Positions 1 through 64,000 of a stretch of DNA of 64,000 nucleotides are shown here, one piece after another. The DNA comes from Mixta tenebrionis (GTDB lineage: Bacteria > Pseudomonadota > Gammaproteobacteria > Enterobacterales > Enterobacteriaceae). The DNA is taken from positions 1 to 64,000 of the forward strand of contig NZ_VHQI01000010.1 in the NCBI RefSeq assembly GCF_006517625.1, read 5' to 3'. Positions within the stretch are counted from its first letter, which is position 1. Each line of letters opens with the position of its first letter. Under the pieces are notes generated by a model. It saw only the letters and a program-made list of their open reading frames with translations, was not told where the DNA came from and made no database searches. A program made the position numbers and the translations under genes.

Positions 1-30
1 AACGACCAGAAATCTACCGTAGCCAGAAAA

Positions 31-58
31 GGAAAAAGCCCCGCTTTGCAGCGAGGCC
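31..58 (-). terminator. Intrinsic terminator of tRNA-Phe
   Basis: On the minus strand GCCTCGCT and AGCGGGGC pair around a short loop and are followed directly by TTTTTCC. It lies 11 nt beyond the tRNA-Phe 3' end, so it most likely ends that transcript. Confidence 0.75.
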
Positions 59-68
59 TTATGAATAT

Positions 69-144
69 TGGTGCCCGGACTCGGAATCGAACCAAGGACA
101 CGGGGATTTTCAATCCCCTGCTCTACCGACTGAGCTATCCGGGC
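69..144 (-). tRNA. pheU: tRNA-Phe (GAA)
   Basis: A 76-nt cloverleaf on the minus strand begins GCCCGGATAGCTCAG and ends in an encoded CCA. The GCCCGGA/TCCGGGC acceptor stem, the GGTTCGATTCC T-arm and the anticodon loop TTGAAAA (anticodon GAA) are all visible. In E. coli, pheU sits at the same place beside yjdC-dsbD. Confidence 0.97.
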
Positions 145-154
145 AACGGGGCGA

Positions 155-183
155 ATTAAACCGTAAAGGCCGGCAAGCGTCAA
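155..183 (-). promoter_or_regulatory. Promoter of tRNA-Phe
   Basis: Read on the minus strand, TTGACG (-35, 178-183) and TTTAAT (-10, 155-160) are separated by exactly 17 nt. A GC-rich discriminator (TCGCCCC) follows, which is typical of stable-RNA promoters under stringent control. Transcription would start a few bases upstream of the tRNA. Confidence 0.8.
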
Positions 184-253
184 CGGCTTTCTACGAAAAA
201 GTTGCCGAAATGCAGCCGATCGTCTGCTTTTCAGGCAATGCGATGAAAAAATG

Positions 254-832
254 TCAGGTTAACGCGCCGTTGCGACGGCAAAGCGCAATGTGCAGCACAT
301 CTTCCGCCAGCCGGCGTGCGGTGGCGATATCCTGCTGGTTGCGCTTCACCAGCAGCTTGCTCAGGCAGCCCTCCAGAATCAGCTCCATCTGATCGGCTAC
401 CAGCGTGGGGTTATCGGCGCCCAACAGCGTCAGCAGCTCATGGGTATATTGCCAGGAGGCGCGCTTTTGCTGCTCCGCCAGCTGATGCACCGGGTGATCC
501 GGCTGCGGATAAAAACTGCAGGCGGCGATAAACAGACAGCCGGGAAATCGCCCGTTGCCAACTGATTCCTCCAGAACCTTATAGCGCGCCAGCAGCTTTT
601 GTCCGGGGCTCAGCGTCTCATCCAGCAACAGCTGGCGGCGCCAGCTGTCAATCTGCTGACCGTGGTAGCGAAGGGCATCGTACAGTAAAGCGTCGCGATT
701 GGGCCAAAAGCGCTGCAGCTGCGCATAAGGCATGGCGATCTCTGTCGCCAGCTCTTCCAGCGAAACCGTGCCCGCCAGGCCGTTAAGTTCCAGCACGTTA
801 AGTGCGTGATCGAGTACCTGTTCACGTTGCAC
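254..832 (-). CDS. yjdC: TetR/AcrR-type transcriptional regulator YjdC
   Basis: This is a TetR-family DNA-binding protein of about 192 aa, closely resembling E. coli YjdC. The N-terminal helix-turn-helix contains [20 protein letters not shown], followed by the ligand/dimer domain with [13 protein letters not shown]. The frame extends upstream to an ATG at 886. The GTG at 830-832 is preferred because AGGAGGAG lies just upstream and the resulting length matches E. coli. It follows dsbD on the same strand with a 75-nt gap, as in E. coli, where it may be cotranscribed. The regulated genes and the ligand are unknown. Confidence 0.88.
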
Positions 833-907
833 GTAAGACTCCTCCTGTAAGCGTTCCTCTACCGGTAAATCGGGAGTCACGTTCATTGAACCTGACTCCA
901 GTGTCGT

Positions 908-2623
908 TTACCGCGCCAGTTTCTGCAAATGCGCGCGAAAGGCCGCCGCGTCAAGATAGCCGGTGATGCGCGAGCCGGGGATCTCATGGCCGTGGGCATC
1001 GAAGAACAGAATCGTCGGCAGCCCCAGTACCTGCAGATGTTGCAGCAGCGCGCTGTCCTGCGCGTTATTGGCGGTCACGTCCGCCTGCAGCAATTTTACC
1101 TGCGCCAGCTGCTGCTGCACGCCGGCATTGCTAAAGGTATATTTGCTGAACTCTTTACAGGCGACGCACCAGTCAGCGTAGAGATCGAGCATAGCGATCT
1201 CGCCCTGGGCGCTGTTAAGCTGCGCATTTAATTGATCGACAGTGCTGATAGCGGTGAAGTTCAGCCCGGCATGCGGCGCCGTGGCCGTTTCGCTGCCAAA
1301 CACCCACTCCTGTAAAGGACGCGCGCCGGTTAACGCCGCCAGCAGCAGCAGCACCTGTACCGCTCGCATCCAGCCGCGCTGCGCGCGCAGGCTAACGATA
1401 AACGCCCAGGAGAAAAAGCTTACCGCCAGCAGGCTCCAGAGTCGTAATCCCCAGCTGTCGCCGACGATGCGTTCCAGCAGAAACACCGGCAGCGCCAGAA
1501 TCACAAAGCCGAATCCCTCTTTTACCGTCTGCATCCAGGGGCCGCTTTTAGGCAGTAGCCGGTTGCCAAACAGCGTAACGGCAATCAGCGGCAGCCCCAT
1601 GCCGAAGGCGTAAAGCCACAGCGTGCCGGCGCCCGCCAGCAGGTTGCCGCTCTGGGCGATATAAAGCAGGATGGCGCTGAGCGGCGCGGTGGTGCAGGGC
1701 GAGCAAATCAATCCCGCCAGCGCGCCCATCAGAAATACGCCCGGCAGCGATCCGCCCCGTTGGCGATTGCTCCACAACGTCAGGCGTGTTTGCAGGCTGG
1801 CGGGCAGCTGCAGGCTAAACAGGCCAAACATTGATAGCGCCAGCAATACAAACGCCAGCGACAGCGCAATCAATACCCAGGGATGCTGCAGCGCCGCCTG
1901 GAAGCGTAATCCAGCCGCTGCGACTACCATTCCCATCAGCGTATAGGTCAGCGCCATACCCTGCACGTAAACCATCGACAGCGCCAGCAGGCGTCCCATC
2001 GAGAGCTGACGGTTGCCGCCAAGAATGATGCCGGAAATCAGCGGATACATCGGCAGTACGCAGGGCGTAAAGGCCACGCCGATGCCGATCAACAGCGCCC
2101 ACAGCGGAGAGAAGGGAAGCGGCGTACTCTGAGGAGCTGCAGATAACGGCGCGGGGTTTTCCACCGCAGAGGCGGTACTGGATGCGTTAACCGCATTAAG
2201 CGGGATCACGCGCGTCTCAGGCGGATAACAAAAGCCCGCCGCCGCACAGCCCTGATAGCGCAATGTTACGCTGGAGCGATCGGCCGCCTGCCGGATAGTC
2301 ACCGGCACCGTCAGATCCTGCGGATAGATTTCGCTTTTGCCGTAGAACTCATCCTCATGCGGCTGGCCCGGCGGCAGCTGTAGCGGAGCCAGCGTCGCCT
2401 GCTGCGCCGTCAGGCTAATCTGCTGGCGATAAAGATAGTAGCCGGGCTTCACCTGCCAGCGCAGCGTCAGCCGATCGCCCTGCTGGCTAAAATCAAAGGA
2501 AAAGGCCTGGTCTACCGGCACAAACTGCGAGCGCGCGCCGTTATCAAACAGGCCCGCCTGCGTTGAGGGGCTGAGCAGGATGCTAAACAGCAGAAAGATT
2601 AACGAAGCGATGCGCTGAGCCAT
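908..2623 (-). CDS. dsbD: Thiol:disulfide interchange protein DsbD
   Basis: DsbD passes electrons from cytoplasmic thioredoxin across the inner membrane to periplasmic DsbC, DsbG and CcmG. The 571-aa protein (E. coli 565) has a signal peptide ending near THQAG-type residues (STQAG). The periplasmic alpha domain carries the redox pair in [14 protein letters not shown]. Eight transmembrane helices follow, with the conserved cysteines in [11 protein letters not shown] and [11 protein letters not shown]. The C-terminal thioredoxin-like gamma domain has WCVAC near residue 485. All six catalytic cysteines are present. The gene overlaps the end of cutA by 25 nt, so the two are probably translationally coupled. 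Confidence 0.97.
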
Positions 2624-2922
2624 GACAGGTAATCACTCTCTCCATGTTGTACCGGTAACACCAGCAGTTCGGGCGTATCGTAAGGATGTTCCGCTTTCAG
2701 CAGATCGATTAACGCCTGCTGATGGGTAACATCGCTTTTAAACAACAGCTGCGCTTCGCTGGCGGTTTCGCGCCGGCCCTGCCAGAGATAATAGGAGGTT
2801 GCGCCGGGCAGCACGGTAACGCAGGCGGCCAGCCGGGCAGATAGCGCTTTATCCGCCAGCTGTTCGGCGTGCTGTGCATCAGGCGCGGTGCAAAGAACAA
2901 TGACTGCGGTTGAATGTGTCAT
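2599..2922 (-). CDS. cutA: Divalent-cation tolerance protein CutA
   Basis: CutA is a small trimeric protein linked to copper and divalent metal tolerance; its exact role is unsettled. The 107-aa product carries the family core [19 protein letters not shown] and [13 protein letters not shown], and ends in [11 protein letters not shown] as in E. coli. The ATG at 2920-2922 is chosen over an upstream TTG (2949) because AGGAG lies 7 nt before it. The gene overlaps the dsbD start by 25 nt and forms a unit with dsbD and yjdC. Confidence 0.95.
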
Positions 2923-3017
2923 GACCTGCTCCTGTGTGGAAAAGGGCAATCATAGCACGATGGGGCGGGCGGCAAGTAAACAGGCGTAACCCGGCGGCGC
3001 CGGGTTAGCCGGCGCGT

Positions 3018-4319
3018 TTACAGCACCAAATGACCGAAAAGAAAACCGAAGGCTACCGATAAGACGATGGCGAGCGTGCCGGGAATAAGGAAAGAGTGAT
3101 TGAAAACATACTTACCGATGCGCGTGGAGCCGGTATCATCCATCTCGACCGCCGCCAGCAGCGTAGGATAGGTAGGCAGTACAAACAGCGCGGAGACCGC
3201 GGCGAACGAGGCGACGGCGGTAACTGGCGATACGCCCAGCATCAGCGCCGCCGGCATCAGCGCCTTGGCGGTGGCCGCCTGCGAATAGAGCAGGGTAGAG
3301 GCGAAAAAGAGAACCAGCGCCAGCATCCACGGATAGTGGTTCAGCAGCTCGCCCGCCAGCGTCTGAATATCGTTAATATGCCCTTTCACAAAGGTATCGC
3401 CCAGCCAGGCCACGCCCATCACGCAAATACAGGCGCTCATCCCCGATTTAAAGGTGCTGGCGCTGAGAATTTCGCTGGTGTTGACCTTACAGCTCAGGCA
3501 GATCAGCGTGGCGATGGTGAGCATAAACACCACAATCGCCTCATTACGCGGCAGCACCGGATTCTGAATCAGGCCGACGTTTTCGCTGATGGCCGTTGCG
3601 TAGAGCATAACCGCCAGTATGCCGATCAGGAACAGCAGCACGGCGCGTTTCGCTCCCGGCTTCTCGGTGAACACGCTGGAGCCGCGCAGCGTGACTTCGC
3701 CTTTAGCCAGACGCGCCTGGTAGATCGGATCGTCCTGCAGCTCTTTGCCGAGGAAGTTTGTGATCAGCGCCGCGACGAAAATCGCCGCCATGGTGGAGGG
3801 AATCGCCACCGCCAGCAGGCCTAAATAGCTGATGCCGCGTGGTTCAAGGATGCCGGCGAAAAACACCACGGCGGCAGAGATAGGCGAGGCGGTAATGGCA
3901 ATCTGCGAGGCGACCACGGCCACGGAGAGCGGACGCGAAGGACGAACGCCCTGTTCTTTGGCAACCTCGGCAATCACCGGCAGCGTGGAGAAGGCGGTAT
4001 GACCGGTTCCCGCCAGGATGGTCATCAGGTAGGTTACCAGCGGCGCCAGGAAGGTAACGTAGCGCGGATGCTTGCGCAGCAGCCGCTCGGCCAGGCTGAC
4101 CAGATAATCCATGCCGCCCGCTACCTGCATCGCCGCGATCGCGGCGATCACCGCCATAATAATTTCAATCACGTCGAAAGGTATGGCGCCCGGTTTCATC
4201 TGACACAGCAGCGCCAGCGCCAGCACCCCCAGGCCGCCGGCAAACCCGATGCCGATGCCGCCCAGCCTGGCGCCCAGATAGATCGCCAGCAGGACGATAA
4301 TCAGCTCTATCCCCACCAT
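3018..4319 (-). CDS. dcuA: Anaerobic C4-dicarboxylate transporter DcuA
   Basis: This inner-membrane antiporter exchanges aspartate, fumarate, malate and succinate. The 433-aa length equals E. coli DcuA. The sequence is almost entirely hydrophobic helices, with family segments such as ILAGTGHTAFSTLPVIAEVA and ASPISAAVVFFAG. It lies downstream of aspA, separated by a terminator, as in E. coli, where aspA-dcuA are transcribed together with partial termination between. AspA makes fumarate and DcuA exchanges it for succinate, which links this locus to the frd operon at 30.2-33.5 kb. Confidence 0.97.
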   Translation of the reverse strand: MVGIELIIVLLAIYLGARLGGIGIGFAGGLGVLALALLCQMKPGAIPFDVIEIIMAVIAAIAAMQVAGGMDYLVSLAERLLRKHPRYVTFLAPLVTYLMTILAGTGHTAFSTLPVIAEVAKEQGVRPSRPLSVAVVASQIAITASPISAAVVFFAGILEPRGISYLGLLAVAIPSTMAAIFVAALITNFLGKELQDDPIYQARLAKGEVTLRGSSVFTEKPGAKRAVLLFLIGILAVMLYATAISENVGLIQNPVLPRNEAIVVFMLTIATLICLSCKVNTSEILSASTFKSGMSACICVMGVAWLGDTFVKGHINDIQTLAGELLNHYPWMLALVLFFASTLLYSQAATAKALMPAALMLGVSPVTAVASFAAVSALFVLPTYPTLLAAVEMDDTGSTRIGKYVFNHSFLIPGTLAIVLSVAFGFLFGHLVL

Positions 4320-4374
4320 AAATTGACTCCTTAAAAATAATGCTAAAACGTCGTTAAAAATTTGTGTGGTATCG

Positions 4375-4412
4375 CAATAAAAAAGGCACGTCGTTCAGGG
4401 AACAGACGTGCC
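4375..4412 (-). terminator. Terminator between aspA and dcuA
   Basis: Read on the minus strand, GGCACGTC (4412-4405) pairs with GACGTGCC (4392-4385) around a 12-nt loop and is followed by TTTTTTATT. It sits 22 nt after the aspA stop. It probably reduces rather than abolishes read-through into dcuA. Confidence 0.85.
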
Positions 4413-4434
4413 TTCAATGGCTCAATCGCTGGGA

Positions 4435-5871
4435 TTAATTTTCGCTTTCATCAGTATAGCGCTTCGCTTTATAAACCGGGCGCATCAGGTTAGGAACGGA
4501 AAATATTTCGTCCAGCTCGGCTTCGGTGAGCAGGCCGCGCTCCAGTACCACTTCACGTACGCTTTTACCGGTTTCCGCGCAGATTTTACCGACGATATCA
4601 CCGTTGTGATGCCCGATATAGGGGTTCAGATAGGTGACGATGCCGATAGAGTTAAACACGTAAGCTTCACAGATCGCCTTGTTCGCCGTGATGCCGTTAA
4701 CGCATTTTTCCAGCAGGTTATAGCAGGCGTTGGTCAGAATATGCACGGATTCGAACATCGCCTGACCGATAACCGGCTCCATTACGTTCAGCTGCAGCTG
4801 GCCCGCTTCAGAAGCCATGGTCACCGTGGCGTCGTTGCCGATAACCTTAAAGCAGACCTGGTTAACCACCTCAGGGACTACCGGATTAACCTTGGCGGGC
4901 ATAATTGAAGAGCCGGCCTGCAGCTCCGGCAGATTAATTTCATTCAGCCCGGCGCGCGGGCCGGAAGAGAGCAGGCGTAAATCGTTGCAGATTTTCGACA
5001 GCTTTACCGCCAGTCGTTTCAGCGCAGAGTGCACCATAACGTAGGCGCCGCAGTCCGAGGTGGCTTCAATCAGGTCCTCCGCCGGCGTGACCGGCAGCCC
5101 GCTGACCTCCGCCAGCCGCTGCACCGCCAGCTGCTGGTAGCCATCCGGAGTGTTGAGGCGCGTACCGATCGCCGTCGCGCCGAGGTTTACCTCCAGCAGC
5201 AGCTCCGCGGTGCGGGTAATATTTTTAATCTCTTCGTTCAGCAGCACGTTGAAAGCGTGGAACTCCTGGCCCAGCGTCATCGGCACCGCATCCTGTAACT
5301 GGGTGCGCCCCATTTTCAGAATGGCGGCAAACTCGGCGGCTTTACGTTCGAAACCCTCGCCCAGCAGAGCGATCGCATCCAGCAGTTTTAAAATCGAGGC
5401 GTAGACCGCAATGCGAAAACCGGTAGGATAGGCGTCGTTGGTGGACTGGCATTTATTCACATGATCGTTGGGGTTAAGGTACTGATATTCCCCTTTCTGA
5501 TGTCCCATCAGCTCCAGGCCGATATTAGCCAGCACCTCGTTGGTGTTCATATTTACCGAGGTGCCGGCGCCGCCCTGATAAACGTCAACCGGAAACTGAT
5601 CCATACATTTGCCGTTATTCAGCACCTCGTCGCAGGCCTGAATAATGGCGTCGGCAACGTTGCGCGGGATGGTTTGCAGCTCTTTATTCGCTAACGCCGC
5701 CGCTTTCTTTACCATCACCATGCCGCGTACAAACTCTGGGATATCGCTGATTTTGTGGCTGCTGATACAAAAATTTTCAATCGCACGCAGAGTATGAATA
5801 CCGTACCAGGCATCTGCCGGTACTTCGCGCATGCCCAGCAGGTCTTCTTCGATACGAATGTTATTTGCCAT
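4435..5871 (-). CDS. aspA: Aspartate ammonia-lyase (aspartase)
   Basis: Aspartase converts L-aspartate reversibly to fumarate and ammonia, feeding fumarate respiration and ammonia supply. The 478-aa length equals E. coli AspA. The fumarase/aspartase signature [12 protein letters not shown] is intact, with the catalytic serine loop, and substrate-contact segments [12 protein letters not shown] and TSTDAYPT-like [10 protein letters not shown] are present. An AAGG Shine-Dalgarno precedes the ATG. The upstream region carries an FNR-like and a CRP-like palindrome, fitting anaerobic and catabolite control known for aspA in E. coli. Confidence 0.98.
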
Positions 5872-5952
5872 GGGAACCTTCTTGTTAGAGCTACCGGTTA
5901 CATCATTACTGGTGATGCATTCATAGTGTCATATAAAGCGCGCGCCGATAAG

Positions 5953-5966
5953 TTGACGTTTATCAG
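5953..5966 (-). promoter_or_regulatory. FNR-like site upstream of aspA
   Basis: TTGAC-GTTT-ATCAG matches the FNR consensus TTGAT-N4-ATCAA at 8 of 10 positions. It is about 82 nt before the aspA start. A TATGAA-type -10 near 5920-5925 would put the site roughly at -45, compatible with class II activation. Regulation is inferred. Confidence 0.45.
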
Positions 5967-6053
5967 CCCGGCTGCACGATGATAGGCATAAGAGAACGAA
6001 ATATCTGAGCAGCGATCGTGATTCAGAACAGTTAATGCGTCCTGTTATCTTTT

Positions 6054-6070
6054 TTGTGATGCGATCACAA
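6054..6070. promoter_or_regulatory. CRP-like palindrome upstream of aspA
   Basis: TTGTGAT-GCG-ATCACAA is an almost perfect 17-bp inverted repeat. It contains TGTGA and TCACA half-sites 5 bp apart, whereas canonical CRP sites have 6. It may be a CRP site with shortened spacing or the operator of another regulator. Confidence 0.4.
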
Positions 6071-6266
6071 CTTAATCCGGCGGGCGCGCAGAAAATCGAC
6101 CGCGCTGGTTGAAAAGTAGCGGAGCGAGCCCCATCTCTCTGTTTTACCCGGCGCGGCGCCCTGCAGGCAGCAAACTTAACGCCTGTTCCGCGCCTTCGTC
6201 TTAGTTACTGAACCGCATTCCGCCGCTGTGCCGCAGGCGTGGCGGCCCGACTGAAAGGAGAATACG

Positions 6267-6728
6267 GTGCGCTGGTTACCGTTATTACTACTGTTTTTAT
6301 TCGCCTGGATCGAGATTTCGCTGTTTATCCAGGTGGCGCACGTCTTAGGCGTGTTGATGACCATGCTGCTGGTAATCTTTACCTCCTGTATCGGCGTTTC
6401 GCTGGTAAAAAACCAGGGGGTGAAAAACTTTATGCTGATGCAGCAGAAGCTGGCGCAGGGCGAGAGCCCGGCGGCGGAGATGATCAAAAGCGTATCGTTG
6501 ATTATCGCCGGTTTTTTGCTGCTGCTGCCGGGCTTCTTTACCGATTTCCTCGGCCTGCTGCTGCTATTGCCGCCGGTGCAAAAGCACCTGACGCTGAAGC
6601 TGATGCCGCATCTGCGCGTCTGGCGCGGACCGGGCGCAGGGCCTGACAGCGGCTATACCATGGAGGGCGAATACGAGCGCAAAGACAGCGATCGTATCGG
6701 CCACGACGACGATCGCCGCGATCGCTGA
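6267..6728 (+). CDS. fxsA: Membrane protein FxsA
   Basis: FxsA is a small inner-membrane protein whose overproduction relieves exclusion of phage T7 by the F plasmid; its normal role is unknown. The 153-aa sequence begins MRWLPLLLLFLFAWIEIS and has several hydrophobic helices, including PGFFTDFLGLLLLLPPVQ, then a charged C-terminal tail (GEYERKDSDRIG). The start is GTG, preceded by AAGGAG. It is monocistronic and followed by an intrinsic terminator. E. coli yjeH, normally next, is absent here. Confidence 0.95.
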   Translation: MRWLPLLLLFLFAWIEISLFIQVAHVLGVLMTMLLVIFTSCIGVSLVKNQGVKNFMLMQQKLAQGESPAAEMIKSVSLIIAGFLLLLPGFFTDFLGLLLLLPPVQKHLTLKLMPHLRVWRGPGAGPDSGYTMEGEYERKDSDRIGHDDDRRDR

Positions 6729-6740
6729 TATTTCTGACTC

Positions 6741-6772
6741 AGGGTGAAGGTGCGAACCATCACCCTTTTTTC
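6741..6772 (+). terminator. Terminator of fxsA
   Basis: AGGGTGA and TCACCCT pair around a 12-nt loop and are followed by a run of Ts, 13 nt after the fxsA stop. Confidence 0.85.
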
Positions 6773-6835
6773 TTCAGGGGGTTAGCCGTATCGGCAAAAT
6801 TCACTGCGGGCTAAAAAATTTTTTTTGCTTTGCCC

Positions 6836-6864
6836 CTTGAAAGCGTTTGCCGCTGTCCCTATCT
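6836..6864 (+). promoter_or_regulatory. Sigma-32 heat-shock promoter of groSL
   Basis: CTTGAAA (6836-6842) is the sigma-32 -35 consensus. A -10 resembling CCCCATNT (CCCTATCT, 6857-6864) follows after 14 nt. This matches the layout of the E. coli groE heat-shock promoter, so RpoH control of groSL is expected. Confidence 0.85.
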
Positions 6865-6920
6865 CTTGAGCCACGAGGCCGGAAGCCCCATAAGCCCGGC
6901 GTTCATCCCAAAATGACTGA

Positions 6921-7241
<321 letters not shown>

Positions 7242-7274
7242 TTACGCGAAAATCCATCGAACATACGAATTTAA

Positions 7275-8933
<1,659 letters not shown>

Positions 8934-8971
8934 TACGACCTACGTCGTATCGTCTGTCGTCTGGGCCCCTG

Positions 8972-9003
8972 GGCGAGTATCAACTAAAGCGTTGATGCTC
9001 GCC
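8972..9003 (+). other. Stable hairpin in the groL 3' region
   Basis: GGCGAG-T-ATCAAC pairs with GTTGAT-G-CTCGCC around a 6-nt loop; the single non-Watson-Crick position is a possible G-U. A second short hairpin, GCCGCC-TC-GGCGGC, follows at 9001-9014. Neither has a T run, so they are more likely RNA-stabilising or processing structures than terminators. Confidence 0.5.
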
Positions 9004-9034
9004 GCCTCGGCGGCCAGTAACGCCAACACGAACG

Positions 9035-9086
9035 ATGCCCGATGTTGCAGCAGATAAATTTTTGCTGCCGTCGGGCATTTTTTTTG
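9035..9086 (+). terminator. Terminator of groSL
   Basis: ATGCCCGA and TCGGGCAT form the outer stem, GCAGCA and TGCTGC the inner one, followed by a run of eight Ts. It lies about 100 nt after the groL stop. Confidence 0.85.
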
Positions 9087-9179
9087 GTTAAAACGCAGCG
9101 CTGGCTTCAGGCTAAGGGGAAAGCGTCGGCTACGGATGGTAAAGCAGACTTCTGATGCCGCTGGCGCGTGGCCTGTCCG

Positions 9180-10160
9180 TTATCCATGCGAACTGGCGCG
9201 TACCACCAGGTTTACCGGCAGCAGGGTATTGCTTTCCTGCGTCTCTTCCAGCAGCAGCTGTAAGGCTTTCTGGCCCAGCAGCTGTTTATCTACCGCAATG
9301 GTGGTTAACGCAGGCTGCGCCCAGGCGGCGGATTCGATGTCATCAAACCCCACCAGAGCGATATCTTCCGGCACCCGCAATCCGCGCTGAGCGCAGACGC
9401 GCAGTACCAGCAACGCCGCCGCGTCGTTATAGGCGAAGATCGCATCAGGAGGTTCCGGCAGGTCCAACAGTTCATTGATGGCCTGAATCAGCGACTGCTC
9501 GGTATCCAGCTGGGGAGGTGCTATCGCTTCATACTCCGGCGACATCAGCAGCTGCGCCTCATACAGCGCCTGCCGGTAGCCTTTTTCGCGCTGGCGGATA
9601 CTGTAGTGGGAGAGCGTGCTCGCGAGGAAGGCGATGCGTGAACGCCCCTGCTCCAGCAGGTGCCGCGTCGCCAGATAACCGCCCTGCATGTTGTCGGGGT
9701 TCACGCACGGCAGGCCCGGCGCATAGAGATCGACCAGCACCAGCGGAAGTTTCAGCTGTTGAAGGAGCGCCAGCAGCTCAGGTTCAAAAAAACCGGCGCA
9801 GATTAAGGCGTCCGGCTGATGCAGCATAACCTGATCGCTGATGGCGTCCGCCGGACCAAGAGAAAGAAAGCTAAGCGCGATGCCCTGAGCGCGGCATTGC
9901 TCTTCAATGCTGAGAAAGAGCCGCGAGTAGAAGGGCAGCGCCCGGCTGATATTGTGCTGACGGTGCAGCAGAAACAGCACGCGCTTCAGTTTATCGCTAC
10001 GCAGGCGGGAGAAGTCATATCCCTGCTGCTCCGCTGCGGCAATAATGCGCCGCCGGGTCTCTTCGCGCAGGCCAGGCTGGCCTTTCAGGGCGCGGGAAAC
10101 CGCGCCTGGCGAAACGCCGCAGGCCCCGGCGATATCCCTGATCCTTACTGATTTAGCCAT
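9180..10160 (-). CDS. LacI/GalR-family transcriptional regulator
   Basis: A LacI-type repressor of 326 aa. The N-terminal helix-turn-helix is typical (IRDIAGACGVSPGAVSRALK), followed by the hinge helix and a periplasmic-binding-protein-like effector domain. That domain includes AIFAYNDAAALLVLRV and the family segment VGFDDIESAAWAQPALTTI near the C terminus. It lies 20 nt downstream of a ROK kinase gene on the same strand and probably shares its transcript. The shared 11.1-11.4 kb control region contains palindromes suited to this family. The substrate of the regulon, and so the inducer, is unknown. An AGAGAG sequence precedes the ATG. Confidence 0.92.
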   Translation of the reverse strand: MAKSVRIRDIAGACGVSPGAVSRALKGQPGLREETRRRIIAAAEQQGYDFSRLRSDKLKRVLFLLHRQHNISRALPFYSRLFLSIEEQCRAQGIALSFLSLGPADAISDQVMLHQPDALICAGFFEPELLALLQQLKLPLVLVDLYAPGLPCVNPDNMQGGYLATRHLLEQGRSRIAFLASTLSHYSIRQREKGYRQALYEAQLLMSPEYEAIAPPQLDTEQSLIQAINELLDLPEPPDAIFAYNDAAALLVLRVCAQRGLRVPEDIALVGFDDIESAAWAQPALTTIAVDKQLLGQKALQLLLEETQESNTLLPVNLVVRASSHG

Positions 10161-10180
10161 TCATCTCTCTTTTATTCCTG

Positions 10181-11101
10181 CTACGCCGTGGAGAGGGGCT
10201 GCGGAAGCTGCGCGCCAAGCCAGGCCGCGCCGCGAACGCCGCTGCTGTCGCCATGGCGGGCGCGGACAATCGGCGTGCGGCACCGCTGCCCAAACACATA
10301 TTGCGCCACCCGTTCCTGCAGCCTCGGATAGAGCTGCTCAACGTTAGATACGCCGCCGCCCAAAACAATCACATCGGGGTCCAGCGTATTAATAATGCTG
10401 GCCAGCGCCCGCGCCAGTTGATCCCGGTAATTCTCCCACAGCAGCAGCGTCCGCGTCTCGCCAGCGCTTAGCTGAGCGATAATTTCCGGCACCTTAGCAT
10501 GTTTAGTAAATCTTTGGAAATATTGCCGCTGCAGGCCGCTGCCGGAGATAAAACTTTCGATGCAGTTTATCTGGCCGCAGTAGCAGGGCGCCGCTGCGCC
10601 GTCATTTTCAGGACGGTAGCGGGGCAGGGCGTTATGGCCCCATTCGCCTGCGCAAGCGTTAGGGCCGGTAATAAGCTGTTTATTAATGCATAAGCCGCCG
10701 CCGCAGCCGGTGCCGAGAATCACCCCGAATACCAGACCGTATGGCTGGCCGCTGCCGTCAAGCGCTTCTGACAGGGTAAAACAGTTAGCGTCGTTGGCGA
10801 CAGAAACCGGCCTTCTCAGGCGCTGCTCCAGCTCTGCGGCAAAGGGCCGCTGGTTAAGCACCAGAATATTTGAATTTTTAATCAGGCCGGCCTCATCCAG
10901 CGCGCCGGGAATACCCACCCCGACAGAAACCGGCTGGCCGACCGCCCTGCTGGCGCCGGCGATAATATTGATAACGGCGGTAAAAAAATCCTCGTAGCGC
11001 TGCGTTGGCGTTGCGTAACGCTGGCGATAGCGCGTTTTGCCTTCATTATCCAGCACGACGGCTTCAATTTTTGTGCCGCCAATATCAAGTCCTAACTTCA
11101 T
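10181..11101 (-). CDS. ROK-family sugar kinase, Mak (fructokinase)-like
   Basis: This is an ATP-dependent sugar kinase of 306 aa in the ROK family. The N-terminal phosphate-binding loop LGLDIGGTKIEAVVLD is present, as is the substrate/catalytic segment VANDANCFTLSEALDG. The zinc-binding motif GEWGHN...CYCGQINCIESFISG and the C-terminal GDSSGVRGAAWL follow. Similarity is highest to E. coli Mak (manno/fructokinase), but the in vivo sugar cannot be read from sequence. It lies upstream of the LacI gene and divergent from the oxidoreductase operon, so it is probably part of the same catabolic regulon. Confidence 0.88.
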   Translation of the reverse strand: MKLGLDIGGTKIEAVVLDNEGKTRYRQRYATPTQRYEDFFTAVINIIAGASRAVGQPVSVGVGIPGALDEAGLIKNSNILVLNQRPFAAELEQRLRRPVSVANDANCFTLSEALDGSGQPYGLVFGVILGTGCGGGLCINKQLITGPNACAGEWGHNALPRYRPENDGAAAPCYCGQINCIESFISGSGLQRQYFQRFTKHAKVPEIIAQLSAGETRTLLLWENYRDQLARALASIINTLDPDVIVLGGGVSNVEQLYPRLQERVAQYVFGQRCRTPIVRARHGDSSGVRGAAWLGAQLPQPLSTA

Positions 11102-11152
11102 GATTTCCGCCTCTGTAACGACTCTGCGATTCAGGAGCGTAAGCCTGGATCT

Positions 11153-11169
11153 TTTGTTTACTAAACAAA
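11153..11169. promoter_or_regulatory. Palindromic operator candidate 1
   Basis: TTTGTTTACTAAACAAA is a perfect 17-bp palindrome centred on a C. It lies 52 nt before the ROK kinase start. Its core TTGTTTACTAAA recurs at 11357. Both copies sit in the divergent region next to a LacI-family gene. Confidence 0.6.
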
Positions 11170-11356
11170 TAGAGGAGGATCACAAAACCTATTAAAAAGG
11201 CCTGAATGTACGCGAAAACGCGCCATAAAAGCGTTTTACCGCGGCAGGATCACAAATATTTGCTGCTGTTTAATAAAAACCTGGATGCAGTTCACATTGA
11301 TCCGATTAAGCGCTAGGCAACCCCCGGACCATCCGTCACGATTCGAACCAGTTTCC

Positions 11357-11370
11357 TTGTTTACTAAAGG
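11357..11370 (+). promoter_or_regulatory. Operator candidate 2, before the oxidoreductase gene
   Basis: TTGTTTACTAAAGG shares 12 consecutive bases with the 17-bp palindrome at 11153. It ends at the ribosome-binding site of the gene starting at 11378, so a bound repressor would block transcription there. Two copies about 200 bp apart would allow looping, as in other LacI-type systems (inference). Confidence 0.5.
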
Positions 11371-11377
11371 CGAAAAA

Positions 11378-12724
11378 ATGGAACAGTTTGATGTGGTTGT
11401 GGTGGGCGGCGGTTTTTCCGGTGCGATTGCTGCGATTGCCGCCGCGCGAAGTCAGGCTAAAACGCTCATCGTTGAAGCTGGCGCCTGTCTGGGAGGTTCG
11501 CTGACCGCTAACGGCGTAAATCCTATGATGACTTTTCATGCCGGCGAGAAGCAGGTTATTCGCGGGATTACCGATGAACTTATCACCCGTTTGCAGGCCT
11601 GCGGCAAGTCGCCGGGTCACGTTCCCGATCCCGGTCACTTTACCGCCACCTACACTCCGTTTGACGCAGAAGCGATGAAGCATGAGCTTGAGCTGATGCT
11701 GCTGGAAGCGGGCGGCAGCGTGCTCTATCACGCGACGCTGGCCGATGTTCAGCGCTGTGGCTCCCGGCTGGAGCATATCAGAGTCTGCACCCGCTCCGGG
11801 TTGATGGCGATTGCCGCGCCGGTGTTTATTGATGCCAGCGGCGACGCCATGCTGGCGGCAAAAGCAGGTATTCCGCTGGTGAAAGGACGCGAGTCAGACG
11901 GCAAATCTCAGCCGATGACTATGACCATGAAGATGATTAATGTCGATCGTGAAAAGCTGCGTCGTTACATGATAGAGAATATTGATAAACTCAATAATCA
12001 CTACCGCGTTGAAGATGTACGCAACGCCCCCCGCCTGGCCTGTCACGGTTTTGCTGCCGAGTTCGCCGCGGCTAAAGCCGCCGGAGAAATCACCATTCCG
12101 CGTGAAGATCTGCTGATCTTTGAAACCAATAATCCCGGTGAATTCGTTTTCAATACCAGTCGTATTCTCGATCATGACGCGACCGATCCGTGGAGTCTGA
12201 GCCACGCCGAATTTATCGGCCGCCAGCAGTGCCGGCAGCTGGAAAGCTTCGCCAGGCGCGTGGTGCCAGGTTTTGCAGAGGCGATCGTGGTACAAACCGG
12301 CCCCTCTGTCGGCGTGCGTAGCTCCTGCCAGATCGCCGGCTGCTACACCCTTACCGCCAGGGATCTGCTGCGTCAGACCCGTTTCGACGATGCCATCGCC
12401 CTCTCCGGCTATCCCATTGATATCCACAGCCCGGATGGCGAAGGAACCGTACACGAACAGCTGCCCTGTGGCGGCATTTACAGCATTCCCTGGCGCGCCC
12501 TGATTGCCGCTGAATCTGACAATGTGATTGTCGTCGGGCGCTGCATCTCCGCCACTTTTGAGGCGCAGGCGGCAATACGCACCACGCCGACGGTAGGCGC
12601 CATCGGCCAGGCTGGCGGTATCGCCGCGGCGCTGGCGGCGCGGCAGCACATCACCGTTCATCAGGTATCCGTGCAGCAGCTACAGCTCGCCATTCGTCAA
12701 CAGCAGGGTTATCTCGATTACTGA
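11378..12724 (+). CDS. FAD-dependent oxidoreductase
   Basis: A 448-aa flavoprotein. The N-terminal Rossmann dinucleotide-binding motif (VVVVGGGFSGAIAAIAAA) and the acidic residue after beta-2 (LIVEAG) bind FAD. A second FAD segment, FIDASGDAMLAAKAGIP, and the C-terminal TPTVGAIGQAGGIAAALA complete the FAD_oxidored pattern. The substrate is not recognisable. The ATG at 11378 follows AAAGGCG; an in-frame start 93 nt upstream is rejected. It is the first gene of a four-gene operon with a permease, a HyuA-type protein and an HExxH protein, so it presumably oxidises an imported small molecule. Confidence 0.85.
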   Translation: MEQFDVVVVGGGFSGAIAAIAAARSQAKTLIVEAGACLGGSLTANGVNPMMTFHAGEKQVIRGITDELITRLQACGKSPGHVPDPGHFTATYTPFDAEAMKHELELMLLEAGGSVLYHATLADVQRCGSRLEHIRVCTRSGLMAIAAPVFIDASGDAMLAAKAGIPLVKGRESDGKSQPMTMTMKMINVDREKLRRYMIENIDKLNNHYRVEDVRNAPRLACHGFAAEFAAAKAAGEITIPREDLLIFETNNPGEFVFNTSRILDHDATDPWSLSHAEFIGRQQCRQLESFARRVVPGFAEAIVVQTGPSVGVRSSCQIAGCYTLTARDLLRQTRFDDAIALSGYPIDIHSPDGEGTVHEQLPCGGIYSIPWRALIAAESDNVIVVGRCISATFEAQAAIRTTPTVGAIGQAGGIAAALAARQHITVHQVSVQQLQLAIRQQQGYLDY

Positions 12725-12733
12725 GGAACAGAT

Positions 12734-14029
12734 ATGGACATGATTAATATTGTCAGGATCTGCGCGATCCTGATGGTTTTCTTGGTGTTTTCCGGGCTAA
12801 TGATGAGCCGAAAAATGCCGGCGATTCTGGCGCTGCCGGTGATGGCGCTGCTGATGCCGCTGATTGCCGGCGTTCCGCTATTCAGCGAAGATAAAAGCAC
12901 CTTTACGATCGCTAACAACGTGCTGACTCAAGGCTCGCTGCGTCTTGGCGCCACCATCATGGCGTTGATTTTCGGCGCATGGTTTGGCGAGGTGCTGAAA
13001 AAAATCGGCGTCACCGAAGCGCTGGTGCGTAAGGCCGCCGAGCTTTCCGGCGATAAGCCGCTGACGATGGCGATCGTCTTTTTTATTATCGGCACGGTGA
13101 TCTTCTCTTCCAGCGACGGCCTGGGCATGGTGATCCTGGTCGGCAGCATTGTGATACCGATTCTGCTGACGGCGGGTCTTTCGCCGCTAACCAGCTGCAT
13201 TGTGCTGCTGGCCTGCCATGCGCTTGGCAGCCTGTTCTCCGTCAGCGGCTGGGCGCTAATGCACGATCTGTACGGGATCCCGGTAACGGAAGTGGCGCGC
13301 TACGCTGTGCTGTTTGCCATTCCGGCGGCGGTTATCTATCTGGCGATGGTGATATGGATGGTTAAGCGCGAGGTGGTAGTGCGAAAAGCCTGGTCGATGC
13401 CGGTGGCTGATAGTCTGAATCGCCGCCGCCAGGTCAGGGCGCTGGCGCTGATTACACCGCTGGTGCCGGTGATGATTATCTTCTGGTTCCATATGGAGGT
13501 GGTGCCCGCCATCTGCCTGAGCCTGGTGATTTGTCTGCTGCTGGCGCTGCCGAAACGTCCGGTCCATGTGCTGGTCAGCAGTCTGGTGGAAGGTATTCAG
13601 AATGTGGCCGGCGCGATTGGGCTAATGGTTGGCATCGGCATTTTGCTTAATGCCGTTACCGCTCCGCAGGTCACGCTGGTGCTTAAGCCGTTGATTACCT
13701 CCATCGTTCCTGGCTCCGCGCTTACCTATATTCTTTTCTTCTCGCTGCTTAGCCCGCTGGCGCTCTATCGCGGACCGCTTAACAGCTATGGCCTTGGCAG
13801 CGGTCTGGGCGTGCTGATGCTTGGCGGCGGGCTTTCTCCGCTGGCGACCATGCTGGCGCTGCGCTCGGCGCTGCTGGTGCAGGGGCTGTCCGATCCTACC
13901 AACACGCACAACGTCTGGGCGTCCGACTTTGCCAAAGTAGACGTTAACGACATTCTGCGCAAAACCTTGCCGTGGGGCATGATCGCCGTACTGATCTCGA
14001 TGTTAATGGCGGGCTATGTCGCATTTTAA
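12734..14029 (+). CDS. Permease of the ion-transporter (CitM/GntP-like) type
   Basis: An integral membrane protein of 431 aa with about 11-12 hydrophobic helices. Glycine- and serine-rich re-entrant-like segments such as VIFSSSDGLGMVILVG, and SPLALYRGPLNSYGLGSGLG in the C-terminal half, are typical of the citrate/gluconate ion-transporter superfamily. The exact family cannot be fixed by eye. It starts 9 nt after the oxidoreductase, with GAGGA before the ATG. Position suggests it imports the substrate of the operon, probably a small organic anion. Confidence 0.78.
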   Translation: MDMINIVRICAILMVFLVFSGLMMSRKMPAILALPVMALLMPLIAGVPLFSEDKSTFTIANNVLTQGSLRLGATIMALIFGAWFGEVLKKIGVTEALVRKAAELSGDKPLTMAIVFFIIGTVIFSSSDGLGMVILVGSIVIPILLTAGLSPLTSCIVLLACHALGSLFSVSGWALMHDLYGIPVTEVARYAVLFAIPAAVIYLAMVIWMVKREVVVRKAWSMPVADSLNRRRQVRALALITPLVPVMIIFWFHMEVVPAICLSLVICLLLALPKRPVHVLVSSLVEGIQNVAGAIGLMVGIGILLNAVTAPQVTLVLKPLITSIVPGSALTYILFFSLLSPLALYRGPLNSYGLGSGLGVLMLGGGLSPLATMLALRSALLVQGLSDPTNTHNVWASDFAKVDVNDILRKTLPWGMIAVLISMLMAGYVAF

Positions 14030-14071
14030 CGGCGGTTTTGCGCCGGCTCAGAGCTTGATAAGGCATTGATT

Positions 14072-16222
14072 ATGACTGATAAAAAATATCGTATTGGCAT
14101 CGATGTCGGCGGCACCTTTACCGATGCCGCGGTTATCGATAACGACAGCTTTGAACTGATAGCCAAAAAGAAAATTCCAACGACTCATCATCATCCTGAC
14201 GGCGTGGCGCATGGGATTATCACCATTATTCACCAGGTGCTGGCGGAGAATAACATTGCGCCGCAGGAGGTCAGCTTTATTGCGCACGGTACCACCCAGG
14301 CGACCAACGCCCTGCTGGAAGGCGATGTGGCAAAGGTTGGAATTATCGCCATGGGCAGCGGCCTGGAAGGTAAAAGCGTGCGTAAAGAGGCCTGCATTGC
14401 CGACATCCCGTTGGCCGATGGAAAGTTCCTGCATACCTTTAATACCTTTCTCGATACGCGGCAGCTCAGCGACGCGGCGATACGTGCGGCAATCGAAGAG
14501 CTGTGTCGGCAGGGGGCGGAGGTGATTGTGGCGTCAGAAGCTTATAGCGTTGACGATCCCACCAACGAGCTGCGCGTGATGGCGGTGGCTGCCGACATGG
14601 GCATTTCCGCTACCGCCGGACATGAAATCACCCAGCTGTACGGCCTGAAAACCCGTACCCGTACCGCCGTCGTCAATGCCAGCCTGATCCCGCGTATGCT
14701 GGAAACCGCCAACATGACCGAACAGGCGATCAAGGCGGCGGGGATCGCCTCGCAGCTGATGATCATGCGATGCGATGGCGGCGTGATGAGCATTGACGAG
14801 GTGCGTAAACGCCCGATTCTGACCATGCTCTCCGGGCTGGCCGCCGGCGTCGCCGGAGCGTTGATGTATGAGAAAATTTCTGACGGTATCTTCTTTGAGG
14901 TGGGCGGCACCAGTGTAGATATCTCAGTGATTAAAAATGGCAAGGTAATGATTCAGAACGCGCAGGTGGGCGGCCATCGAACCTATCTGCGTTCGCTGGA
15001 CGTGCGTACTCTGGCGGTGGCGGGCGGCAGCATGATCATGGTGGAAAACAATAAAATCGCTATGACCGGGCCGCGCAGCGCGCATATCGCCGGCTGCGAA
15101 TATGAATGTTTTGTCGCTGAATCGGCCTTCGGCGAGCGGCCGACGCTCGATTTTATCAGTCCGCGTCCGGGCGATCCGCCAACCTATGCGGTGGTGAACG
15201 GCGCGCATGGCAGGCGCTATGCGTTAACGCTGGCCGGCGCCGCCAACCTGCTGGGCTACGTGCCGGCGGATGACTACGCTGCCGGCAATCTTGCCAGCGC
15301 CCGTATCGCCTGGCAGCTGCTCGGCGCGTATTTGGGCATCAGCGCCGAACAGGCGGCGCGACAGGCGCTGGATATCGCCATTGATAAAGTGATGGCGATA
15401 GTTAATGAAATGATTAGCGAATACCGGCTGGAGCCGCACTTTATTACGCTGGTCGGCGGCGGCGGCAGCGGCTGCGTACTGGTGCCGGCGATGGCGGAAA
15501 AAGCCGCCATGAAATATAAAAACGCGCGCAACGCCCCCTATATTTCCACTATCGGCGTGGCGATGGCGATGGTGCGCGAGATGATTGAAAAAAGCGTGGT
15601 TAATCCCGGCGAAAGCGATATTAAAAAGATCCGTGCGGAAATTATCGAGCGCATTGTGCGTTCCGGAGCGAACGAAGAGACCGTCGATATTAATATCGAG
15701 ATCGATAAGCAGAAAAACGTGCTGCGCGCTATTGCTACCGGCGCGACGGAATTACGCAAAAAAGAGAGCATTAGTGAAACGCTGCCGCTGGCCCAGCTGC
15801 GGCAGATCGCCGCCGAATCCATCAACCTTAAGGCGGAGGCGGTTACGCCGGCCTGCCAGACAGGGCGCTGGCATCTTTTTGAGGGCATCAGCGAACAGAA
15901 ACGCTTTTGGGGCCTGTTTAGCCGGAAAAAACGCCGTCTGAGCATGCTGGACCGGGGCGGCGTTGTACGCCTGAAAAAGGAGAATGCCAACTGGCTGCTC
16001 TGTACGCGTGCCGAGATAGCCTCGCTTTTTATCGATTTTCTCGATGACAATACCCGTTATTCAGAAGCCAACGCCGCCATTCCCAAAACCTTTTTATTCT
16101 GGAAAGAGAAGATGCTGGACCTGAGCGGTACGCAAACCAAAGAGCAAATGCTGTCGATTATCGATATGGAGCTGGACAGCGTCGATCGGCAACAGCCGGT
16201 TATTACCGTGGCGTGGCAGTAG
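14072..16222 (+). CDS. Hydantoinase/oxoprolinase (HyuA)-type protein
   Basis: A 716-aa HyuA-family protein. The N-terminal phosphate-binding motif IGIDVGGTFTDAAVI, the segment FIAHGTTQATNALLEG, and the second ATP-fold motif FFEVGGTSVDISVI identify it. Members open cyclic amides or lactams (hydantoin, 5-oxoproline) or act as carboxylases, usually with ATP and often with a HyuB partner. No HyuB gene is present here. The last 120 residues or so (from about 600) are lysine-rich and look unlike usual HyuA C termini. The ATG at 14072 follows AAGG by 8 nt, preferred over the TTG at 14066. The HExxH gene follows after 8 nt. Confidence 0.85.
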   Translation: MTDKKYRIGIDVGGTFTDAAVIDNDSFELIAKKKIPTTHHHPDGVAHGIITIIHQVLAENNIAPQEVSFIAHGTTQATNALLEGDVAKVGIIAMGSGLEGKSVRKEACIADIPLADGKFLHTFNTFLDTRQLSDAAIRAAIEELCRQGAEVIVASEAYSVDDPTNELRVMAVAADMGISATAGHEITQLYGLKTRTRTAVVNASLIPRMLETANMTEQAIKAAGIASQLMIMRCDGGVMSIDEVRKRPILTMLSGLAAGVAGALMYEKISDGIFFEVGGTSVDISVIKNGKVMIQNAQVGGHRTYLRSLDVRTLAVAGGSMIMVENNKIAMTGPRSAHIAGCEYECFVAESAFGERPTLDFISPRPGDPPTYAVVNGAHGRRYALTLAGAANLLGYVPADDYAAGNLASARIAWQLLGAYLGISAEQAARQALDIAIDKVMAIVNEMISEYRLEPHFITLVGGGGSGCVLVPAMAEKAAMKYKNARNAPYISTIGVAMAMVREMIEKSVVNPGESDIKKIRAEIIERIVRSGANEETVDINIEIDKQKNVLRAIATGATELRKKESISETLPLAQLRQIAAESINLKAEAVTPACQTGRWHLFEGISEQKRFWGLFSRKKRRLSMLDRGGVVRLKKENANWLLCTRAEIASLFIDFLDDNTRYSEANAAIPKTFLFWKEKMLDLSGTQTKEQMLSIIDMELDSVDRQQPVITVAWQ

Positions 16223-16230
16223 GACGGCAG

Positions 16231-16905
16231 ATGGAACGGAATGAGTTTAATCACATGCTGGCGTGGTTGGATCTGCGCAACGATCTGGTATTCAATAAAA
16301 TTCCGCCGGCTAAGTACCGCTATTACCTTGACAGCGCGCTGGCATTCGGCGAGCAGGCTGCGGCCCGGCTTAACGGACAGGATATTCGCCAGCTTTGCGC
16401 GCAACATCAGATTGCCATAGAGATTAAGAAAGATGATGGCCTGTTCTTTACCGTGCAGTTTCGCGCGCAGTTTGAATACAGCGAGAAGCTATCGCGGCGT
16501 AAAATCACGCTATATCAGCCCTCGCTGGAGAGCCTGCTCGCCGGCTGCGCCAGCGTCGGGCTGGTAATGTCGCTGGACACTATTATTGATATTCATCTGG
16601 CGCATGAATTTTTCCATTTTCTTGAATATCAGCAGCGGCCCGTCAGCGCCTCGCTGGAAAAAGTATGCAATGTCGCCATCGGCCCGTTTCGACGCTACTC
16701 CACCGTTGGCGCGACTTCGGAAATCGCGGCGCATCGTTTTTGTCAGCGGTTTCATCAGCTCGATTATTATCCATCGTACTATGATTTTTTATGGCTGGCG
16801 CACAGCGGGAAACAGACTCAGTGGGAGAATGAGCGGTGCTTTGCCGAAGCGTGGCAGGAAATGCTGGCTTTCGGCCTGACGCCTCAGGCGGATGCGTGTT
16901 TGTGA
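16231..16905 (+). CDS. HExxH-motif protein, putative minigluzincin
   Basis: A 224-aa protein that I do not recognise as a named family. It contains a zinc-protease motif, HLAHEFFHF (H125, E126, H129), and a downstream acidic segment SEIAAHRFCQRF with E164. That spacing resembles small gluzincins and the ImmA/IrrE (DUF955) fold, where HExxH is followed by an E..A..F helix. No signal peptide or membrane helix is visible, so it is probably cytoplasmic. The start at 16231 follows AGGA. It lies 8 nt after the HyuA gene and is probably translationally coupled, so it may process or partner that protein. Peptidase activity is inference. Confidence 0.7.
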   Translation: MERNEFNHMLAWLDLRNDLVFNKIPPAKYRYYLDSALAFGEQAAARLNGQDIRQLCAQHQIAIEIKKDDGLFFTVQFRAQFEYSEKLSRRKITLYQPSLESLLAGCASVGLVMSLDTIIDIHLAHEFFHFLEYQQRPVSASLEKVCNVAIGPFRRYSTVGATSEIAAHRFCQRFHQLDYYPSYYDFLWLAHSGKQTQWENERCFAEAWQEMLAFGLTPQADACL

Positions 16906-17133
16906 TTGCCGGGCTGTCCGCAAGGCGCGACGTACTATGCGGCGGGGCTCTCTGCGCTGCCGCGCGATCGCTTCCGGAGCCGTCGCCGGCAGGGGTTTTT
17001 CTTTTGGCGCTGAAAAAGGTATAAGTAGACGCACAGGTTCATCCTGACGTTTGGTGGCAAGGGATGTTTAAGGAAACCTTGGTTTTTCTGATACGCTCGA
17101 ACCGGATACTGACCATAATAACTGGGGAATACT

Positions 17134-17481
17134 ATGCGGATTAATGTCTTGCTGGGGCTTTCTGTCGCGGCGGCGCTGCTGACAGGTTGTAGCACGTCGA
17201 AAGATTTGAGCGCGGCCGGGCAGCGCGTCACCTTTACCGATCGGCAACCGGGGGAAGCGTGTCAGTTACTGGGAGAAGTTACCGGCAGCCAAAGCAACTG
17301 GCTGAGCGGAACGGGCGGCGAAGGCAGCTCGCTGCGCGGCGCGGCCAACGATTTACGCAACCGGGCGGCGGAGATGGGCGGCAACGTCATCTACGGCGCC
17401 ACCAGCCCGACGCAGAATATCTGGTCAAACTTCGCGCCGCTCGACAGCAAAATGAGCGGCCAGGTTTATAAGTGCCCCTAA
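17134..17481 (+). CDS. yjeI: YjeI-type lipoprotein (DUF4156)
   Basis: A small lipoprotein of 115 aa matching E. coli YjeI. The signal peptide ends in the lipobox LLTGC, so Cys19 would be lipidated. The family core SNWLSGTGGEGSSLRGAAND and MGGNVIYGATSP follows, ending GQVYKCP. In E. coli yjeI is directly downstream of groL; here about 8 kb of accessory genes separate them. GGGG precedes the ATG. Function is unknown. Confidence 0.92.
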   Translation: MRINVLLGLSVAAALLTGCSTSKDLSAAGQRVTFTDRQPGEACQLLGEVTGSQSNWLSGTGGEGSSLRGAANDLRNRAAEMGGNVIYGATSPTQNIWSNFAPLDSKMSGQVYKCP

Positions 17482-17491
17482 GCGCTGCGCG

Positions 17492-17529
17492 CCGGAACAG
17501 CTATCAGGCGATGCCTGAGGCTATTCCGG
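17492..17529. terminator. Stem-loop between convergent yjeI and usher genes
   Basis: A long hairpin: CCGGAA/TTCCGG outside, AGC/GCT in the middle and TCAGGC/GCCTGA inside, with a GAT loop. It overlaps the last codons of the usher gene. There is no T run in either direction, so termination would be weak or Rho-assisted; it may mainly block antisense read-through. Confidence 0.5.
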
Positions 17530-19707
17530 CTTATCCTCTTCATCTTCATCTTCATCTTCCTCTGCCGCCTTCGCCTCATCTTTAACTTTTTTCTTCTCGG
17601 CGGGCAGGAACATCGCCCTGACGATAGCGCCTTTTGTCGGCACGACGCCGCGCTCCGTCATCGGCAGCGTCAGATCGTCAGGCAGCTGCCAGCTGTCCAG
17701 CGTCAGACGGTTTACGCGCCACGGCACCAGATAACCGACCAGCGCTTCGCCCTTCGCGTTGGTTTTCACGCCAAACTGCTGATAGTTGCCGATGCCGGGC
17801 GTATCCGGCACCACGATCAGCGCCATGGTATCGCTCACTTCCTGACCAAGGGTAATGCCGTTGCGGTGAACCAGCACCGATCCGCGCATGTCGATGCGCC
17901 GCTCACGCGTGCCGCCTTCGCGATAAGCGCTGACGGTGGCTTCACCGGCGTCATACTGATAGCCAAGCGAGGCGTTATATTGATTGTCAGCATGAGGAGT
18001 ATGTACCGCCGAAAGATCGTAACGCAGGCTGTAATCCGATAACGCCGTGCCGCTCAGGCCGATCTCTTCGCTGGGATCGGAGTGGCTGGCGAGATTATGG
18101 CTGTAGCTCAGGCTGGGCGAGCCGCCGCCGGGGATGTCGGGCAGCGCCAGGCTGAGCGTAACGCCAAGAGTGGTTTCACTACGGCTGCTCTGTTCGCGCG
18201 ACCGCCCCAGCCAGACGCTGATATCCCAGTCTCCCACGTTTGCCTGATAGCTCAGGGAAATATAGCGGCGGTGACCGGGAGTTTTACGCCAGTTCTGTTG
18301 GGTGTAATGCAGGCTCAGACTCTGTTCTTCGTTCAGATAGTGGTTGATCCAATATTCCTGGGTCAGCAGGCGGTTTTTATTCTCATCAAAAAGCCAGTCG
18401 TACTCTGCGGAAGGCTGGGTAACCTTCTCTTCCAGCGAGCGAAACTGCTGCCCGGCTGGGTAATAGCGCAGCAGGGCGCTAAAGTTGGTTCCGCTGTTAA
18501 AAAAGGTTCTGGCGTAGCGCAGGCGCCAGACGCTGCCGCGATAATCTTCGGCATATGAGGTATAGCGCGCCCAGGTGGTATCCATAGAGAACGAACCCAG
18601 CGCGTTCAGATGCAGGCCGGCGCCGGCCAGATAGCTGTCATATTGATCGGCGTGCTGCGCACCGGTATAGAGCGTCAGAGCGGGCGTAATGCCGCGCGCG
18701 AGGCTGGCCTGCAAAAATGTCGGTTTAGCGAGATCGCTGCCGCGCCAGGGACGATAGCGCCCGGCCACCAGCTCATAGCTGTAGTTGCCTTCATGCACCA
18801 GCGCGGGCATCGCCGACCACGGCAAATAGCGGCTCGATTCGCTGCCGTCGCTCTCTTTTACCGTCAGCTGCAGCGTACCGTTATTGTCCGGCGGATAAAA
18901 ATCACGGATGACGAAGGGGCCGGGCGGTACGTGTATACGGTAAACCGTCATGCCGTTCTGGCTGATGGTTACCTCGGCATGGCTTCTGGCGTAGCCGTTA
19001 ATCCACGGCGAGAAGGGGCGCCAGCTGTCAGGAAACATCGCTTCGTCCGTGACCAGCGTGATGCCGCGAAACGGCACGGCGTCGAACAGCGTATCCGTCG
19101 TTTCGCCGTCTCCGGCCAGCAGCTGCGAGCGCCAGCTGTTGATGCTGCGGTAAAGATTAGCCTGGCGACTATAAATGCCGTGCCTGCCTTCAGCATCGCG
19201 CCATAACGTATTCTGATAGCGCAGGCGCCACGGGCCATAATTAATGCCGTTATCGAATTCGACGTTATAGCTGTCGCCGGTCTCCGCATAGGGGCTGTCG
19301 CTCTGATAATTGGTGTAGCTGGCGCGATAGCTGGTAAAGAAGGCGTTAATGCCCTCATCCCAGCGGCTGGTATTGACGCCGTTTTGCCGGGCGTTAATAA
19401 ATTTATCAGGGATAAGAATAGTGAGCAGCCCCGCGTCGGGCCGATACCAGGATTGAATGCGCAGCAGTTCGAGGCTCGCCTGGGTCAGGCAGCCTTGCGC
19501 GCTCCAGCTATCTTCCGGTAGCTGTTTTAACTTTACGCCCCATTCTTCCAGCAAATCCCGTTGCAGGCAGGGTTCCTCGCCGTCCATCTCAAGGAATATT
19601 TGGCCTTTGTAATTGTTATTTACGATGACCCAGAGCTGTTGGCCGGCATTGGCTGAATGGCAGTAAGCAAAAATTAATATTAAAAAAGTCAGTGACCAAA
19701 ATTTCAT
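17521..19707 (-). CDS. Orphan fimbrial outer-membrane usher, C-terminally short
   Basis: An FimD/PapC-type usher of 728 aa; ordinary ushers are roughly 800-870. A signal peptide ends at HSANAG, followed by an N-terminal chaperone-binding-like domain with two cysteines (EEPCLQ, AQGCLT). A 24-strand-type barrel follows with the plug segment HVPPGPFVIRDFYPPDNNG. The protein stops just after KGAIVRAMF, where other ushers continue into two C-terminal domains. Instead it ends in a lysine- then Asp/Glu-rich tail. No chaperone, pilin or adhesin gene is nearby. It may be a specialised secretion barrel, or a decaying remnant whose frame is still open. Confidence 0.85.
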   Translation of the reverse strand: MKFWSLTFLILIFAYCHSANAGQQLWVIVNNNYKGQIFLEMDGEEPCLQRDLLEEWGVKLKQLPEDSWSAQGCLTQASLELLRIQSWYRPDAGLLTILIPDKFINARQNGVNTSRWDEGINAFFTSYRASYTNYQSDSPYAETGDSYNVEFDNGINYGPWRLRYQNTLWRDAEGRHGIYSRQANLYRSINSWRSQLLAGDGETTDTLFDAVPFRGITLVTDEAMFPDSWRPFSPWINGYARSHAEVTISQNGMTVYRIHVPPGPFVIRDFYPPDNNGTLQLTVKESDGSESSRYLPWSAMPALVHEGNYSYELVAGRYRPWRGSDLAKPTFLQASLARGITPALTLYTGAQHADQYDSYLAGAGLHLNALGSFSMDTTWARYTSYAEDYRGSVWRLRYARTFFNSGTNFSALLRYYPAGQQFRSLEEKVTQPSAEYDWLFDENKNRLLTQEYWINHYLNEEQSLSLHYTQQNWRKTPGHRRYISLSYQANVGDWDISVWLGRSREQSSRSETTLGVTLSLALPDIPGGGSPSLSYSHNLASHSDPSEEIGLSGTALSDYSLRYDLSAVHTPHADNQYNASLGYQYDAGEATVSAYREGGTRERRIDMRGSVLVHRNGITLGQEVSDTMALIVVPDTPGIGNYQQFGVKTNAKGEALVGYLVPWRVNRLTLDSWQLPDDLTLPMTERGVVPTKGAIVRAMFLPAEKKKVKDEAKAAEEDEDEDEEDKPE

Positions 19708-19727
19708 TAGTGGCAGAAAGCTAAGCC

Positions 19728-19757
19728 ATAAAAAACGGAAGCGAGAACGCTTCCGTT
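19728..19757 (-). terminator. Terminator of the DUF1090 gene
   Basis: On the minus strand AACGGAAGCG and CGCTTCCGTT pair as a perfect 10-bp stem with a 4-nt loop, followed by a T run. It is 16 nt past the stop and separates this gene from the usher. Confidence 0.9.
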
Positions 19758-19773
19758 TGCTTAAGGGGAATAA

Positions 19774-20202
19774 TTATTTTTGCAGAGCAGCCAGGTCAGC
19801 ACGAGCCTGGTTCAGCTTCTGCTGGATTTCCTGCAGATCTGCCTGTTTTTCGCTCAGCTTACGCTGATATTTAGCGATTTTGTCTTTCTTGCCGCGAGCC
19901 TGGGCTTCACGCAGGTCAGCCTGTACTTCACGGATGTCGCCTTGTTTCTCAGCCAGTTTTTTCTCCAGCTTGGCAACTTCTTTCTGTGCTTTGGCAATGA
20001 CGCTGGCGCTGGTGCAATGAGCTTTAACTTCAGCCAGCGCATGTTTCAGGCTGTTCACCTTCATGGTGTTGCCGTAGTGCTGCGCGATGCTGATTTCTCT
20101 TTCCAGCGCTGCACGTTTAGTGGCGCAATCTTCAACGCCTGCATGAGCCATGTTAAATACGCCAGCCATCATTACCGCTGCAAGAACTGTTAACTTTTTC
20201 AT
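19774..20202 (-). CDS. DUF1090 (YqjC-like) periplasmic coiled-coil protein
   Basis: A 142-aa protein with a signal peptide (MKKLTVLAAVMMAG...AHAG). Two cysteines (EDCATKRAAL and KAHCTS) probably form a disulfide. A long charged heptad region follows (KLEKKLAEKQ, KLSEKQADLQEIQQ), which should fold as a coiled coil. The pattern fits DUF1090, which includes E. coli YqjC. Function is unknown. AAGGAG precedes the ATG and its own terminator follows, so it is a single-gene unit. Confidence 0.88.
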   Translation of the reverse strand: MKKLTVLAAVMMAGVFNMAHAGVEDCATKRAALEREISIAQHYGNTMKVNSLKHALAEVKAHCTSASVIAKAQKEVAKLEKKLAEKQGDIREVQADLREAQARGKKDKIAKYQRKLSEKQADLQEIQQKLNQARADLAALQK

Positions 20203-20306
20203 CGTAACTCCTTATACGAAAACCATTTATTTAAACGCTTGCGGACTTATCCGTAAGTGGCCTCAGGTTAAAGGTTAGGCCCAACTATGGCAATACAGGC
20301 GCGTCC

Positions 20307-23300
20307 TCACCCTGCTGTAGGAAGGGATGACAAGTCTGTAGTCCCTGCATAAATAAGCTGAAGATGCCGGGAAAGATGCACTATTTGCTGTTCGAACTGC
20401 TGCAGTTTTTCCGGGTCAGGCTGCTTCTCCAGCTGCTGACAGGCCTCGATTAGCTCGTCCGCGCCAAGCAGCAACAGGCCGCCGCGTAATTTATGCAATA
20501 CGCTTTTTAGATCGCGATTATGCTGTCGCCCCTCATGAATATCGGCCAGGGCTTCATCGAACATTTCCAGCTGCAGCTGCAGGAAATGGCGGCGCTTAAG
20601 CGGCGTATTCAGGCCGGGCGGGAATTTCCACGCGATATTGCAGGGCGGAGTCTCGGTAACCGGCAGGGTGCTGAGTGATTTTTCCAGCGTCTGTAGCGTC
20701 AGCGGCTTGAACAGGCAATCATTCATTCCGGCGTTCAGACAGGCTTCACGCACCGACTGCTGTTTGTTGGCCGTAGCGCCCCAGATAATCAGGTCGGGAT
20801 GATCGCGCCGAATGGCATGGGTCAGGGCGAAGCCGTCCATCACCGGCATATTGCAGTCGGTAATCACCACGTCGGGCAGCTGGGCGGATAGCAGGGAGAG
20901 CGCCTGCTGGCCGTCGGCGGCGCCGATCGCCTCATGGCCTAAATAGTGCAGCTGCTGGATGAGGACGTGGCGGCTGGCGGCGTGATCGTCCACCACCAGA
21001 ATGCGCCGTGCGGTAGTCGGCGCCGCCTGAGCGGCGGCCACCACCGCCGGCATCGGCTGAGGCGTCATTCTCGGCAGACGCAGGCGAATTGTGACTTCCG
21101 TGCCCATGCCCGGCTGGCTGTCCAGCGTCAGCTCGCCCGCCATCATGTTAATCAGCGTGCGGCAGATGTAGAGGCCAAGTCCGCTGCCCTGCTGGCTCTG
21201 CTGGTTATCGCCCTGCTCAAAAGGTTTGAACAGGCGCGCCTGGGTGGCGGCGTCGATACCCGGCCCGCTGTCCTGAATGGTCAACACCAGATTAAGCGCC
21301 GAGGCCTCCTCTTTTTCCAGCAGGGCCTGGAAGATAATTCGCCCCTGCACGGTGAACTTGACCGCGTTGCCGAGAATATTAATCAGGATTTGCTTGAACC
21401 GTACCGGATCGACCAGCACATCGCCGCTGATATCCGCATCGATCTCGCAGGTAAACAGCAGCGATTTCTGCCGCGCCAGGCCATCCATCATGGTCACCAC
21501 TGACTCAATCAGCGGACGAATCGAGGCGCGTTCCGGTCGCAGCACCAGCCTTTCCGTTTCGATGCGCGCAACGTCAATAATATCGCCTACCAGCATCAGC
21601 AGCGATTCTGCGGTGTCGTAGGCGATGTGCAGCGAGTCGCGATCGCCGGGGTTAAGCTGCTTACGCCGCAGCAGCAGTTCCAGAATGCCGATAATGGCGC
21701 TGAGCGGCGTGCGTAGCTCATGGCTGATAGAGGCGAGGAAAGTGGTTTTTACCCGGCTGGCTTTTTCCGCCGAATGTTTGGCCTGCTGCAGCTGCTTTAA
21801 CGTTTGCAGGCTTTCCCGCATATCCTGCCAGCCGCCGACATAGCCGTAGCCCAGAGCGTTGGTTTGCAGCAGCGTTTGCCAGAAAGCGATCCCTTCCTTA
21901 ACGCGGTCGCCGTCATAAAGCCCGAATTCGGCCATCAGCGCCTGTACGTTCTGCCCGCGATGTTCGTTTACGTCGATATTCAGGGCTTCGGCAAAAGAGC
22001 GGTTTGCGCTGGTCAGCCGTCCGTTAAGATCGGTGATAAACAGCGGGACGGGAATCGCATCCAGCAGGTGCTGCTGGGCGGGCTGACGCCGCTGACGATG
22101 ACGCAGCAGCAGAATAAGCAGCGTCAGGATCATCCCGGCAGCGACGACCGCCAGCCCGATCAGCGCCTGGGAAGGGGCGGACTGTATCTCGCTCTGTCGA
22201 TCGTTGGGCATATTGGCGTTGCTGTGCCATTTGCGCACCGTTAGCTGTAAGTCCTCCGGGGCGATATTCAGCAGGGCCTTATCGAGAATAGTCGCCAGCG
22301 GATAGTTGCTGGCGGAAACCGCCATAGTGAAGCGCGCCGGATCGATCTCCAGGCTTTTAATAATGCGCAGTTTGTCGGCATACAGCCGGGAAATATAAAA
22401 GTTTGCGTTGATTAACGGCAGGATCATCACGTCCGCCTTGCCTTTCACTACCGCTTCCAGCCCTTCCGTCAGGGTATCGGCCTGCACAATGCGCATTTTC
22501 TGCAATTCCGGCTCGGCGCTCAGATCGACGGCGTTGCCTTTCAGCAGCATCGCCCGATGCGTGGCGGGCAGCGAAAGCGAAGGATGGCGTCCTACCATTA
22601 CCCATGAATTAAACAGCCAGGTGCGGGTGGTTAAGAGGCTGGCATGGCTGGCGCTGTCCAGGTTAAGGCTGGCCACCATATCGCTATGGCCGGATTTTAC
22701 CGCGGTGATAATCTCCTCCAGATTATCCTTCGGCTGAATAACGAACTTCAGCCCGGTACGCAGGCCGATCGCCTTTAAGATGTCGGTGGTGACGCCGTGC
22801 AGTTTCTTTTTGCTGTCATAGATGCTCAGCGGCGCGCTGTCGCGCAGCACCGAAACGCGGATTTCCGGATTATCTTCGATCCATTTCTGCTCAAGCGAAG
22901 TGAAATAGAGATGGCGCTCGCTGAGAATCGGCATAAAGCCGCCGTTCCAGCGCCGCATAATATCTTCATTAATATTGGCCGGGATGGCGGAAAGTACCTG
23001 ATTAATGATCGCTATCAGCTGTTCATTATCGGGCCGTGCGGCAAACGAGAATCCCTTTGACTGATTATTGCGTAGCCGGCGAATATTTAAATCGCTCAGG
23101 TTAGATTCATTAATTAAATATTGCGTAGCGGTCGCATCGCCAATAAAGATATCTATCTGATGAAACGCTAATGCCTCCAGCGCATGGCGCGCCGAAATAA
23201 AGGGGATCAGCTGCGCCTGCGGCCAGCGCTGTATAAAGGCTTCCGGGTTAGGATAGGCGGCGTCGATAGCCAGCCGGACCCCCTCTTCAGGCAGCGGCCA

Positions 23301-23768
23301 GGCGTTAAAATTAACCACCTCCGCCGGAGTATTGTTGGTGTAGGGCTTACTCAGCAGGAAGCCGGCGTCATACGCCTCATCGCTGGCCCAGGCGATAAGA
23401 TCCGCCTCGCCGTTTTCCAGCGCTTCAAAGGCCGCTTTCTTATCGGCGTACTGCTGGATTTCCAGCTTAATATTAAGGTTAGAGGCCAGCAGGCCCAGAT
23501 AATCGGCGGTAATGCCAACATAATCATAGCGTCCGGCGTTCATAAAATAGGGCGGAACATTAGGCGCCCAGCTGGCGATCGTCAGATGATTATGCTTGCG
23601 CAGCCAGCGCCACTGTTCGCTGCTTAAGGTCAGATCCGACAGCATCGCCTGGCTGTGCGCCAGCAGCTGTAGCGAATTGACGGGCTTCTCCGGCGGCGGC
23701 GCGGCCGGGCCGGTAGCAGAGAAAGTAATTAACCCTATTAATATAACTATACGTAGAATTAGCGACAT
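20307..23768 (-). CDS. EvgS/BvgS-type hybrid sensor histidine kinase
   Basis: An unorthodox sensor kinase of 1153 aa. In order it has a signal peptide, two periplasmic solute-binding (Venus flytrap) domains at about 50-275 and 290-525, one transmembrane helix near 545-567 (LIGLAVVAAGMILTLLILLL), and a PAS domain (FITDLNGRLTSANRSF). Then come HisKA with SISHELRTPLSAIIG, an HATPase (GSGLGLYI), a receiver (ITDCNMPVMDGF) and a C-terminal HPt with LHKLRGGLLLLGA. The phosphorelay His-Asp-His residues all appear present. Its start overlaps the stop of the response-regulator gene, so the two are coupled. The signal is unknown; related EvgS responds to mild acid and redox state. Confidence 0.92.
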   Translation of the reverse strand: MSLILRIVILIGLITFSATGPAAPPPEKPVNSLQLLAHSQAMLSDLTLSSEQWRWLRKHNHLTIASWAPNVPPYFMNAGRYDYVGITADYLGLLASNLNIKLEIQQYADKKAAFEALENGEADLIAWASDEAYDAGFLLSKPYTNNTPAEVVNFNAWPLPEEGVRLAIDAAYPNPEAFIQRWPQAQLIPFISARHALEALAFHQIDIFIGDATATQYLINESNLSDLNIRRLRNNQSKGFSFAARPDNEQLIAIINQVLSAIPANINEDIMRRWNGGFMPILSERHLYFTSLEQKWIEDNPEIRVSVLRDSAPLSIYDSKKKLHGVTTDILKAIGLRTGLKFVIQPKDNLEEIITAVKSGHSDMVASLNLDSASHASLLTTRTWLFNSWVMVGRHPSLSLPATHRAMLLKGNAVDLSAEPELQKMRIVQADTLTEGLEAVVKGKADVMILPLINANFYISRLYADKLRIIKSLEIDPARFTMAVSASNYPLATILDKALLNIAPEDLQLTVRKWHSNANMPNDRQSEIQSAPSQALIGLAVVAAGMILTLLILLLRHRQRRQPAQQHLLDAIPVPLFITDLNGRLTSANRSFAEALNIDVNEHRGQNVQALMAEFGLYDGDRVKEGIAFWQTLLQTNALGYGYVGGWQDMRESLQTLKQLQQAKHSAEKASRVKTTFLASISHELRTPLSAIIGILELLLRRKQLNPGDRDSLHIAYDTAESLLMLVGDIIDVARIETERLVLRPERASIRPLIESVVTMMDGLARQKSLLFTCEIDADISGDVLVDPVRFKQILINILGNAVKFTVQGRIIFQALLEKEEASALNLVLTIQDSGPGIDAATQARLFKPFEQGDNQQSQQGSGLGLYICRTLINMMAGELTLDSQPGMGTEVTIRLRLPRMTPQPMPAVVAAAQAAPTTARRILVVDDHAASRHVLIQQLHYLGHEAIGAADGQQALSLLSAQLPDVVITDCNMPVMDGFALTHAIRRDHPDLIIWGATANKQQSVREACLNAGMNDCLFKPLTLQTLEKSLSTLPVTETPPCNIAWKFPPGLNTPLKRRHFLQLQLEMFDEALADIHEGRQHNRDLKSVLHKLRGGLLLLGADELIEACQQLEKQPDPEKLQQFEQQIVHLSRHLQLIYAGTTDLSSLPTAG

Positions 23769-24394
23769 TATTTTATATTTTTAAATTGTTGGAGTAACTC
23801 CGCCAGCGATTCCGTTCCGCTTTTTTCCAGTAGCCGCGCTTTATAAGTGCTAATGGTTTTATTACTTAACTGGAGTAATTCGCCAATTTCTTTATTCGAT
23901 TTCCCTTCCGCCAGATAGCGTAAAACGGTAAGTTCGCGATCGGACATGCGCGCCAGCAGGCGCGAGCTTTCCGCCTCCGCCGATGCGCAGGGCGCGTTTT
24001 CCGCGATAAAACTGCCGGAGGGAAAACAGCTGTAGCCATCCAACAGCAGCCGTACCACCGCGCTGATGGCGGTAAGCAGATGCTGTTTGCTGAGAAAACC
24101 GTCCGCACCGGCCTTCAGGCTGCGCGGCGCGTACACTTCCGCCGGCAGCCCGGTAAGGATTAATACCCGAATAGTCGGGCGATAATGTTTGATTCGCGCC
24201 AGTAAATCAAGACCATCCAACTTTAACAGAGAAATATCAAGTATAATTAAGTCAGGCTTAAGTTCACGAATAAGAAACATGACCTTCCCGCCGTCGGTCG
24301 TGGTGGTTACGGTAAGGTCTTCTTCTACTTCCAGTGAAGCCTTAAGCGCAAAACAAATAGCGGGATGATCGTCAACGATAAGAATAGAAGGCAT
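23768..24394 (-). CDS. EvgA-type response regulator (NarL/FixJ family)
   Basis: A 208-aa response regulator. The receiver has the acidic pair in LIVDDHP and the phospho-acceptor in LIILDISLLKLDG (about Asp52). The C-terminal LuxR-type helix-turn-helix includes SNKEIGELLQLSNKTISTY. It is the first gene of a two-gene unit and overlaps the sensor kinase gene by one base. An extended -10 (TGC-TATAAT, 24409-24417 on the minus strand) lies only 15 nt before the ATG. With no clear Shine-Dalgarno, the leader may be very short or another promoter is used. The regulated genes are unknown. Confidence 0.9.
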   Translation of the reverse strand: MPSILIVDDHPAICFALKASLEVEEDLTVTTTTDGGKVMFLIRELKPDLIILDISLLKLDGLDLLARIKHYRPTIRVLILTGLPAEVYAPRSLKAGADGFLSKQHLLTAISAVVRLLLDGYSCFPSGSFIAENAPCASAEAESSRLLARMSDRELTVLRYLAEGKSNKEIGELLQLSNKTISTYKARLLEKSGTESLAELLQQFKNIK

Positions 24395-24803
24395 AAACGT
24401 CCATGATTATTATAGCAAAGTGAACTCATATCATCTGCCGTATAATAGTAACTTCATTTTTAGAAGAAAGAACTGATAAAAGTAATTAATTTTTCTTTCT
24501 CTTACGGTTACAATATCTGGCAGTAACGCGGTTATATTCCACAAAAAAGCGGAGGTAAATCACAAAAACCCGCAGAAACTATTCCGGTACCTGTAGATAA
24601 ATAACCGGCCTGATAACTTTTTTTAAATTTCTATAGGATTGTTACTGTTTAGCAGGCAAAATCTAAGTCACTAAAGCTTAATTTAACTTTTGGCGACGGA
24701 GGTTTTTTAAGCCAGCTGTTTTAGCTCCCGGCGCGCGGTTGAGTTGCGCAATTTCATGTTTGAATTTTTTGAGCAGAGCTTAGCTCCCGGCGCGCGCGGT
24801 TGA
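24395..24803. other. AT-rich region upstream of the evgA-like gene
   Basis: About 410 bp with several TATAAT-like hexamers on both strands and no supportable gene. It probably holds the promoter of the response-regulator operon. Base composition is clearly more AT-rich than the flanking genes. The direct repeats at 24721 and 24780 close it. Confidence 0.5.
24721..24747 (+). repeat. Direct repeat, copy 1
   Basis: A 27-bp sequence beginning TTAGCTCCCGGCGCGCGG and ending GAGTTGC. It recurs 59 bp downstream, differing by one inserted GC dinucleotide. Confidence 0.75.
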
Positions 24804-24808
24804 GTTGC
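24780..24808 (+). repeat. Direct repeat, copy 2
   Basis: Second copy of the repeat at 24721, with CGCGCGCGG in place of CGCGCGG. It lies where the decayed coding stretch begins, so it may reflect the event that broke that gene. Confidence 0.75.
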
Positions 24809-25880
24809 CTGTTCAGGCGCAGCGTAATGCGGATCTTCCCCATATTATTCTTATTGCCGTCGGGAGATGAACGTCCGACCTGACATCTGGGGCGGCAGCG
24901 TCGTCGTAACGCCGAATCGCGAGAGGCGGTCAGCGTTATTAACATCAACGCCTTCACATGGCCGACGTAAGCTCGCTCTCGCACGCTGGCCTGATTACCA
25001 ACATACTTTCGCCTCAGGCTGGCTGCAGCATATGCGCACCGCCACACGTCCCGCCGGAGACTATATTGACGTATCGCCGGCATAGATAAAGAGCTAGCCG
25101 AAACTGCTGCGGCATACGGCCATTTTACTGATAACGGTGTGAAAACCGACTATCAGCGCAGCGATGGTTTTACCTGCCCGGTCCGTTTCGCCTGCGGACA
25201 AAAACGACAGCTACGGTAATTTTAATCCTTTGCTGCTGCCTGCGGCGCAATTTTGATTTGCAGAACAAACCCGTTTTTCTCGATGTTAATCCGCAAATTA
25301 CCCGCAAATCTGCATTAGCTGCGAGGGATAACGCTCCTGAGGCATTGGCTGGTTTAGTCGATATCCGCGCTAAGCTGCGCATTAAATATCACCACACGCC
25401 CGCCGTTATCGTCCAGGTCAAAATAGCGACGTGATGCGCCGTAAGTCCGTAAACAGCTGGCCAGATATGACAACAATCTACGGGTTATTTACCGGCAGGG
25501 CGGAGATTTTATTAAAAGGCTGAAAAAACAGGCTGTAGAATAATGCCATCATTATTTTCACGGCGAATATGGCGATATTTCACTGCCTCATAAGGTGAAA
25601 ACCATGATTTCGATACTCAGGTTCCGTTAATTAACTGTCTGCCTGAAAAGTATCAGCCCGCTAACTGGAAAAAGCCGGTAAATTTAACCAGCGTTTAGTT
25701 TCTGGTGAAAATTTTCCGCCATCTATTTTAGCGATGGCGCAGGTAGCGAGCGCAGGGAATTAACCTGCTGCGGGCGGATGCGCCGCAGCGTGAATATATT
25801 TACGTCAGTCCTTTCAGAAAGTCAGAAAAGAGATGCTGCTATTACTGACAGGCAAGAGCAAAGTTTACTTCGTTCGGTAA
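24804..25880 (+). pseudogene. Decayed gene of unknown function
   Basis: No frame is open for more than about 70 codons, yet consecutive plus-strand fragments read as ordinary protein when the frame is shifted. Examples are NVRPDIWGGSVVVTPN (about 24870), IDKELAETAAAYGHFTDNG (about 25086), LQNKPVFLDVNPQITRKSA (about 25257), WPDMTTIYGLFTGRAEILL (about 25457), HGEYGDISLPHKVK (about 25561) and REYIYVSPFRK (about 25790). The run ends with TGKSKVYFVR and a stop at 25878. At least five frameshifts or stops separate the pieces. I do not recognise the family. In E. coli the gene before epmB is yjeJ, which this does not obviously resemble. Confidence 0.6.
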
Positions 25881-25903
25881 GCGATCCTCCTGCCGGACGC
25901 GCA

Positions 25904-26932
25904 TCAGGATTGCCTTAGCTGTAAATCGAGCGGCGTTTTGCTCGGCTCGCCGCCGATCTCCCGCGCCAGCTTCGGCACCAGATAGCCGGAAACCAGCGTC
26001 AGCAGCTGGCGCATAATGGCCCGCGCCTCATCGTCAGGGACATAAAAGTGCGCCGCGCCCTGCACCTTATCCAGTACGTGCAGATAGTAAGGAAGAATAC
26101 CGGCATCAAACAGCGCGTTGCTGAGCGCCGCCAGCGCAGACGCATCGTCATTAACGCCGCGCAGCAGTACGCTTTGGTTCAGCATGGTCACCCCGGCGCG
26201 CTTCAGCATGGCGACGCCGTGACGCAGCGCGCCATCGATCTCCTGCGCGTGATTGATATGGGTCACCAGCAATATCTGCAGCCGCGAGCGCGCCAGGCGC
26301 TGGCACAGATCCTCCGTGATGCGCGCCGGGATCACCACCGGCAGGCGGCTGTGGATGCGCAGACGCTTCAGATGCGGGATCGCTTCCAGCTCGCCGATCA
26401 GCCAGTCCAGCTCATGATCCTTCGCCATCAGCGGATCGCCGCCGGAGAAGATGATCTCATCCAGCTCGGCGTGGGCGCGAATATAATCCAGCGCCCGCTG
26501 CCAGTTGCGCTTGTTGCCCTGATTATCCTGATAGGGGAAATGGCGACGGAAGCAGTAGCGGCAGTTGACCGCGCAGCCGCCTTTCACCAGCAGCAGCGCC
26601 CGATTGCTATATTTATGCAGCAGGCCCGGCACCACGCTGCTCTGTTCATCCAGCGGATCGGCGCTGTAGCCCGGCGCATCGATAAACTCCTGGCGATCGG
26701 TGATCACCTGCAGCAGCAGCGGATCGCGCGGATCGCCTTTTCTCATGCGCTGGGCGAACGCGCGCGGCACGCGCAGTGCGAAAAGCCTGCGCGCATCGCC
26801 GCCCTGCGCCAGCTCCGGATGCCGATCCAGTGCTAAAAAACGCAGTAATTCATGGGGTTCAGTGATGACGTCTGCAAGTTGTTGCAACCAATCTTCTCTG
26901 GATGGGGTATTTAGGGTTACAATGTGTGCCAT
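25904..26932 (-). CDS. epmB: EF-P (R)-beta-lysylation 2,3-aminomutase EpmB
   Basis: A radical SAM and PLP enzyme that converts L-alpha-lysine to (R)-beta-lysine, which EpmA then attaches to EF-P. The 342-aa length equals E. coli EpmB. The [4Fe-4S] cluster motif CRYCFRRHFPY in GCAVNCRYCFRR, the FSGGDPL segment, and the C-terminal LAREIGGEPSKTPLDLQLRQ are all conserved. It is divergent from efp with 41 nt between the starts, so the modifying enzyme and its target share a control region. Confidence 0.98.
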   Translation of the reverse strand: MAHIVTLNTPSREDWLQQLADVITEPHELLRFLALDRHPELAQGGDARRLFALRVPRAFAQRMRKGDPRDPLLLQVITDRQEFIDAPGYSADPLDEQSSVVPGLLHKYSNRALLLVKGGCAVNCRYCFRRHFPYQDNQGNKRNWQRALDYIRAHAELDEIIFSGGDPLMAKDHELDWLIGELEAIPHLKRLRIHSRLPVVIPARITEDLCQRLARSRLQILLVTHINHAQEIDGALRHGVAMLKRAGVTMLNQSVLLRGVNDDASALAALSNALFDAGILPYYLHVLDKVQGAAHFYVPDDEARAIMRQLLTLVSGYLVPKLAREIGGEPSKTPLDLQLRQS

Positions 26933-26973
26933 TTTTTTGGCTAAGTACCAGTATTTAATTGTAGAGGGCCTTT

Positions 26974-27540
26974 ATGGCGACTTATTCTAGCAACGATTTC
27001 CGCAACGGTCTCAAAATCATGTTCGAAGGCGAGCCTTACGCCATCGAAGCCAGTGAATTTGTAAAACCGGGCAAGGGCCAGGCGTTCGCGCGCGTCAAAA
27101 TGCGCCGTCTGCTGACCGGCAAACTGATTGAAAAAACCTTCAAATCTACCGACTCCGCTGAAGGCGCAGACGTTGTAGATATGACGCTGACTTACCTCTA
27201 TAACGACGGTGAGTTCTGGCACTTCATGAACAATGAAACTTTCGAACAGCTGGCTGCTGACGAGAAAGCGGTAGGCGACAGCGCTAAATGGCTGCTGGAT
27301 CAGGCTGAATGTATTGTTACCCTGTGGAACAATACCCCGATCGCGGTAACGCCGCCGAACTTCGTTGAGCTGGAAATCGTGGATACCGATCCGGGTCTGA
27401 AAGGCGATACGGCAGGTACCGGCGGCAAACCGGCTACGCTGACCACCGGCGCGGTAGTTAAGGTTCCATTGTTCGTGCAGATTGGCGAAGTGATCAAGGT
27501 TGATACCCGCTCTGGCGAATACGTTTCACGCGTGAAATAA
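26974..27540 (+). CDS. efp: Elongation factor P
   Basis: EF-P relieves ribosome stalling at consecutive prolines. The 188-aa protein has the KOW-like N-terminal domain with [14 protein letters not shown]. The first lysine of PGKGQ (Lys34) is the beta-lysylation site used by EpmA and EpmB, both encoded in this window. Two OB domains follow, including [17 protein letters not shown] and [12 protein letters not shown]. An intrinsic terminator follows the stop. Confidence 0.98.
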
Positions 27541-27549
27541 GCGATGATC

Positions 27550-27577
27550 AAGCGCATCCCGCAGGTGCGCTTTTTTA
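27550..27577 (+). terminator. Terminator of efp
   Basis: AAGCGCA and TGCGCTT pair around a 9-nt loop, followed by TTTT, 10 nt after the efp stop. Confidence 0.8.
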
Positions 27578-27590
27578 TTGAGAACATACG

Positions 27591-27725
27591 ATGATAAAGC
27601 GCATCCTGTCCTTTATCGCCGTCGCGCTGTTGGCGACCTGCGCACTCAGCGCCTGTAATACTTTCCGCAGCTTTGGTAAGGATGTGTCGCGCCTCGGCGG
27701 CGTCATCGCGCGCGCGGCAAACTAA
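27591..27725 (+). CDS. ecnA: Entericidin A-type lipoprotein
   Basis: A 44-aa lipoprotein. The signal peptide starts MIKRILSFIAVALLA, and the Cys of the lipobox LSAC would be lipidated. The mature part, NTFRSFGKDVSRLGGVIARA, matches the entericidin pattern NTxRGxGxD. EcnA is the antidote lipoprotein paired with the toxin EcnB. Order efp-ecnA-ecnB is as in E. coli. Confidence 0.9.
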   Translation: MIKRILSFIAVALLATCALSACNTFRSFGKDVSRLGGVIARAAN

Positions 27726-27838
27726 ATTCTCCTTCCTGCTGTAATCAGTTATTTCCTGCGGCGACAACGGGCAAGCTGTTAATTTAGGGCTATGCTTTAG
27801 TTGCTGTACTTTCAACTGTAACCAACAAGGAAATGGCT

Positions 27839-27973
27839 ATGTCAAAGAAAAGTATTGTCGCAATTTTTTCAGCCTTGATTCTTTCTACTCTGCTCTCCGC
27901 CTGCAACACCACGCGCGGCGTGGGCGAAGATGTTGAAGCGGGCGGCCAGGCAATTCAGCGCGGCGCGCAGTAA
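27839..27973 (+). CDS. ecnB: Entericidin B-type lipoprotein
   Basis: A 44-aa lipoprotein toxin homologue. The signal peptide ends in LLSAC, and mature [20 protein letters not shown] is the entericidin core. AAGGA lies 7 nt before the ATG at 27839; the in-frame ATG two codons earlier is too close to it. A CTATGCT hexamer at 27790 resembles a sigma-S -10, in keeping with RpoS control of ecnB in E. coli (the hexamer is seen; the control is inferred). Confidence 0.9.
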
Positions 27974-27980
27974 GTTAAGC

Positions 27981-28010
27981 GGTACGGAACGCGCACGCTG
28001 GTTCCGTACC
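27981..28010. terminator. Bidirectional stem-loop between ecnB and blc
   Basis: GGTACGGAAC and GTTCCGTACC form a perfect 10-bp stem with a 10-nt loop, 7 nt after the ecnB stop and before the convergent blc stop. T runs are weak in both directions. Confidence 0.65.
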
Positions 28011-28029
28011 GACCTTATTCATCCCGACG

Positions 28030-28581
28030 TTAATTCCCTGCCGGCTGCGCCGCGGCGCCATCCTGTTTTACCCAGATCAGCTTATCAACCGGGAAGCCCG
28101 CCTGACGCGCCTGCTCCGTTAGCTGCCGCTTAACCGCCGGATCAAGCTGCGGCGTGCGTGACAGAATCCACAGGTAATCGTAGTTTGGCCCGCAAACCAG
28201 CGCATAGCGATAGTCCTTATCGAGCGCGATAACGTTATAGCCGCCATAAAAAGGGCCGAAGAACGAGACTTTCAGCGCCGCGCGCTGCGGCGAGCCGGTA
28301 AAGTAGGCTTTGCCGATGCTTTCCTTCCAGCGCTGCTTCTGCGCATCGTAACCGCGATTGATCACCTTCAGACCACCGTCGTCTCGCTTGCTATAGGTAG
28401 CGGTAACATGATCGAGACCGCGTTCGAAGCGGTGATTAAGGCGGGCAATTTCGTACCACTGGCCAAGATAGCGATCGGCCGCGAAATTTTCGACAACCGT
28501 CACATTTTTCGGCGGAGCGGTACTACAGGCGACCGAGAGCAGGGCGCCGATACTGGCAACAAGGTTTTTCCATAGAGACAT
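28030..28581 (-). CDS. blc: Outer-membrane lipocalin Blc
   Basis: A bacterial lipocalin of 183 aa that binds lysophospholipids in the outer membrane. The lipobox is SVAC. The lipocalin motif GQWYEIARLNHRFERGL contains the invariant G-x-W, and ALDKDYRYALVCGP and YLWILSRTP are typical of the family. In E. coli blc neighbours sugE and ampC; here those are missing and a flagellin gene follows divergently. Confidence 0.96.
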   Translation of the reverse strand: MSLWKNLVASIGALLSVACSTAPPKNVTVVENFAADRYLGQWYEIARLNHRFERGLDHVTATYSKRDDGGLKVINRGYDAQKQRWKESIGKAYFTGSPQRAALKVSFFGPFYGGYNVIALDKDYRYALVCGPNYDYLWILSRTPQLDPAVKRQLTEQARQAGFPVDKLIWVKQDGAAAQPAGN

Positions 28582-28712
28582 AGTGCTTTCCTGATAAGTT
28601 CTAACGGCTTAAGTATAGGTGGTGAAATGTAGTCTGCGCAGCGGACGAATTAAAAAGCGGAAAAAATGCGCAAGGCCTTGTCGCGCCAGGGTTCAGGCGA
28701 ATGTAAACGTAC

Positions 28713-28739
28713 TAAAGCCAGCGCGCGCTGCGCCGATAA
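28713..28739 (+). promoter_or_regulatory. Sigma-28 (FliA) promoter of the flagellin gene
   Basis: TAAAGCCA (-35, 28713-28720) and GCCGATAA (-10, 28732-28739) are separated by exactly 11 nt. The FliA consensus is TAAAGTTT-N11-GCCGATAA, so the -10 is perfect and the -35 matches at 5 of 8. The predicted start lies about 35 nt before the flagellin ATG. Confidence 0.85.
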
Positions 28740-28779
28740 TCCAGCTACTCAGATAACAGTCAGTGAAGAATTTCTTATC

Positions 28780-30231
28780 ATGGCGAGCATAAACAGTAAT
28801 CTGTTATCAGCCAACGTGCTGAAAAATCAGGCGAAGGATGCTTCTTCCCTTAGCCAGACGCTTACGCGCCTTTCTTCCGGTTTGCGCATTAACAGCGCGA
28901 AAGATGACGCCGCCGGACAGGCGATATCGAACCGCATGACCGCCAATATCGGGGCCGACAGCGTCATTGCGCGCGGTCTTGATGATGGCGTCAGCCTGTC
29001 GGAAACCGCCGACGGCGGCCTGGATACTATCTCTCAGCTGCTGATCCGCGCTAAATCGCTGGCGATACGCTCGGTGAACGATGCGTTATCGGACAGCGAT
29101 CGGCAAAGTTTACAGAACGAATTTCAACAAATCAGCGGCACTATCGATCAGATTGCCAGCAACACCGAAATCTTCGGTAAATATCCGCTGGCGCCGGCGA
29201 TAGCCGATCTGCCGTTAAAGCTGGGCGACGTTCCGCCGGCAACCAGCAAATTTCCCACGCCGGGCGCCAGCTACGGCTTTAACTCAGGCATCGTGTCGCT
29301 GGCCTATATTCCGGCGGGCGCGACCAACGTAATGATGAATATCGATTCCTTCGGTTTCGATGATGATATCCAGATTTTTACGCGTGACGGCAAGCATCTG
29401 GTGGGTACGCCGCTGAACGGCAGCGATCCTGATTACACCTGGGTCAGCAAGGGCGTTACCAGTACGGCGCAGGCCAACGGCAGCATTATTACTGAAGCGA
29501 ACGGTTTTCTGCCGGGCGCCAGCTATGATGACGCGCTGCTGAAGCAGGGCGGCGGCGCCTGGGATCTCAACGGCAGCGCCACGCAAAACTATCACGGCAT
29601 GACCATCGCCTACAGCGGAGACGGCGACCGCTATGAGGATGCCAGCAGCGGCGGGTTTAATAACGGCCAGGTGGCCAGCACCCATACCCAGGAGCGCGTG
29701 CAGATCAATAACGTTACTGAAGATCTGGTGATTATGGTGGTGGGAAACGGCTCTTTTTCGGCGCGTATGACCTGGGATAATATGCCGACGCCTACTTACT
29801 CTCCGGCCAAACCGGAAAAGGTGAGCAGCGCAACGCAAATTGTCACCAGCGCTAACTTTGGCGACGCGTTACAGACTACCACTATCGCGCCGACGCCTGC
29901 CGACAGCGCCTCGCTGGGGCTGGCGACTACCCGTCTCAATCCTAAAGATGAGGCGGAAAAGGCGCTGGGCGCGCTGGATATGGCGCTGCAAACCGTCAGC
30001 GGCTATCGCGGCGACTATGGCGCAACCATCAACAGCCTGACGTCAGCTAAAGCTTCGCTGACGCAGCAGACGCTGGCTGCTACGGCGGCGCGCAGCCGAA
30101 TTATGGATGCGGATTATGCGCAGGAAGCCTCGGAAATGACCAGGGCGCAGATTATTCAGCAGGCCAGCAATGCGGTGCTGGTACAGGCGAACCAGCAGCC
30201 GCAGATGATGCTTTCTTTGCTGAAAGGCTAA
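28780..30231 (+). CDS. Orphan flagellin with an unusual central domain
   Basis: A flagellin of 483 aa. The N-terminal D0/D1 helices (about 1-135, with LSSGLRINSAKDDAAGQAIS) and C-terminal D1/D0 helices (about 385-483, with AARSRIMDADYAQEASEMTR) are intact, so it could assemble into a filament. The middle (about 165-335) is not a usual D2/D3. It is Gly- and Asp-rich and predicted beta, with segments VSLAYIPAGATNVMMNID and ERVQINNVTEDLVIMVVGNG that resemble beta-sandwich carbohydrate- or surface-binding modules. No cysteine is present. The start is the ATG at 28780, which gives the conserved MASINSN. A sigma-28 promoter lies upstream. No other flagellar genes are nearby. Confidence 0.9.
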   Translation: MASINSNLLSANVLKNQAKDASSLSQTLTRLSSGLRINSAKDDAAGQAISNRMTANIGADSVIARGLDDGVSLSETADGGLDTISQLLIRAKSLAIRSVNDALSDSDRQSLQNEFQQISGTIDQIASNTEIFGKYPLAPAIADLPLKLGDVPPATSKFPTPGASYGFNSGIVSLAYIPAGATNVMMNIDSFGFDDDIQIFTRDGKHLVGTPLNGSDPDYTWVSKGVTSTAQANGSIITEANGFLPGASYDDALLKQGGGAWDLNGSATQNYHGMTIAYSGDGDRYEDASSGGFNNGQVASTHTQERVQINNVTEDLVIMVVGNGSFSARMTWDNMPTPTYSPAKPEKVSSATQIVTSANFGDALQTTTIAPTPADSASLGLATTRLNPKDEAEKALGALDMALQTVSGYRGDYGATINSLTSAKASLTQQTLAATAARSRIMDADYAQEASEMTRAQIIQQASNAVLVQANQQPQMMLSLLKG

Positions 30232-30232
30232 C

Positions 30233-30586
30233 TTACAGCGTCAGCACGCCAACCACGGCAATCACCGTCAGGATGGCGGCCGCGCCGTAGAACAGCCATT
30301 TGCTGGCGGGAAGGGTAATCATTAAGTCGTGCGCGCCGTGATGCAGGCGATGCAGCGCGCACCACAGCGGCATCACAATGGTCAGGAAAATCAGACCGCG
30401 GCCCGTGAAGGTAGTGGCGAAGCTGATGATACGGTCATAGCTTAACGCGCCTTCCGGCCACCATCCCAGCGGCAGCAGCAGGCCCACCAGCAGCACCGCT
30501 ACCGGCGAGACGATCGCCGCCCACATGCCGCCTGCGCCGAACAGCCCCCAAAAAATCGGCTCATCCGATCGTTGTGGTTGTTGCAT
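30233..30586 (-). CDS. frdD: Fumarate reductase membrane anchor FrdD
   Basis: FrdD and FrdC anchor FrdAB in the inner membrane and bind menaquinol. The 117-aa protein has three transmembrane helices and starts [20 protein letters not shown], as in E. coli. [15 protein letters not shown] holds conserved histidines near the quinone site. It is last in frdABCD. Its stop is 1 bp from the stop of the convergent flagellin gene, leaving no room for a separate terminator. Confidence 0.96.
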
Positions 30587-30596
30587 CTTTTCCTCC

Positions 30597-30992
30597 TTAC
30601 GCGTTTAACGCCAGCCAGAGCACGGCGATGGACACCAGCAGCGTCACGATCCACAGCGCAATGATGACCGGTCGCGGCTGCAGCTTTTCACCTTTCACCA
30701 TGACGATGGCCGCCTTGGGCGCCAGCTCAAACCAGGTTTTGCTGTGCAGCAGCGCCGCCGCCAGCGCGATCAAATTGAGAACCAGCACCAGCGGATTTTG
30801 CAGAAAGGCGACAAAGGATGCCCACTGCTCCGCGCCATGTTTTAACGCATAGAGCGCGAAAATCAGCTCCAGGCTGAACCACAGCGCCGGGATTGCCGTG
30901 CCTTCGCGCAGCATATAGAAGCGATAAAAGGGCAGCTGCCGCCACCAGCCTGCAGTGACCGGCGCGCTCCAGGGTTTACGTTTACTTATCAT
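30597..30992 (-). CDS. frdC: Fumarate reductase membrane anchor FrdC
   Basis: A 131-aa membrane subunit, the same length as E. coli FrdC, with three transmembrane helices. Conserved [20 protein letters not shown] and [15 protein letters not shown] are present; residues here contribute to the menaquinol site with FrdD. It lies 10 nt after frdB and 10 nt before frdD. Confidence 0.97.
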
Positions 30993-31002
30993 TAAAAGCT
31001 CC

Positions 31003-31737
31003 TTAGTGCGGCTTCAGCCGGGCGATAAGGTAATCCTGCGCGCTGGCGACTTTACCCTGCTGGATCGCTGCGGCCGGATCGACATGCTTAGGGCAGACTT
31101 CAGAGCAGTAGCCAACAAAGGTACAGGACCAGACGCCGTTATCGCCGTTCAGCAACGCCATCCGCTGCGATTTGCCGCGATCGCGGCTGTCGAGGTTATA
31201 GCGCTGCGCCAGCGCGATAGCGGCAGGGCCGATAAACTCCGGATTCAGGGCGAACTGCGGACAGGCGGCGTAGCACAGGCCGCAGTTGATACAGCTGGAG
31301 AACTGGTGATAGCGCGCCATCTGCGTCGGCGTTTGCGGGTTCGCGCCCTGCGCCGGGATGCGCGGATTGCCGATGATATAAGGTTTGATCGCCTCCAGCC
31401 CCTCAATAAAGCGGCTCATATCCACTACCAGATCGCGCTCTACCGGAAAGTTAGCCAGCGGCGCGACCCGCAGCCCGTTGGGATAGTCGCGCAGAAAGGT
31501 TTTACAGGCGAGCTTAGGCACGCCGTTAACCATCATGCCGCAGGAGCCGCAAATCGCCATACGGCATGACCAGCGCCAGGCGAGATCGAAGGCGAGGTTA
31601 TCCTTGATATAGCCCAGCGCGTCCAGCAGCGAGGTCTGTTCATCCCAGGGCACCGGATAGCGCTCGTCATGCGGCGCGTCGTCCAGCTCCGGGTTATAGC
31701 GCTGAAGCGTCAGGGTTAAGGTTGGCTGCTTATCCAT
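31003..31737 (-). CDS. frdB: Fumarate reductase iron-sulfur subunit FrdB
   Basis: FrdB carries electrons from menaquinol to the FrdA flavin through [2Fe-2S], [4Fe-4S] and [3Fe-4S] clusters. Cysteine sets are [10 protein letters not shown] with a later Cys for the first, and [12 protein letters not shown] and [15 protein letters not shown] for the others. From the ATG at 31737 the protein is 244 aa, as in E. coli. AGGAGG precedes that ATG, so the longer frame starting at 31755 is rejected. It overlaps the frdA end by 8 nt. Confidence 0.98.
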
Positions 31738-33520
31738 GTTTCGCCTCCTGAGCATGCGCGGCGTCCGCCTCTGCGCCGTAAAGCCGTTGCGCCGGCGGCA
31801 GCTGGGTGATTTTCACCGGCGAGGTTGCAATGCGCGGCGCGCCGTCGGCGTTGTAGAAGGTGAGCGTGTGATGCAGATAGTTTTCATCATCGCGCTGCTG
31901 ACAGCCCTCATCCAGCCGCTGGTGGGCGCCGCGCGACTCTTTACGATGGATTGCCGCGTGAGCCATACACTCGGCCACGTCCAGGCTATGCTCCAGCTCC
32001 AGGCTATAGAGCAGCTCGGTATTGAATACGCTGCTGCTGTCGCTGATGTGCAGCTGACGGAAGCGCTGCTTCAGCTCCGCCAGCTTATCGATAGTCTGCT
32101 GCATTAATTCGGTAGTGCGGTAGATGCCGCAGCCCTCTTCCATGCTGCGCCCCATTTCATCACGCAGCGTTGACCAGCGCTCTTTGCCCGGTTGATTAAC
32201 CCGCGCGATCAGGCGCCGTTCCACATCCTGCGCCTGCGCCTGCAGGGCGCTGTCGTTATCGCCCTGATATTCCAGCGCCCGCTCCGCCGCCTGTTCGCCC
32301 GCCAGCCGGCCAAAGACTACCAGCTCCGCCAGCGAATTTGAGCCAAGCCGGTTAGCGCCGTGCAGGCCGATGGAGGCGCATTCGCCGGCGGCGAACAGGC
32401 CCTGAATGCGCGTTTCGCCGCGCGCGTCGGTTTCAATGCCGCCCATGGTGTAGTGCGCCGTGGGCCGGACCGGAATCGGCGCGGTGACCGGATCGACCCC
32501 GACATAGGCTTTGCTCAGCTCGCAGATAAACGGCAGGCGTTCGTGCAGTTTTTTCGCGCCGAGGTGGCGCAGATCGAGATGCACCACTTCGCCGCGCGGA
32601 GTTGAGATAGTGCGTCCGGCGCGCAGTTCATGCCAGAACGCCTGCGACACTTTGTCGCGCGGGCCAAGCTCCATATATTTATTTTTCGGCTCGCCCGGCG
32701 GCGTTTCCGGGCCCATGCCGTAATCCTGCAGATAGCGATAGCCATCTTTATTGACCAGGATGCCGCCTTCGCCGCGGCAGCCCTCCGTCATCAGGATGCC
32801 GGAGCCGGGCAGGCCGGTAGGGTGATACTGTACAAACTCCATATCGCGCAGCGGCACGCCGTGGCGCAGCGCCATGCCCATGCCGTCGCCGGTAACGATG
32901 CTGCCGTTGGTGTTATAGCGATAGACGCGTCCGGCGCCGCCGGTGGCCAGCACTACCGCTCCGGCACGCAGCGTGACCAGCGTCCCTTCCATCATATTCA
33001 GCGCCACCAGCCCGCCGACCCGCCCATCATCTACCAGCAGATCCAGCACGAAGTGCTCGTCAAAGCGGCGGATTTGCGGATATTTCAGCGAGGTTTGAAA
33101 CAGCGTATGCAGCATATGGAAGCCGGTTTTATCGGCGGCGAACCAGGTGCGTTCTATTTTCATACCGCCAAAGCGGCGCACGTTGATGCTGCCGTCCGCC
33201 TTGCGGCTCCACGGACAGCCCCACTGTTCCAGCTGGATTAGCTCCTGTGGGCAGTGGCGCACAAAGTAATCCACCACATCCTGCTCGCACAGCCAGTCAC
33301 CGCCTGCCACGGTATCCTGAAAATGGGCGTCGAAACTGTCATGGCGTTGGGTTACGGCGGCGGCGCCCCCTTCGGCGGCCACGCTATGGCTGCGCATCGG
33401 ATAGACTTTTGATACAAGGGCGATGGATAACTGAGGTTGCGCTTCAGCAGCGGCAATCGCCGCCCGCAAACCGGCTCCGCCAGCGCCGACAATAATGAGA
33501 TCGGCCTTTACGCTTTGCAC
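31730..33520 (-). CDS. frdA: Fumarate reductase flavoprotein subunit FrdA
   Basis: The catalytic subunit reduces fumarate to succinate in anaerobic respiration. It is about 596 aa. The Rossmann motif [18 protein letters not shown] binds [14 protein letters not shown] contains the histidine that links covalently to FAD, and the active-site segment [10 protein letters not shown] and [10 protein letters not shown] are conserved. The GTG at 33520 is chosen because GGGAGG lies just before it and the N terminus then matches E. coli. An imperfect FNR half-site (TTTGATGTGCTCAGG, near 33591) lies upstream. Aspartase and DcuA earlier in the window supply and exchange fumarate. Confidence 0.97.
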
Positions 33521-33729
33521 TGATACCTCCCTGCGAATGTCGGGTAATACTTTAGAGTTAGCGAGTATATGCCAGCTTACCCAGGGCAAATTTGATGTGC
33601 TCAGGTATTCCCGCTGGAAAAAGCGTCAGAAAAAGTAATAAAAACGTGCTGGTTTTATCGGCGGAGGTTTGTCTGGCAACGGCGATACGAGTAGACTGCA
33701 TCCCCTTGTTTGACTGAGGAGTAAACCCC

Positions 33730-34707
33730 ATGAGCGAAACGGCAAGCTGGCAGCCGAGCGCACCCATCTCTAACCTGTTGAAACGCGGGAAAATACTGGC
33801 GGAAATTCGCCGTTTTTTCGCTGACCGCGGCGTACTGGAGGTGGAAACCCCGGCCATGAGTCAGGCAACGGTAACCGATATCCATCTGGTCACCTTCCAG
33901 ACGCATTTTGTCGGCCCCGGCGCTGCGCAGGGTTTAGATCTCTGGCTGATGACCAGCCCGGAATATCATATGAAACGCCTGCTGGCGGCGGGCAGCGGAC
34001 CGATTTATCAGATGGGACGCAGTTTTCGTAATGAAGAGGCGGGACGTCACCATAATCCCGAATTCACCATGCTGGAGTGGTATCGCCCGCACTACGATAT
34101 GTATCGCCTGATGAATGAGGTGGACGATCTGCTGCAGCAGGTGCTGGAGTGCCAGCCGGCGGAGTCGCTCTCCTATCAGCAGGCGTTTATCCGTCATCTG
34201 GATATTGATCCGCTCTCTGCCGATAAGGCGCAGCTGCGCGAAGCGGCGGAAAAGCTTGGCGAAGGCGAGCTGGCGAATGCTGAAGAGGATCGCGATACGC
34301 TGCTGCAGTTGCTGTTTATGCTCGGCGTGGAGCCGAAAATCGGCCAGGAAAAACCGGCCTTTATCTACCATTTCCCGGCGACGCAGGCGGCGCTGGCGGA
34401 GATCAGCACTGAAGATCACCGCGTGGCGGAGCGCTTTGAGGTTTACTTTAAAGGTATTGAACTGGCGAACGGCTTCCGTGAGCTGACCGATGCGCGCGAG
34501 CAGCGCCAGCGTTTTGAGCAGGATAACCGTCGCCGTGCGGCGCGCGGCCTGCCGCAGCAGCCGATCGATAATAATCTGCTCGCCGCGCTGGAGCACGGCA
34601 TGCCGGCCTGTTCCGGCGTGGCGCTGGGCGTCGATCGGCTGATTATGCTGGCATTGAAGGCGGAATCGCTCAGCGAAGTGATCGCGTTCCCGGTGGATCG
34701 CTGCTAA
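33730..34707 (+). CDS. epmA: EF-P-(R)-beta-lysine ligase EpmA
   Basis: EpmA is a class II lysyl-tRNA synthetase paralogue without the anticodon-binding domain. It attaches beta-lysine made by EpmB to Lys34 of EF-P. The 325-aa length equals E. coli. Class II motif 2 is seen in [20 protein letters not shown] and motif 3 in [18 protein letters not shown] precedes the ATG. It is divergent from frdA, as in E. coli; yjeO, which follows in E. coli, is absent. Confidence 0.98.
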
Positions 34708-34754
34708 ATACCGCGGGAAGGGCAAACGCTGCTCCCCTCAGCCCCTGCCAGACG

Positions 34755-37700
34755 TTACAGCCCGCCCGATTTAAAAGTACGCGCCGCCGGAACGCCGTTG
34801 CTGGCGGCGCTGCGTTTCGCCGCCGTCTCCATGCGTACCTGGAACGGCGGGAACGGCATCTCAATATTATGCTCGCGGAATCCCTGCAGGATTAGCTGAT
34901 GCAGCTCATGGCGCAGCGGCATGCGGTGGCCCATTTCGGCGGCGTGAATACGTAGCTCAAACAGCTGGATCCCCTGCTGCAGATCCACCAGAAACACTTC
35001 CGGCTGCGGCGTATCGAGCACATAGCTGCAGCGCTCGCTGGCGCGGCGCAAAATAGTAGTGATCTCTTCACTGTCGGCGCTCGCCGGCGCGGGTATGGTC
35101 AGCACCACGCGCGTTACCGAATCGGAGAGCGACCAGTTAATAAACTGTTCGGTAATAAACGCCTTGTTCGGCACGATAATCTCTTTGCGATCCCAGTCGG
35201 TGATGGTAGTGGCGCGGGTGTTGATGCGCGTAATGCTGCCGGTAAGATCGCGGATGGTTACCGTATCGCCGATGCGGATCGGCTTTTCAAACAGAATGAT
35301 CAGGCCGGAGATAAAGTTGGCGAAGATCTCCTGCAGGCCGAACCCCAGCCCCACGCCGAGCGCCGCCACCAGCCACTGCAGTTTTGACCACTCAATGCCG
35401 ATCATGGAAAAACCGAGCAGGCCGCCGATCAGCAGCAGCAGGTATTTGGTCAGCGTGGTAATGGCGTAGCCGGTGCCGGGCGTCAGGTTAAGGTGCTGCA
35501 GCAGCGCCAGCTCCAGCAGAGCGGGCATATTGCGCACCAGCTGCGTGGTGATGATAAAAATCAGAATGGCGATCAGTACCGATCCGAGAGTGATCGGATG
35601 CAGGCTTTCGACGCCCTGCACCGTACTGCTGGCGTCCCACAGGCGGATATTCTCCAGGAAGGCGAAGGCGGAGTGAATCTCCGACCACAGCACGATCATC
35701 GACAGCAGGGCGATCAGCGTCAGGATCGAGCGCACCAGCCGCAGCGACTGCGAGCTGATCGCATCCAGATCGATAACCGGCTCCTCCATTTCCACGGCAT
35801 CGCTGGCCTGCGCCGTGGTCTCTTCTTCGCCGCGCGCGCGGTGCGCCAGCATATCGGCGCGGCGCTGGCGCGCGCGATCGAAGGCGATACGGCGCCGCTG
35901 AATCAGCATCCAGCGGCGGATAATATGGTAAATCACCAGCAGCAGGAACCAGATGCCGACCGACGTTTCCAGACGCGCCAGCAGCGCCTGCGCAGTCGCC
36001 AGGTAGCCGGTGCAGGAGGCCAGCGCCGCCGTCAGCGGAATACAGATCATCAGGTTCCACAGAATGCGGTTGATGAAGTTGTCGCCGCTGCCTTCGCTGT
36101 CCAGCCACAGCGGAATGCCCGCGCGTTTCAGGCTGACGGTCACCAGGCTGAGCGCGCCGCAAATCAAAATAAAACAGAGGCGCCCCAGCGTGGCGGAAAA
36201 TTGCCGATCTTCCAGATTAGCGAAGGCGATCAGCAGCATAATCAGCGGCACGATAAAGCCGATGGAGAGCGAATAGTAGCGCATGGCGCGCGCGACCCGG
36301 CGCTGCGGCCAGCGGAAGTGCACCACAAACAGCCCGTTTGGCCGGGCGAAGGCGGCGCTGATCATAAACGCCCACAGCAGCGGCAGCGTGGCGGTCACGC
36401 CGTCGCCGATCGCCACGGCTACCGGATAAGGCCAGGCGTGCTGCAGGCCAAAGCCAAACGCGGCCCACAGCACCGGCAGGGGCAGGGCGACCAGGATCGA
36501 CCAGAAGACGGTGCGCAGCGTCAGGGTAAAGTGATCCTGGGTCACTTTGCCCACGCGTCCGGCGGCGCGCGCCAGAAAGGCGCTGTAGTGGCGGCGCGAG
36601 CTAATGCTGAAGCCAACCAGCAGCAGCGCGCCGAGAATCGGCAGCACCGTTTCGCGGCTGGTAACCATCATCATCAGGGCGCCGCCCAGCTGGCCCAGCG
36701 TATCCAGCGACAGCAGCTGCGTCAGATCGCGCGCCACCTCCAGCGGATAGCTCAGGCTTAACGGATTAACGTCCGCCGTCCAGAACAGATAGCGATGCGT
36801 CGCTTCTTTGATTTCATCCAGCGCGTCTTCCAGCTGGCTGTTGGCGACTTTCAGCTTGGTGACTTCCAGAATTAGCGTATCGCAGCCGGAGATCAGCGAG
36901 CCCAGCAGCTCGCGCTGCGTTTTGATCTGCGCCTCAAGAATGCGGCGCTGTTCGCTGGTCAGCGGCTCGCCGTTTTCCTGGCGTAGCTGACGCAGCTGCT
37001 GCTGTTGCGCGAGCCGATCCTCATACTTCAGGCGCTGCACGCGCAGCTGGCCCATTTCGCTGTCCAGCTGCTGCGATTTCGGCATTTCCGGCAGGCGCGC
37101 AACCTGCGCGCGCAGCGCTTCGCCCAGCAGATTAGAGGCGCCGAGCCACTGCGACTGTTCGCGAATAGTGCTGAGCGCCTGACGTACCTGAATGGTTTGA
37201 TTGGTCGCCTGGCGCTGCTGCGAGGCGATAAGATCCAGCCGTTGCGCCTGCTGATTGAGCTCCGAGGAGAGTTCACGGTTAACGTGGAACTGCTCGCTAA
37301 TAGAGGCGGGCAGATCGCCGCTGTTTTCCGCCAGCTGCTCGGTACGCTCCAGCGCCAGCTCCGCCTCGCGCTGGCGCAGGCCGTTCAGCTGATTGCGCAG
37401 CGCCTGCAGATAATCATCCAGCTGCTCCGACTTTTTCTGGTGTACGGCGGCGCGCATCCGCGCCAGCTCCTGACGGTTGTTGGCGGAGAGCTGCGCCAGC
37501 TCCAGCTCATCAACCCGCGCTTTCAGCGAAGCGGCTTCCGCCTGGCGCATATAAATCTGCGCCTGGGCCAGGGCGCCGGAGGCGACCGTCGCCCCCTGCA
37601 GGCTGCGCTCGCTTTCGCTGAGCGCCCGGCGCGCTTCGGTTTGCTGCTGCGGCAGCTGGCTCAGGGAATCGCTGATCTCTCTGGCGCGATCCTGCTCCTG

Positions 37701-38081
37701 CTGCGCCTGGCGCCCCTCTTCCAGCAGCTGGCTGCTGATCTGCAGGATCTCCTGATCCAGCTCGACGCTGCTCATGCCGCTGCGTAGCGTGCGTGCGTTA
37801 TCGTTCAGGCTGGCAATCTGCTGACGCAGCTCACGCGCCAGCCGGGGAAAGTCATCGATTACCTGCTGATACTGTTTCGCCCGCTCCAGCGATTCGTTGC
37901 GGGCGTCGAGAAAGCTCAGCGCCGATTCCAGGGTTTGCACCAGCTCGGCCTGCGCAGGAGAAGATTTAACGGATTTCGCCTGTTCCAGCTCCTGCCGCAC
38001 CTGCGCCGCGTCAGGCGCGCTGGCGGCGAAGGCGGGCAGGGAGAACAGAAAAACCAGAATCAAACAGAGGATTGGGCGCAC
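34755..38081 (-). CDS. mscM: Miniconductance mechanosensitive channel MscM
   Basis: A large MscS-family channel of 1108 aa (E. coli YjeP 1107) that releases solutes on hypo-osmotic shock. A signal peptide and a long periplasmic coiled-coil domain (about 20-470) come first, then about 11 transmembrane helices. The C-terminal MscS core has the pore helix WLVAALGVGLGFGLQEIFAN and the beta domain EKPIRIGDTVTIRDLTG. The start is GTG, 9 nt after the psd stop, with a weak Shine-Dalgarno, so translation may be coupled to psd. Confidence 0.96.
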   Translation of the reverse strand: MRPILCLILVFLFSLPAFAASAPDAAQVRQELEQAKSVKSSPAQAELVQTLESALSFLDARNESLERAKQYQQVIDDFPRLARELRQQIASLNDNARTLRSGMSSVELDQEILQISSQLLEEGRQAQQEQDRAREISDSLSQLPQQQTEARRALSESERSLQGATVASGALAQAQIYMRQAEAASLKARVDELELAQLSANNRQELARMRAAVHQKKSEQLDDYLQALRNQLNGLRQREAELALERTEQLAENSGDLPASISEQFHVNRELSSELNQQAQRLDLIASQQRQATNQTIQVRQALSTIREQSQWLGASNLLGEALRAQVARLPEMPKSQQLDSEMGQLRVQRLKYEDRLAQQQQLRQLRQENGEPLTSEQRRILEAQIKTQRELLGSLISGCDTLILEVTKLKVANSQLEDALDEIKEATHRYLFWTADVNPLSLSYPLEVARDLTQLLSLDTLGQLGGALMMMVTSRETVLPILGALLLVGFSISSRRHYSAFLARAAGRVGKVTQDHFTLTLRTVFWSILVALPLPVLWAAFGFGLQHAWPYPVAVAIGDGVTATLPLLWAFMISAAFARPNGLFVVHFRWPQRRVARAMRYYSLSIGFIVPLIMLLIAFANLEDRQFSATLGRLCFILICGALSLVTVSLKRAGIPLWLDSEGSGDNFINRILWNLMICIPLTAALASCTGYLATAQALLARLETSVGIWFLLLVIYHIIRRWMLIQRRRIAFDRARQRRADMLAHRARGEEETTAQASDAVEMEEPVIDLDAISSQSLRLVRSILTLIALLSMIVLWSEIHSAFAFLENIRLWDASSTVQGVESLHPITLGSVLIAILIFIITTQLVRNMPALLELALLQHLNLTPGTGYAITTLTKYLLLLIGGLLGFSMIGIEWSKLQWLVAALGVGLGFGLQEIFANFISGLIILFEKPIRIGDTVTIRDLTGSITRINTRATTITDWDRKEIIVPNKAFITEQFINWSLSDSVTRVVLTIPAPASADSEEITTILRRASERCSYVLDTPQPEVFLVDLQQGIQLFELRIHAAEMGHRMPLRHELHQLILQGFREHNIEMPFPPFQVRMETAAKRSAASNGVPAARTFKSGGL

Positions 38082-38090
38082 GACGGCAGC

Positions 38091-38990
38091 TTAATCGTGA
38101 TGAAGAACGGTTTCCGCATCGGTGCGTTGCAGCGCTATCGCCATTGGCTGGCCGAGGCGCGTTTTGCTCTCGGCTTCCAGGCTCTCCGCCAGCTTGATGC
38201 GCCCCGCTGCGAACAGATTAATCACCGTCGAGCCCAGCTTGAAGCGGCCCATCTCCTGGCCCTTCAGCAGTACCACCGCGCCTTCATCATCGGCGCCCGG
38301 CCAGCTCCAGCGTTTGATTACGCCTTCGCGCGGCGGCGTTACCGTGCCGCTCCAGGCGGTTTCGATGCTGCCGACAATGGTAGCGCCTACCAGAATCTGC
38401 GCCATCGGGCCGAATTCGGTATCGAAATAGCAGATTACGCGCTCGTTACGCGCGAACAGGTTCGGAACGTGGCGTGCGGTCAGCGGATTAACCGAATAGA
38501 GTTCGCCTGGCACGTAGATCATTTCACGCAGAATACCGTTGCACGGCATATGCACGCGATGATAATCGCGCGGCGCCAGATAGGTGGTGGCGAATTCGCC
38601 GTCGCGGAACTGCGCCGCCATCTGACGATCGCCCGCCAGCAGCGCTTCCAGCGAATAGGAGTGGCCTTTGGCCTGAAAAATGGTGTCGCCGTCAATATGG
38701 CCGAGCTGGCTGATGGTGCCGTCCGCCGGCAGCACCAGCAGGTTAGGGTCGGCATCAATCGGCCGCGCTTCGTCGCGCAGCGGGCGTACGAAGAAATCAT
38801 TAAAGGTGCGGTAGCTGGCGGTGTCCGGCTTCTTTGCCTCAGACATATCAACGCGGTAGAACCAGACAAAAATATCGATTACCGCTTTGGTGAGCCATCC
38901 GGCGCGCTTGCTGGCAGCCCAGCCCGCCAGCTCGGTGAGCCACTTTTTAGGCAACAGATCGTTCAGGCCGAGTTTAATTGCATCCAACAC
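38091..38990 (-). CDS. psd: Phosphatidylserine decarboxylase proenzyme
   Basis: Psd makes phosphatidylethanolamine from phosphatidylserine at the inner membrane. The 299-aa proenzyme contains [14 protein letters not shown]. Self-cleavage between the G and S of LGST creates the pyruvoyl prosthetic group on the alpha chain. [16 protein letters not shown] is also conserved. The C terminus is about 20 residues shorter than E. coli (322 aa), lacking its acidic tail. psd-mscM form an operon. Confidence 0.97.
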
Positions 38991-39092
38991 GTTAGCCTCC
39001 AGGCTTAATCACGCGACGTTAAAGAAAAGGAGGCGAATTGTAGCAGCGCCAGCCGGTTTAGGCTAACGCGCTGATAATGCCGCCGGACGGCA

Positions 39093-40148
39093 TTAATCTT
39101 CGCCGTTGCCGAAGTTTTTACGCGTTTTTACCTGCGCCATGCTTTCCAGTATACGGTGGTAGTTTTCGAAGCGCGTTTCATCTATCTGCCCGTTCTCTAC
39201 CGCCTCGCGAATTGCACAGCCGGGATCGTTATCGTGCTTGCAGTCACGGAATTTGCAGCCGCCTAAAAACTCACGGAATTCGACAAATCCCTGGGTGATT
39301 TGTTCCGGTTCCAGATGCCAGAGGCCAAATTCGCGCACGCCGGGGGAATCGATCACGTCGCCGCCGTGCGGGAAATGGTACAGCCGCGCGGCGGTGGTGG
39401 TGTGCTGGCCCAGCCCGGAGACGTCGGAAACATCATTAGTTAAGATGGTGTTATCGCTAAGATCAAGACCAAGCAGCGCGTTGAGCAGGCTCGATTTACC
39501 CACGCCCGACTGCCCGGCGAAAATGCTGATGCGTCCGGTCAGCGCCGCTTCCAGCTCCGCCAGTCCCGCTTTTTCGTAGCTGGAAACCATCAGCACGCGA
39601 TAGCCGATATGGCGATAGATTGCCATTTGCTCATCAACGAAGGCGCGGCCTTCTTTGTCCAGCAGGTCGGTTTTGTTCAGTACCAGCAGCGGCTCGATAC
39701 CCAGGGTTTCGCTCGCCACCAGATAGCGATCGATAATATTCAGCGACAGCTCCGGCACGATAGCGGAAACGATAATGATTTGATCGATATTCGCCGCCAC
39801 CGGCTTCACGCCGTCGTAAAAGTCGGGACGCGTCAGCACCGAATGGCGCTCGTGCACCGCCTCGACGATGCCTTTCACCGTTGCGCCGCCCTCAACGCCG
39901 GGACGCCAGAGTACGCGATCGCCGGTAACCAGCGAGCGGATGGTACGGCGAATATTGCAGCGATGTACCTGACCCGCGCTATCTTCCACGTCCGCATGCA
40001 TGCCGAAGCGGCTGATCACGATGCCATCCTGCGCTTCGCCAAACAGGCTGTCATCCGGTTCAGGCTTTTCCGCACGCTGTTTGAGACGGCGTTCATGGTT
40101 CGCGTTGACGCGTCGCTGCTGGCCTTTAGACAGTTTATTTTTACTCAC
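39093..40148 (-). CDS. rsgA: Small ribosomal subunit biogenesis GTPase RsgA
   Basis: A late 30S-assembly GTPase of 351 aa. Its G motifs are circularly permuted: NKTD (G4) precedes [15 protein letters not shown] (G1) and DSPGVREFG (G3). An N-terminal OB fold ([19 protein letters not shown]) and a C-terminal zinc knuckle ([16 protein letters not shown]) flank it. The start region [13 protein letters not shown] matches E. coli. A short hairpin, AATGCCG/CGGCATT, overlaps the stop. It is divergent from orn, 141 bp apart. Confidence 0.97.
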
Positions 40149-40289
40149 TCTTCCTCACATGCTTCAGGACGGTTTCGCCTGGTCAGGCAAAACGTCTATG
40201 ATACACCCTGGGCCGAATTACGGCGAGCGACGCGACAGCGCTTTATGCTGTCGTTCCTGAAGACGATACGGTTAACTGCGGAATAGATT

Positions 40290-40835
40290 ATGAGCGCAAA
40301 TGAAAACAATCTTATCTGGATCGATCTGGAAATGACCGGGTTAGATCCGGAGCGCGATCGCATTATTGAAATTGCGACGCTGGTAACCGACGCCAGCTTA
40401 AATATTCTGGCCGAAGGGCCGGTGCTGGCGGTACATCAGCCTGCCGGGCAGCTGGCGCTGATGGATGAGTGGAACGTGCGTACCCATACCGGCAGCGGGC
40501 TGGTGGAGCGCGTGAAGGTCAGCCGCTACGACGAGCGGGCCGCCGAACTGGCAACGCTGGAATTTTTACGACAGTGGGTGCCGGCGAATGCTTCCCCGAT
40601 CTGCGGCAACAGCATCGGTCAGGATCGTCGCTTCCTGTTTAAATACATGCCGGAGCTGGAGCGTTATTTCCACTATCGTTATCTGGACGTCAGCACGCTG
40701 AAAGAGCTGGCGCGGCGCTGGAAGCCGGAAATTCTTACCGGCTTTAAGAAGGCGGAAACTCACCAGGCGCTGGAGGATATCCGTGAATCGGTGGCGGAGC
40801 TGGCCTGGTATCGCGAGCATTTTCTGCAGCTGTAG
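40290..40835 (+). CDS. orn: Oligoribonuclease
   Basis: A 3'-5' exonuclease that degrades di- to pentaribonucleotides and completes mRNA and c-di-GMP turnover. The 181-aa protein has the DEDDh motifs: Exo I in [12 protein letters not shown], Exo II in [11 protein letters not shown], and Exo III with H..LEDIRESV ([11 protein letters not shown]). The length equals E. coli Orn. Only 151 bp separate it from the tRNA-Gly array. Confidence 0.98.
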
Positions 40836-40918
40836 CGCCTGCGTGCGGCTAAAAAAACCACATATCGTCGCTTAAATCAGCAAATGCACCGAAAGCGCAA
40901 ATTTTTGCCCTCAAGGGC

Positions 40919-40946
40919 TTGCAGGGCAAAAGATTTCTCGTATAAT
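40919..40946 (+). promoter_or_regulatory. Promoter of the tRNA-Gly array
   Basis: TTGCAG (40919-40924) and TATAAT (40941-40946) are 16 nt apart, followed by a GC-rich discriminator GCGCTCCCC. That layout suggests stringent control. An inverted repeat, TTTTGCCCT/AGGGCAAAA (40904-40930), overlaps the -35; it might be an orn terminator or a binding site. Confidence 0.8.
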
Positions 40947-40986
40947 GCGCTCCCCGTACCGATGAAGAATTTTAATCGGCTACGGC

Positions 40987-41062
<76 letters not shown>

Positions 41063-41089
41063 GAATTTATGCAGTGCCCGAAACACCAA

Positions 41090-41165
<76 letters not shown>

Positions 41166-41192
41166 GAATTTATGCAGTGCCCGAAACACCAA

Positions 41193-41268
<76 letters not shown>

Positions 41269-41295
41269 GAATTTATGCAGTGCCCGAAACACCAA

Positions 41296-41371
<76 letters not shown>

Positions 41372-41398
41372 GAATTTATGCAGTGCCCGAAACACCAA

Positions 41399-41474
<76 letters not shown>

Positions 41475-41501
41475 GAATTTATGCAGTGCCCGAAACACCA
41501 A

Positions 41502-41577
<76 letters not shown>

Positions 41578-41604
41578 GAATTTACGCAGTACCCGAAACA
41601 CCAA

Positions 41605-41680
<76 letters not shown>

Positions 41681-41918
41681 GAATGTCCTTCTTATTTTGA
41701 TTTCTCCCCCCTCTTTTTCCGGTATCGCCGTTTGTTATCCCCTTCGCTTTTTCCTGTTAGCTGAACCGTTATTTGCCTTGTCTGTTTTGCGCTACAGCAG
41801 ATTTATTTCCTCCTGGCGATGGTATGCAGCAAGCGCGACTGGCGCGGTTGCTTCCCGGCAGTGCGAGAGCTTTAGTCTGTTATGCTGCCAGCGAGCGTTT
41901 TTTTATCCCGTCCCGTTC

Positions 41919-41992
41919 TTGCCTTGTCTCCGACAGAGAAGGGGAACGTTATCCAAAAGTCAGCAGCGGAAAATGATGCAGCGCACGCCTCC
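41919..41992 (+). repeat. Imperfect direct repeat, copy 1
   Basis: A 74-bp unit starting TTGCCTTGTCTCCGACAGAG and ending GCAGCGCACGCCTCC. It is repeated 79 bp downstream with only a few substitutions. The 79-bp period is not a multiple of three, so it is not a protein repeat. Confidence 0.85.
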
Positions 41993-41997
41993 CGTGT

Positions 41998-42071
41998 TTG
42001 CCTTGCCTCCGACAAAGAAGGGGAACGCTATCCAAAAGTCAGTAAGGGAAAATGATGCAGCGCACGCCTCC
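41998..42071 (+). repeat. Imperfect direct repeat, copy 2
   Basis: Second copy of the 74-bp unit at 41919, starting TTGCCTTGCCTCCGACAAAG. It lies between the tRNA array and the reductase cluster. Confidence 0.85.
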
Positions 42072-42110
42072 GCGACGGCGAATAATCGCCAGGGGCAGCT
42101 GAAAACGGAT

Positions 42111-42142
42111 GGTTGCCGGAGCGCGCGTCGGCTCCGGCAACC
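42111..42142 (-). terminator. Stem-loop after the selenoprotein gene
   Basis: GGTTGCCGGAGC and GCTCCGGCAACC form a perfect 12-bp stem with an 8-nt loop, 9 nt past the stop of the GrdB-like gene. On the minus strand it is followed by ATCCGTTTTC, a modest T run. Confidence 0.7.
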
Positions 42143-42151
42143 GGAGCGAGG

Positions 42152-43465
42152 TTAAACCCGCACTTTAAACACCGTCTGTTCCTCAATATCGCTGGTCAGC
42201 GCATCCAGCGCTACGCCAACGCGGTGATAGCGCAGCTTCCACTGCGTTTCCGCCGATGTCGCCGGATCGCCCAGCGGATATGGGATGGAAATGGTTGGCA
42301 CAATACGGTTAGCGCCAACGGTTTCTGCAACCGGGATCAGATTACACATCTGCACTACCGGAAAACCGGCTTTTTCAATTTCTTTAACCATCGTTGCGCC
42401 GCAACGAGTGCAGGTGCCTCAGGTAGAGGTAAGTATTACGGCATCAACGTTATGGTTGCGTAGATGGACGACCATCTCCTTCGCCATGCGTTCCGCTTCC
42501 GCCTCCGTGGTGCCGGTGCCGACGGTGGTATAGAAATGGCTGTCGATAGCGCCGATGCGTCCCTCTTTTTCATAGGCTCGCAGCGCATCCAGCGGTACGA
42601 CGACGTCCGGATCGGCGTCCGCCGCCGCGGGATCGTAACCGGCATGAATGGTTTTATAAACGCCAGACTGCAGATTATCGATGGCGGATATATCATACAT
42701 GCCCCAGCGTGTAGCAGAGGCTGACTGGATACGATCGGGATTATCGACCGGGACAATGCCGCCGCTGGTGACCAGTGCGATTTTGGCTTTAGAGAGATCG
42801 GTAATCGCCGGCGCGATGGGCACCCGGCGGTCCGGGGGAATAGGCAGCTCCGTTTGATAGGGTTGACCATGCGTTTTCTTCAGCAGCATGTCGATAACCC
42901 GCTCCGCGGCTGGTTTTAAGTCAGGGTTATAGACCTGATGACGGATTCCGCGCGAATAAAAACCTTCCTCCGCTGCCGGACCCGGTTTTTCGCCAGCGAG
43001 TAGCTTATCGGCAAACCTGGCCATTGTCGCCGCGTCATCGCGCATTTTAGCCGCGCTTTTCCCGCCCGGAAAAATATAGAGTTCCTTTCTGAACATCTCC
43101 ACGCCGGGGTTTTCTTCGTGCATGGAAGTTACCGCGGGCACGTTGAATTTTTCCTGTACGGCTTTACAGATAGTGCCGCAGGCCGAGCCGTAACGTCCCG
43201 CCTGGAACGCCGGGCCGGCGAGAAAAATATCAAACTGTACGCCTTCAAGAAACTGCATAATCTCTGCAACGGCGGCGTCCGTACTGGACCCCATATAGTT
43301 ATCGCCGCATACGATGGTATGGGCGATCCCGGCATTTTTCAGCGCCGCCTGCAGCGCCTTTGCCGAGCCGTGAGCGCCGTCATGGAACAACGGCCTCTGA
43401 TCCGCCTCGGATTCTCCGCCTATGCCGGCGAAGTACTGGTTAATATAAACAACTGCTTTTTTCAT
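42152..43465 (-). CDS. GrdB-type reductase selenoprotein (component B, Sec subunit)
   Basis: A selenoprotein of 437 aa if the UGA at 42421-42419 is read as selenocysteine (residue 349). The two halves are in one frame: VDAVILTST-U-GTCTRCGATMVKEIE. This matches the selenocysteine site of glycine/sarcosine/betaine reductase GrdB, GrdF and GrdH, which are about 436 aa. Segments TSGGIVPVDNPDRIQSASA and TVGANRIVP are also family hallmarks. In these enzymes the Sec subunit works with the pyruvoyl subunit to cleave the C-N bond of the substrate. AAGGAG precedes the ATG. It lies 12 nt after the GrdE-like gene. A SECIS-like hairpin follows the UGA. Decoding needs SelABCD encoded elsewhere. Confidence 0.92.
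42391..42421 (-). promoter_or_regulatory. UGA selenocysteine codon and bacterial SECIS-like hairpin
   Basis: In the mRNA, the UGA is followed 13 nt later by CGUUGC-GGC-GCAACG, a perfect stem that gains one more U-A pair, with a 3-nt loop whose first base is G. The loop is 19-21 nt after the UGA. The distance and apical G fit the SelB-binding element of E. coli fdhF. Confidence 0.8.
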
Positions 43466-43477
43466 CGCATTTTCTCC

Positions 43478-44806
43478 TTAAAAATCGAGCATCGTTTTAC
43501 GCGACCAGCCGATTACCTGATCGCCGCAGAACATGCTGTTGTTCTCGATGATGATGGAGCCATCCGGGCGCACGGAAGGGCCCAGTTTTTCATCGCCTTC
43601 CCAGCCGCCGGAAAGGCCGTCGCGCCCAATCGACGCCAGTTCGCCAATAACTTCATCCATCGGCGGCAGCTCCAGCAGCTGGGATACGTTGCCGCATGAG
43701 ACAATGGCGTTGGCCTTAGCGCTGAGCGCTACCAGCGGCTGCGAGCGCCCGTCGCGCCCGGTACATTCATTGGTAATGCCGACGGTTTTCACCCCAGCAT
43801 CTTCCAGCGCGTTAAAGCAGGCGATGAAATCGGCGTCCGGATTACCGTAGCCTTCCTCTGCCAGCACGGCGCTGTCGGCTCCCAGGCTGCGGGCCATTTG
43901 GGCGACAAACAGCGCGGCGCGCTGTTTTTGCTCCAGCGCGACATTCAGATTGGACATGATGACGCCAAGGAAATTAATCGTCTTACCATGTTGCCCATAC
44001 AGCTCTTTAATCATTGGGCAGTTCTGCATATCGTAGGTTGACCATTTCGATGAGCACGGCATAAAGGAGCCGCCGATAACGGCGCCGTTCAGAATTTCAT
44101 TGGGGTGCATAAAGGTGGGGAGCGTGCGGTTAGCATCCCAGCCGTACAGCAGATCGTTGTAGCCCAGTTCCTCCATCTGGGATTGAATTTGCATAACGTA
44201 AACCACGCCGGGAAGCTGCATAACCCCGGCGTCGCGTCGGCTAAGCGGCGGCAGCTCGAAGGTCTCAACGCTCTCCGGCGTCAGGGCGCGTACGGCTTCG
44301 CCGAGATATTCCGCCAGCTTGTGGGCAGCCCAGCGGATAGCGTGATTCTTTTTCTGCTGCTCGCGTTGTTCAAACAGCTCGTCGGTATCGGCCACCAGGC
44401 AGATATTAATTAAGCCGGAATAATAGGTGAGGTTGGCTCCCTCGCCGGACATATCAATTACGCCGTCGCCGAAGCTGCCCCAGTGTTTACCGACGGCCAG
44501 CACGCTGCAATTTTTTAGCGCGTGCGTGACGCCGCCCTCGCAGGAAACCAGATCGCTGGAGGTGACGCCCGGAAACAGAGGGCTGCCATCCAGTTTACAG
44601 CGCGGCTCAATCGCCTCTTTCACCGGGACGATACGTTTACTTTCTCCGGGACGGGCGATAATAATATCGGCAGCAGTAATATGTTCATCTTCGCAAATAA
44701 GCGCCAGCGCCTCCTCTTTATTGATGCTCAAAATGCCATCGATAAAAGCTGTCCTGGCGCCAAATACGACATCTCTGACATGGAAATTACCTATCTCTAA
44801 TTTCAT
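43478..44806 (-). CDS. GrdE-type reductase pyruvoyl proprotein (component B)
   Basis: A 442-aa homologue of GrdE/GrdG/GrdI, the proprotein of reductase component B. In the family, self-cleavage at a cysteine gives two chains and a pyruvoyl group that forms a Schiff base with the amine substrate. The likely site here is Cys251 in GGSFMPCSSKWSTY. Family segments MIKELYGQHGKTINFLGVIM, AEEGYGNPDADF, TGRDGRSQPLVALS and QLLELPPMDEVIGELASIG are clear. The ATG at 44806 follows GAGGTG; the frame extends 33 codons upstream without support. Neighbours are a BCCT transporter upstream and the GrdB-like selenoprotein downstream. Genes for GrdA and component C are not in the window. Confidence 0.9.
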   Translation of the reverse strand: MKLEIGNFHVRDVVFGARTAFIDGILSINKEEALALICEDEHITAADIIIARPGESKRIVPVKEAIEPRCKLDGSPLFPGVTSSDLVSCEGGVTHALKNCSVLAVGKHWGSFGDGVIDMSGEGANLTYYSGLINICLVADTDELFEQREQQKKNHAIRWAAHKLAEYLGEAVRALTPESVETFELPPLSRRDAGVMQLPGVVYVMQIQSQMEELGYNDLLYGWDANRTLPTFMHPNEILNGAVIGGSFMPCSSKWSTYDMQNCPMIKELYGQHGKTINFLGVIMSNLNVALEQKQRAALFVAQMARSLGADSAVLAEEGYGNPDADFIACFNALEDAGVKTVGITNECTGRDGRSQPLVALSAKANAIVSCGNVSQLLELPPMDEVIGELASIGRDGLSGGWEGDEKLGPSVRPDGSIIIENNSMFCGDQVIGWSRKTMLDF

Positions 44807-44834
44807 CTCTGCACCTCTTCGTTTATTAAGCGGA

Positions 44835-46403
44835 TTACGTAACGGGTTGATCTGATATTTTCTTCTGTGGGTGTTTTTCAGCGAGGCTTTCCTTGCGCGC
44901 GGCACGGGTTTCTTCCCGTAATCCTTTTACCAGAGACGCCATACTCAGGAGTAAAATAAAGGCGAAAGGAAACGCCACGGAAATCGAGGCCGTCTTCAGC
45001 ATATTCAGCCCGCTTTTCCCGCCGGCAATCATTAATGCCAGCGCCAGCGCCGCCTGAATCAGCGCCCACATCACTTTGCGCGAGGTCTTCGGATTCAGAT
45101 CGCCGTTACTGGAAAACATGCCGAGTACGAAAGTGGCCGAGTCCGCCGAACTGAGGAAAAAGGTGATCAGGAGCGCTACCACCAACACCGAGATAGCGGT
45201 ACTAAACGGGAAATGCTGCAGTACGATATAGATTGAACGGCTGACATCTACCGAGGTGGCGGCGATAGCCTGATCCAGCCCAAGCCCCATGGCGCTCATG
45301 CCGAAGATGGAGAACCAGCTGATGCCTGCCAGCGTCGGCGCCAGCAATACGCCCAGCACGAACTGACGGATGGTGCGCCCCCGCGATATGCGGGCGATAA
45401 AAGTGCCGACAAAAGGCGCCCAGGCGATCCACCATGCCCAGTAAAAGATCGTCCAGTCGCCATACCATCGCGCCTCTTGTTCGGAGAAAGCTCCGACCGA
45501 CAGGCTATCGAACACATAGTGAGAGATATAATTGCCGACGCCCTCTACCAGCCCGTTCATTATGGCTATCCGGGGACCGACGAAGAACATAAACAGCATA
45601 ATTGCCGCAGACATACACAGGTTAGCGCTGGAAATGCGCTTCATGCCCTTATCCAGACCGGCGACAATGGACATTAATAAAATCGCGGTAATAGAAAAGA
45701 CAATCAGCATTAATAGCGTATTGGTCTGTTCAAGGCCGAAGACGGCGTTTAATCCGCTGCTAATCTGGTAGGTGCCGAGGCCAAACGACGTCGCCACGCC
45801 GGCGACGGTGGCGAAGATTGCCAGAATATCCACGCACTTGCCGATAATGCCGCCTGCCAGCTTTTCGCCAAGCAGTGGAATCAGTACGCTGCTGATCAGG
45901 CCGGGTTTGTCTTTGCGGAACTGGATATAAGCCAGCCCCAATGCCATGACGCAATAGCCTGACCAGGGCTGCAGCCCCCAGTGGAGAAAGGACTTGCGCA
46001 ATGCAAAAGCCATCGCCTCTGGCGAACCGGGTACGGCGCCGGTAGGGTGGGCGTAATGGCTGAGCGGCTCTGCCACGCTATAAAACAGCAGGCCGATGCC
46101 TTTCCCTGCGCTGAATAACATGGCGAACCAGGCGAGCGTGCTGTATGCCGGCTTCTCACCATCTTTGCCCAGCACGATATTTCCATATTTGCTACAGCAT
46201 ATCCAGATGGAAAATAGTACGAAGGTCGCCATGCAAAGAATATAGAACCAGGCGAATTTCGTTGTCAGAAAGCTGAATACCGTATCGCCGGCGTTTTTAA
46301 AACTGCTGGCGCCCATTACTCCCCATGCGACCACGCAGGCCACGACGATCAGGGAGACGTAAAATACCGTTTTGTCGTTATTTGTCTTATCGGTGCCATT
46401 CAT
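44835..46403 (-). CDS. BCCT-family betaine/carnitine/choline transporter
   Basis: A 522-aa transporter of quaternary amines with 12 transmembrane helices. The BCCT signature is present: FSAGKGIGLLFYSVAEPLSHY in helix 3, and the tryptophan-rich segment FYWAWWIAWAPFVG of helix 8 followed by FIARISRGRT. The GMGIG motif of Na+-coupled members is replaced by GKGIG. A Lys there resembles the CaiT-type antiporters, which do not use sodium, though CaiT itself has Met. It is 28 nt upstream of the GrdE-like gene on the same strand. The substrate is likely the one reduced by that enzyme, for example betaine or a related N-methylated amine (inference). Confidence 0.93.
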   Translation of the reverse strand: MNGTDKTNNDKTVFYVSLIVVACVVAWGVMGASSFKNAGDTVFSFLTTKFAWFYILCMATFVLFSIWICCSKYGNIVLGKDGEKPAYSTLAWFAMLFSAGKGIGLLFYSVAEPLSHYAHPTGAVPGSPEAMAFALRKSFLHWGLQPWSGYCVMALGLAYIQFRKDKPGLISSVLIPLLGEKLAGGIIGKCVDILAIFATVAGVATSFGLGTYQISSGLNAVFGLEQTNTLLMLIVFSITAILLMSIVAGLDKGMKRISSANLCMSAAIMLFMFFVGPRIAIMNGLVEGVGNYISHYVFDSLSVGAFSEQEARWYGDWTIFYWAWWIAWAPFVGTFIARISRGRTIRQFVLGVLLAPTLAGISWFSIFGMSAMGLGLDQAIAATSVDVSRSIYIVLQHFPFSTAISVLVVALLITFFLSSADSATFVLGMFSSNGDLNPKTSRKVMWALIQAALALALMIAGGKSGLNMLKTASISVAFPFAFILLLSMASLVKGLREETRAARKESLAEKHPQKKISDQPVT

Positions 46404-46413
46404 AAATTACCTC

Positions 46414-46638
46414 TCAGAGCTTAGTCGGTAACGAATGCAATAACGTGATTAAATATTTGGGAATATCCTGGTGGTAAAAACGGAAAATATTTTCCGCCGT
46501 CGCGCCGTTTTTATAATGCGCGAGCAGGAATTTTTGCAGAAAATATAACGGCTTAATTCCGGCAAGCAGAGTTATAGCCAGACAGAGTAATTGTCGGGGA
46601 GGGGCGTGGAGTAGAAGTGCTTTACCGATCCGACACAC
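46414..46638 (-). CDS. Possible small ORF upstream of the BCCT gene
   Basis: A 74-codon frame with a GTG start, ending 10 nt before the transporter. It has no family that I recognise and no clear Shine-Dalgarno. The C-terminal part (NGATAENIFRFYHQDIPKYL) reads plausibly but the codon use is unlike neighbouring genes. It could be a leader peptide or the remnant of a regulator. Confidence 0.25.
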   Translation of the reverse strand: MCRIGKALLLHAPPRQLLCLAITLLAGIKPLYFLQKFLLAHYKNGATAENIFRFYHQDIPKYLITLLHSLPTKL

Positions 46639-46654
46639 GGCCGGAGCAGAGAAT

Positions 46655-46667
46655 AATCAAGAATTTG
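46655..46667 (+). promoter_or_regulatory. IHF-consensus site
   Basis: AATCAAGAATTTG matches WATCAA-N4-TTR at every fixed position. It lies about 250 bp before the BCCT start and may belong to that promoter or to the datA-like region. Confidence 0.45.
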
Positions 46668-47153
46668 CCGCGTAGTGATTAATATAAACCGGTAAGTTAT
46701 GGGATGGTTTTTGGTATCTGAACAGAGTGATTAAACGCATTTTGACGTTCCTCTTATTTATTTTGCATGGCGTTAATGTAGCGACTTCATCGCAAGAAAA
46801 ATTTGATCTGGCATGAAAATTCTTCAATCTTATCCAGTCTGTTTTTACGGCTGCGCGCCAGGCGCGCGGCCTGTATCTGCCTGAACCGCCGCCGCGCCCG
46901 GCTGACGCGCCGCTCAGAGGCGGCGAAAAAACGGGCATTTAATTTTGTCGCCTCAGCGAAGCCTTGTTATTCCCGTCAGGCGAGGGCATAATGCCTCCCC
47001 CAATTTTCCGGGGCGTCAGGGTGATCCATCCTCCAGCGGCTTTGCTTCGCGGCGAAAGTCGGCGGCGGCGGATAATCTGCCGCGTTGCCGCAGCTCCCCT
47101 GTCCGCCTTCAGCCAGCGCTGAGTAATACTTTCTCCTTTATTTTTAAACAGAG

Positions 47154-47335
47154 TTATCCACAGCTATTGCTCAGAAAAAAGCGGCGCCGGTTCGCCTGTT
47201 AACTTACCCATAAAACGTTAATTGTTTGATTTATAAAAAATATAAATAGTCGAAAAAGGGTGGAACAATCGCCCGGCATTTTTTTCGACGTTGAATGACA
47301 ACGGTTTTTTATTTTTATTCACAGACTGTGGACAA
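47154..47335. promoter_or_regulatory. datA: datA-like cluster of DnaA boxes with an IHF site
   Basis: DnaA boxes: TTATCCACA (47154-47162, perfect), TTATTCACA (47315-47323, perfect), and TTGTCCACA on the minus strand (47327-47335, one mismatch). Between the first two, TAA-TTGT-TTGATT (47219-47231) is a full IHF consensus on the minus strand. In E. coli, datA lies in this tRNA-Gly/queG interval and uses two DnaA boxes flanking an IHF site to promote hydrolysis of ATP-DnaA. The same position and layout argue for an equivalent locus here. Confidence 0.7.
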
Positions 47336-47336
47336 A

Positions 47337-48476
47337 TCAGGCGTCGCGTGGTAACCCTTTTTCCACGGCTCTGATCAGCCGCAGCTTTTTCGATGGCTGC
47401 ACCTCAACGGCGCTGGCGCGGCGTTTCGCTAGCTGTTGCGCTATCGCCCACTCAATATGTTCATCCAGCATGCTGTTTTCGCCGAGACGGCTTTCCAGCG
47501 CGGTAATATTGGCCGCCTCCCAGGGGGCGTTGCCCAGGGCAACCGCAACGTTGCGCAGCCAGCGCAGATGACCGATACGGCGAATCGCCGAACCTTCGGT
47601 AATGCGCAAAAATTTAGCTTCATCCCAGGCGAACAATTCGGTCAGCGGCGGCGCGTGCAGCGCGGCGCGCGGCGAAAAATCATCCTCATCGGTCAGTTGA
47701 CCAAAGCGATTCCACGGGCAAATAAGCTGGCAGTCATCGCAGCCGTAGATACGATTGCCGATCAGCGGGCGCAATTCTTCGGGGATAGCGCCTTCCAGCT
47801 CGATAGTCAGATAGGAGATGCAGCGGCGCGCATCCACTACATAGGGTTCGACGATGGCGCCGGTTGGGCAGGTGGTAATGCAGGCGACGCAGCGGCCGCA
47901 CTGTGCTTCCTGCGGCCGGTCGATCGGCAGCGGCAGATTGATCAGCAGCTCGCCGAGAAAGAACCAGGAGCCTGCCTCGCGGTTGAGTATAAGTGAGTGC
48001 TTACCTGTCCAGCCGAGGCCTGCTTTTGCCGCCAGCGGACGTTCAAGAACCGGCGCTGAATCAACAAAAGGTCGAAAATTCGCCTCCGCGCAGCGCTGCT
48101 GGATTAAATCACCGAGCTTTTTCAGGCGATTGCGTAATACTTTGTGGTAGTCGCGGCCTAAAGCGTAGCGGCTGACGTAACCCAGACGGGGATTTTTTAG
48201 CGTGCTGGCAAAGGCGGCTTTCGCCGGCAGGTAGTTCATCCGTACGCTAATAACGCGCAGGGTGCCGGGCAACAGTTCATGCGGGCGGGCGCGCATCATG
48301 CCATGCCGCGCCATCCACTCCATTTCGCCGTGGCGCTGCTGTTCCAGCCACGCCTGCAGGCGCGGCTCCTCCAGCGAAAGATCGGTATCGCAGATGCCGA
48401 CCTGCTGAAAGCCGAGCGCGAGGCCCCACTGTTTTATATCCTGAGCGAGTTGTTGCAGATCGAGAGGGTGTGACAT
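47337..48476 (-). CDS. queG: Epoxyqueuosine reductase QueG
   Basis: QueG performs the last step of queuosine synthesis in tRNA, reducing epoxyqueuosine with cobalamin and two [4Fe-4S] clusters. The cluster cysteines are CGRCVACITTCPTGA and CDDCQLICPWN, with more nearby. GLGWTGKHSLILNREAGSWF is typical. Starting at ATG 48476 gives 379 aa, equal to E. coli; the frame upstream is an extension over nnr. The start codon shares the CATG with the divergent nnr start. Confidence 0.97.
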   Translation of the reverse strand: MSHPLDLQQLAQDIKQWGLALGFQQVGICDTDLSLEEPRLQAWLEQQRHGEMEWMARHGMMRARPHELLPGTLRVISVRMNYLPAKAAFASTLKNPRLGYVSRYALGRDYHKVLRNRLKKLGDLIQQRCAEANFRPFVDSAPVLERPLAAKAGLGWTGKHSLILNREAGSWFFLGELLINLPLPIDRPQEAQCGRCVACITTCPTGAIVEPYVVDARRCISYLTIELEGAIPEELRPLIGNRIYGCDDCQLICPWNRFGQLTDEDDFSPRAALHAPPLTELFAWDEAKFLRITEGSAIRRIGHLRWLRNVAVALGNAPWEAANITALESRLGENSMLDEHIEWAIAQQLAKRRASAVEVQPSKKLRLIRAVEKGLPRDA

Positions 48477-49998
48477 GACTAACCATAGAAAGAGAGAAAA
48501 CGCCCGCAGTTTACCACATTCCGTCTGGCCTGCGCAGGCGCTGCGTCGGCTGGAAAGCGAGGGCGCCGATAGCCTGGGCATCACGCTATATGAGCTAATG
48601 CTGCGCGCCGGCGGCGCCGTATTTGAGTTGATTCGTCGCCGTTGGCCGCAGGCGCGGCACTGGCTGGTGCTGTGCGGTCACGGCAATAACGGCGGCGACG
48701 GTTATGTGGCGGCGCGATTAGCGCAGGCGGCGGGGTATCAGGTTACGCTGCTCGCCTGTGAAAGTGAGCGCCCGCTACCAGAAGAGGCGGAGGCCGCACG
48801 CAGCAGTTGGCTAAATGCGGGCGGAGAAATCCATGCGGCGGACGCGCCCTGGCCGGAGCCGGTGGATATCATTGTTGACGCGCTGTTGGGCGCCGGACTG
48901 AATCGCGCGCCCGCCGATGACTATGCGCAGCTGATTGAAAAAGCCAACCGCCATCCGGCGCCGGTTTTCGCTATAGATATGCCCTCCGGGCTGGCGGCGG
49001 CAAACGGTACGGCGCCGGGCGCGGTCATTGCGGCAGAAGCGACGCTGGCGCCGATCGCAATCAAGCCGGGGCATCTGACCGGCAAGGCGCGCGATTATGT
49101 CGGCGAACTGCACTATCACGGCCTGGGGCTGGAAAACTGGCTGGCCGGACAACAGGCGCCCATGGCGCGCTACGATGCCCAGTCGCTAACCCGCTGGCTA
49201 ACGCCGCGGCGCCCCACGTCGCATAAGGGCTATCATGGGCGGCTGCTGGTGGTCGGCGGCGATCGCGGTACGGCGGGGGCGATTAGAATGACGGCGGAGG
49301 CCGCATTACGCGCTGGCGCCGGTTTGGTGCGAGTGCTTACTCACCAGGATAATATTATTCCCATTCTCGCCGCCCGCCCTGAAATTATGGTGGATGCGCT
49401 AACGGATGAGGCGCTGCAGCAGGCGCTGGAGTGGGCCGACGTGGTGGCGATCGGCCCCGGACTGGGACAGAAAGAGTGGGGTAAAAAAGCGCTGCGGCGA
49501 GTGGAAAATTTTCCGAAACCGATGCTGTGGGATGCTGACGCGCTTAACCTGCTGGCATTCAATCCCGATAAACGTCAGAATCGCATCATTACGCCTCATC
49601 CAGGCGAAGCGGCGCGGCTGTTAAACGTGGCGACGGCGGAAATAGAAAGCGATCGCTTACTTGCGGCGCAACGCCTGGTGAAACGCTATGGCGGCGTAGC
49701 GGTGCTGAAAGGGGCAGGAACCGTTATCGCCAGCGAAAGCGGTGAGATGGCTTTCGCCGATGTCGGCAACGCGGGTATGGCCTCAGGCGGCATGGGTGAC
49801 GTGCTTTCCGGCATTATCGGCGCCCTGTGCGGTCAGAAGTTGAATCTGTATGATGCTGCCTGTGCGGGCTGCGTAGTGCATGGCGCGGCGGCGGATGCGG
49901 TGGCGGCGCGCTTTGGCACGCGCGGTATGCTGGCGACCGATCTGTTCTCCGAACTCTATCGTTTTGTTAATCCTGAGAAGTTAAACAATAAAGCATGA
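48475..49998 (+). CDS. nnr: Bifunctional NAD(P)H-hydrate epimerase/dehydratase Nnr
   Basis: Nnr repairs hydrated NAD(P)H. The 507-aa protein has an N-terminal epimerase domain ([19 protein letters not shown]) and a C-terminal ADP-dependent dehydratase (VIGPGLGQ-like [36 protein letters not shown]). It begins the nnr-tsaE-amiB-mutL-miaA-hfq-hflXKC superoperon. Its ATG overlaps the divergent queG start by 2 bp, so promoters must lie inside each other's coding regions. Confidence 0.97.
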
Positions 49999-50471
49999 AT
50001 ACCTGTGTTATCGCATTGCCTGACGAGGCGGCAACCCTCGCTTTGGGCGCTCAACTTGCCCGCGCCTGCGACAGCGCGGTGGTCATCTATCTTTACGGCG
50101 ATTTAGGCGCGGGGAAAACCACCTTCAGCCGCGGATTTTTGCAGGCGATGGGCCATCAGGGCAACGTAAAAAGCCCCACCTATACGCTGGTCGAGCCTTA
50201 TCAGCAGTTCGCCCGCCCGGTTTATCACTTTGATCTCTACCGGCTGGCCGATGCGGAAGAGCTGGAGTTTATGGGTATTCGCGACTATTTCAGCGGCGAT
50301 GCGGTTTGCCTTGTGGAGTGGCCGCAGCAGGGCGCGGGCGTGCTGCCGGCGCCCGATCTGTCGCTCACCCTGAGCTATGCCGGTCAGGCGCGTGAAGCGC
50401 AGCTGGCGGCGCATTCGCCGCTGGGCGAGCGTCTGGCGGCGCAGGTGATGAACCATAAGGAAGGCCGATAA
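49995..50471 (+). CDS. tsaE: tRNA t6A synthesis ATPase TsaE
   Basis: TsaE is the essential ATPase of the TsaBCDE complex that makes N6-threonylcarbamoyladenosine at tRNA position 37. The 158-aa protein has the P-loop [25 protein letters not shown] and the acidic segment FDLYRL. It overlaps the nnr stop by 4 nt (ATGA) and the amiB start by 1 nt. Confidence 0.97.
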
Positions 50472-52135
50472 TGGCGCGCATCAGGGTCTTGCTGTTGATG
50501 CTGCTGTGCCTGCTGTCGGCAACCGCGCCGGCGGCGAATCTGTCCGATATTCAGGTGTCGAACGGCGGCAGCCAGGCGACGATAACGCTGAGCTTTAACG
50601 GACAGCCGGTCTACGGTTTTTTCCCGTTGCGCAACCCGGATCGCGTGGTGCTGGATATTCGCCAGTCCGGCGTCATCAAAGGGCTGCCGCTGGAATTCAG
50701 CGGCAATAACCTCGTGAGGCGCATTCGTACCAGTCAGCCGAAGGACAAGCAAAGCATCCGCCTGGTGTTTGAGCTGACCCAGTCGGCTAAAACCCGCGCC
50801 GCTACCCAGCGCAGCGGCGACGATTATAAAGTGGTGTTTACTATTAGCGGCAGGCAGACTGCCGCTACGCGCGCGCCGGCCAGCGCCGTCCCCCGCGATC
50901 GCCCGCAGCCGGTCGCGCCCGCGCACAATCCTTTTAACGGCAACAAGGTAACGACGGTAACCGGCAGCAACAGCCGTATCGCGCCGGGACAAAGCAACAG
51001 CAGCGCCAACGATACGGTGATCGTCGCGATTGACGCCGGGCACGGCGGCCAGGATCCTGGCGCTATCGGCTCGAACGGCCTGAAAGAGAAAAACGTCACT
51101 ATCGCCATCGCCCGTAAGCTGAAGGCGTTGCTGAACGACGATCCGATGTTTAAAGGCGTACTGACGCGCGACGGCGACTATTTTATCTCGGTAATGGGGC
51201 GTTCCGACGTGGCGCGTAAGCAAAACGCCAACCTGCTGATTTCTATCCACGCCGATGCCGCCCCCAATCGCAGCGCCCGCGGCGCGTCGGTATGGGTGCT
51301 CTCTAACCGCCGCGCCAACAGTGAAATGGCGAACTGGCTGGAGCAGCATGAGAAGCAGTCCGAGCTGCTGGGCGGCGCGGGCGATCTGCTGGCGAACAGT
51401 CAGGCCGATCCCTATCTCAGCCAGGCGGTGCTGGATTTACAGTTCGGTCATTCGCAGCGCGTCGGTTATGATGTGGCGATAAAAGTGATTCAGCAGCTGC
51501 AGCAGGTAGGATCGCTGCACAAACGGCGTCCGGAACATGCCAGCCTGGGCGTATTGCGCTCGCCGGATATCCCTTCGCTGCTGGTGGAGACGGGGTTTAT
51601 CAGTAATCCTTCGGAGGAGCGGCTGCTGGGAAGCAGCGCGTATCAGGAGAAGATTGCCGGGTCGATCTATCGCGGCCTGCGCAGCTACTTCCTGACGCAT
51701 CCGTTGCAATCCGTCCCAAAGCAGGAAAACCGTCCGTTGGCGTCCGCAACGGCGGTTGAAGTTAAAGCGAATCGCGCCAGTTCTCCGGTAGCCTATACCG
51801 GACCGGTAACGCGCCACGTGGTTAAGCGGGGCGAAACGCTATCGGGAATCGCCGCGCGCTATGGCGTCTCGATGAGTACGCTGACGCAGCTGAACCAGTT
51901 GAAAAAGCAGAGCGTCTGGGTCGGACAGCGCCTGAAGGTGCCGGCCAACGGCGCTGCGTCTGCCGCTACGGCATCCGCCAGCCGTCGCCCGCTGCGCCAT
52001 AAAGTGGTGCGCGGCGACTCGCTGACCGCCATTGCAGTTCACTATGGCGTCAGCGCGCAGGCGATTATGCAGGCCAATAATATGAAGTCGACCAACGTGA
52101 TGCTGGGGCAAACGCTAAAGATCCCCGCCTCATAA
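50471..52135 (+). CDS. amiB: N-acetylmuramoyl-L-alanine amidase AmiB, two LysM domains
   Basis: AmiB cleaves peptidoglycan cross-bridges at the septum during cell separation, activated by EnvC. A signal peptide precedes an AMIN domain (about 25-125). A low-complexity linker and an Amidase_3 catalytic domain follow with [13 protein letters not shown] and [14 protein letters not shown], which carry zinc ligands and catalytic Glu. Two C-terminal LysM repeats end the protein ([20 protein letters not shown] and [20 protein letters not shown]). At 554 aa it is about 110 longer than E. coli AmiB (445), which has one LysM. Confidence 0.96.
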
Positions 52136-52210
52136 CGGCAGCGGGCCGCCGGCCCGCTACGCTCAGGTCGCGTGACGCCCTTGTTTTACGCCAGATTGAG
52201 GATATGCCCG

Positions 52211-54103
52211 ATGCCCATTCAGATCCTGCCGCCCCAGTTAGCTAACCAGATCGCCGCCGGTGAAGTGGTCGAGCGTCCGGCATCGGTCGTAAAGGAGCTG
52301 GTGGAAAACAGCCTTGATGCGGGCGCCACGCGCATTGATATCGATATCGAAAAAGGCGGCGCCAAACTGATTCGCATCCGCGATAACGGCAGCGGCATTG
52401 GTAAAGAGGAACTGGCGATGGCGCTGGCGCGTCACGCTACCAGCAAAATCGCCTCGCTGGACGATCTGGAAGCGATCGTGAGCCTTGGATTTCGCGGCGA
52501 AGCGCTGGCCAGTATCAGCTCGGTGTCTCGCCTGACGCTGACTTCGCGTCCCGCCGAGCAGAGCGAGGCCTGGCAGGCCTACGCGGAAGGGCGCGATATG
52601 ACGGTAACGGTAAAGCCGGCGGCGCATCCGCCCGGCACCACGCTGGAGGTACTCGATCTCTTTTACAATACGCCGGCGCGGCGTAAATTCCTGCGCACCG
52701 AGAAAACGGAATTTACCCATATTGATGAGGTAGTGCGGCGTATTGCGCTGGCGCGCTTCGATATCGCTATTTCGCTGACCCACAACGGCAAGCTGGTGCG
52801 CCAGTATCGCGCGGCGACGCAGGAAAATCAGCAGCTGCGGCGGCTGGGCGCAATCTGCGGCGCTACCTTTATGGAACATGCGCTGAAAATCGAGTGGCAG
52901 CATGGCGATCTGCTGCTGCGCGGCTGGGTGGCCGATCCGGCCGGCGCTCGCCAGGTCAGCGAACTGCAATATTGCTACGTCAACGGGCGCATGATGCGCG
53001 ACAGATTAATCAACCACGCGATACGCCAGGCCTATCAGGAGAAACTGGGCGGCGATCATCAGCCCGCCTACGTGCTCTATCTGCAAATCGATCCGCATCA
53101 GGTTGATGTTAACGTCCATCCGGCAAAGCACGAGGTACGTTTTCATCAGTCGCGGCTGGTGCATGATTTTATCTATCAGGGCGTGATTAGCGTCTTGCAG
53201 GAAACCGGGGCGGAACGGCTGCCGCTAAACGACGAGCGGGAGATGCCGCGCTGGCAGCCGGAGAACCGACCGGCGGCGGGCGGCAACCACTTCGCCACTC
53301 CATCAGCTGAAAGCGTTGGGCGGCAGCCTGTTTCGCCGGCAGCGGGGGCATCGCCCCGCGCCTCCTCCGCCGGTAGCGCTGCGGGAAAAGGCGGCTCAGG
53401 CGCCGGCTGGCCGCAGCAGCAGCCGGGCTATCAGAAAAGAGAAGGCGCGCTGTACCAGCAGCTGCTGCAAACGCCTGCGGCGCATGCGGAGGAAGCGCCG
53501 CCGCGCGCTTCACGCCCGGAAGCGGCTGAGGCGCCGCTGCGCGGCCACAGCCAAAGCCTGGGGCGAGTGCTGACGGTGCTGCGCGATCGCTATGCGGTGG
53601 TGGAGCGTGACGGCGGGCTGGCAATGATCGCGCTGGCGGTAGCGGCGCGCTGGCTGCGCCAGGCGCAGCTGGAGCCGGGCGACGAGGGGCTGAAGCCGCA
53701 GCCGCTGCTGATTCCGGTGCGGCTGAAACTGGCTGTGCCGGAGCGCGAAGCGATGCAGCGACAGGGCGAACTGCTGCGCCTGCTCGGCATCGATTTGCAA
53801 AGCGATGGGCAGCATGTGACGCTTCGCGCGGTGCCTTTACCATTACGCCAACAAAATTTACAAATCTTGATTCCAGAACTGTTAGGCTATCTCGCCCGTC
53901 AGCAGGATATTTCGCCGACGCTGCTGGCCCAGTGGCTGGCGCGGCAGGCGGAGCTGGACGATATGCGCTGGAATCACTCACAGGCGATAGCGTTGCTGGC
54001 GGATGTCGAAAGGCTCTGCCCGACGCTGTTGAAATCGCCGCCTCCGGGTTTATTACAACCGATTGACACAGAAACGGCGTTAAGCGCCCTGAAGCATGAG
54101 TGA
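52211..54103 (+). CDS. mutL: DNA mismatch repair protein MutL
   Basis: MutL links MutS mismatch recognition to MutH and UvrD. The 630-aa protein has the GHKL ATPase fold with Glu29 and Asn33 in [17 protein letters not shown] and [11 protein letters not shown] variable proline/alanine-rich linker (about 345-440) leads to the C-terminal dimerisation domain. The ATG at 52211 (MPIQILPPQ) follows GAGGA and matches the family; an upstream in-frame start is rejected. It overlaps miaA by 8 nt. Confidence 0.97.
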
Positions 54104-55046
54104 AAGTAAAATGGCGGGCCGGCCTAAGGCTATTTTTTTGATGGGGCCGACGGCTTCCGGTAAAACTGCGCTGGCCATCAGGCTGCGTGATCACTTGCCG
54201 GTAGAGTTGATTAGCGTTGATTCAGCTTTGATTTACCGCGGCATGGATATTGGCACTGCCAAACCTGGCGCGGAAGAGCTGGCGCTGGCGCCCCATCGTC
54301 TGCTGGACATTCGCGATCCGTCGGAAGCTTACTCAGCTGCCGATTTTCGTCGTGATGCGCTGGCGGAAATGGCGGATATCGTCTCGCAGGGGCGAATTCC
54401 GTTGCTTGTTGGTGGAACCATGCTCTATTTCAAAGCGTTGCTGGAAGGATTGTCGCCATTGCCCTCGGCCGATCCGGAAGTACGTAAGCGGATAGAACAG
54501 ATGGCGCGTGAACAGGGATGGGAAGCTCTGCACCGCCAATTATGTGAAATTGATCCCATTGCCGGAGCACGTATTCATCCGAATGATCCCCAGAGACTCT
54601 CGCGAGCACTGGAAGTTTTTTTTATTTCGGGTAAAACTTTAACAGAACTGACGAAAACTGCGGGTGATGCTCTGCCCTATGATGTCGTGCAGTTCGCTAT
54701 CGCTCCGGCGAGCCGTGAAGTATTGCATCAGCGTATTGCGTTGCGTTTTGAACAAATGTTGGCTTCAGGGTTTGAAGCTGAGGCGCGTGCGCTGTTTGCA
54801 CGGGGAGATTTGCATACGGATTTGCCTTCCATTCGCTGTGTGGGCTACCGCCAGATGTGGTCTTACCTTGAAGGCGAGATCCCATACGACGAGATGGTTT
54901 ATCGGGGAATTTGCGCCACCCGGCAGCTTGCCAAGCGCCAAATGACCTGGTTACGAGGCTGGCAACATGTTCACTGGCTTGACAGCGATCGTCCAGACCA
55001 GTCTCTTCGCCAGGTATTACAGGTTCTTGATGCGAACCGCGGGTGA
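54096..55046 (+). CDS. miaA: tRNA dimethylallyltransferase MiaA
   Basis: MiaA adds the isopentenyl group to A37 of tRNAs reading UNN codons. The 316-aa protein (the same length as E. coli MiaA, from memory) has the P-loop [13 protein letters not shown], substrate-contact segment [16 protein letters not shown] and the tRNA-binding [14 protein letters not shown]. The start overlaps the mutL end, indicating translational coupling. Codon use is less GC-biased than its neighbours. Confidence 0.98.
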
Positions 55047-55147
55047 ATGTGTACAATTGAACCGTTATCGTGCGCAAATTTTTTACGCAGTATTTAGAGC
55101 CGCAGGGTTCTTAGTAATAAACAACAAGCATATAAGGAAAAGATAGA

Positions 55148-55471
55148 ATGGCTAAGGGGCAATCATTACAAGACCCGTTCTTGAACGCACTGCGTCGCGA
55201 GCGTGTTCCGGTTTCGATTTATTTGGTTAATGGCATCAAACTGCAAGGGCAGATTGAATCTTTCGATCAGTTTGTGATTTTGTTGAAAAATACGGTCAGC
55301 CAGATGGTGTATAAGCACGCTATCTCTACCGTGGTTCCGTCCCGTGCCGTCTCCCACCATAGCAACAACGCTGGCGGCGGTAGCAACTATCACCACGGCG
55401 GCAATAATCAGGCAGCGCAATCGCAATCGCAATCGCAGCCGCAGCAGCAAGACGGTGATAGCGCTGAGTAA
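55148..55471 (+). CDS. hfq: RNA chaperone Hfq
   Basis: Hfq is the hexameric Sm-like protein that pairs small RNAs with mRNAs. The 107-aa protein has the Sm1 and Sm2 motifs ([40 protein letters not shown]). Its flexible C-terminal tail is Gly/His/Asn- and Gln/Ser-rich, with QSQSQSQ repeats different from the E. coli tail. AAGGAAAAG precedes the ATG. A terminator follows, though hflX is expected to be read through. Confidence 0.98.
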
Positions 55472-55492
55472 GCTCTGCCATCGCAATACCAG

Positions 55493-55514
55493 AACGGGGA
55501 AACTACCCCGTTTT
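55493..55514 (+). terminator. Terminator after hfq
   Basis: ACGGGG and CCCCGT pair around a 6-nt loop, followed by TTTT. It lies between hfq and hflX, so it probably attenuates rather than ends the superoperon. Confidence 0.75.
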
Positions 55515-55540
55515 GGTCAATTTATTAGAGAGGTTTAAGC

Positions 55541-56821
55541 TTGTTTGACCGTTATGATGCCGGTGAGCAGGCCATACTGGTACACATCTGGTTCTCGCAA
55601 GACAAAGAGACAGAAGACCTGCAGGAATTCGAAACGCTGGTCTCTTCCTCAGGCGTCGAAGCGCTGCGCGTGATAACCGGTAGCCGCAAAGCGCCACATC
55701 CCAAATATTTTGTCGGTGAAGGTAAAGCTGTCGAAATCGCAGAAGCGGTTAAAGCCACCGGAGCTTCCGTTGTGCTGTTCGATCATGCTCTGACCCCGGC
55801 TCAGGAACGCAACCTTGAGCGTCTGTGCGAATGCCGTGTGATTGACCGCACGGGATTAATTCTGGATATATTTGCCCAGCGCGCCCGTACTCATGAAGGT
55901 AAATTACAGGTAGAGCTGGCTCAGCTGCGCCATCTCGCCACGCGCCTGGTGCGCGGCTGGACTCACCTTGAGCGTCAGAAAGGGGGGATCGGCCTGCGCG
56001 GACCGGGTGAAACTCAGCTGGAAACCGACCGCAGGCTGCTGCGCAACCGCATCAGCCAGATTTTGTCGCGCCTGGAGCGCGTCGAAAAGCAGCGCGATCA
56101 GGGGCGTCAGGCGCGCGCCAAGGCGGATATCCCAACGGTTTCGCTGGTGGGCTATACCAACGCCGGTAAATCCACCCTGTTTAACAGCGTGACTTCCGCC
56201 GACGTTTACGCCGCCGACCAGCTGTTCGCTACTCTCGATCCGACCCTGCGCCGTATTGACGTCGCCGATGTCGGCGAGGTGGTGCTGGCGGATACGGTAG
56301 GCTTTATTCGCCATCTGCCGCACGATTTAGTCGCCGCCTTTAAGGCCACGCTGCAGGAAACGCGCCAGGCCGCGCTGCTGCTGCACGTTATCGATGCCGC
56401 CGATCTGCGTATGGATGACAATATCGCCGCGGTGGAAACGGTGCTGGAAGAGATTGAAGCCGACGAAATCCCTGCGCTGCAGGTAATGAACAAAATCGAT
56501 ATGCTGGAGGGTTTTGAGCCGCGTATCGATCGCAATGATGAAAACCTGCCGGTACGCGTTTGGCTTTCCGCCCAAAGCGGCGCGGGCCTGCCGCTGCTGT
56601 TTCAGGCGTTGACCGAGCGGCTGGCCGGCGAAATTGCGCATTACGATCTGCGCCTGCCGCCGGAGGCGGGGCGCCTGCGCAGCCGTTTTTATCAGCTGCA
56701 GGCCATTGAGAATGAATGGAATGAAGAGGACGGCAGCGTAGGGCTAACGATACGCATGCCGATTGTCGACTGGCGCCGCCTGTGCAAGCAGGAGCCGACG
56801 CTGGTCGATTATATTGTTTGA
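55541..56821 (+). CDS. hflX: Ribosome-splitting GTPase HflX
   Basis: HflX rescues stalled ribosomes, notably in heat shock. The 426-aa length equals E. coli. The N-terminal HflX domain has [18 protein letters not shown] and [19 protein letters not shown]. The GTPase has [12 protein letters not shown] (G1), [11 protein letters not shown] (G3) and NKIDML (G4). The start is TTG at 55541, preceded by AGAGAGG, giving the conserved [10 protein letters not shown]. Confidence 0.97.
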
Positions 56822-56887
56822 CATGTTGCCTGAAACGCGTATCCCGGCATGGGATACCACCGCACACATAATAAATGGAGTATAAAC

Positions 56888-58126
56888 ATGGCGTGGAATC
56901 AGCCCGGTAATAACGGACAAGACCGCGACCCGTGGGGAAGCAGCAATAATCAAGGCGGCAACTCTGGGGGAAACAAAGGAGGACGCGATCAAGGGCCTCC
57001 CGATCTCGATGATATCTTCCGTAAGCTGAGCAAAAAGCTTGGCGGTCTGGGCGGCGGCAAAGGCGGCGATAACCTACGCGGCGCCGGCAACGGCGGCAAG
57101 CTGGTCGGCATCGTGGCCGCAGCGGCGGTAGTGATCTGGGCCGCCAGCGGCTTTTACACCATCAAGGAAGCGGAGCGCGGCGTGGTAACGCGCTTTGGTC
57201 AGTTTAGCCATCTGGTAGAGCCGGGTCTGAACTGGAAGCCCACCTTTATCGATCAGGTGCGCGCCGTAAACGTTGAGGCGGTGCGCGAGCTAGCCGCTTC
57301 CGGCGTGATGCTTACCTCCGATGAAAATGTCGTGCGCGTTGAAATGAACGTGCAGTACCGCGTTACCGATCCGGAGCGCTATCTGTTTGCGGTCACCAGC
57401 GCCGATGACAGCCTGCGCCAGGCGACCGACAGCGCGCTGCGCGGCGTGATTGGCCGCTCCAGCATGGATCGCATCCTGACGGAAGGGCGTACCGTGGTGC
57501 GTAGCGAAACGCAGCGTGAAATCGATGAAACCATTCGCCCGTACAATATGGGCATCACCGTGCTGGACGTCAACTTCCAGGCGGCGCGTCCGCCGGAAGA
57601 GGTGAAGGCCGCATTTGACGATGCGATCGCCGCACGTGAAAACCGCGAGCAGTACGTGCGTGAGGCGGAAGCCTACGCTAACGAAGTGCAGCCGCGCGCT
57701 AACGGTCAGGCGCAGCGTATTCTGGAAGAGGCGCGGGCCTACAAGGCGCGCGTAGTGCTGGAAGCGCAGGGTGAAGTCGCGCGCTTTGCGAAGATCCTGC
57801 CGGAGTATAAAGCCGCGCCGGAAATCACTAAAGAACGTCTCTATATCGAAACGATGGAACGTGTGCTGAGCCATACCCGCAAGGTGCTGGTCAGCGACAA
57901 TAACAGCAACCTGATGGTGCTGCCGCTGGATCAGCTGATGCGCGGACAGAGTTCCTCCACCACGCCGCGCAGTAGCCAGGAGAGCAGCCTGCTGCGCCTG
58001 CCGCCGGCCTCAGGCAGCAACGAGCGCGCCAGCAGCAGCAGTTCGTCGTTCAGTCCGCAGGACATCATGGATCAGCGCCGCGCTAACGCGCAGCGCAACG
58101 ACACCCAGCGCCAGGGGAGAGAGTAA
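56888..58126 (+). CDS. hflK: FtsH regulator HflK
   Basis: HflK and HflC form a membrane SPFH cage around the protease FtsH and modulate its activity. The 412-aa protein has a Gly-rich cytoplasmic N-terminus (MAWNQPGNNGQDRDPWG), one transmembrane helix (IVAAAAVVIWAASGFY) and a band-7 domain (AERGVVTRFGQFSHLVEPGLNW). The C terminus is Ser-rich. The start MAWNQPG at 56888 matches E. coli; an upstream in-frame extension is rejected. hflC starts 3 nt after it. Confidence 0.97.
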   Translation: MAWNQPGNNGQDRDPWGSSNNQGGNSGGNKGGRDQGPPDLDDIFRKLSKKLGGLGGGKGGDNLRGAGNGGKLVGIVAAAAVVIWAASGFYTIKEAERGVVTRFGQFSHLVEPGLNWKPTFIDQVRAVNVEAVRELAASGVMLTSDENVVRVEMNVQYRVTDPERYLFAVTSADDSLRQATDSALRGVIGRSSMDRILTEGRTVVRSETQREIDETIRPYNMGITVLDVNFQAARPPEEVKAAFDDAIAARENREQYVREAEAYANEVQPRANGQAQRILEEARAYKARVVLEAQGEVARFAKILPEYKAAPEITKERLYIETMERVLSHTRKVLVSDNNSNLMVLPLDQLMRGQSSSTTPRSSQESSLLRLPPASGSNERASSSSSSFSPQDIMDQRRANAQRNDTQRQGRE

Positions 58127-58129
58127 ACG

Positions 58130-59137
58130 ATGCGTAAACCATTAATCGTATTAATTATTGTTGTACTGGTGGTGCTCTACGCGTCATTGTTCGTGGTGCA
58201 GGAAGGCGAACGCGGTATCGTACTGCGTTTCGGCAAAGTGTTGCGTGACGATGAGAACAAGCCGCTGGTGTTCGCGCCGGGCCTGCATTTCAAGATTCCG
58301 TTCCTGGAGTCGGTGAAAACGCTGGACGCGCGTATTCAGACTATGGATAACCAGGCCGATCGCTTTGTTACCAAAGAGAAAAAGGATCTGATCGTCGATT
58401 CCTATATCAAATGGCGCATCAGCGATTTCAGCCGCTACTATCTGGCGACCGGCGGCGGTGATATTTCACAGGCGGAAGTGCTGCTGAAACGTAAGTTCAG
58501 CGACCGTCTGCGTTCTGAAATGGGCCGCCTCGACGTTAAAGATATCGTGACCGATTCACGCGGGCGCCTGACTACCGACGTGCGCGATGCGCTGAATACC
58601 GGCAGCGCCGGACGTGATGATGAAGTGCAGACGCCGGCGGCGGATGACGCTATCGCTCACGCGGCGGCGCGCGTTGAACGCGAAACGAAGAGCAACGAGC
58701 CATCGATCAATCCAAACAGTATGGCGGCGTTGGGTATTGAAGTGGTCGATGTGCGTATCAAGCAGATCAACCTGCCGACCGAAGTGTCTGACGCTATCTA
58801 TAACCGTATGCGCGCCGAGCGTGAAGCGGTAGCGCGTAGCCAGCGCTCACAGGGTCAGGAAGAGGCGGAAAAACTGCGCGCCCAGGCGGATTATCAGGTA
58901 ACGCGTACGCTGGCGGAAGCTCAGCGCACGGCGCTGATCACCCGTGGTGAAGGCGATGCCGAAGCCGCTAAGCTGTTTGCCAACGCCTTCAGTCAGGATC
59001 CGGGCTTCTATGCCTTTATCCGCAGCCTGCGCGCTTATGAAAACAGCTTCGATGACGATCAAAACGTGATGGTGCTGAGCCCGGACAGCGACTTCTTCCG
59101 CTATATGAAATCGCCTTCCGGCGCTGCAACGCGCTAA
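58130..59137 (+). CDS. hflC: FtsH regulator HflC
   Basis: Partner of HflK in the membrane complex with FtsH. The 335-aa protein has an N-terminal signal-anchor helix (PLIVLIIVVLVVLYASLFVV) and a band-7 domain (GERGIVLRFGKVL). The C terminus carries DPGFYAFIRSLRAYENSF and VLSPDSDFFRYM as in E. coli. It ends the superoperon; an intrinsic terminator follows. Confidence 0.97.
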   Translation: MRKPLIVLIIVVLVVLYASLFVVQEGERGIVLRFGKVLRDDENKPLVFAPGLHFKIPFLESVKTLDARIQTMDNQADRFVTKEKKDLIVDSYIKWRISDFSRYYLATGGGDISQAEVLLKRKFSDRLRSEMGRLDVKDIVTDSRGRLTTDVRDALNTGSAGRDDEVQTPAADDAIAHAAARVERETKSNEPSINPNSMAALGIEVVDVRIKQINLPTEVSDAIYNRMRAEREAVARSQRSQGQEEAEKLRAQADYQVTRTLAEAQRTALITRGEGDAEAAKLFANAFSQDPGFYAFIRSLRAYENSFDDDQNVMVLSPDSDFFRYMKSPSGAATR

Positions 59138-59164
59138 CGGATAGAGTACGGATAGAGTGCTGAC

Positions 59165-59194
59165 AGAGCCGACATTGCGTCGGCTCTTTTTTTA
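59165..59194 (+). terminator. Terminator of the hfq-hflXKC superoperon
   Basis: AGAGCCGAC and GTCGGCTCT form a perfect 9-bp stem with a 5-nt loop, followed by TTTTTTT. Confidence 0.95.
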
Positions 59195-59401
59195 TCTCGC
59201 CGTTTTCGCCGTGCCTTTTCCGTTGCCGCCCGGCTTGTTTTCTGTCGCCGCCCGACGCGGTTTTTGTCCTGCCGGCGGCTGCCGACGCGCCCTGAATGAT
59301 TTGCTCACGCTTTTTACCCTCGCTTCCTGCGTCGCCATATTTACGGCGTATCTGTCAGTGTGCATAATCGCTCGCTTCTTCCCGTTGACGATTAAAAAAC
59401 A

Positions 59402-59602
59402 ATGAAAGCAACAATCTGGATGGCGCTGGCGTTAGTGTTGGTATTAGAAGGGCTGGGTCCGATGCTGTGGCCGCGTCTCTGGCGGCGCATGATCGCTACG
59501 CTGACGCAGCTGCCCGATCGTCTGCTACAGCGTTTTGGCGGCGGTCTGGTAGTGGCCGGCGCGGTGATTTACTACATGTTGAGTGTGCACGGCGGCAGCT
59601 AA
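59402..59602 (+). CDS. yjeT: DUF2065 membrane protein YjeT
   Basis: A 66-aa protein with two transmembrane helices matching E. coli YjeT (MxxTIWLALALVLVLEGLGPML; RRFGGGLVVAGVV). Function is unknown. It lies between hflC and purA as in E. coli. The 200 bp before it hold nothing else that I can support. Confidence 0.93.
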   Translation: MKATIWMALALVLVLEGLGPMLWPRLWRRMIATLTQLPDRLLQRFGGGLVVAGAVIYYMLSVHGGS

Positions 59603-59736
59603 GCCTATATCCAGGCGGCGTCAGCAAAAAGGGAAAACCGGGCAACGGCATAGCCTAAATCTCGATCAAAAAAGTGCGCAATCGTATGCCAAAAGTGCTG
59701 AAAGTGAGAAATCATGGTGGTAGAATCCATTTTTAA

Positions 59737-61056
<1,320 letters not shown>

Positions 61057-61064
61057 TTGCGTGC

Positions 61065-61094
61065 AAGGCCGGACAATGTCCGGCCTTTGTCTTG
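61065..61094 (+). terminator. Terminator of purA
   Basis: AAGGCCGGAC and GTCCGGCCTT form a 10-bp stem with a 3-nt loop, followed by TTGTCTT. Confidence 0.85.
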
Positions 61095-61261
61095 TGCCTG
61101 ACAGCTGGCGCTCCGCTTTTTTCCCCCGCCTATTTCGCTTATCGCTTTTCCTGCATCCGGCTGGTTTAAAAAAATGCCCTAAATTAACGGGCTGGTTTAT
61201 CATCATTAGACAATAATTATGCTAAGCGGATGAAATTCACCAGAAATTCACTGAGGTTACT

Positions 61262-61708
61262 GTGCAGCTGACGAGTTTTACCGATTTTGGCCTGCGGGCC
61301 CTGATTTATATGGCCTCGTTACCGGCCGGACAGATGACTAATATTACTCAGGTTACCGAATCTTATGGCATATCACGCCATCATATGGTCAAAATTATCA
61401 ATCAGTTAAGTCGTCTGGGCTATGTCGCAGCGGTACGGGGTAAAAACGGCGGCATCCGCCTTGGCAAGCCCGCCTCGGAAATTATCGTCGGCCAGGTAGT
61501 ACGGGAAATGGAGCCGCTGCATCTGGTGAATTGCGACATCTGCGCGATTACGCCCGCCTGCCGCCTGCGCCTGGCGCTGAATGCGGCGACCGAGCAGTTC
61601 CTGCGCGAGCTGGATAATTATACGTTGGCCGATCTGGTGAAGGATAACCATCCGCTTTATAAAATTTTGCTGCCGGAGCCTGGAACACCCACGCCGACCG
61701 GCTGCTGA
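61262..61708 (+). CDS. nsrR: Nitric-oxide-sensing repressor NsrR
   Basis: An Rrf2-family repressor with an iron-sulfur cluster that NO destroys, releasing genes such as hmp. The 148-aa protein has the winged helix ([20 protein letters not shown]) and the three cluster cysteines in [11 protein letters not shown]. The start is GTG, as in E. coli. rnr follows after 16 nt on the same strand, so NO may affect rnr expression (inference). Confidence 0.97.
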
Positions 61709-61724
61709 CAACGGAGGAACCGCT

Positions 61725-64000
61725 ATGTCAAAAGATCCTTTTCAGGAAAGAGAAGCTGAAAAATATGAGAACCCTATTCCAAGCCGCGAGTTTATTCTCG
61801 CCCATTTAGAAAAACGTGAAAAACCGGCCAGCCGTGAAGAGCTGGCGGCAGAAATGAATATTGCAGGCGATGAGCAGCAGGAGGCGCTGCGCCGTCGTCT
61901 GCGCGCCATGGAGCGTGACGGACAGCTGGTATTCACGCGCCGTCAGTGCTATGTCCTGCCTGAACGTCTCGATCTGCTGCGCGGTAAAGTGATGGGGCAC
62001 CGTGACGGCTACGGTTTCCTGCGCGTCGAAGGCCAAAAAGACGATCTCTATCTCTCCGCCGAACAGATGAAATTCTGTATGCACGGCGACGTCATTCTCG
62101 CCCAGCCGCTGGGCGCCGATCGCAAAGGGCGCCGCGAGGCGCGCGTTGTGCGCGTGCTGGAGCCGCGCAACAGCCAGATCGTCGGACGCTATTTTACCGA
62201 AGCCGGCGTTGGCTTTGTGGTGCCGGACGACAGCCGCCTGAGCTTTGATATCCTGATCCCGCCGGAAGAGATCATGAACGCCCGTATGGGCTTTGTGGTT
62301 GTGGTGGAGCTGGTGCAGCGCCCGACGCGCCGTACCAAAGCCATCGGCAAAATTATCGAAGTGCTGGGCGATAACATGGGCACCGGCCTGGCGGTTGATA
62401 TGGCGCTGCGCACCCATGAAATTCCGCATGAATGGCCCGCGGAAGTAGAAGCACAGGTCGCTACGCTGCGCGAAGAGGTGCCGGAAGAGGCGAAACAGGG
62501 CCGCGTCGATCTGCGTCAGCTGCCGCTGATGACTATTGACGGCGAAGACGCGCGTGATTTCGATGACGCCGTTTATTGTGAGAAAAAGCGCGGCGGCGGC
62601 TGGCGCCTGTGGGTGGCCATCGCGGACGTCAGTTATTATGTGCGTCCCGGCACGCCGCTGGATAATGAAGCGCATAATCGCGGCACCTCGGTCTATTTCC
62701 CGTCGCAGGTCGTGCCGATGCTGCCGGAAGTGCTCTCTAACGGGCTCTGCTCGCTTAACCCGCAGGTGGATCGCCTGTGTATGGTATGCGAAATGACCGT
62801 CTCCGCCAGCGGCAAGCTGACCGGCTATAAGCACTATGAAGCGGTGATGAACTCCCATGCGCGTCTGACCTATACCAAGGTGTGGTCAATCCTGCAGGGC
62901 AATCCTGAGCTGCGCGAGCAGTATGCGCCGCTGGTGAAGCATATCGAAGAGCTGCACCGCATGTATCAGGTGCTGGAAAAAGCGCGCGAGCAGCGCGGCG
63001 GCATTTCGTTTGAAACGGAAGAGGCGAAGTTTATTTTTAACGCCGAGCGCCGTATTGAGCGCGTAGAGCGTACCGTACGCAACGATGCGCACAAGCTGAT
63101 TGAAGAGTGCATGATCCTGGCGAATATCGCTTCGGCGCGCTTTGTTGAGAAGCACCAGGAGCCGGCGCTGTTCCGCGATCACGATCGCCCCAGCGACGAC
63201 AGCATCAAAAGCTTTCGCTCCGTGCTGGCGGAGCTGGGCCTCTCGCTGCCGGGCGGCAGCAAGCCGCAGCCGCTGGATTATGCCGAGCTGCTGGAAACCA
63301 TCGCCGATCGTCCCGATCAGGAAATGCTGCAAACCATGCTGCTGCGTTCGATGAAGCAGGCGGTTTACGATCCGGAAAACCGTGGCCACTTTGGCCTGGC
63401 GCTTTCTTCTTACGCGCACTTTACCTCGCCGATCCGCCGCTATCCTGATCTGCTGCTGCACCGCGCCATCAAATATCTGATCGCTCAGCAGCAGGGCAAG
63501 CTGGAAGGCAACAGCACGCCGACCGGCGGCTTCCACTACGATATGCAGCAGATGCTGCAGCTGGGCCTGCACTGTTCGATGACCGAGCGCCGCGCCGACG
63601 AGGCTACGCGTGACGTGGCGGACTGGCTGAAGTGCGACTTTATGCAGGATCAGGTAGGCAACACCTTTACCGGGGTAATCGCCAGCGTTACCGGCTTCGG
63701 TTTCTTTGTGCGCCTGAACGATCTGTTTATCGACGGGCTGGTGCATGTCTCCACGCTGGATAACGACTACTACCGCTTTGACGCCGTAGGCCAGCGCCTG
63801 ATTGGTGAATCGGGCGGACGCACCTATCGCCTGGGCGACACCGTTGAAGTTCGGGTGGAAGCGGTGCATATGGATGAGCGTAAGATCGATTTCGCGCTGA
63901 TATCCAGCCAGCGCCGTCCACGCGGCGAAGGTAAAACGGAGCGCGAGAAAGCGAAGAAAGGCGGCGCCGGAGCGCACAACAAGCGCCGTCGCGAGATGCG
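61725..64000 (+). CDS. rnr: Ribonuclease R (3' end outside window)
   Basis: RNase R is a processive 3'-5' exoribonuclease that degrades structured RNA, tmRNA-tagged mRNA and rRNA. At least 758 codons are open to the window edge; E. coli RNase R is 813 aa, so only the lysine-rich tail is missing. Domains: N-terminal winged helix, cold-shock domains ([13 protein letters not shown]), RNB catalytic domain with [15 protein letters not shown], which holds the metal-binding aspartates, and C-terminal S1 ([19 protein letters not shown]). GGAGG lies 8 nt before the ATG. It forms a unit with nsrR. Confidence 0.97.

Follow-up and report, generated by a model that had tools for sequence, protein, structure and literature searches.

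The question raised by this locus is whether a reading frame interrupted by a UGA codon, in a window of 64,000 nucleotides (the whole stretch of DNA that was analysed) from an enterobacterial genome, is a broken gene or a selenoprotein gene and, in the latter case, which factors would read the codon. The original prediction described two frames in the same phase, separated only by one TGA and nine sense codons, which when joined would give a GrdB-type protein of 437 residues with selenocysteine (Sec) at residue 349. These frames were indeed found on the minus strand at 42419-43465 (348 codons, ended by the TGA) and 42152-42391 (79 codons); the gap consists of the TGA and the nine sense codons (GTCTRCGAT), and both the length of the joined frame and the position of U were as described. 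With the UGA read as Cys, the product matched the NCBIfam family NF040795 (betaine_GrdH) at 810.2 bits for a cut-off of 775, and the alignment covers residues 3-437 of GrdH and model positions 1-435 of 435. Such a full-length match over the cut-off goes far beyond what a chance join of two frames would give. The product also matches PF07355, and the Sec codon sits at the family position in a UxxCxxC motif (UGTCTRC). The other NCBIfam types stayed under their cut-offs (sarcosine GrdF, 547.8 vs 800; glycine GrdB, 507.2 vs 602.2). The earlier assignment to a selenoprotein of the GrdB kind stands, with the subtype being GrdH (betaine) rather than glycine GrdB. The host was assigned to the Enterobacteriaceae by the neighbouring genes, which in their best matches show 78-79% identity to Klebsiella and E. 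coli.

Table 1. Coordinates of the features of the grdH locus within the window.
Feature	Position	Strand	Remarks
grdH	42152-43465	(-)	ATG at 43465, TAA ending 42152; 437 aa with Sec as residue 349
In-frame UGA, predicted Sec codon 349 of grdH	42419-42421	(-)	TGA in 28/28 homologues
SECIS hairpin, Rfam SECIS_4 (RF01990)	42381-42418	(-)	63.3 bits vs gathering score 38; begins at first base past UGA
Partner component-B subunit, probably grdI	43478-44806	(-)	Longest ORF 43478-44905; likely ATG 44806; PF09338
BCCT-family transporter, probably betaine uptake	44835-46403	(-)	PF02028, 579.4 bits
Terminator-like hairpin, 12 pairs	42111-42142	(-)	9 nt past TAA of joined grdH frame
Seven tandem tRNA-Gly(GCC)	40987-41680	(+)	Border the grdH locus on its 3' side

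An ordinary gene split by a stop mutation or a sequencing error, that is, a pseudogene or two genes, would present itself in much the same way, and standard ORF calling does yield two ORFs here, as had been anticipated for an automatic pipeline; ORF callers that stop at UGA split genes like grdH. Against this stands the alignment with homologues, in which U aligns with U: the UGA lies at the family Sec column throughout a comparison set of 28 full-length GrdB/GrdH genes (our own, those of genomes G356, G152 and G413, that of Photobacterium DA100, and 23 of 24 further loci, locus L046 being left out because its contig ends ahead of the motif), and the SECIS hairpin follows the codon immediately. 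Moreover, the downstream part is well conserved, the identity to GrdH of Clostridium carboxidivorans being 65% over the 348 residues before the UGA and 86% over the 88 residues after it, and a terminator-like hairpin lies past the final TAA. Both other GrdB-bearing Enterobacteriaceae also have a UGA followed by SECIS_4. A homologue in a close relative that decays behind an ordinary stop, the observation that would have favored a broken gene, was not seen, and the four congeners sampled gave no GRDB match. In view of the SECIS_4 match and the conservation of the UGA in homologues, we rejected the reading as a pseudogene or two genes, to which we leave practically no probability; as judged from its sequence, 42152-43465 on the minus strand is a selenoprotein gene.

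The codons past the UGA were compared in the same set. Arg354 is encoded by CGT and Cys355 by TGC in every one of the 28 genes; among the 71 other invariant columns that are neither Met nor Trp, none has a single codon at a share of at least 90%. The nine invariant columns in residues 350-363 have a mean top-codon share of 0.73, vs 0.50 elsewhere (Mann-Whitney P 0.0005, without correction for shared ancestry). Codons 350-353 themselves vary across the 28 genes, and by folding energy alone the grdH hairpin is not exceptional (z -0.29). In a structure of GrdH predicted from 17 sequences (mean pLDDT 81.7, pTM 0.56), residue 349 is placed between a strand at 342-346 and a helix at 352-365, with pLDDT below 50 at residues 350-352. 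A fold search of the PDB with this model returned weak matches alone (TM about 0.2), and a sequence search of the PDB returned no relative of GrdH.

Two genes lie upstream of grdH on its strand. The partner subunit matched PF09338 at 582.5 bits, from ORF residue 34, and its best NCBIfam match was GrdG (343.9, under the cut-off of 780). The BCCT transporter passed TIGR00842 (475.4; cut-off 407.55) and scored 594.3 with betaine_BCCT NF047988, under the cut-off of 650. As these substrate-specific cut-offs were not passed, it is in part the context that suggests the names grdI and betaine transporter. The scan for hairpins gave 10 sites vs 8.0 in shuffles and as a whole is thus not above chance, so that the terminator-like hairpin is proposed from its stem, the longest found, and from its place. 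Upstream of the BCCT gene, the best FNR sites had 2 mismatches and are not convincing; one FNR site with 1 mismatch was seen upstream of the island of G356 that is described below. The tRNA-Gly(GCC) array, with repeat units spanning 40987-41684, has a tandem period of 103 bp with copies 99% alike, and two 79-bp direct repeats, 90% alike, occupy 41911-42071 between the array and the grdH locus.

Which factors would read the codon depends on the Sec machinery of the genome (4.66 Mb in 73 contigs). The original prediction had made its case dependent on selA, selB, selC and selD, and all four are present. In the native set, selA adjoins selB and lies with selC on contig C56, and selD is on C23; one selA and one selD exceed the family cut-offs in the whole genome. 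A further contig, C34, carries on one strand trxB (split by a frameshift), trxA, grdA, grdC, grdD, a second selC (selC2) and a second selB (selB2), in a stretch flanked by two tRNA-Asn genes. NF040748, NF040746 and NF040747 are all over their cut-offs on C34, which places GrdA, GrdC and GrdD in the same genome as grdH; grdA has one in-frame TGA, and 2,993 bases separate it from selC2. The selC2-selB2 pair and these three grd genes lie on another contig than grdH; the pair, while present in the same genome, does not belong to the grdH operon. No scar of a lost grdE-grdB-grdX segment was found between grdD and selC2. Because of its frameshift, the island trxB (locus L012 on C34, 4980-6265) appears as two ORFs, where the G356 homologue has a single ORF of 434 aa.

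The second tRNA-Sec gene scores 68.7 bits with RF01852 (gathering score 47; native selC, 79.3). Its product has a UCA anticodon, G73, a G1-C72 pair and CCA, and in the predicted fold the acceptor and T stems add up to 6+6 = 12 bp vs 8+5 = 13 in selC1; the canonical 8+5 (13-bp) arrangement was thus not recovered in selC2. SelB2 matched TIGR00475 at 299.6 (cut-off 242.25) over 4-371. Among the Pfam wing domains, SelB1 matches wing_1_3, wing_2, WH_2nd and wing_3, and SelB2 matches SelB-wing_3 alone (36.6 bits). SelB2 is 29% identical to SelB1 of the same genome (the GTPase domain reaching 44% and the C-terminal half 17%), and 78%, 58%, 39% and 38% identical to its counterparts in G152, G356, Photobacterium DA100 and G413, respectively. 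Likewise, tRNA-Sec2 is closer to selC from the four other islands (82-95% identity) than to tRNA-Sec1 (74%), selC of genome G298 being left out of these identities.

The UGAs of fdhF and grdH are followed by different SECIS classes. One of 11 molybdopterin-domain matches has an internal stop, the TGA of fdhF, in a count that a UGA outside the matched domain would escape. This fdhF scored 79.9 bits with SECIS_2, plus a sub-threshold match to SECIS_3, and had no match to SECIS_4 at E up to 10; grdH, for its part, had no match to SECIS_2 (RF01988, the E. coli-type fdh SECIS) at E up to 10. The alignments show a three-base loop in the model matched by grdH, and a four-base loop and unpaired stem bases in that matched by fdhF. 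The stretch after the UGA of grdA (L012 4400-4560) matched no Rfam SECIS family, which counts against a common target of SelB2 in grdA and grdH. Letters conserved at 17 sites after the grdA UGA were considered as a possible SECIS and rejected, since they spell the conserved protein sequence AGAMD.

The best reading, which we hold to be probable, is that the locus encodes GrdH, the Sec-containing B subunit of a betaine reductase, and that a dedicated SelB2/tRNA-Sec2 pair, working beside the native system, reads the UGA codons of grdH and grdA. What the sequence shows directly is the genes, the in-frame UGA, SECIS elements of two classes, and the co-occurrence of GRDB with the SelB2 type; that Sec is inserted, that SelB1 and SelB2 divide the work and that the enzyme is active are inferences. 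By analogy with the named families, the BCCT transporter would import betaine, GrdI/GrdH with U349 would cleave it to trimethylamine, and the acetyl fragment would pass to selenoprotein GrdA, from which GrdC/GrdD would form acetyl phosphate and hence ATP, with thioredoxin regenerating the reduced enzyme. SelB2 would bind RNA downstream of the grdH and grdA UGAs and deliver Sec-tRNA-Sec2 there; native SelB1 and tRNA-Sec1 would serve fdhF, whose SECIS is of the other class, and the single SelA and single SelD would serve both decoding sets. The lone SelA must in this case also act on a tRNA with a 12-bp stem, which counts against a dedicated pair. Further points that weigh against the best reading are the placement of selC2-selB2 and grdH on separate contigs, the frameshift in the island trxB, the unexceptional folding energy of the grdH hairpin and the substrate-specific cut-offs missed by the partner subunit and the transporter.

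The grdH UGA might instead be decoded by native SelA, SelB and SelC, with selC2-selB2 being redundant passengers of a transferred island. The native genes, selD included, are all present, grdH lies apart from selC2-selB2, and a passage of PMC8659212 states that selC mutants of E. coli can be complemented with tRNA-Sec genes from other organisms, so that selC2 may not be needed. However, the SECIS_4 of grdH is unlike the SECIS_2 of the fdhF in the same genome, and intact selB2 and selC2 are kept in all three GRDB-bearing Enterobacteriaceae (of 392 genomes), two of which lack selA2. Moreover, in the work of Gursinsky et al. in 2008, expression of a clostridial GrdA in E. coli reportedly needed clostridial factors. 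We therefore consider decoding by the native factors unlikely. Much less credit still is due to the idea that the second tRNA and SelB insert Cys or Ser at the UGA, in the manner of the deltaproteobacterial selC* tRNA-Cys with selB*. An additional selC with an additional selB behind it, and no selA next to them in our genome or in G152, does resemble the layout described for selC*/selB* of Syntrophobacterales and Desulfobacterales in passages of PMC7609411, where the selC* tRNAs carry Cys. Yet tRNA-Sec2 passes RF01852 and has the G73, UCA and CCA given above, and it has G1-C72 where A1-U72 is described, in the same passages, as a feature of the UCA type with its own CysRS. Relatives of selC2-selB2 also adjoin selA in G356, DA100 and G413, and selD in G413, and selA and selD are present in our genome.

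The distribution of these genes bears on the dedicated SelB2/tRNA-Sec2 pair as well. The searched genomes were one per species, many of them drafts, and the named collections may omit records near our genome. GRDB was found in 3 of 392 Enterobacteriaceae genomes, from three genera (ours, G152 and G356), and an order-level count found it in 2 of 394 genomes (ours and G413). A profile of the C-terminal half of SelB2 had matches in 37 of the 392 Enterobacteriaceae, with our genome, G152 and G356 at 395-398 bits and the remaining 34 at 28.7 bits or less, native-SelB-like (native SelB of G356, 26.5). The high scores of the three genomes arise by construction, since the profile holds their rows; the informative point is that no other genome scored high. 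GRDB and the SelB2 type occur in the same three of the 392 genomes and in none besides, and these are a common island type, not independent events. At E 1e-9 or better, two tRNA-Sec genes were found in each of G356 and G152 and one in G298. Three of the four congeners sampled (G130, G230 and G358) gave neither a tRNA-Sec at E 1e-9 nor a selA above the cut-off, so that the native Sec trait appears to be patchily distributed across our genus.

The same selC-selB type is found near SECIS_4 grdB genes in Photobacterium DA100, G413, G356 and G152. The DA100 island has selC, selA and selB with selD and a grd set that includes two grdA copies, and G413 has selC, selA, selB and selD beside its grd set. 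In G356 the order is trxB-trxA-grdA-grdC-grdD-grdE-grdB-grdX-selC-selA-selB, with an amino-acid carrier gene nearby; in G152, grdB-grdX-selC-selB reaches the end of a contig, and the sole selA over the cut-off lies elsewhere in the genome. Our C34 has selC-selB, and grdE, grdB and grdX are absent from the stretch read. Across the five islands, selC and selB are always there and selD and selA are variably missing (for selD, the comparison covers our genome, DA100 and G413). As a comparison of five genomes, this series fits a loss of selD and selA, which the host could supply, with SelB and its tRNA kept.

Component B itself may have come from another source. In a tree of the 28 proteins, our GrdH falls among the GrdH of Bacillota, Fusobacteriota, Mycoplasmatota and others, and a split with 100/100 support sets it apart from a group containing the GrdBs of the four gammaproteobacteria, so that the betaine-specific subunits and the C34 core may differ in origin. 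A search for close matches in E. coli, among 5,426 genomes, gave none, either by megablast with the betaine locus and the islands of G356 and G152 or by blastn with the C-terminal half of SelB2. In plasmids, relatives of GrdH occurred in 6 records, none from Enterobacteriaceae, and a single one of the 440 records matched by SelB2 covered more than 80% of it (Photobacterium DA100, at 39.7%). No SelB was found at 1e-10 in the flanks of the 24 GrdB/GrdH loci. A tRNA-Sec lies about 2.4 kb upstream of grdH in Clostridium carboxidivorans (L027 7471-7567), and none was seen in the other 23 loci.

Taken jointly, these data could be read as two orthogonal Sec codes with a common SelA and SelD, SelB1/tRNA-Sec1 addressing SECIS_2 (fdhF) and SelB2/tRNA-Sec2 addressing a Grd SECIS (grdH and grdA), with selC-selB as the smallest unit by which such a second code can be transferred and with an exchange of component B, in which the glycine GrdEB is missing from the island and the betaine GrdIH was gained elsewhere. 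We give this wider reading about an even chance. The genome offers a natural case of two Sec-decoding sets that appear to share selA and selD. If confirmed, this case would widen the view, put forward in passages of PMC1794560, that Sec decoding moves only as a selA, selB, selC cluster, and the private nature of a SelB-SECIS pair could then be probed in a laboratory strain. Betaine reductase, an ATP-yielding enzyme best known from strict anaerobes, would now be placed in a relative of E. coli, and grdH is a recognised trimethylamine-forming gene in the passages of PMC6162913 that concern it.

Parts of this picture are already known, namely the Photobacterium transfer and the presence of two tRNA-Sec in one enterobacterial genome. 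According to passages of Romero 2005 (PMC1273633) and Zhang 2006 (PMC1794560), the Sec trait was transferred along with glycine reductase in events that involved Photobacterium profundum, and the latter proposes that Sec transfer needs clustered selA, selB and selC. The glycine reductase and Sec operon of Photobacterium (PMC1273633), as read in pDA100, resembles ours in the trxB-trxA-grdA-grdC-grdD order and in the type of selC and SelB; it differs in that selA, selD and a glycine GrdB are part of the set, whereas ours has selC-selB only, a betaine GrdH and a complete native Sec system beside it. PMC5330540 describes a class of bacterial tRNA-Sec with 12 bp in its section 10 and reports that P. 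profundum 3TCK has two sel operons, both complete. In Table 3 of that article, the entry for Shigella flexneri 1235-66 gives two tRNA-Sec along with four selenoproteins; the passages seen name neither a second selB nor a Grd protein for this strain, which may carry the same island as our genome. Clostridial GrdH (NF040795) is like ours over the full-length sequence and in the UGA column, UxxCxxC, SECIS_4-like nucleotides and an adjoining component-B partner. Compared with GrdH of Clostridia and relatives, ours has a host among the Enterobacteriaceae and its GrdA, GrdC and GrdD on another contig, and it groups with the GrdH clade, away from the GrdBs of gammaproteobacteria. Among the papers listed by the literature search, none reports a second SelB/tRNA-Sec pair with GrdH beside a native set. 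Passages of PMC6162913 describe a grdH screen of 107,042 genomes that kept 346 candidates, among which an enterobacterial grdH may be found. In the passages concerned, PMC6139387 deals with the Salmonella proteome and gives one spot the name 'predicted glycine/sarcosine/betaine reductase', and PMC7264382 is a stool metatranscriptome.

Elsewhere in the window, four proteins are encoded in a row at 11285-16905: an FAD-dependent oxidoreductase, a permease-like one with a weak match, one of the hydantoinase A type and one of 230 aa without any NCBIfam or Pfam match. The region 17521-24394 has a fimbrial usher and, further along, an EvgS-like hybrid histidine kinase and a FimZ/EvgA-like regulator. 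A lone flagellin gene (521 aa) lies at 28666-30231, near blc and fumarate reductase genes.
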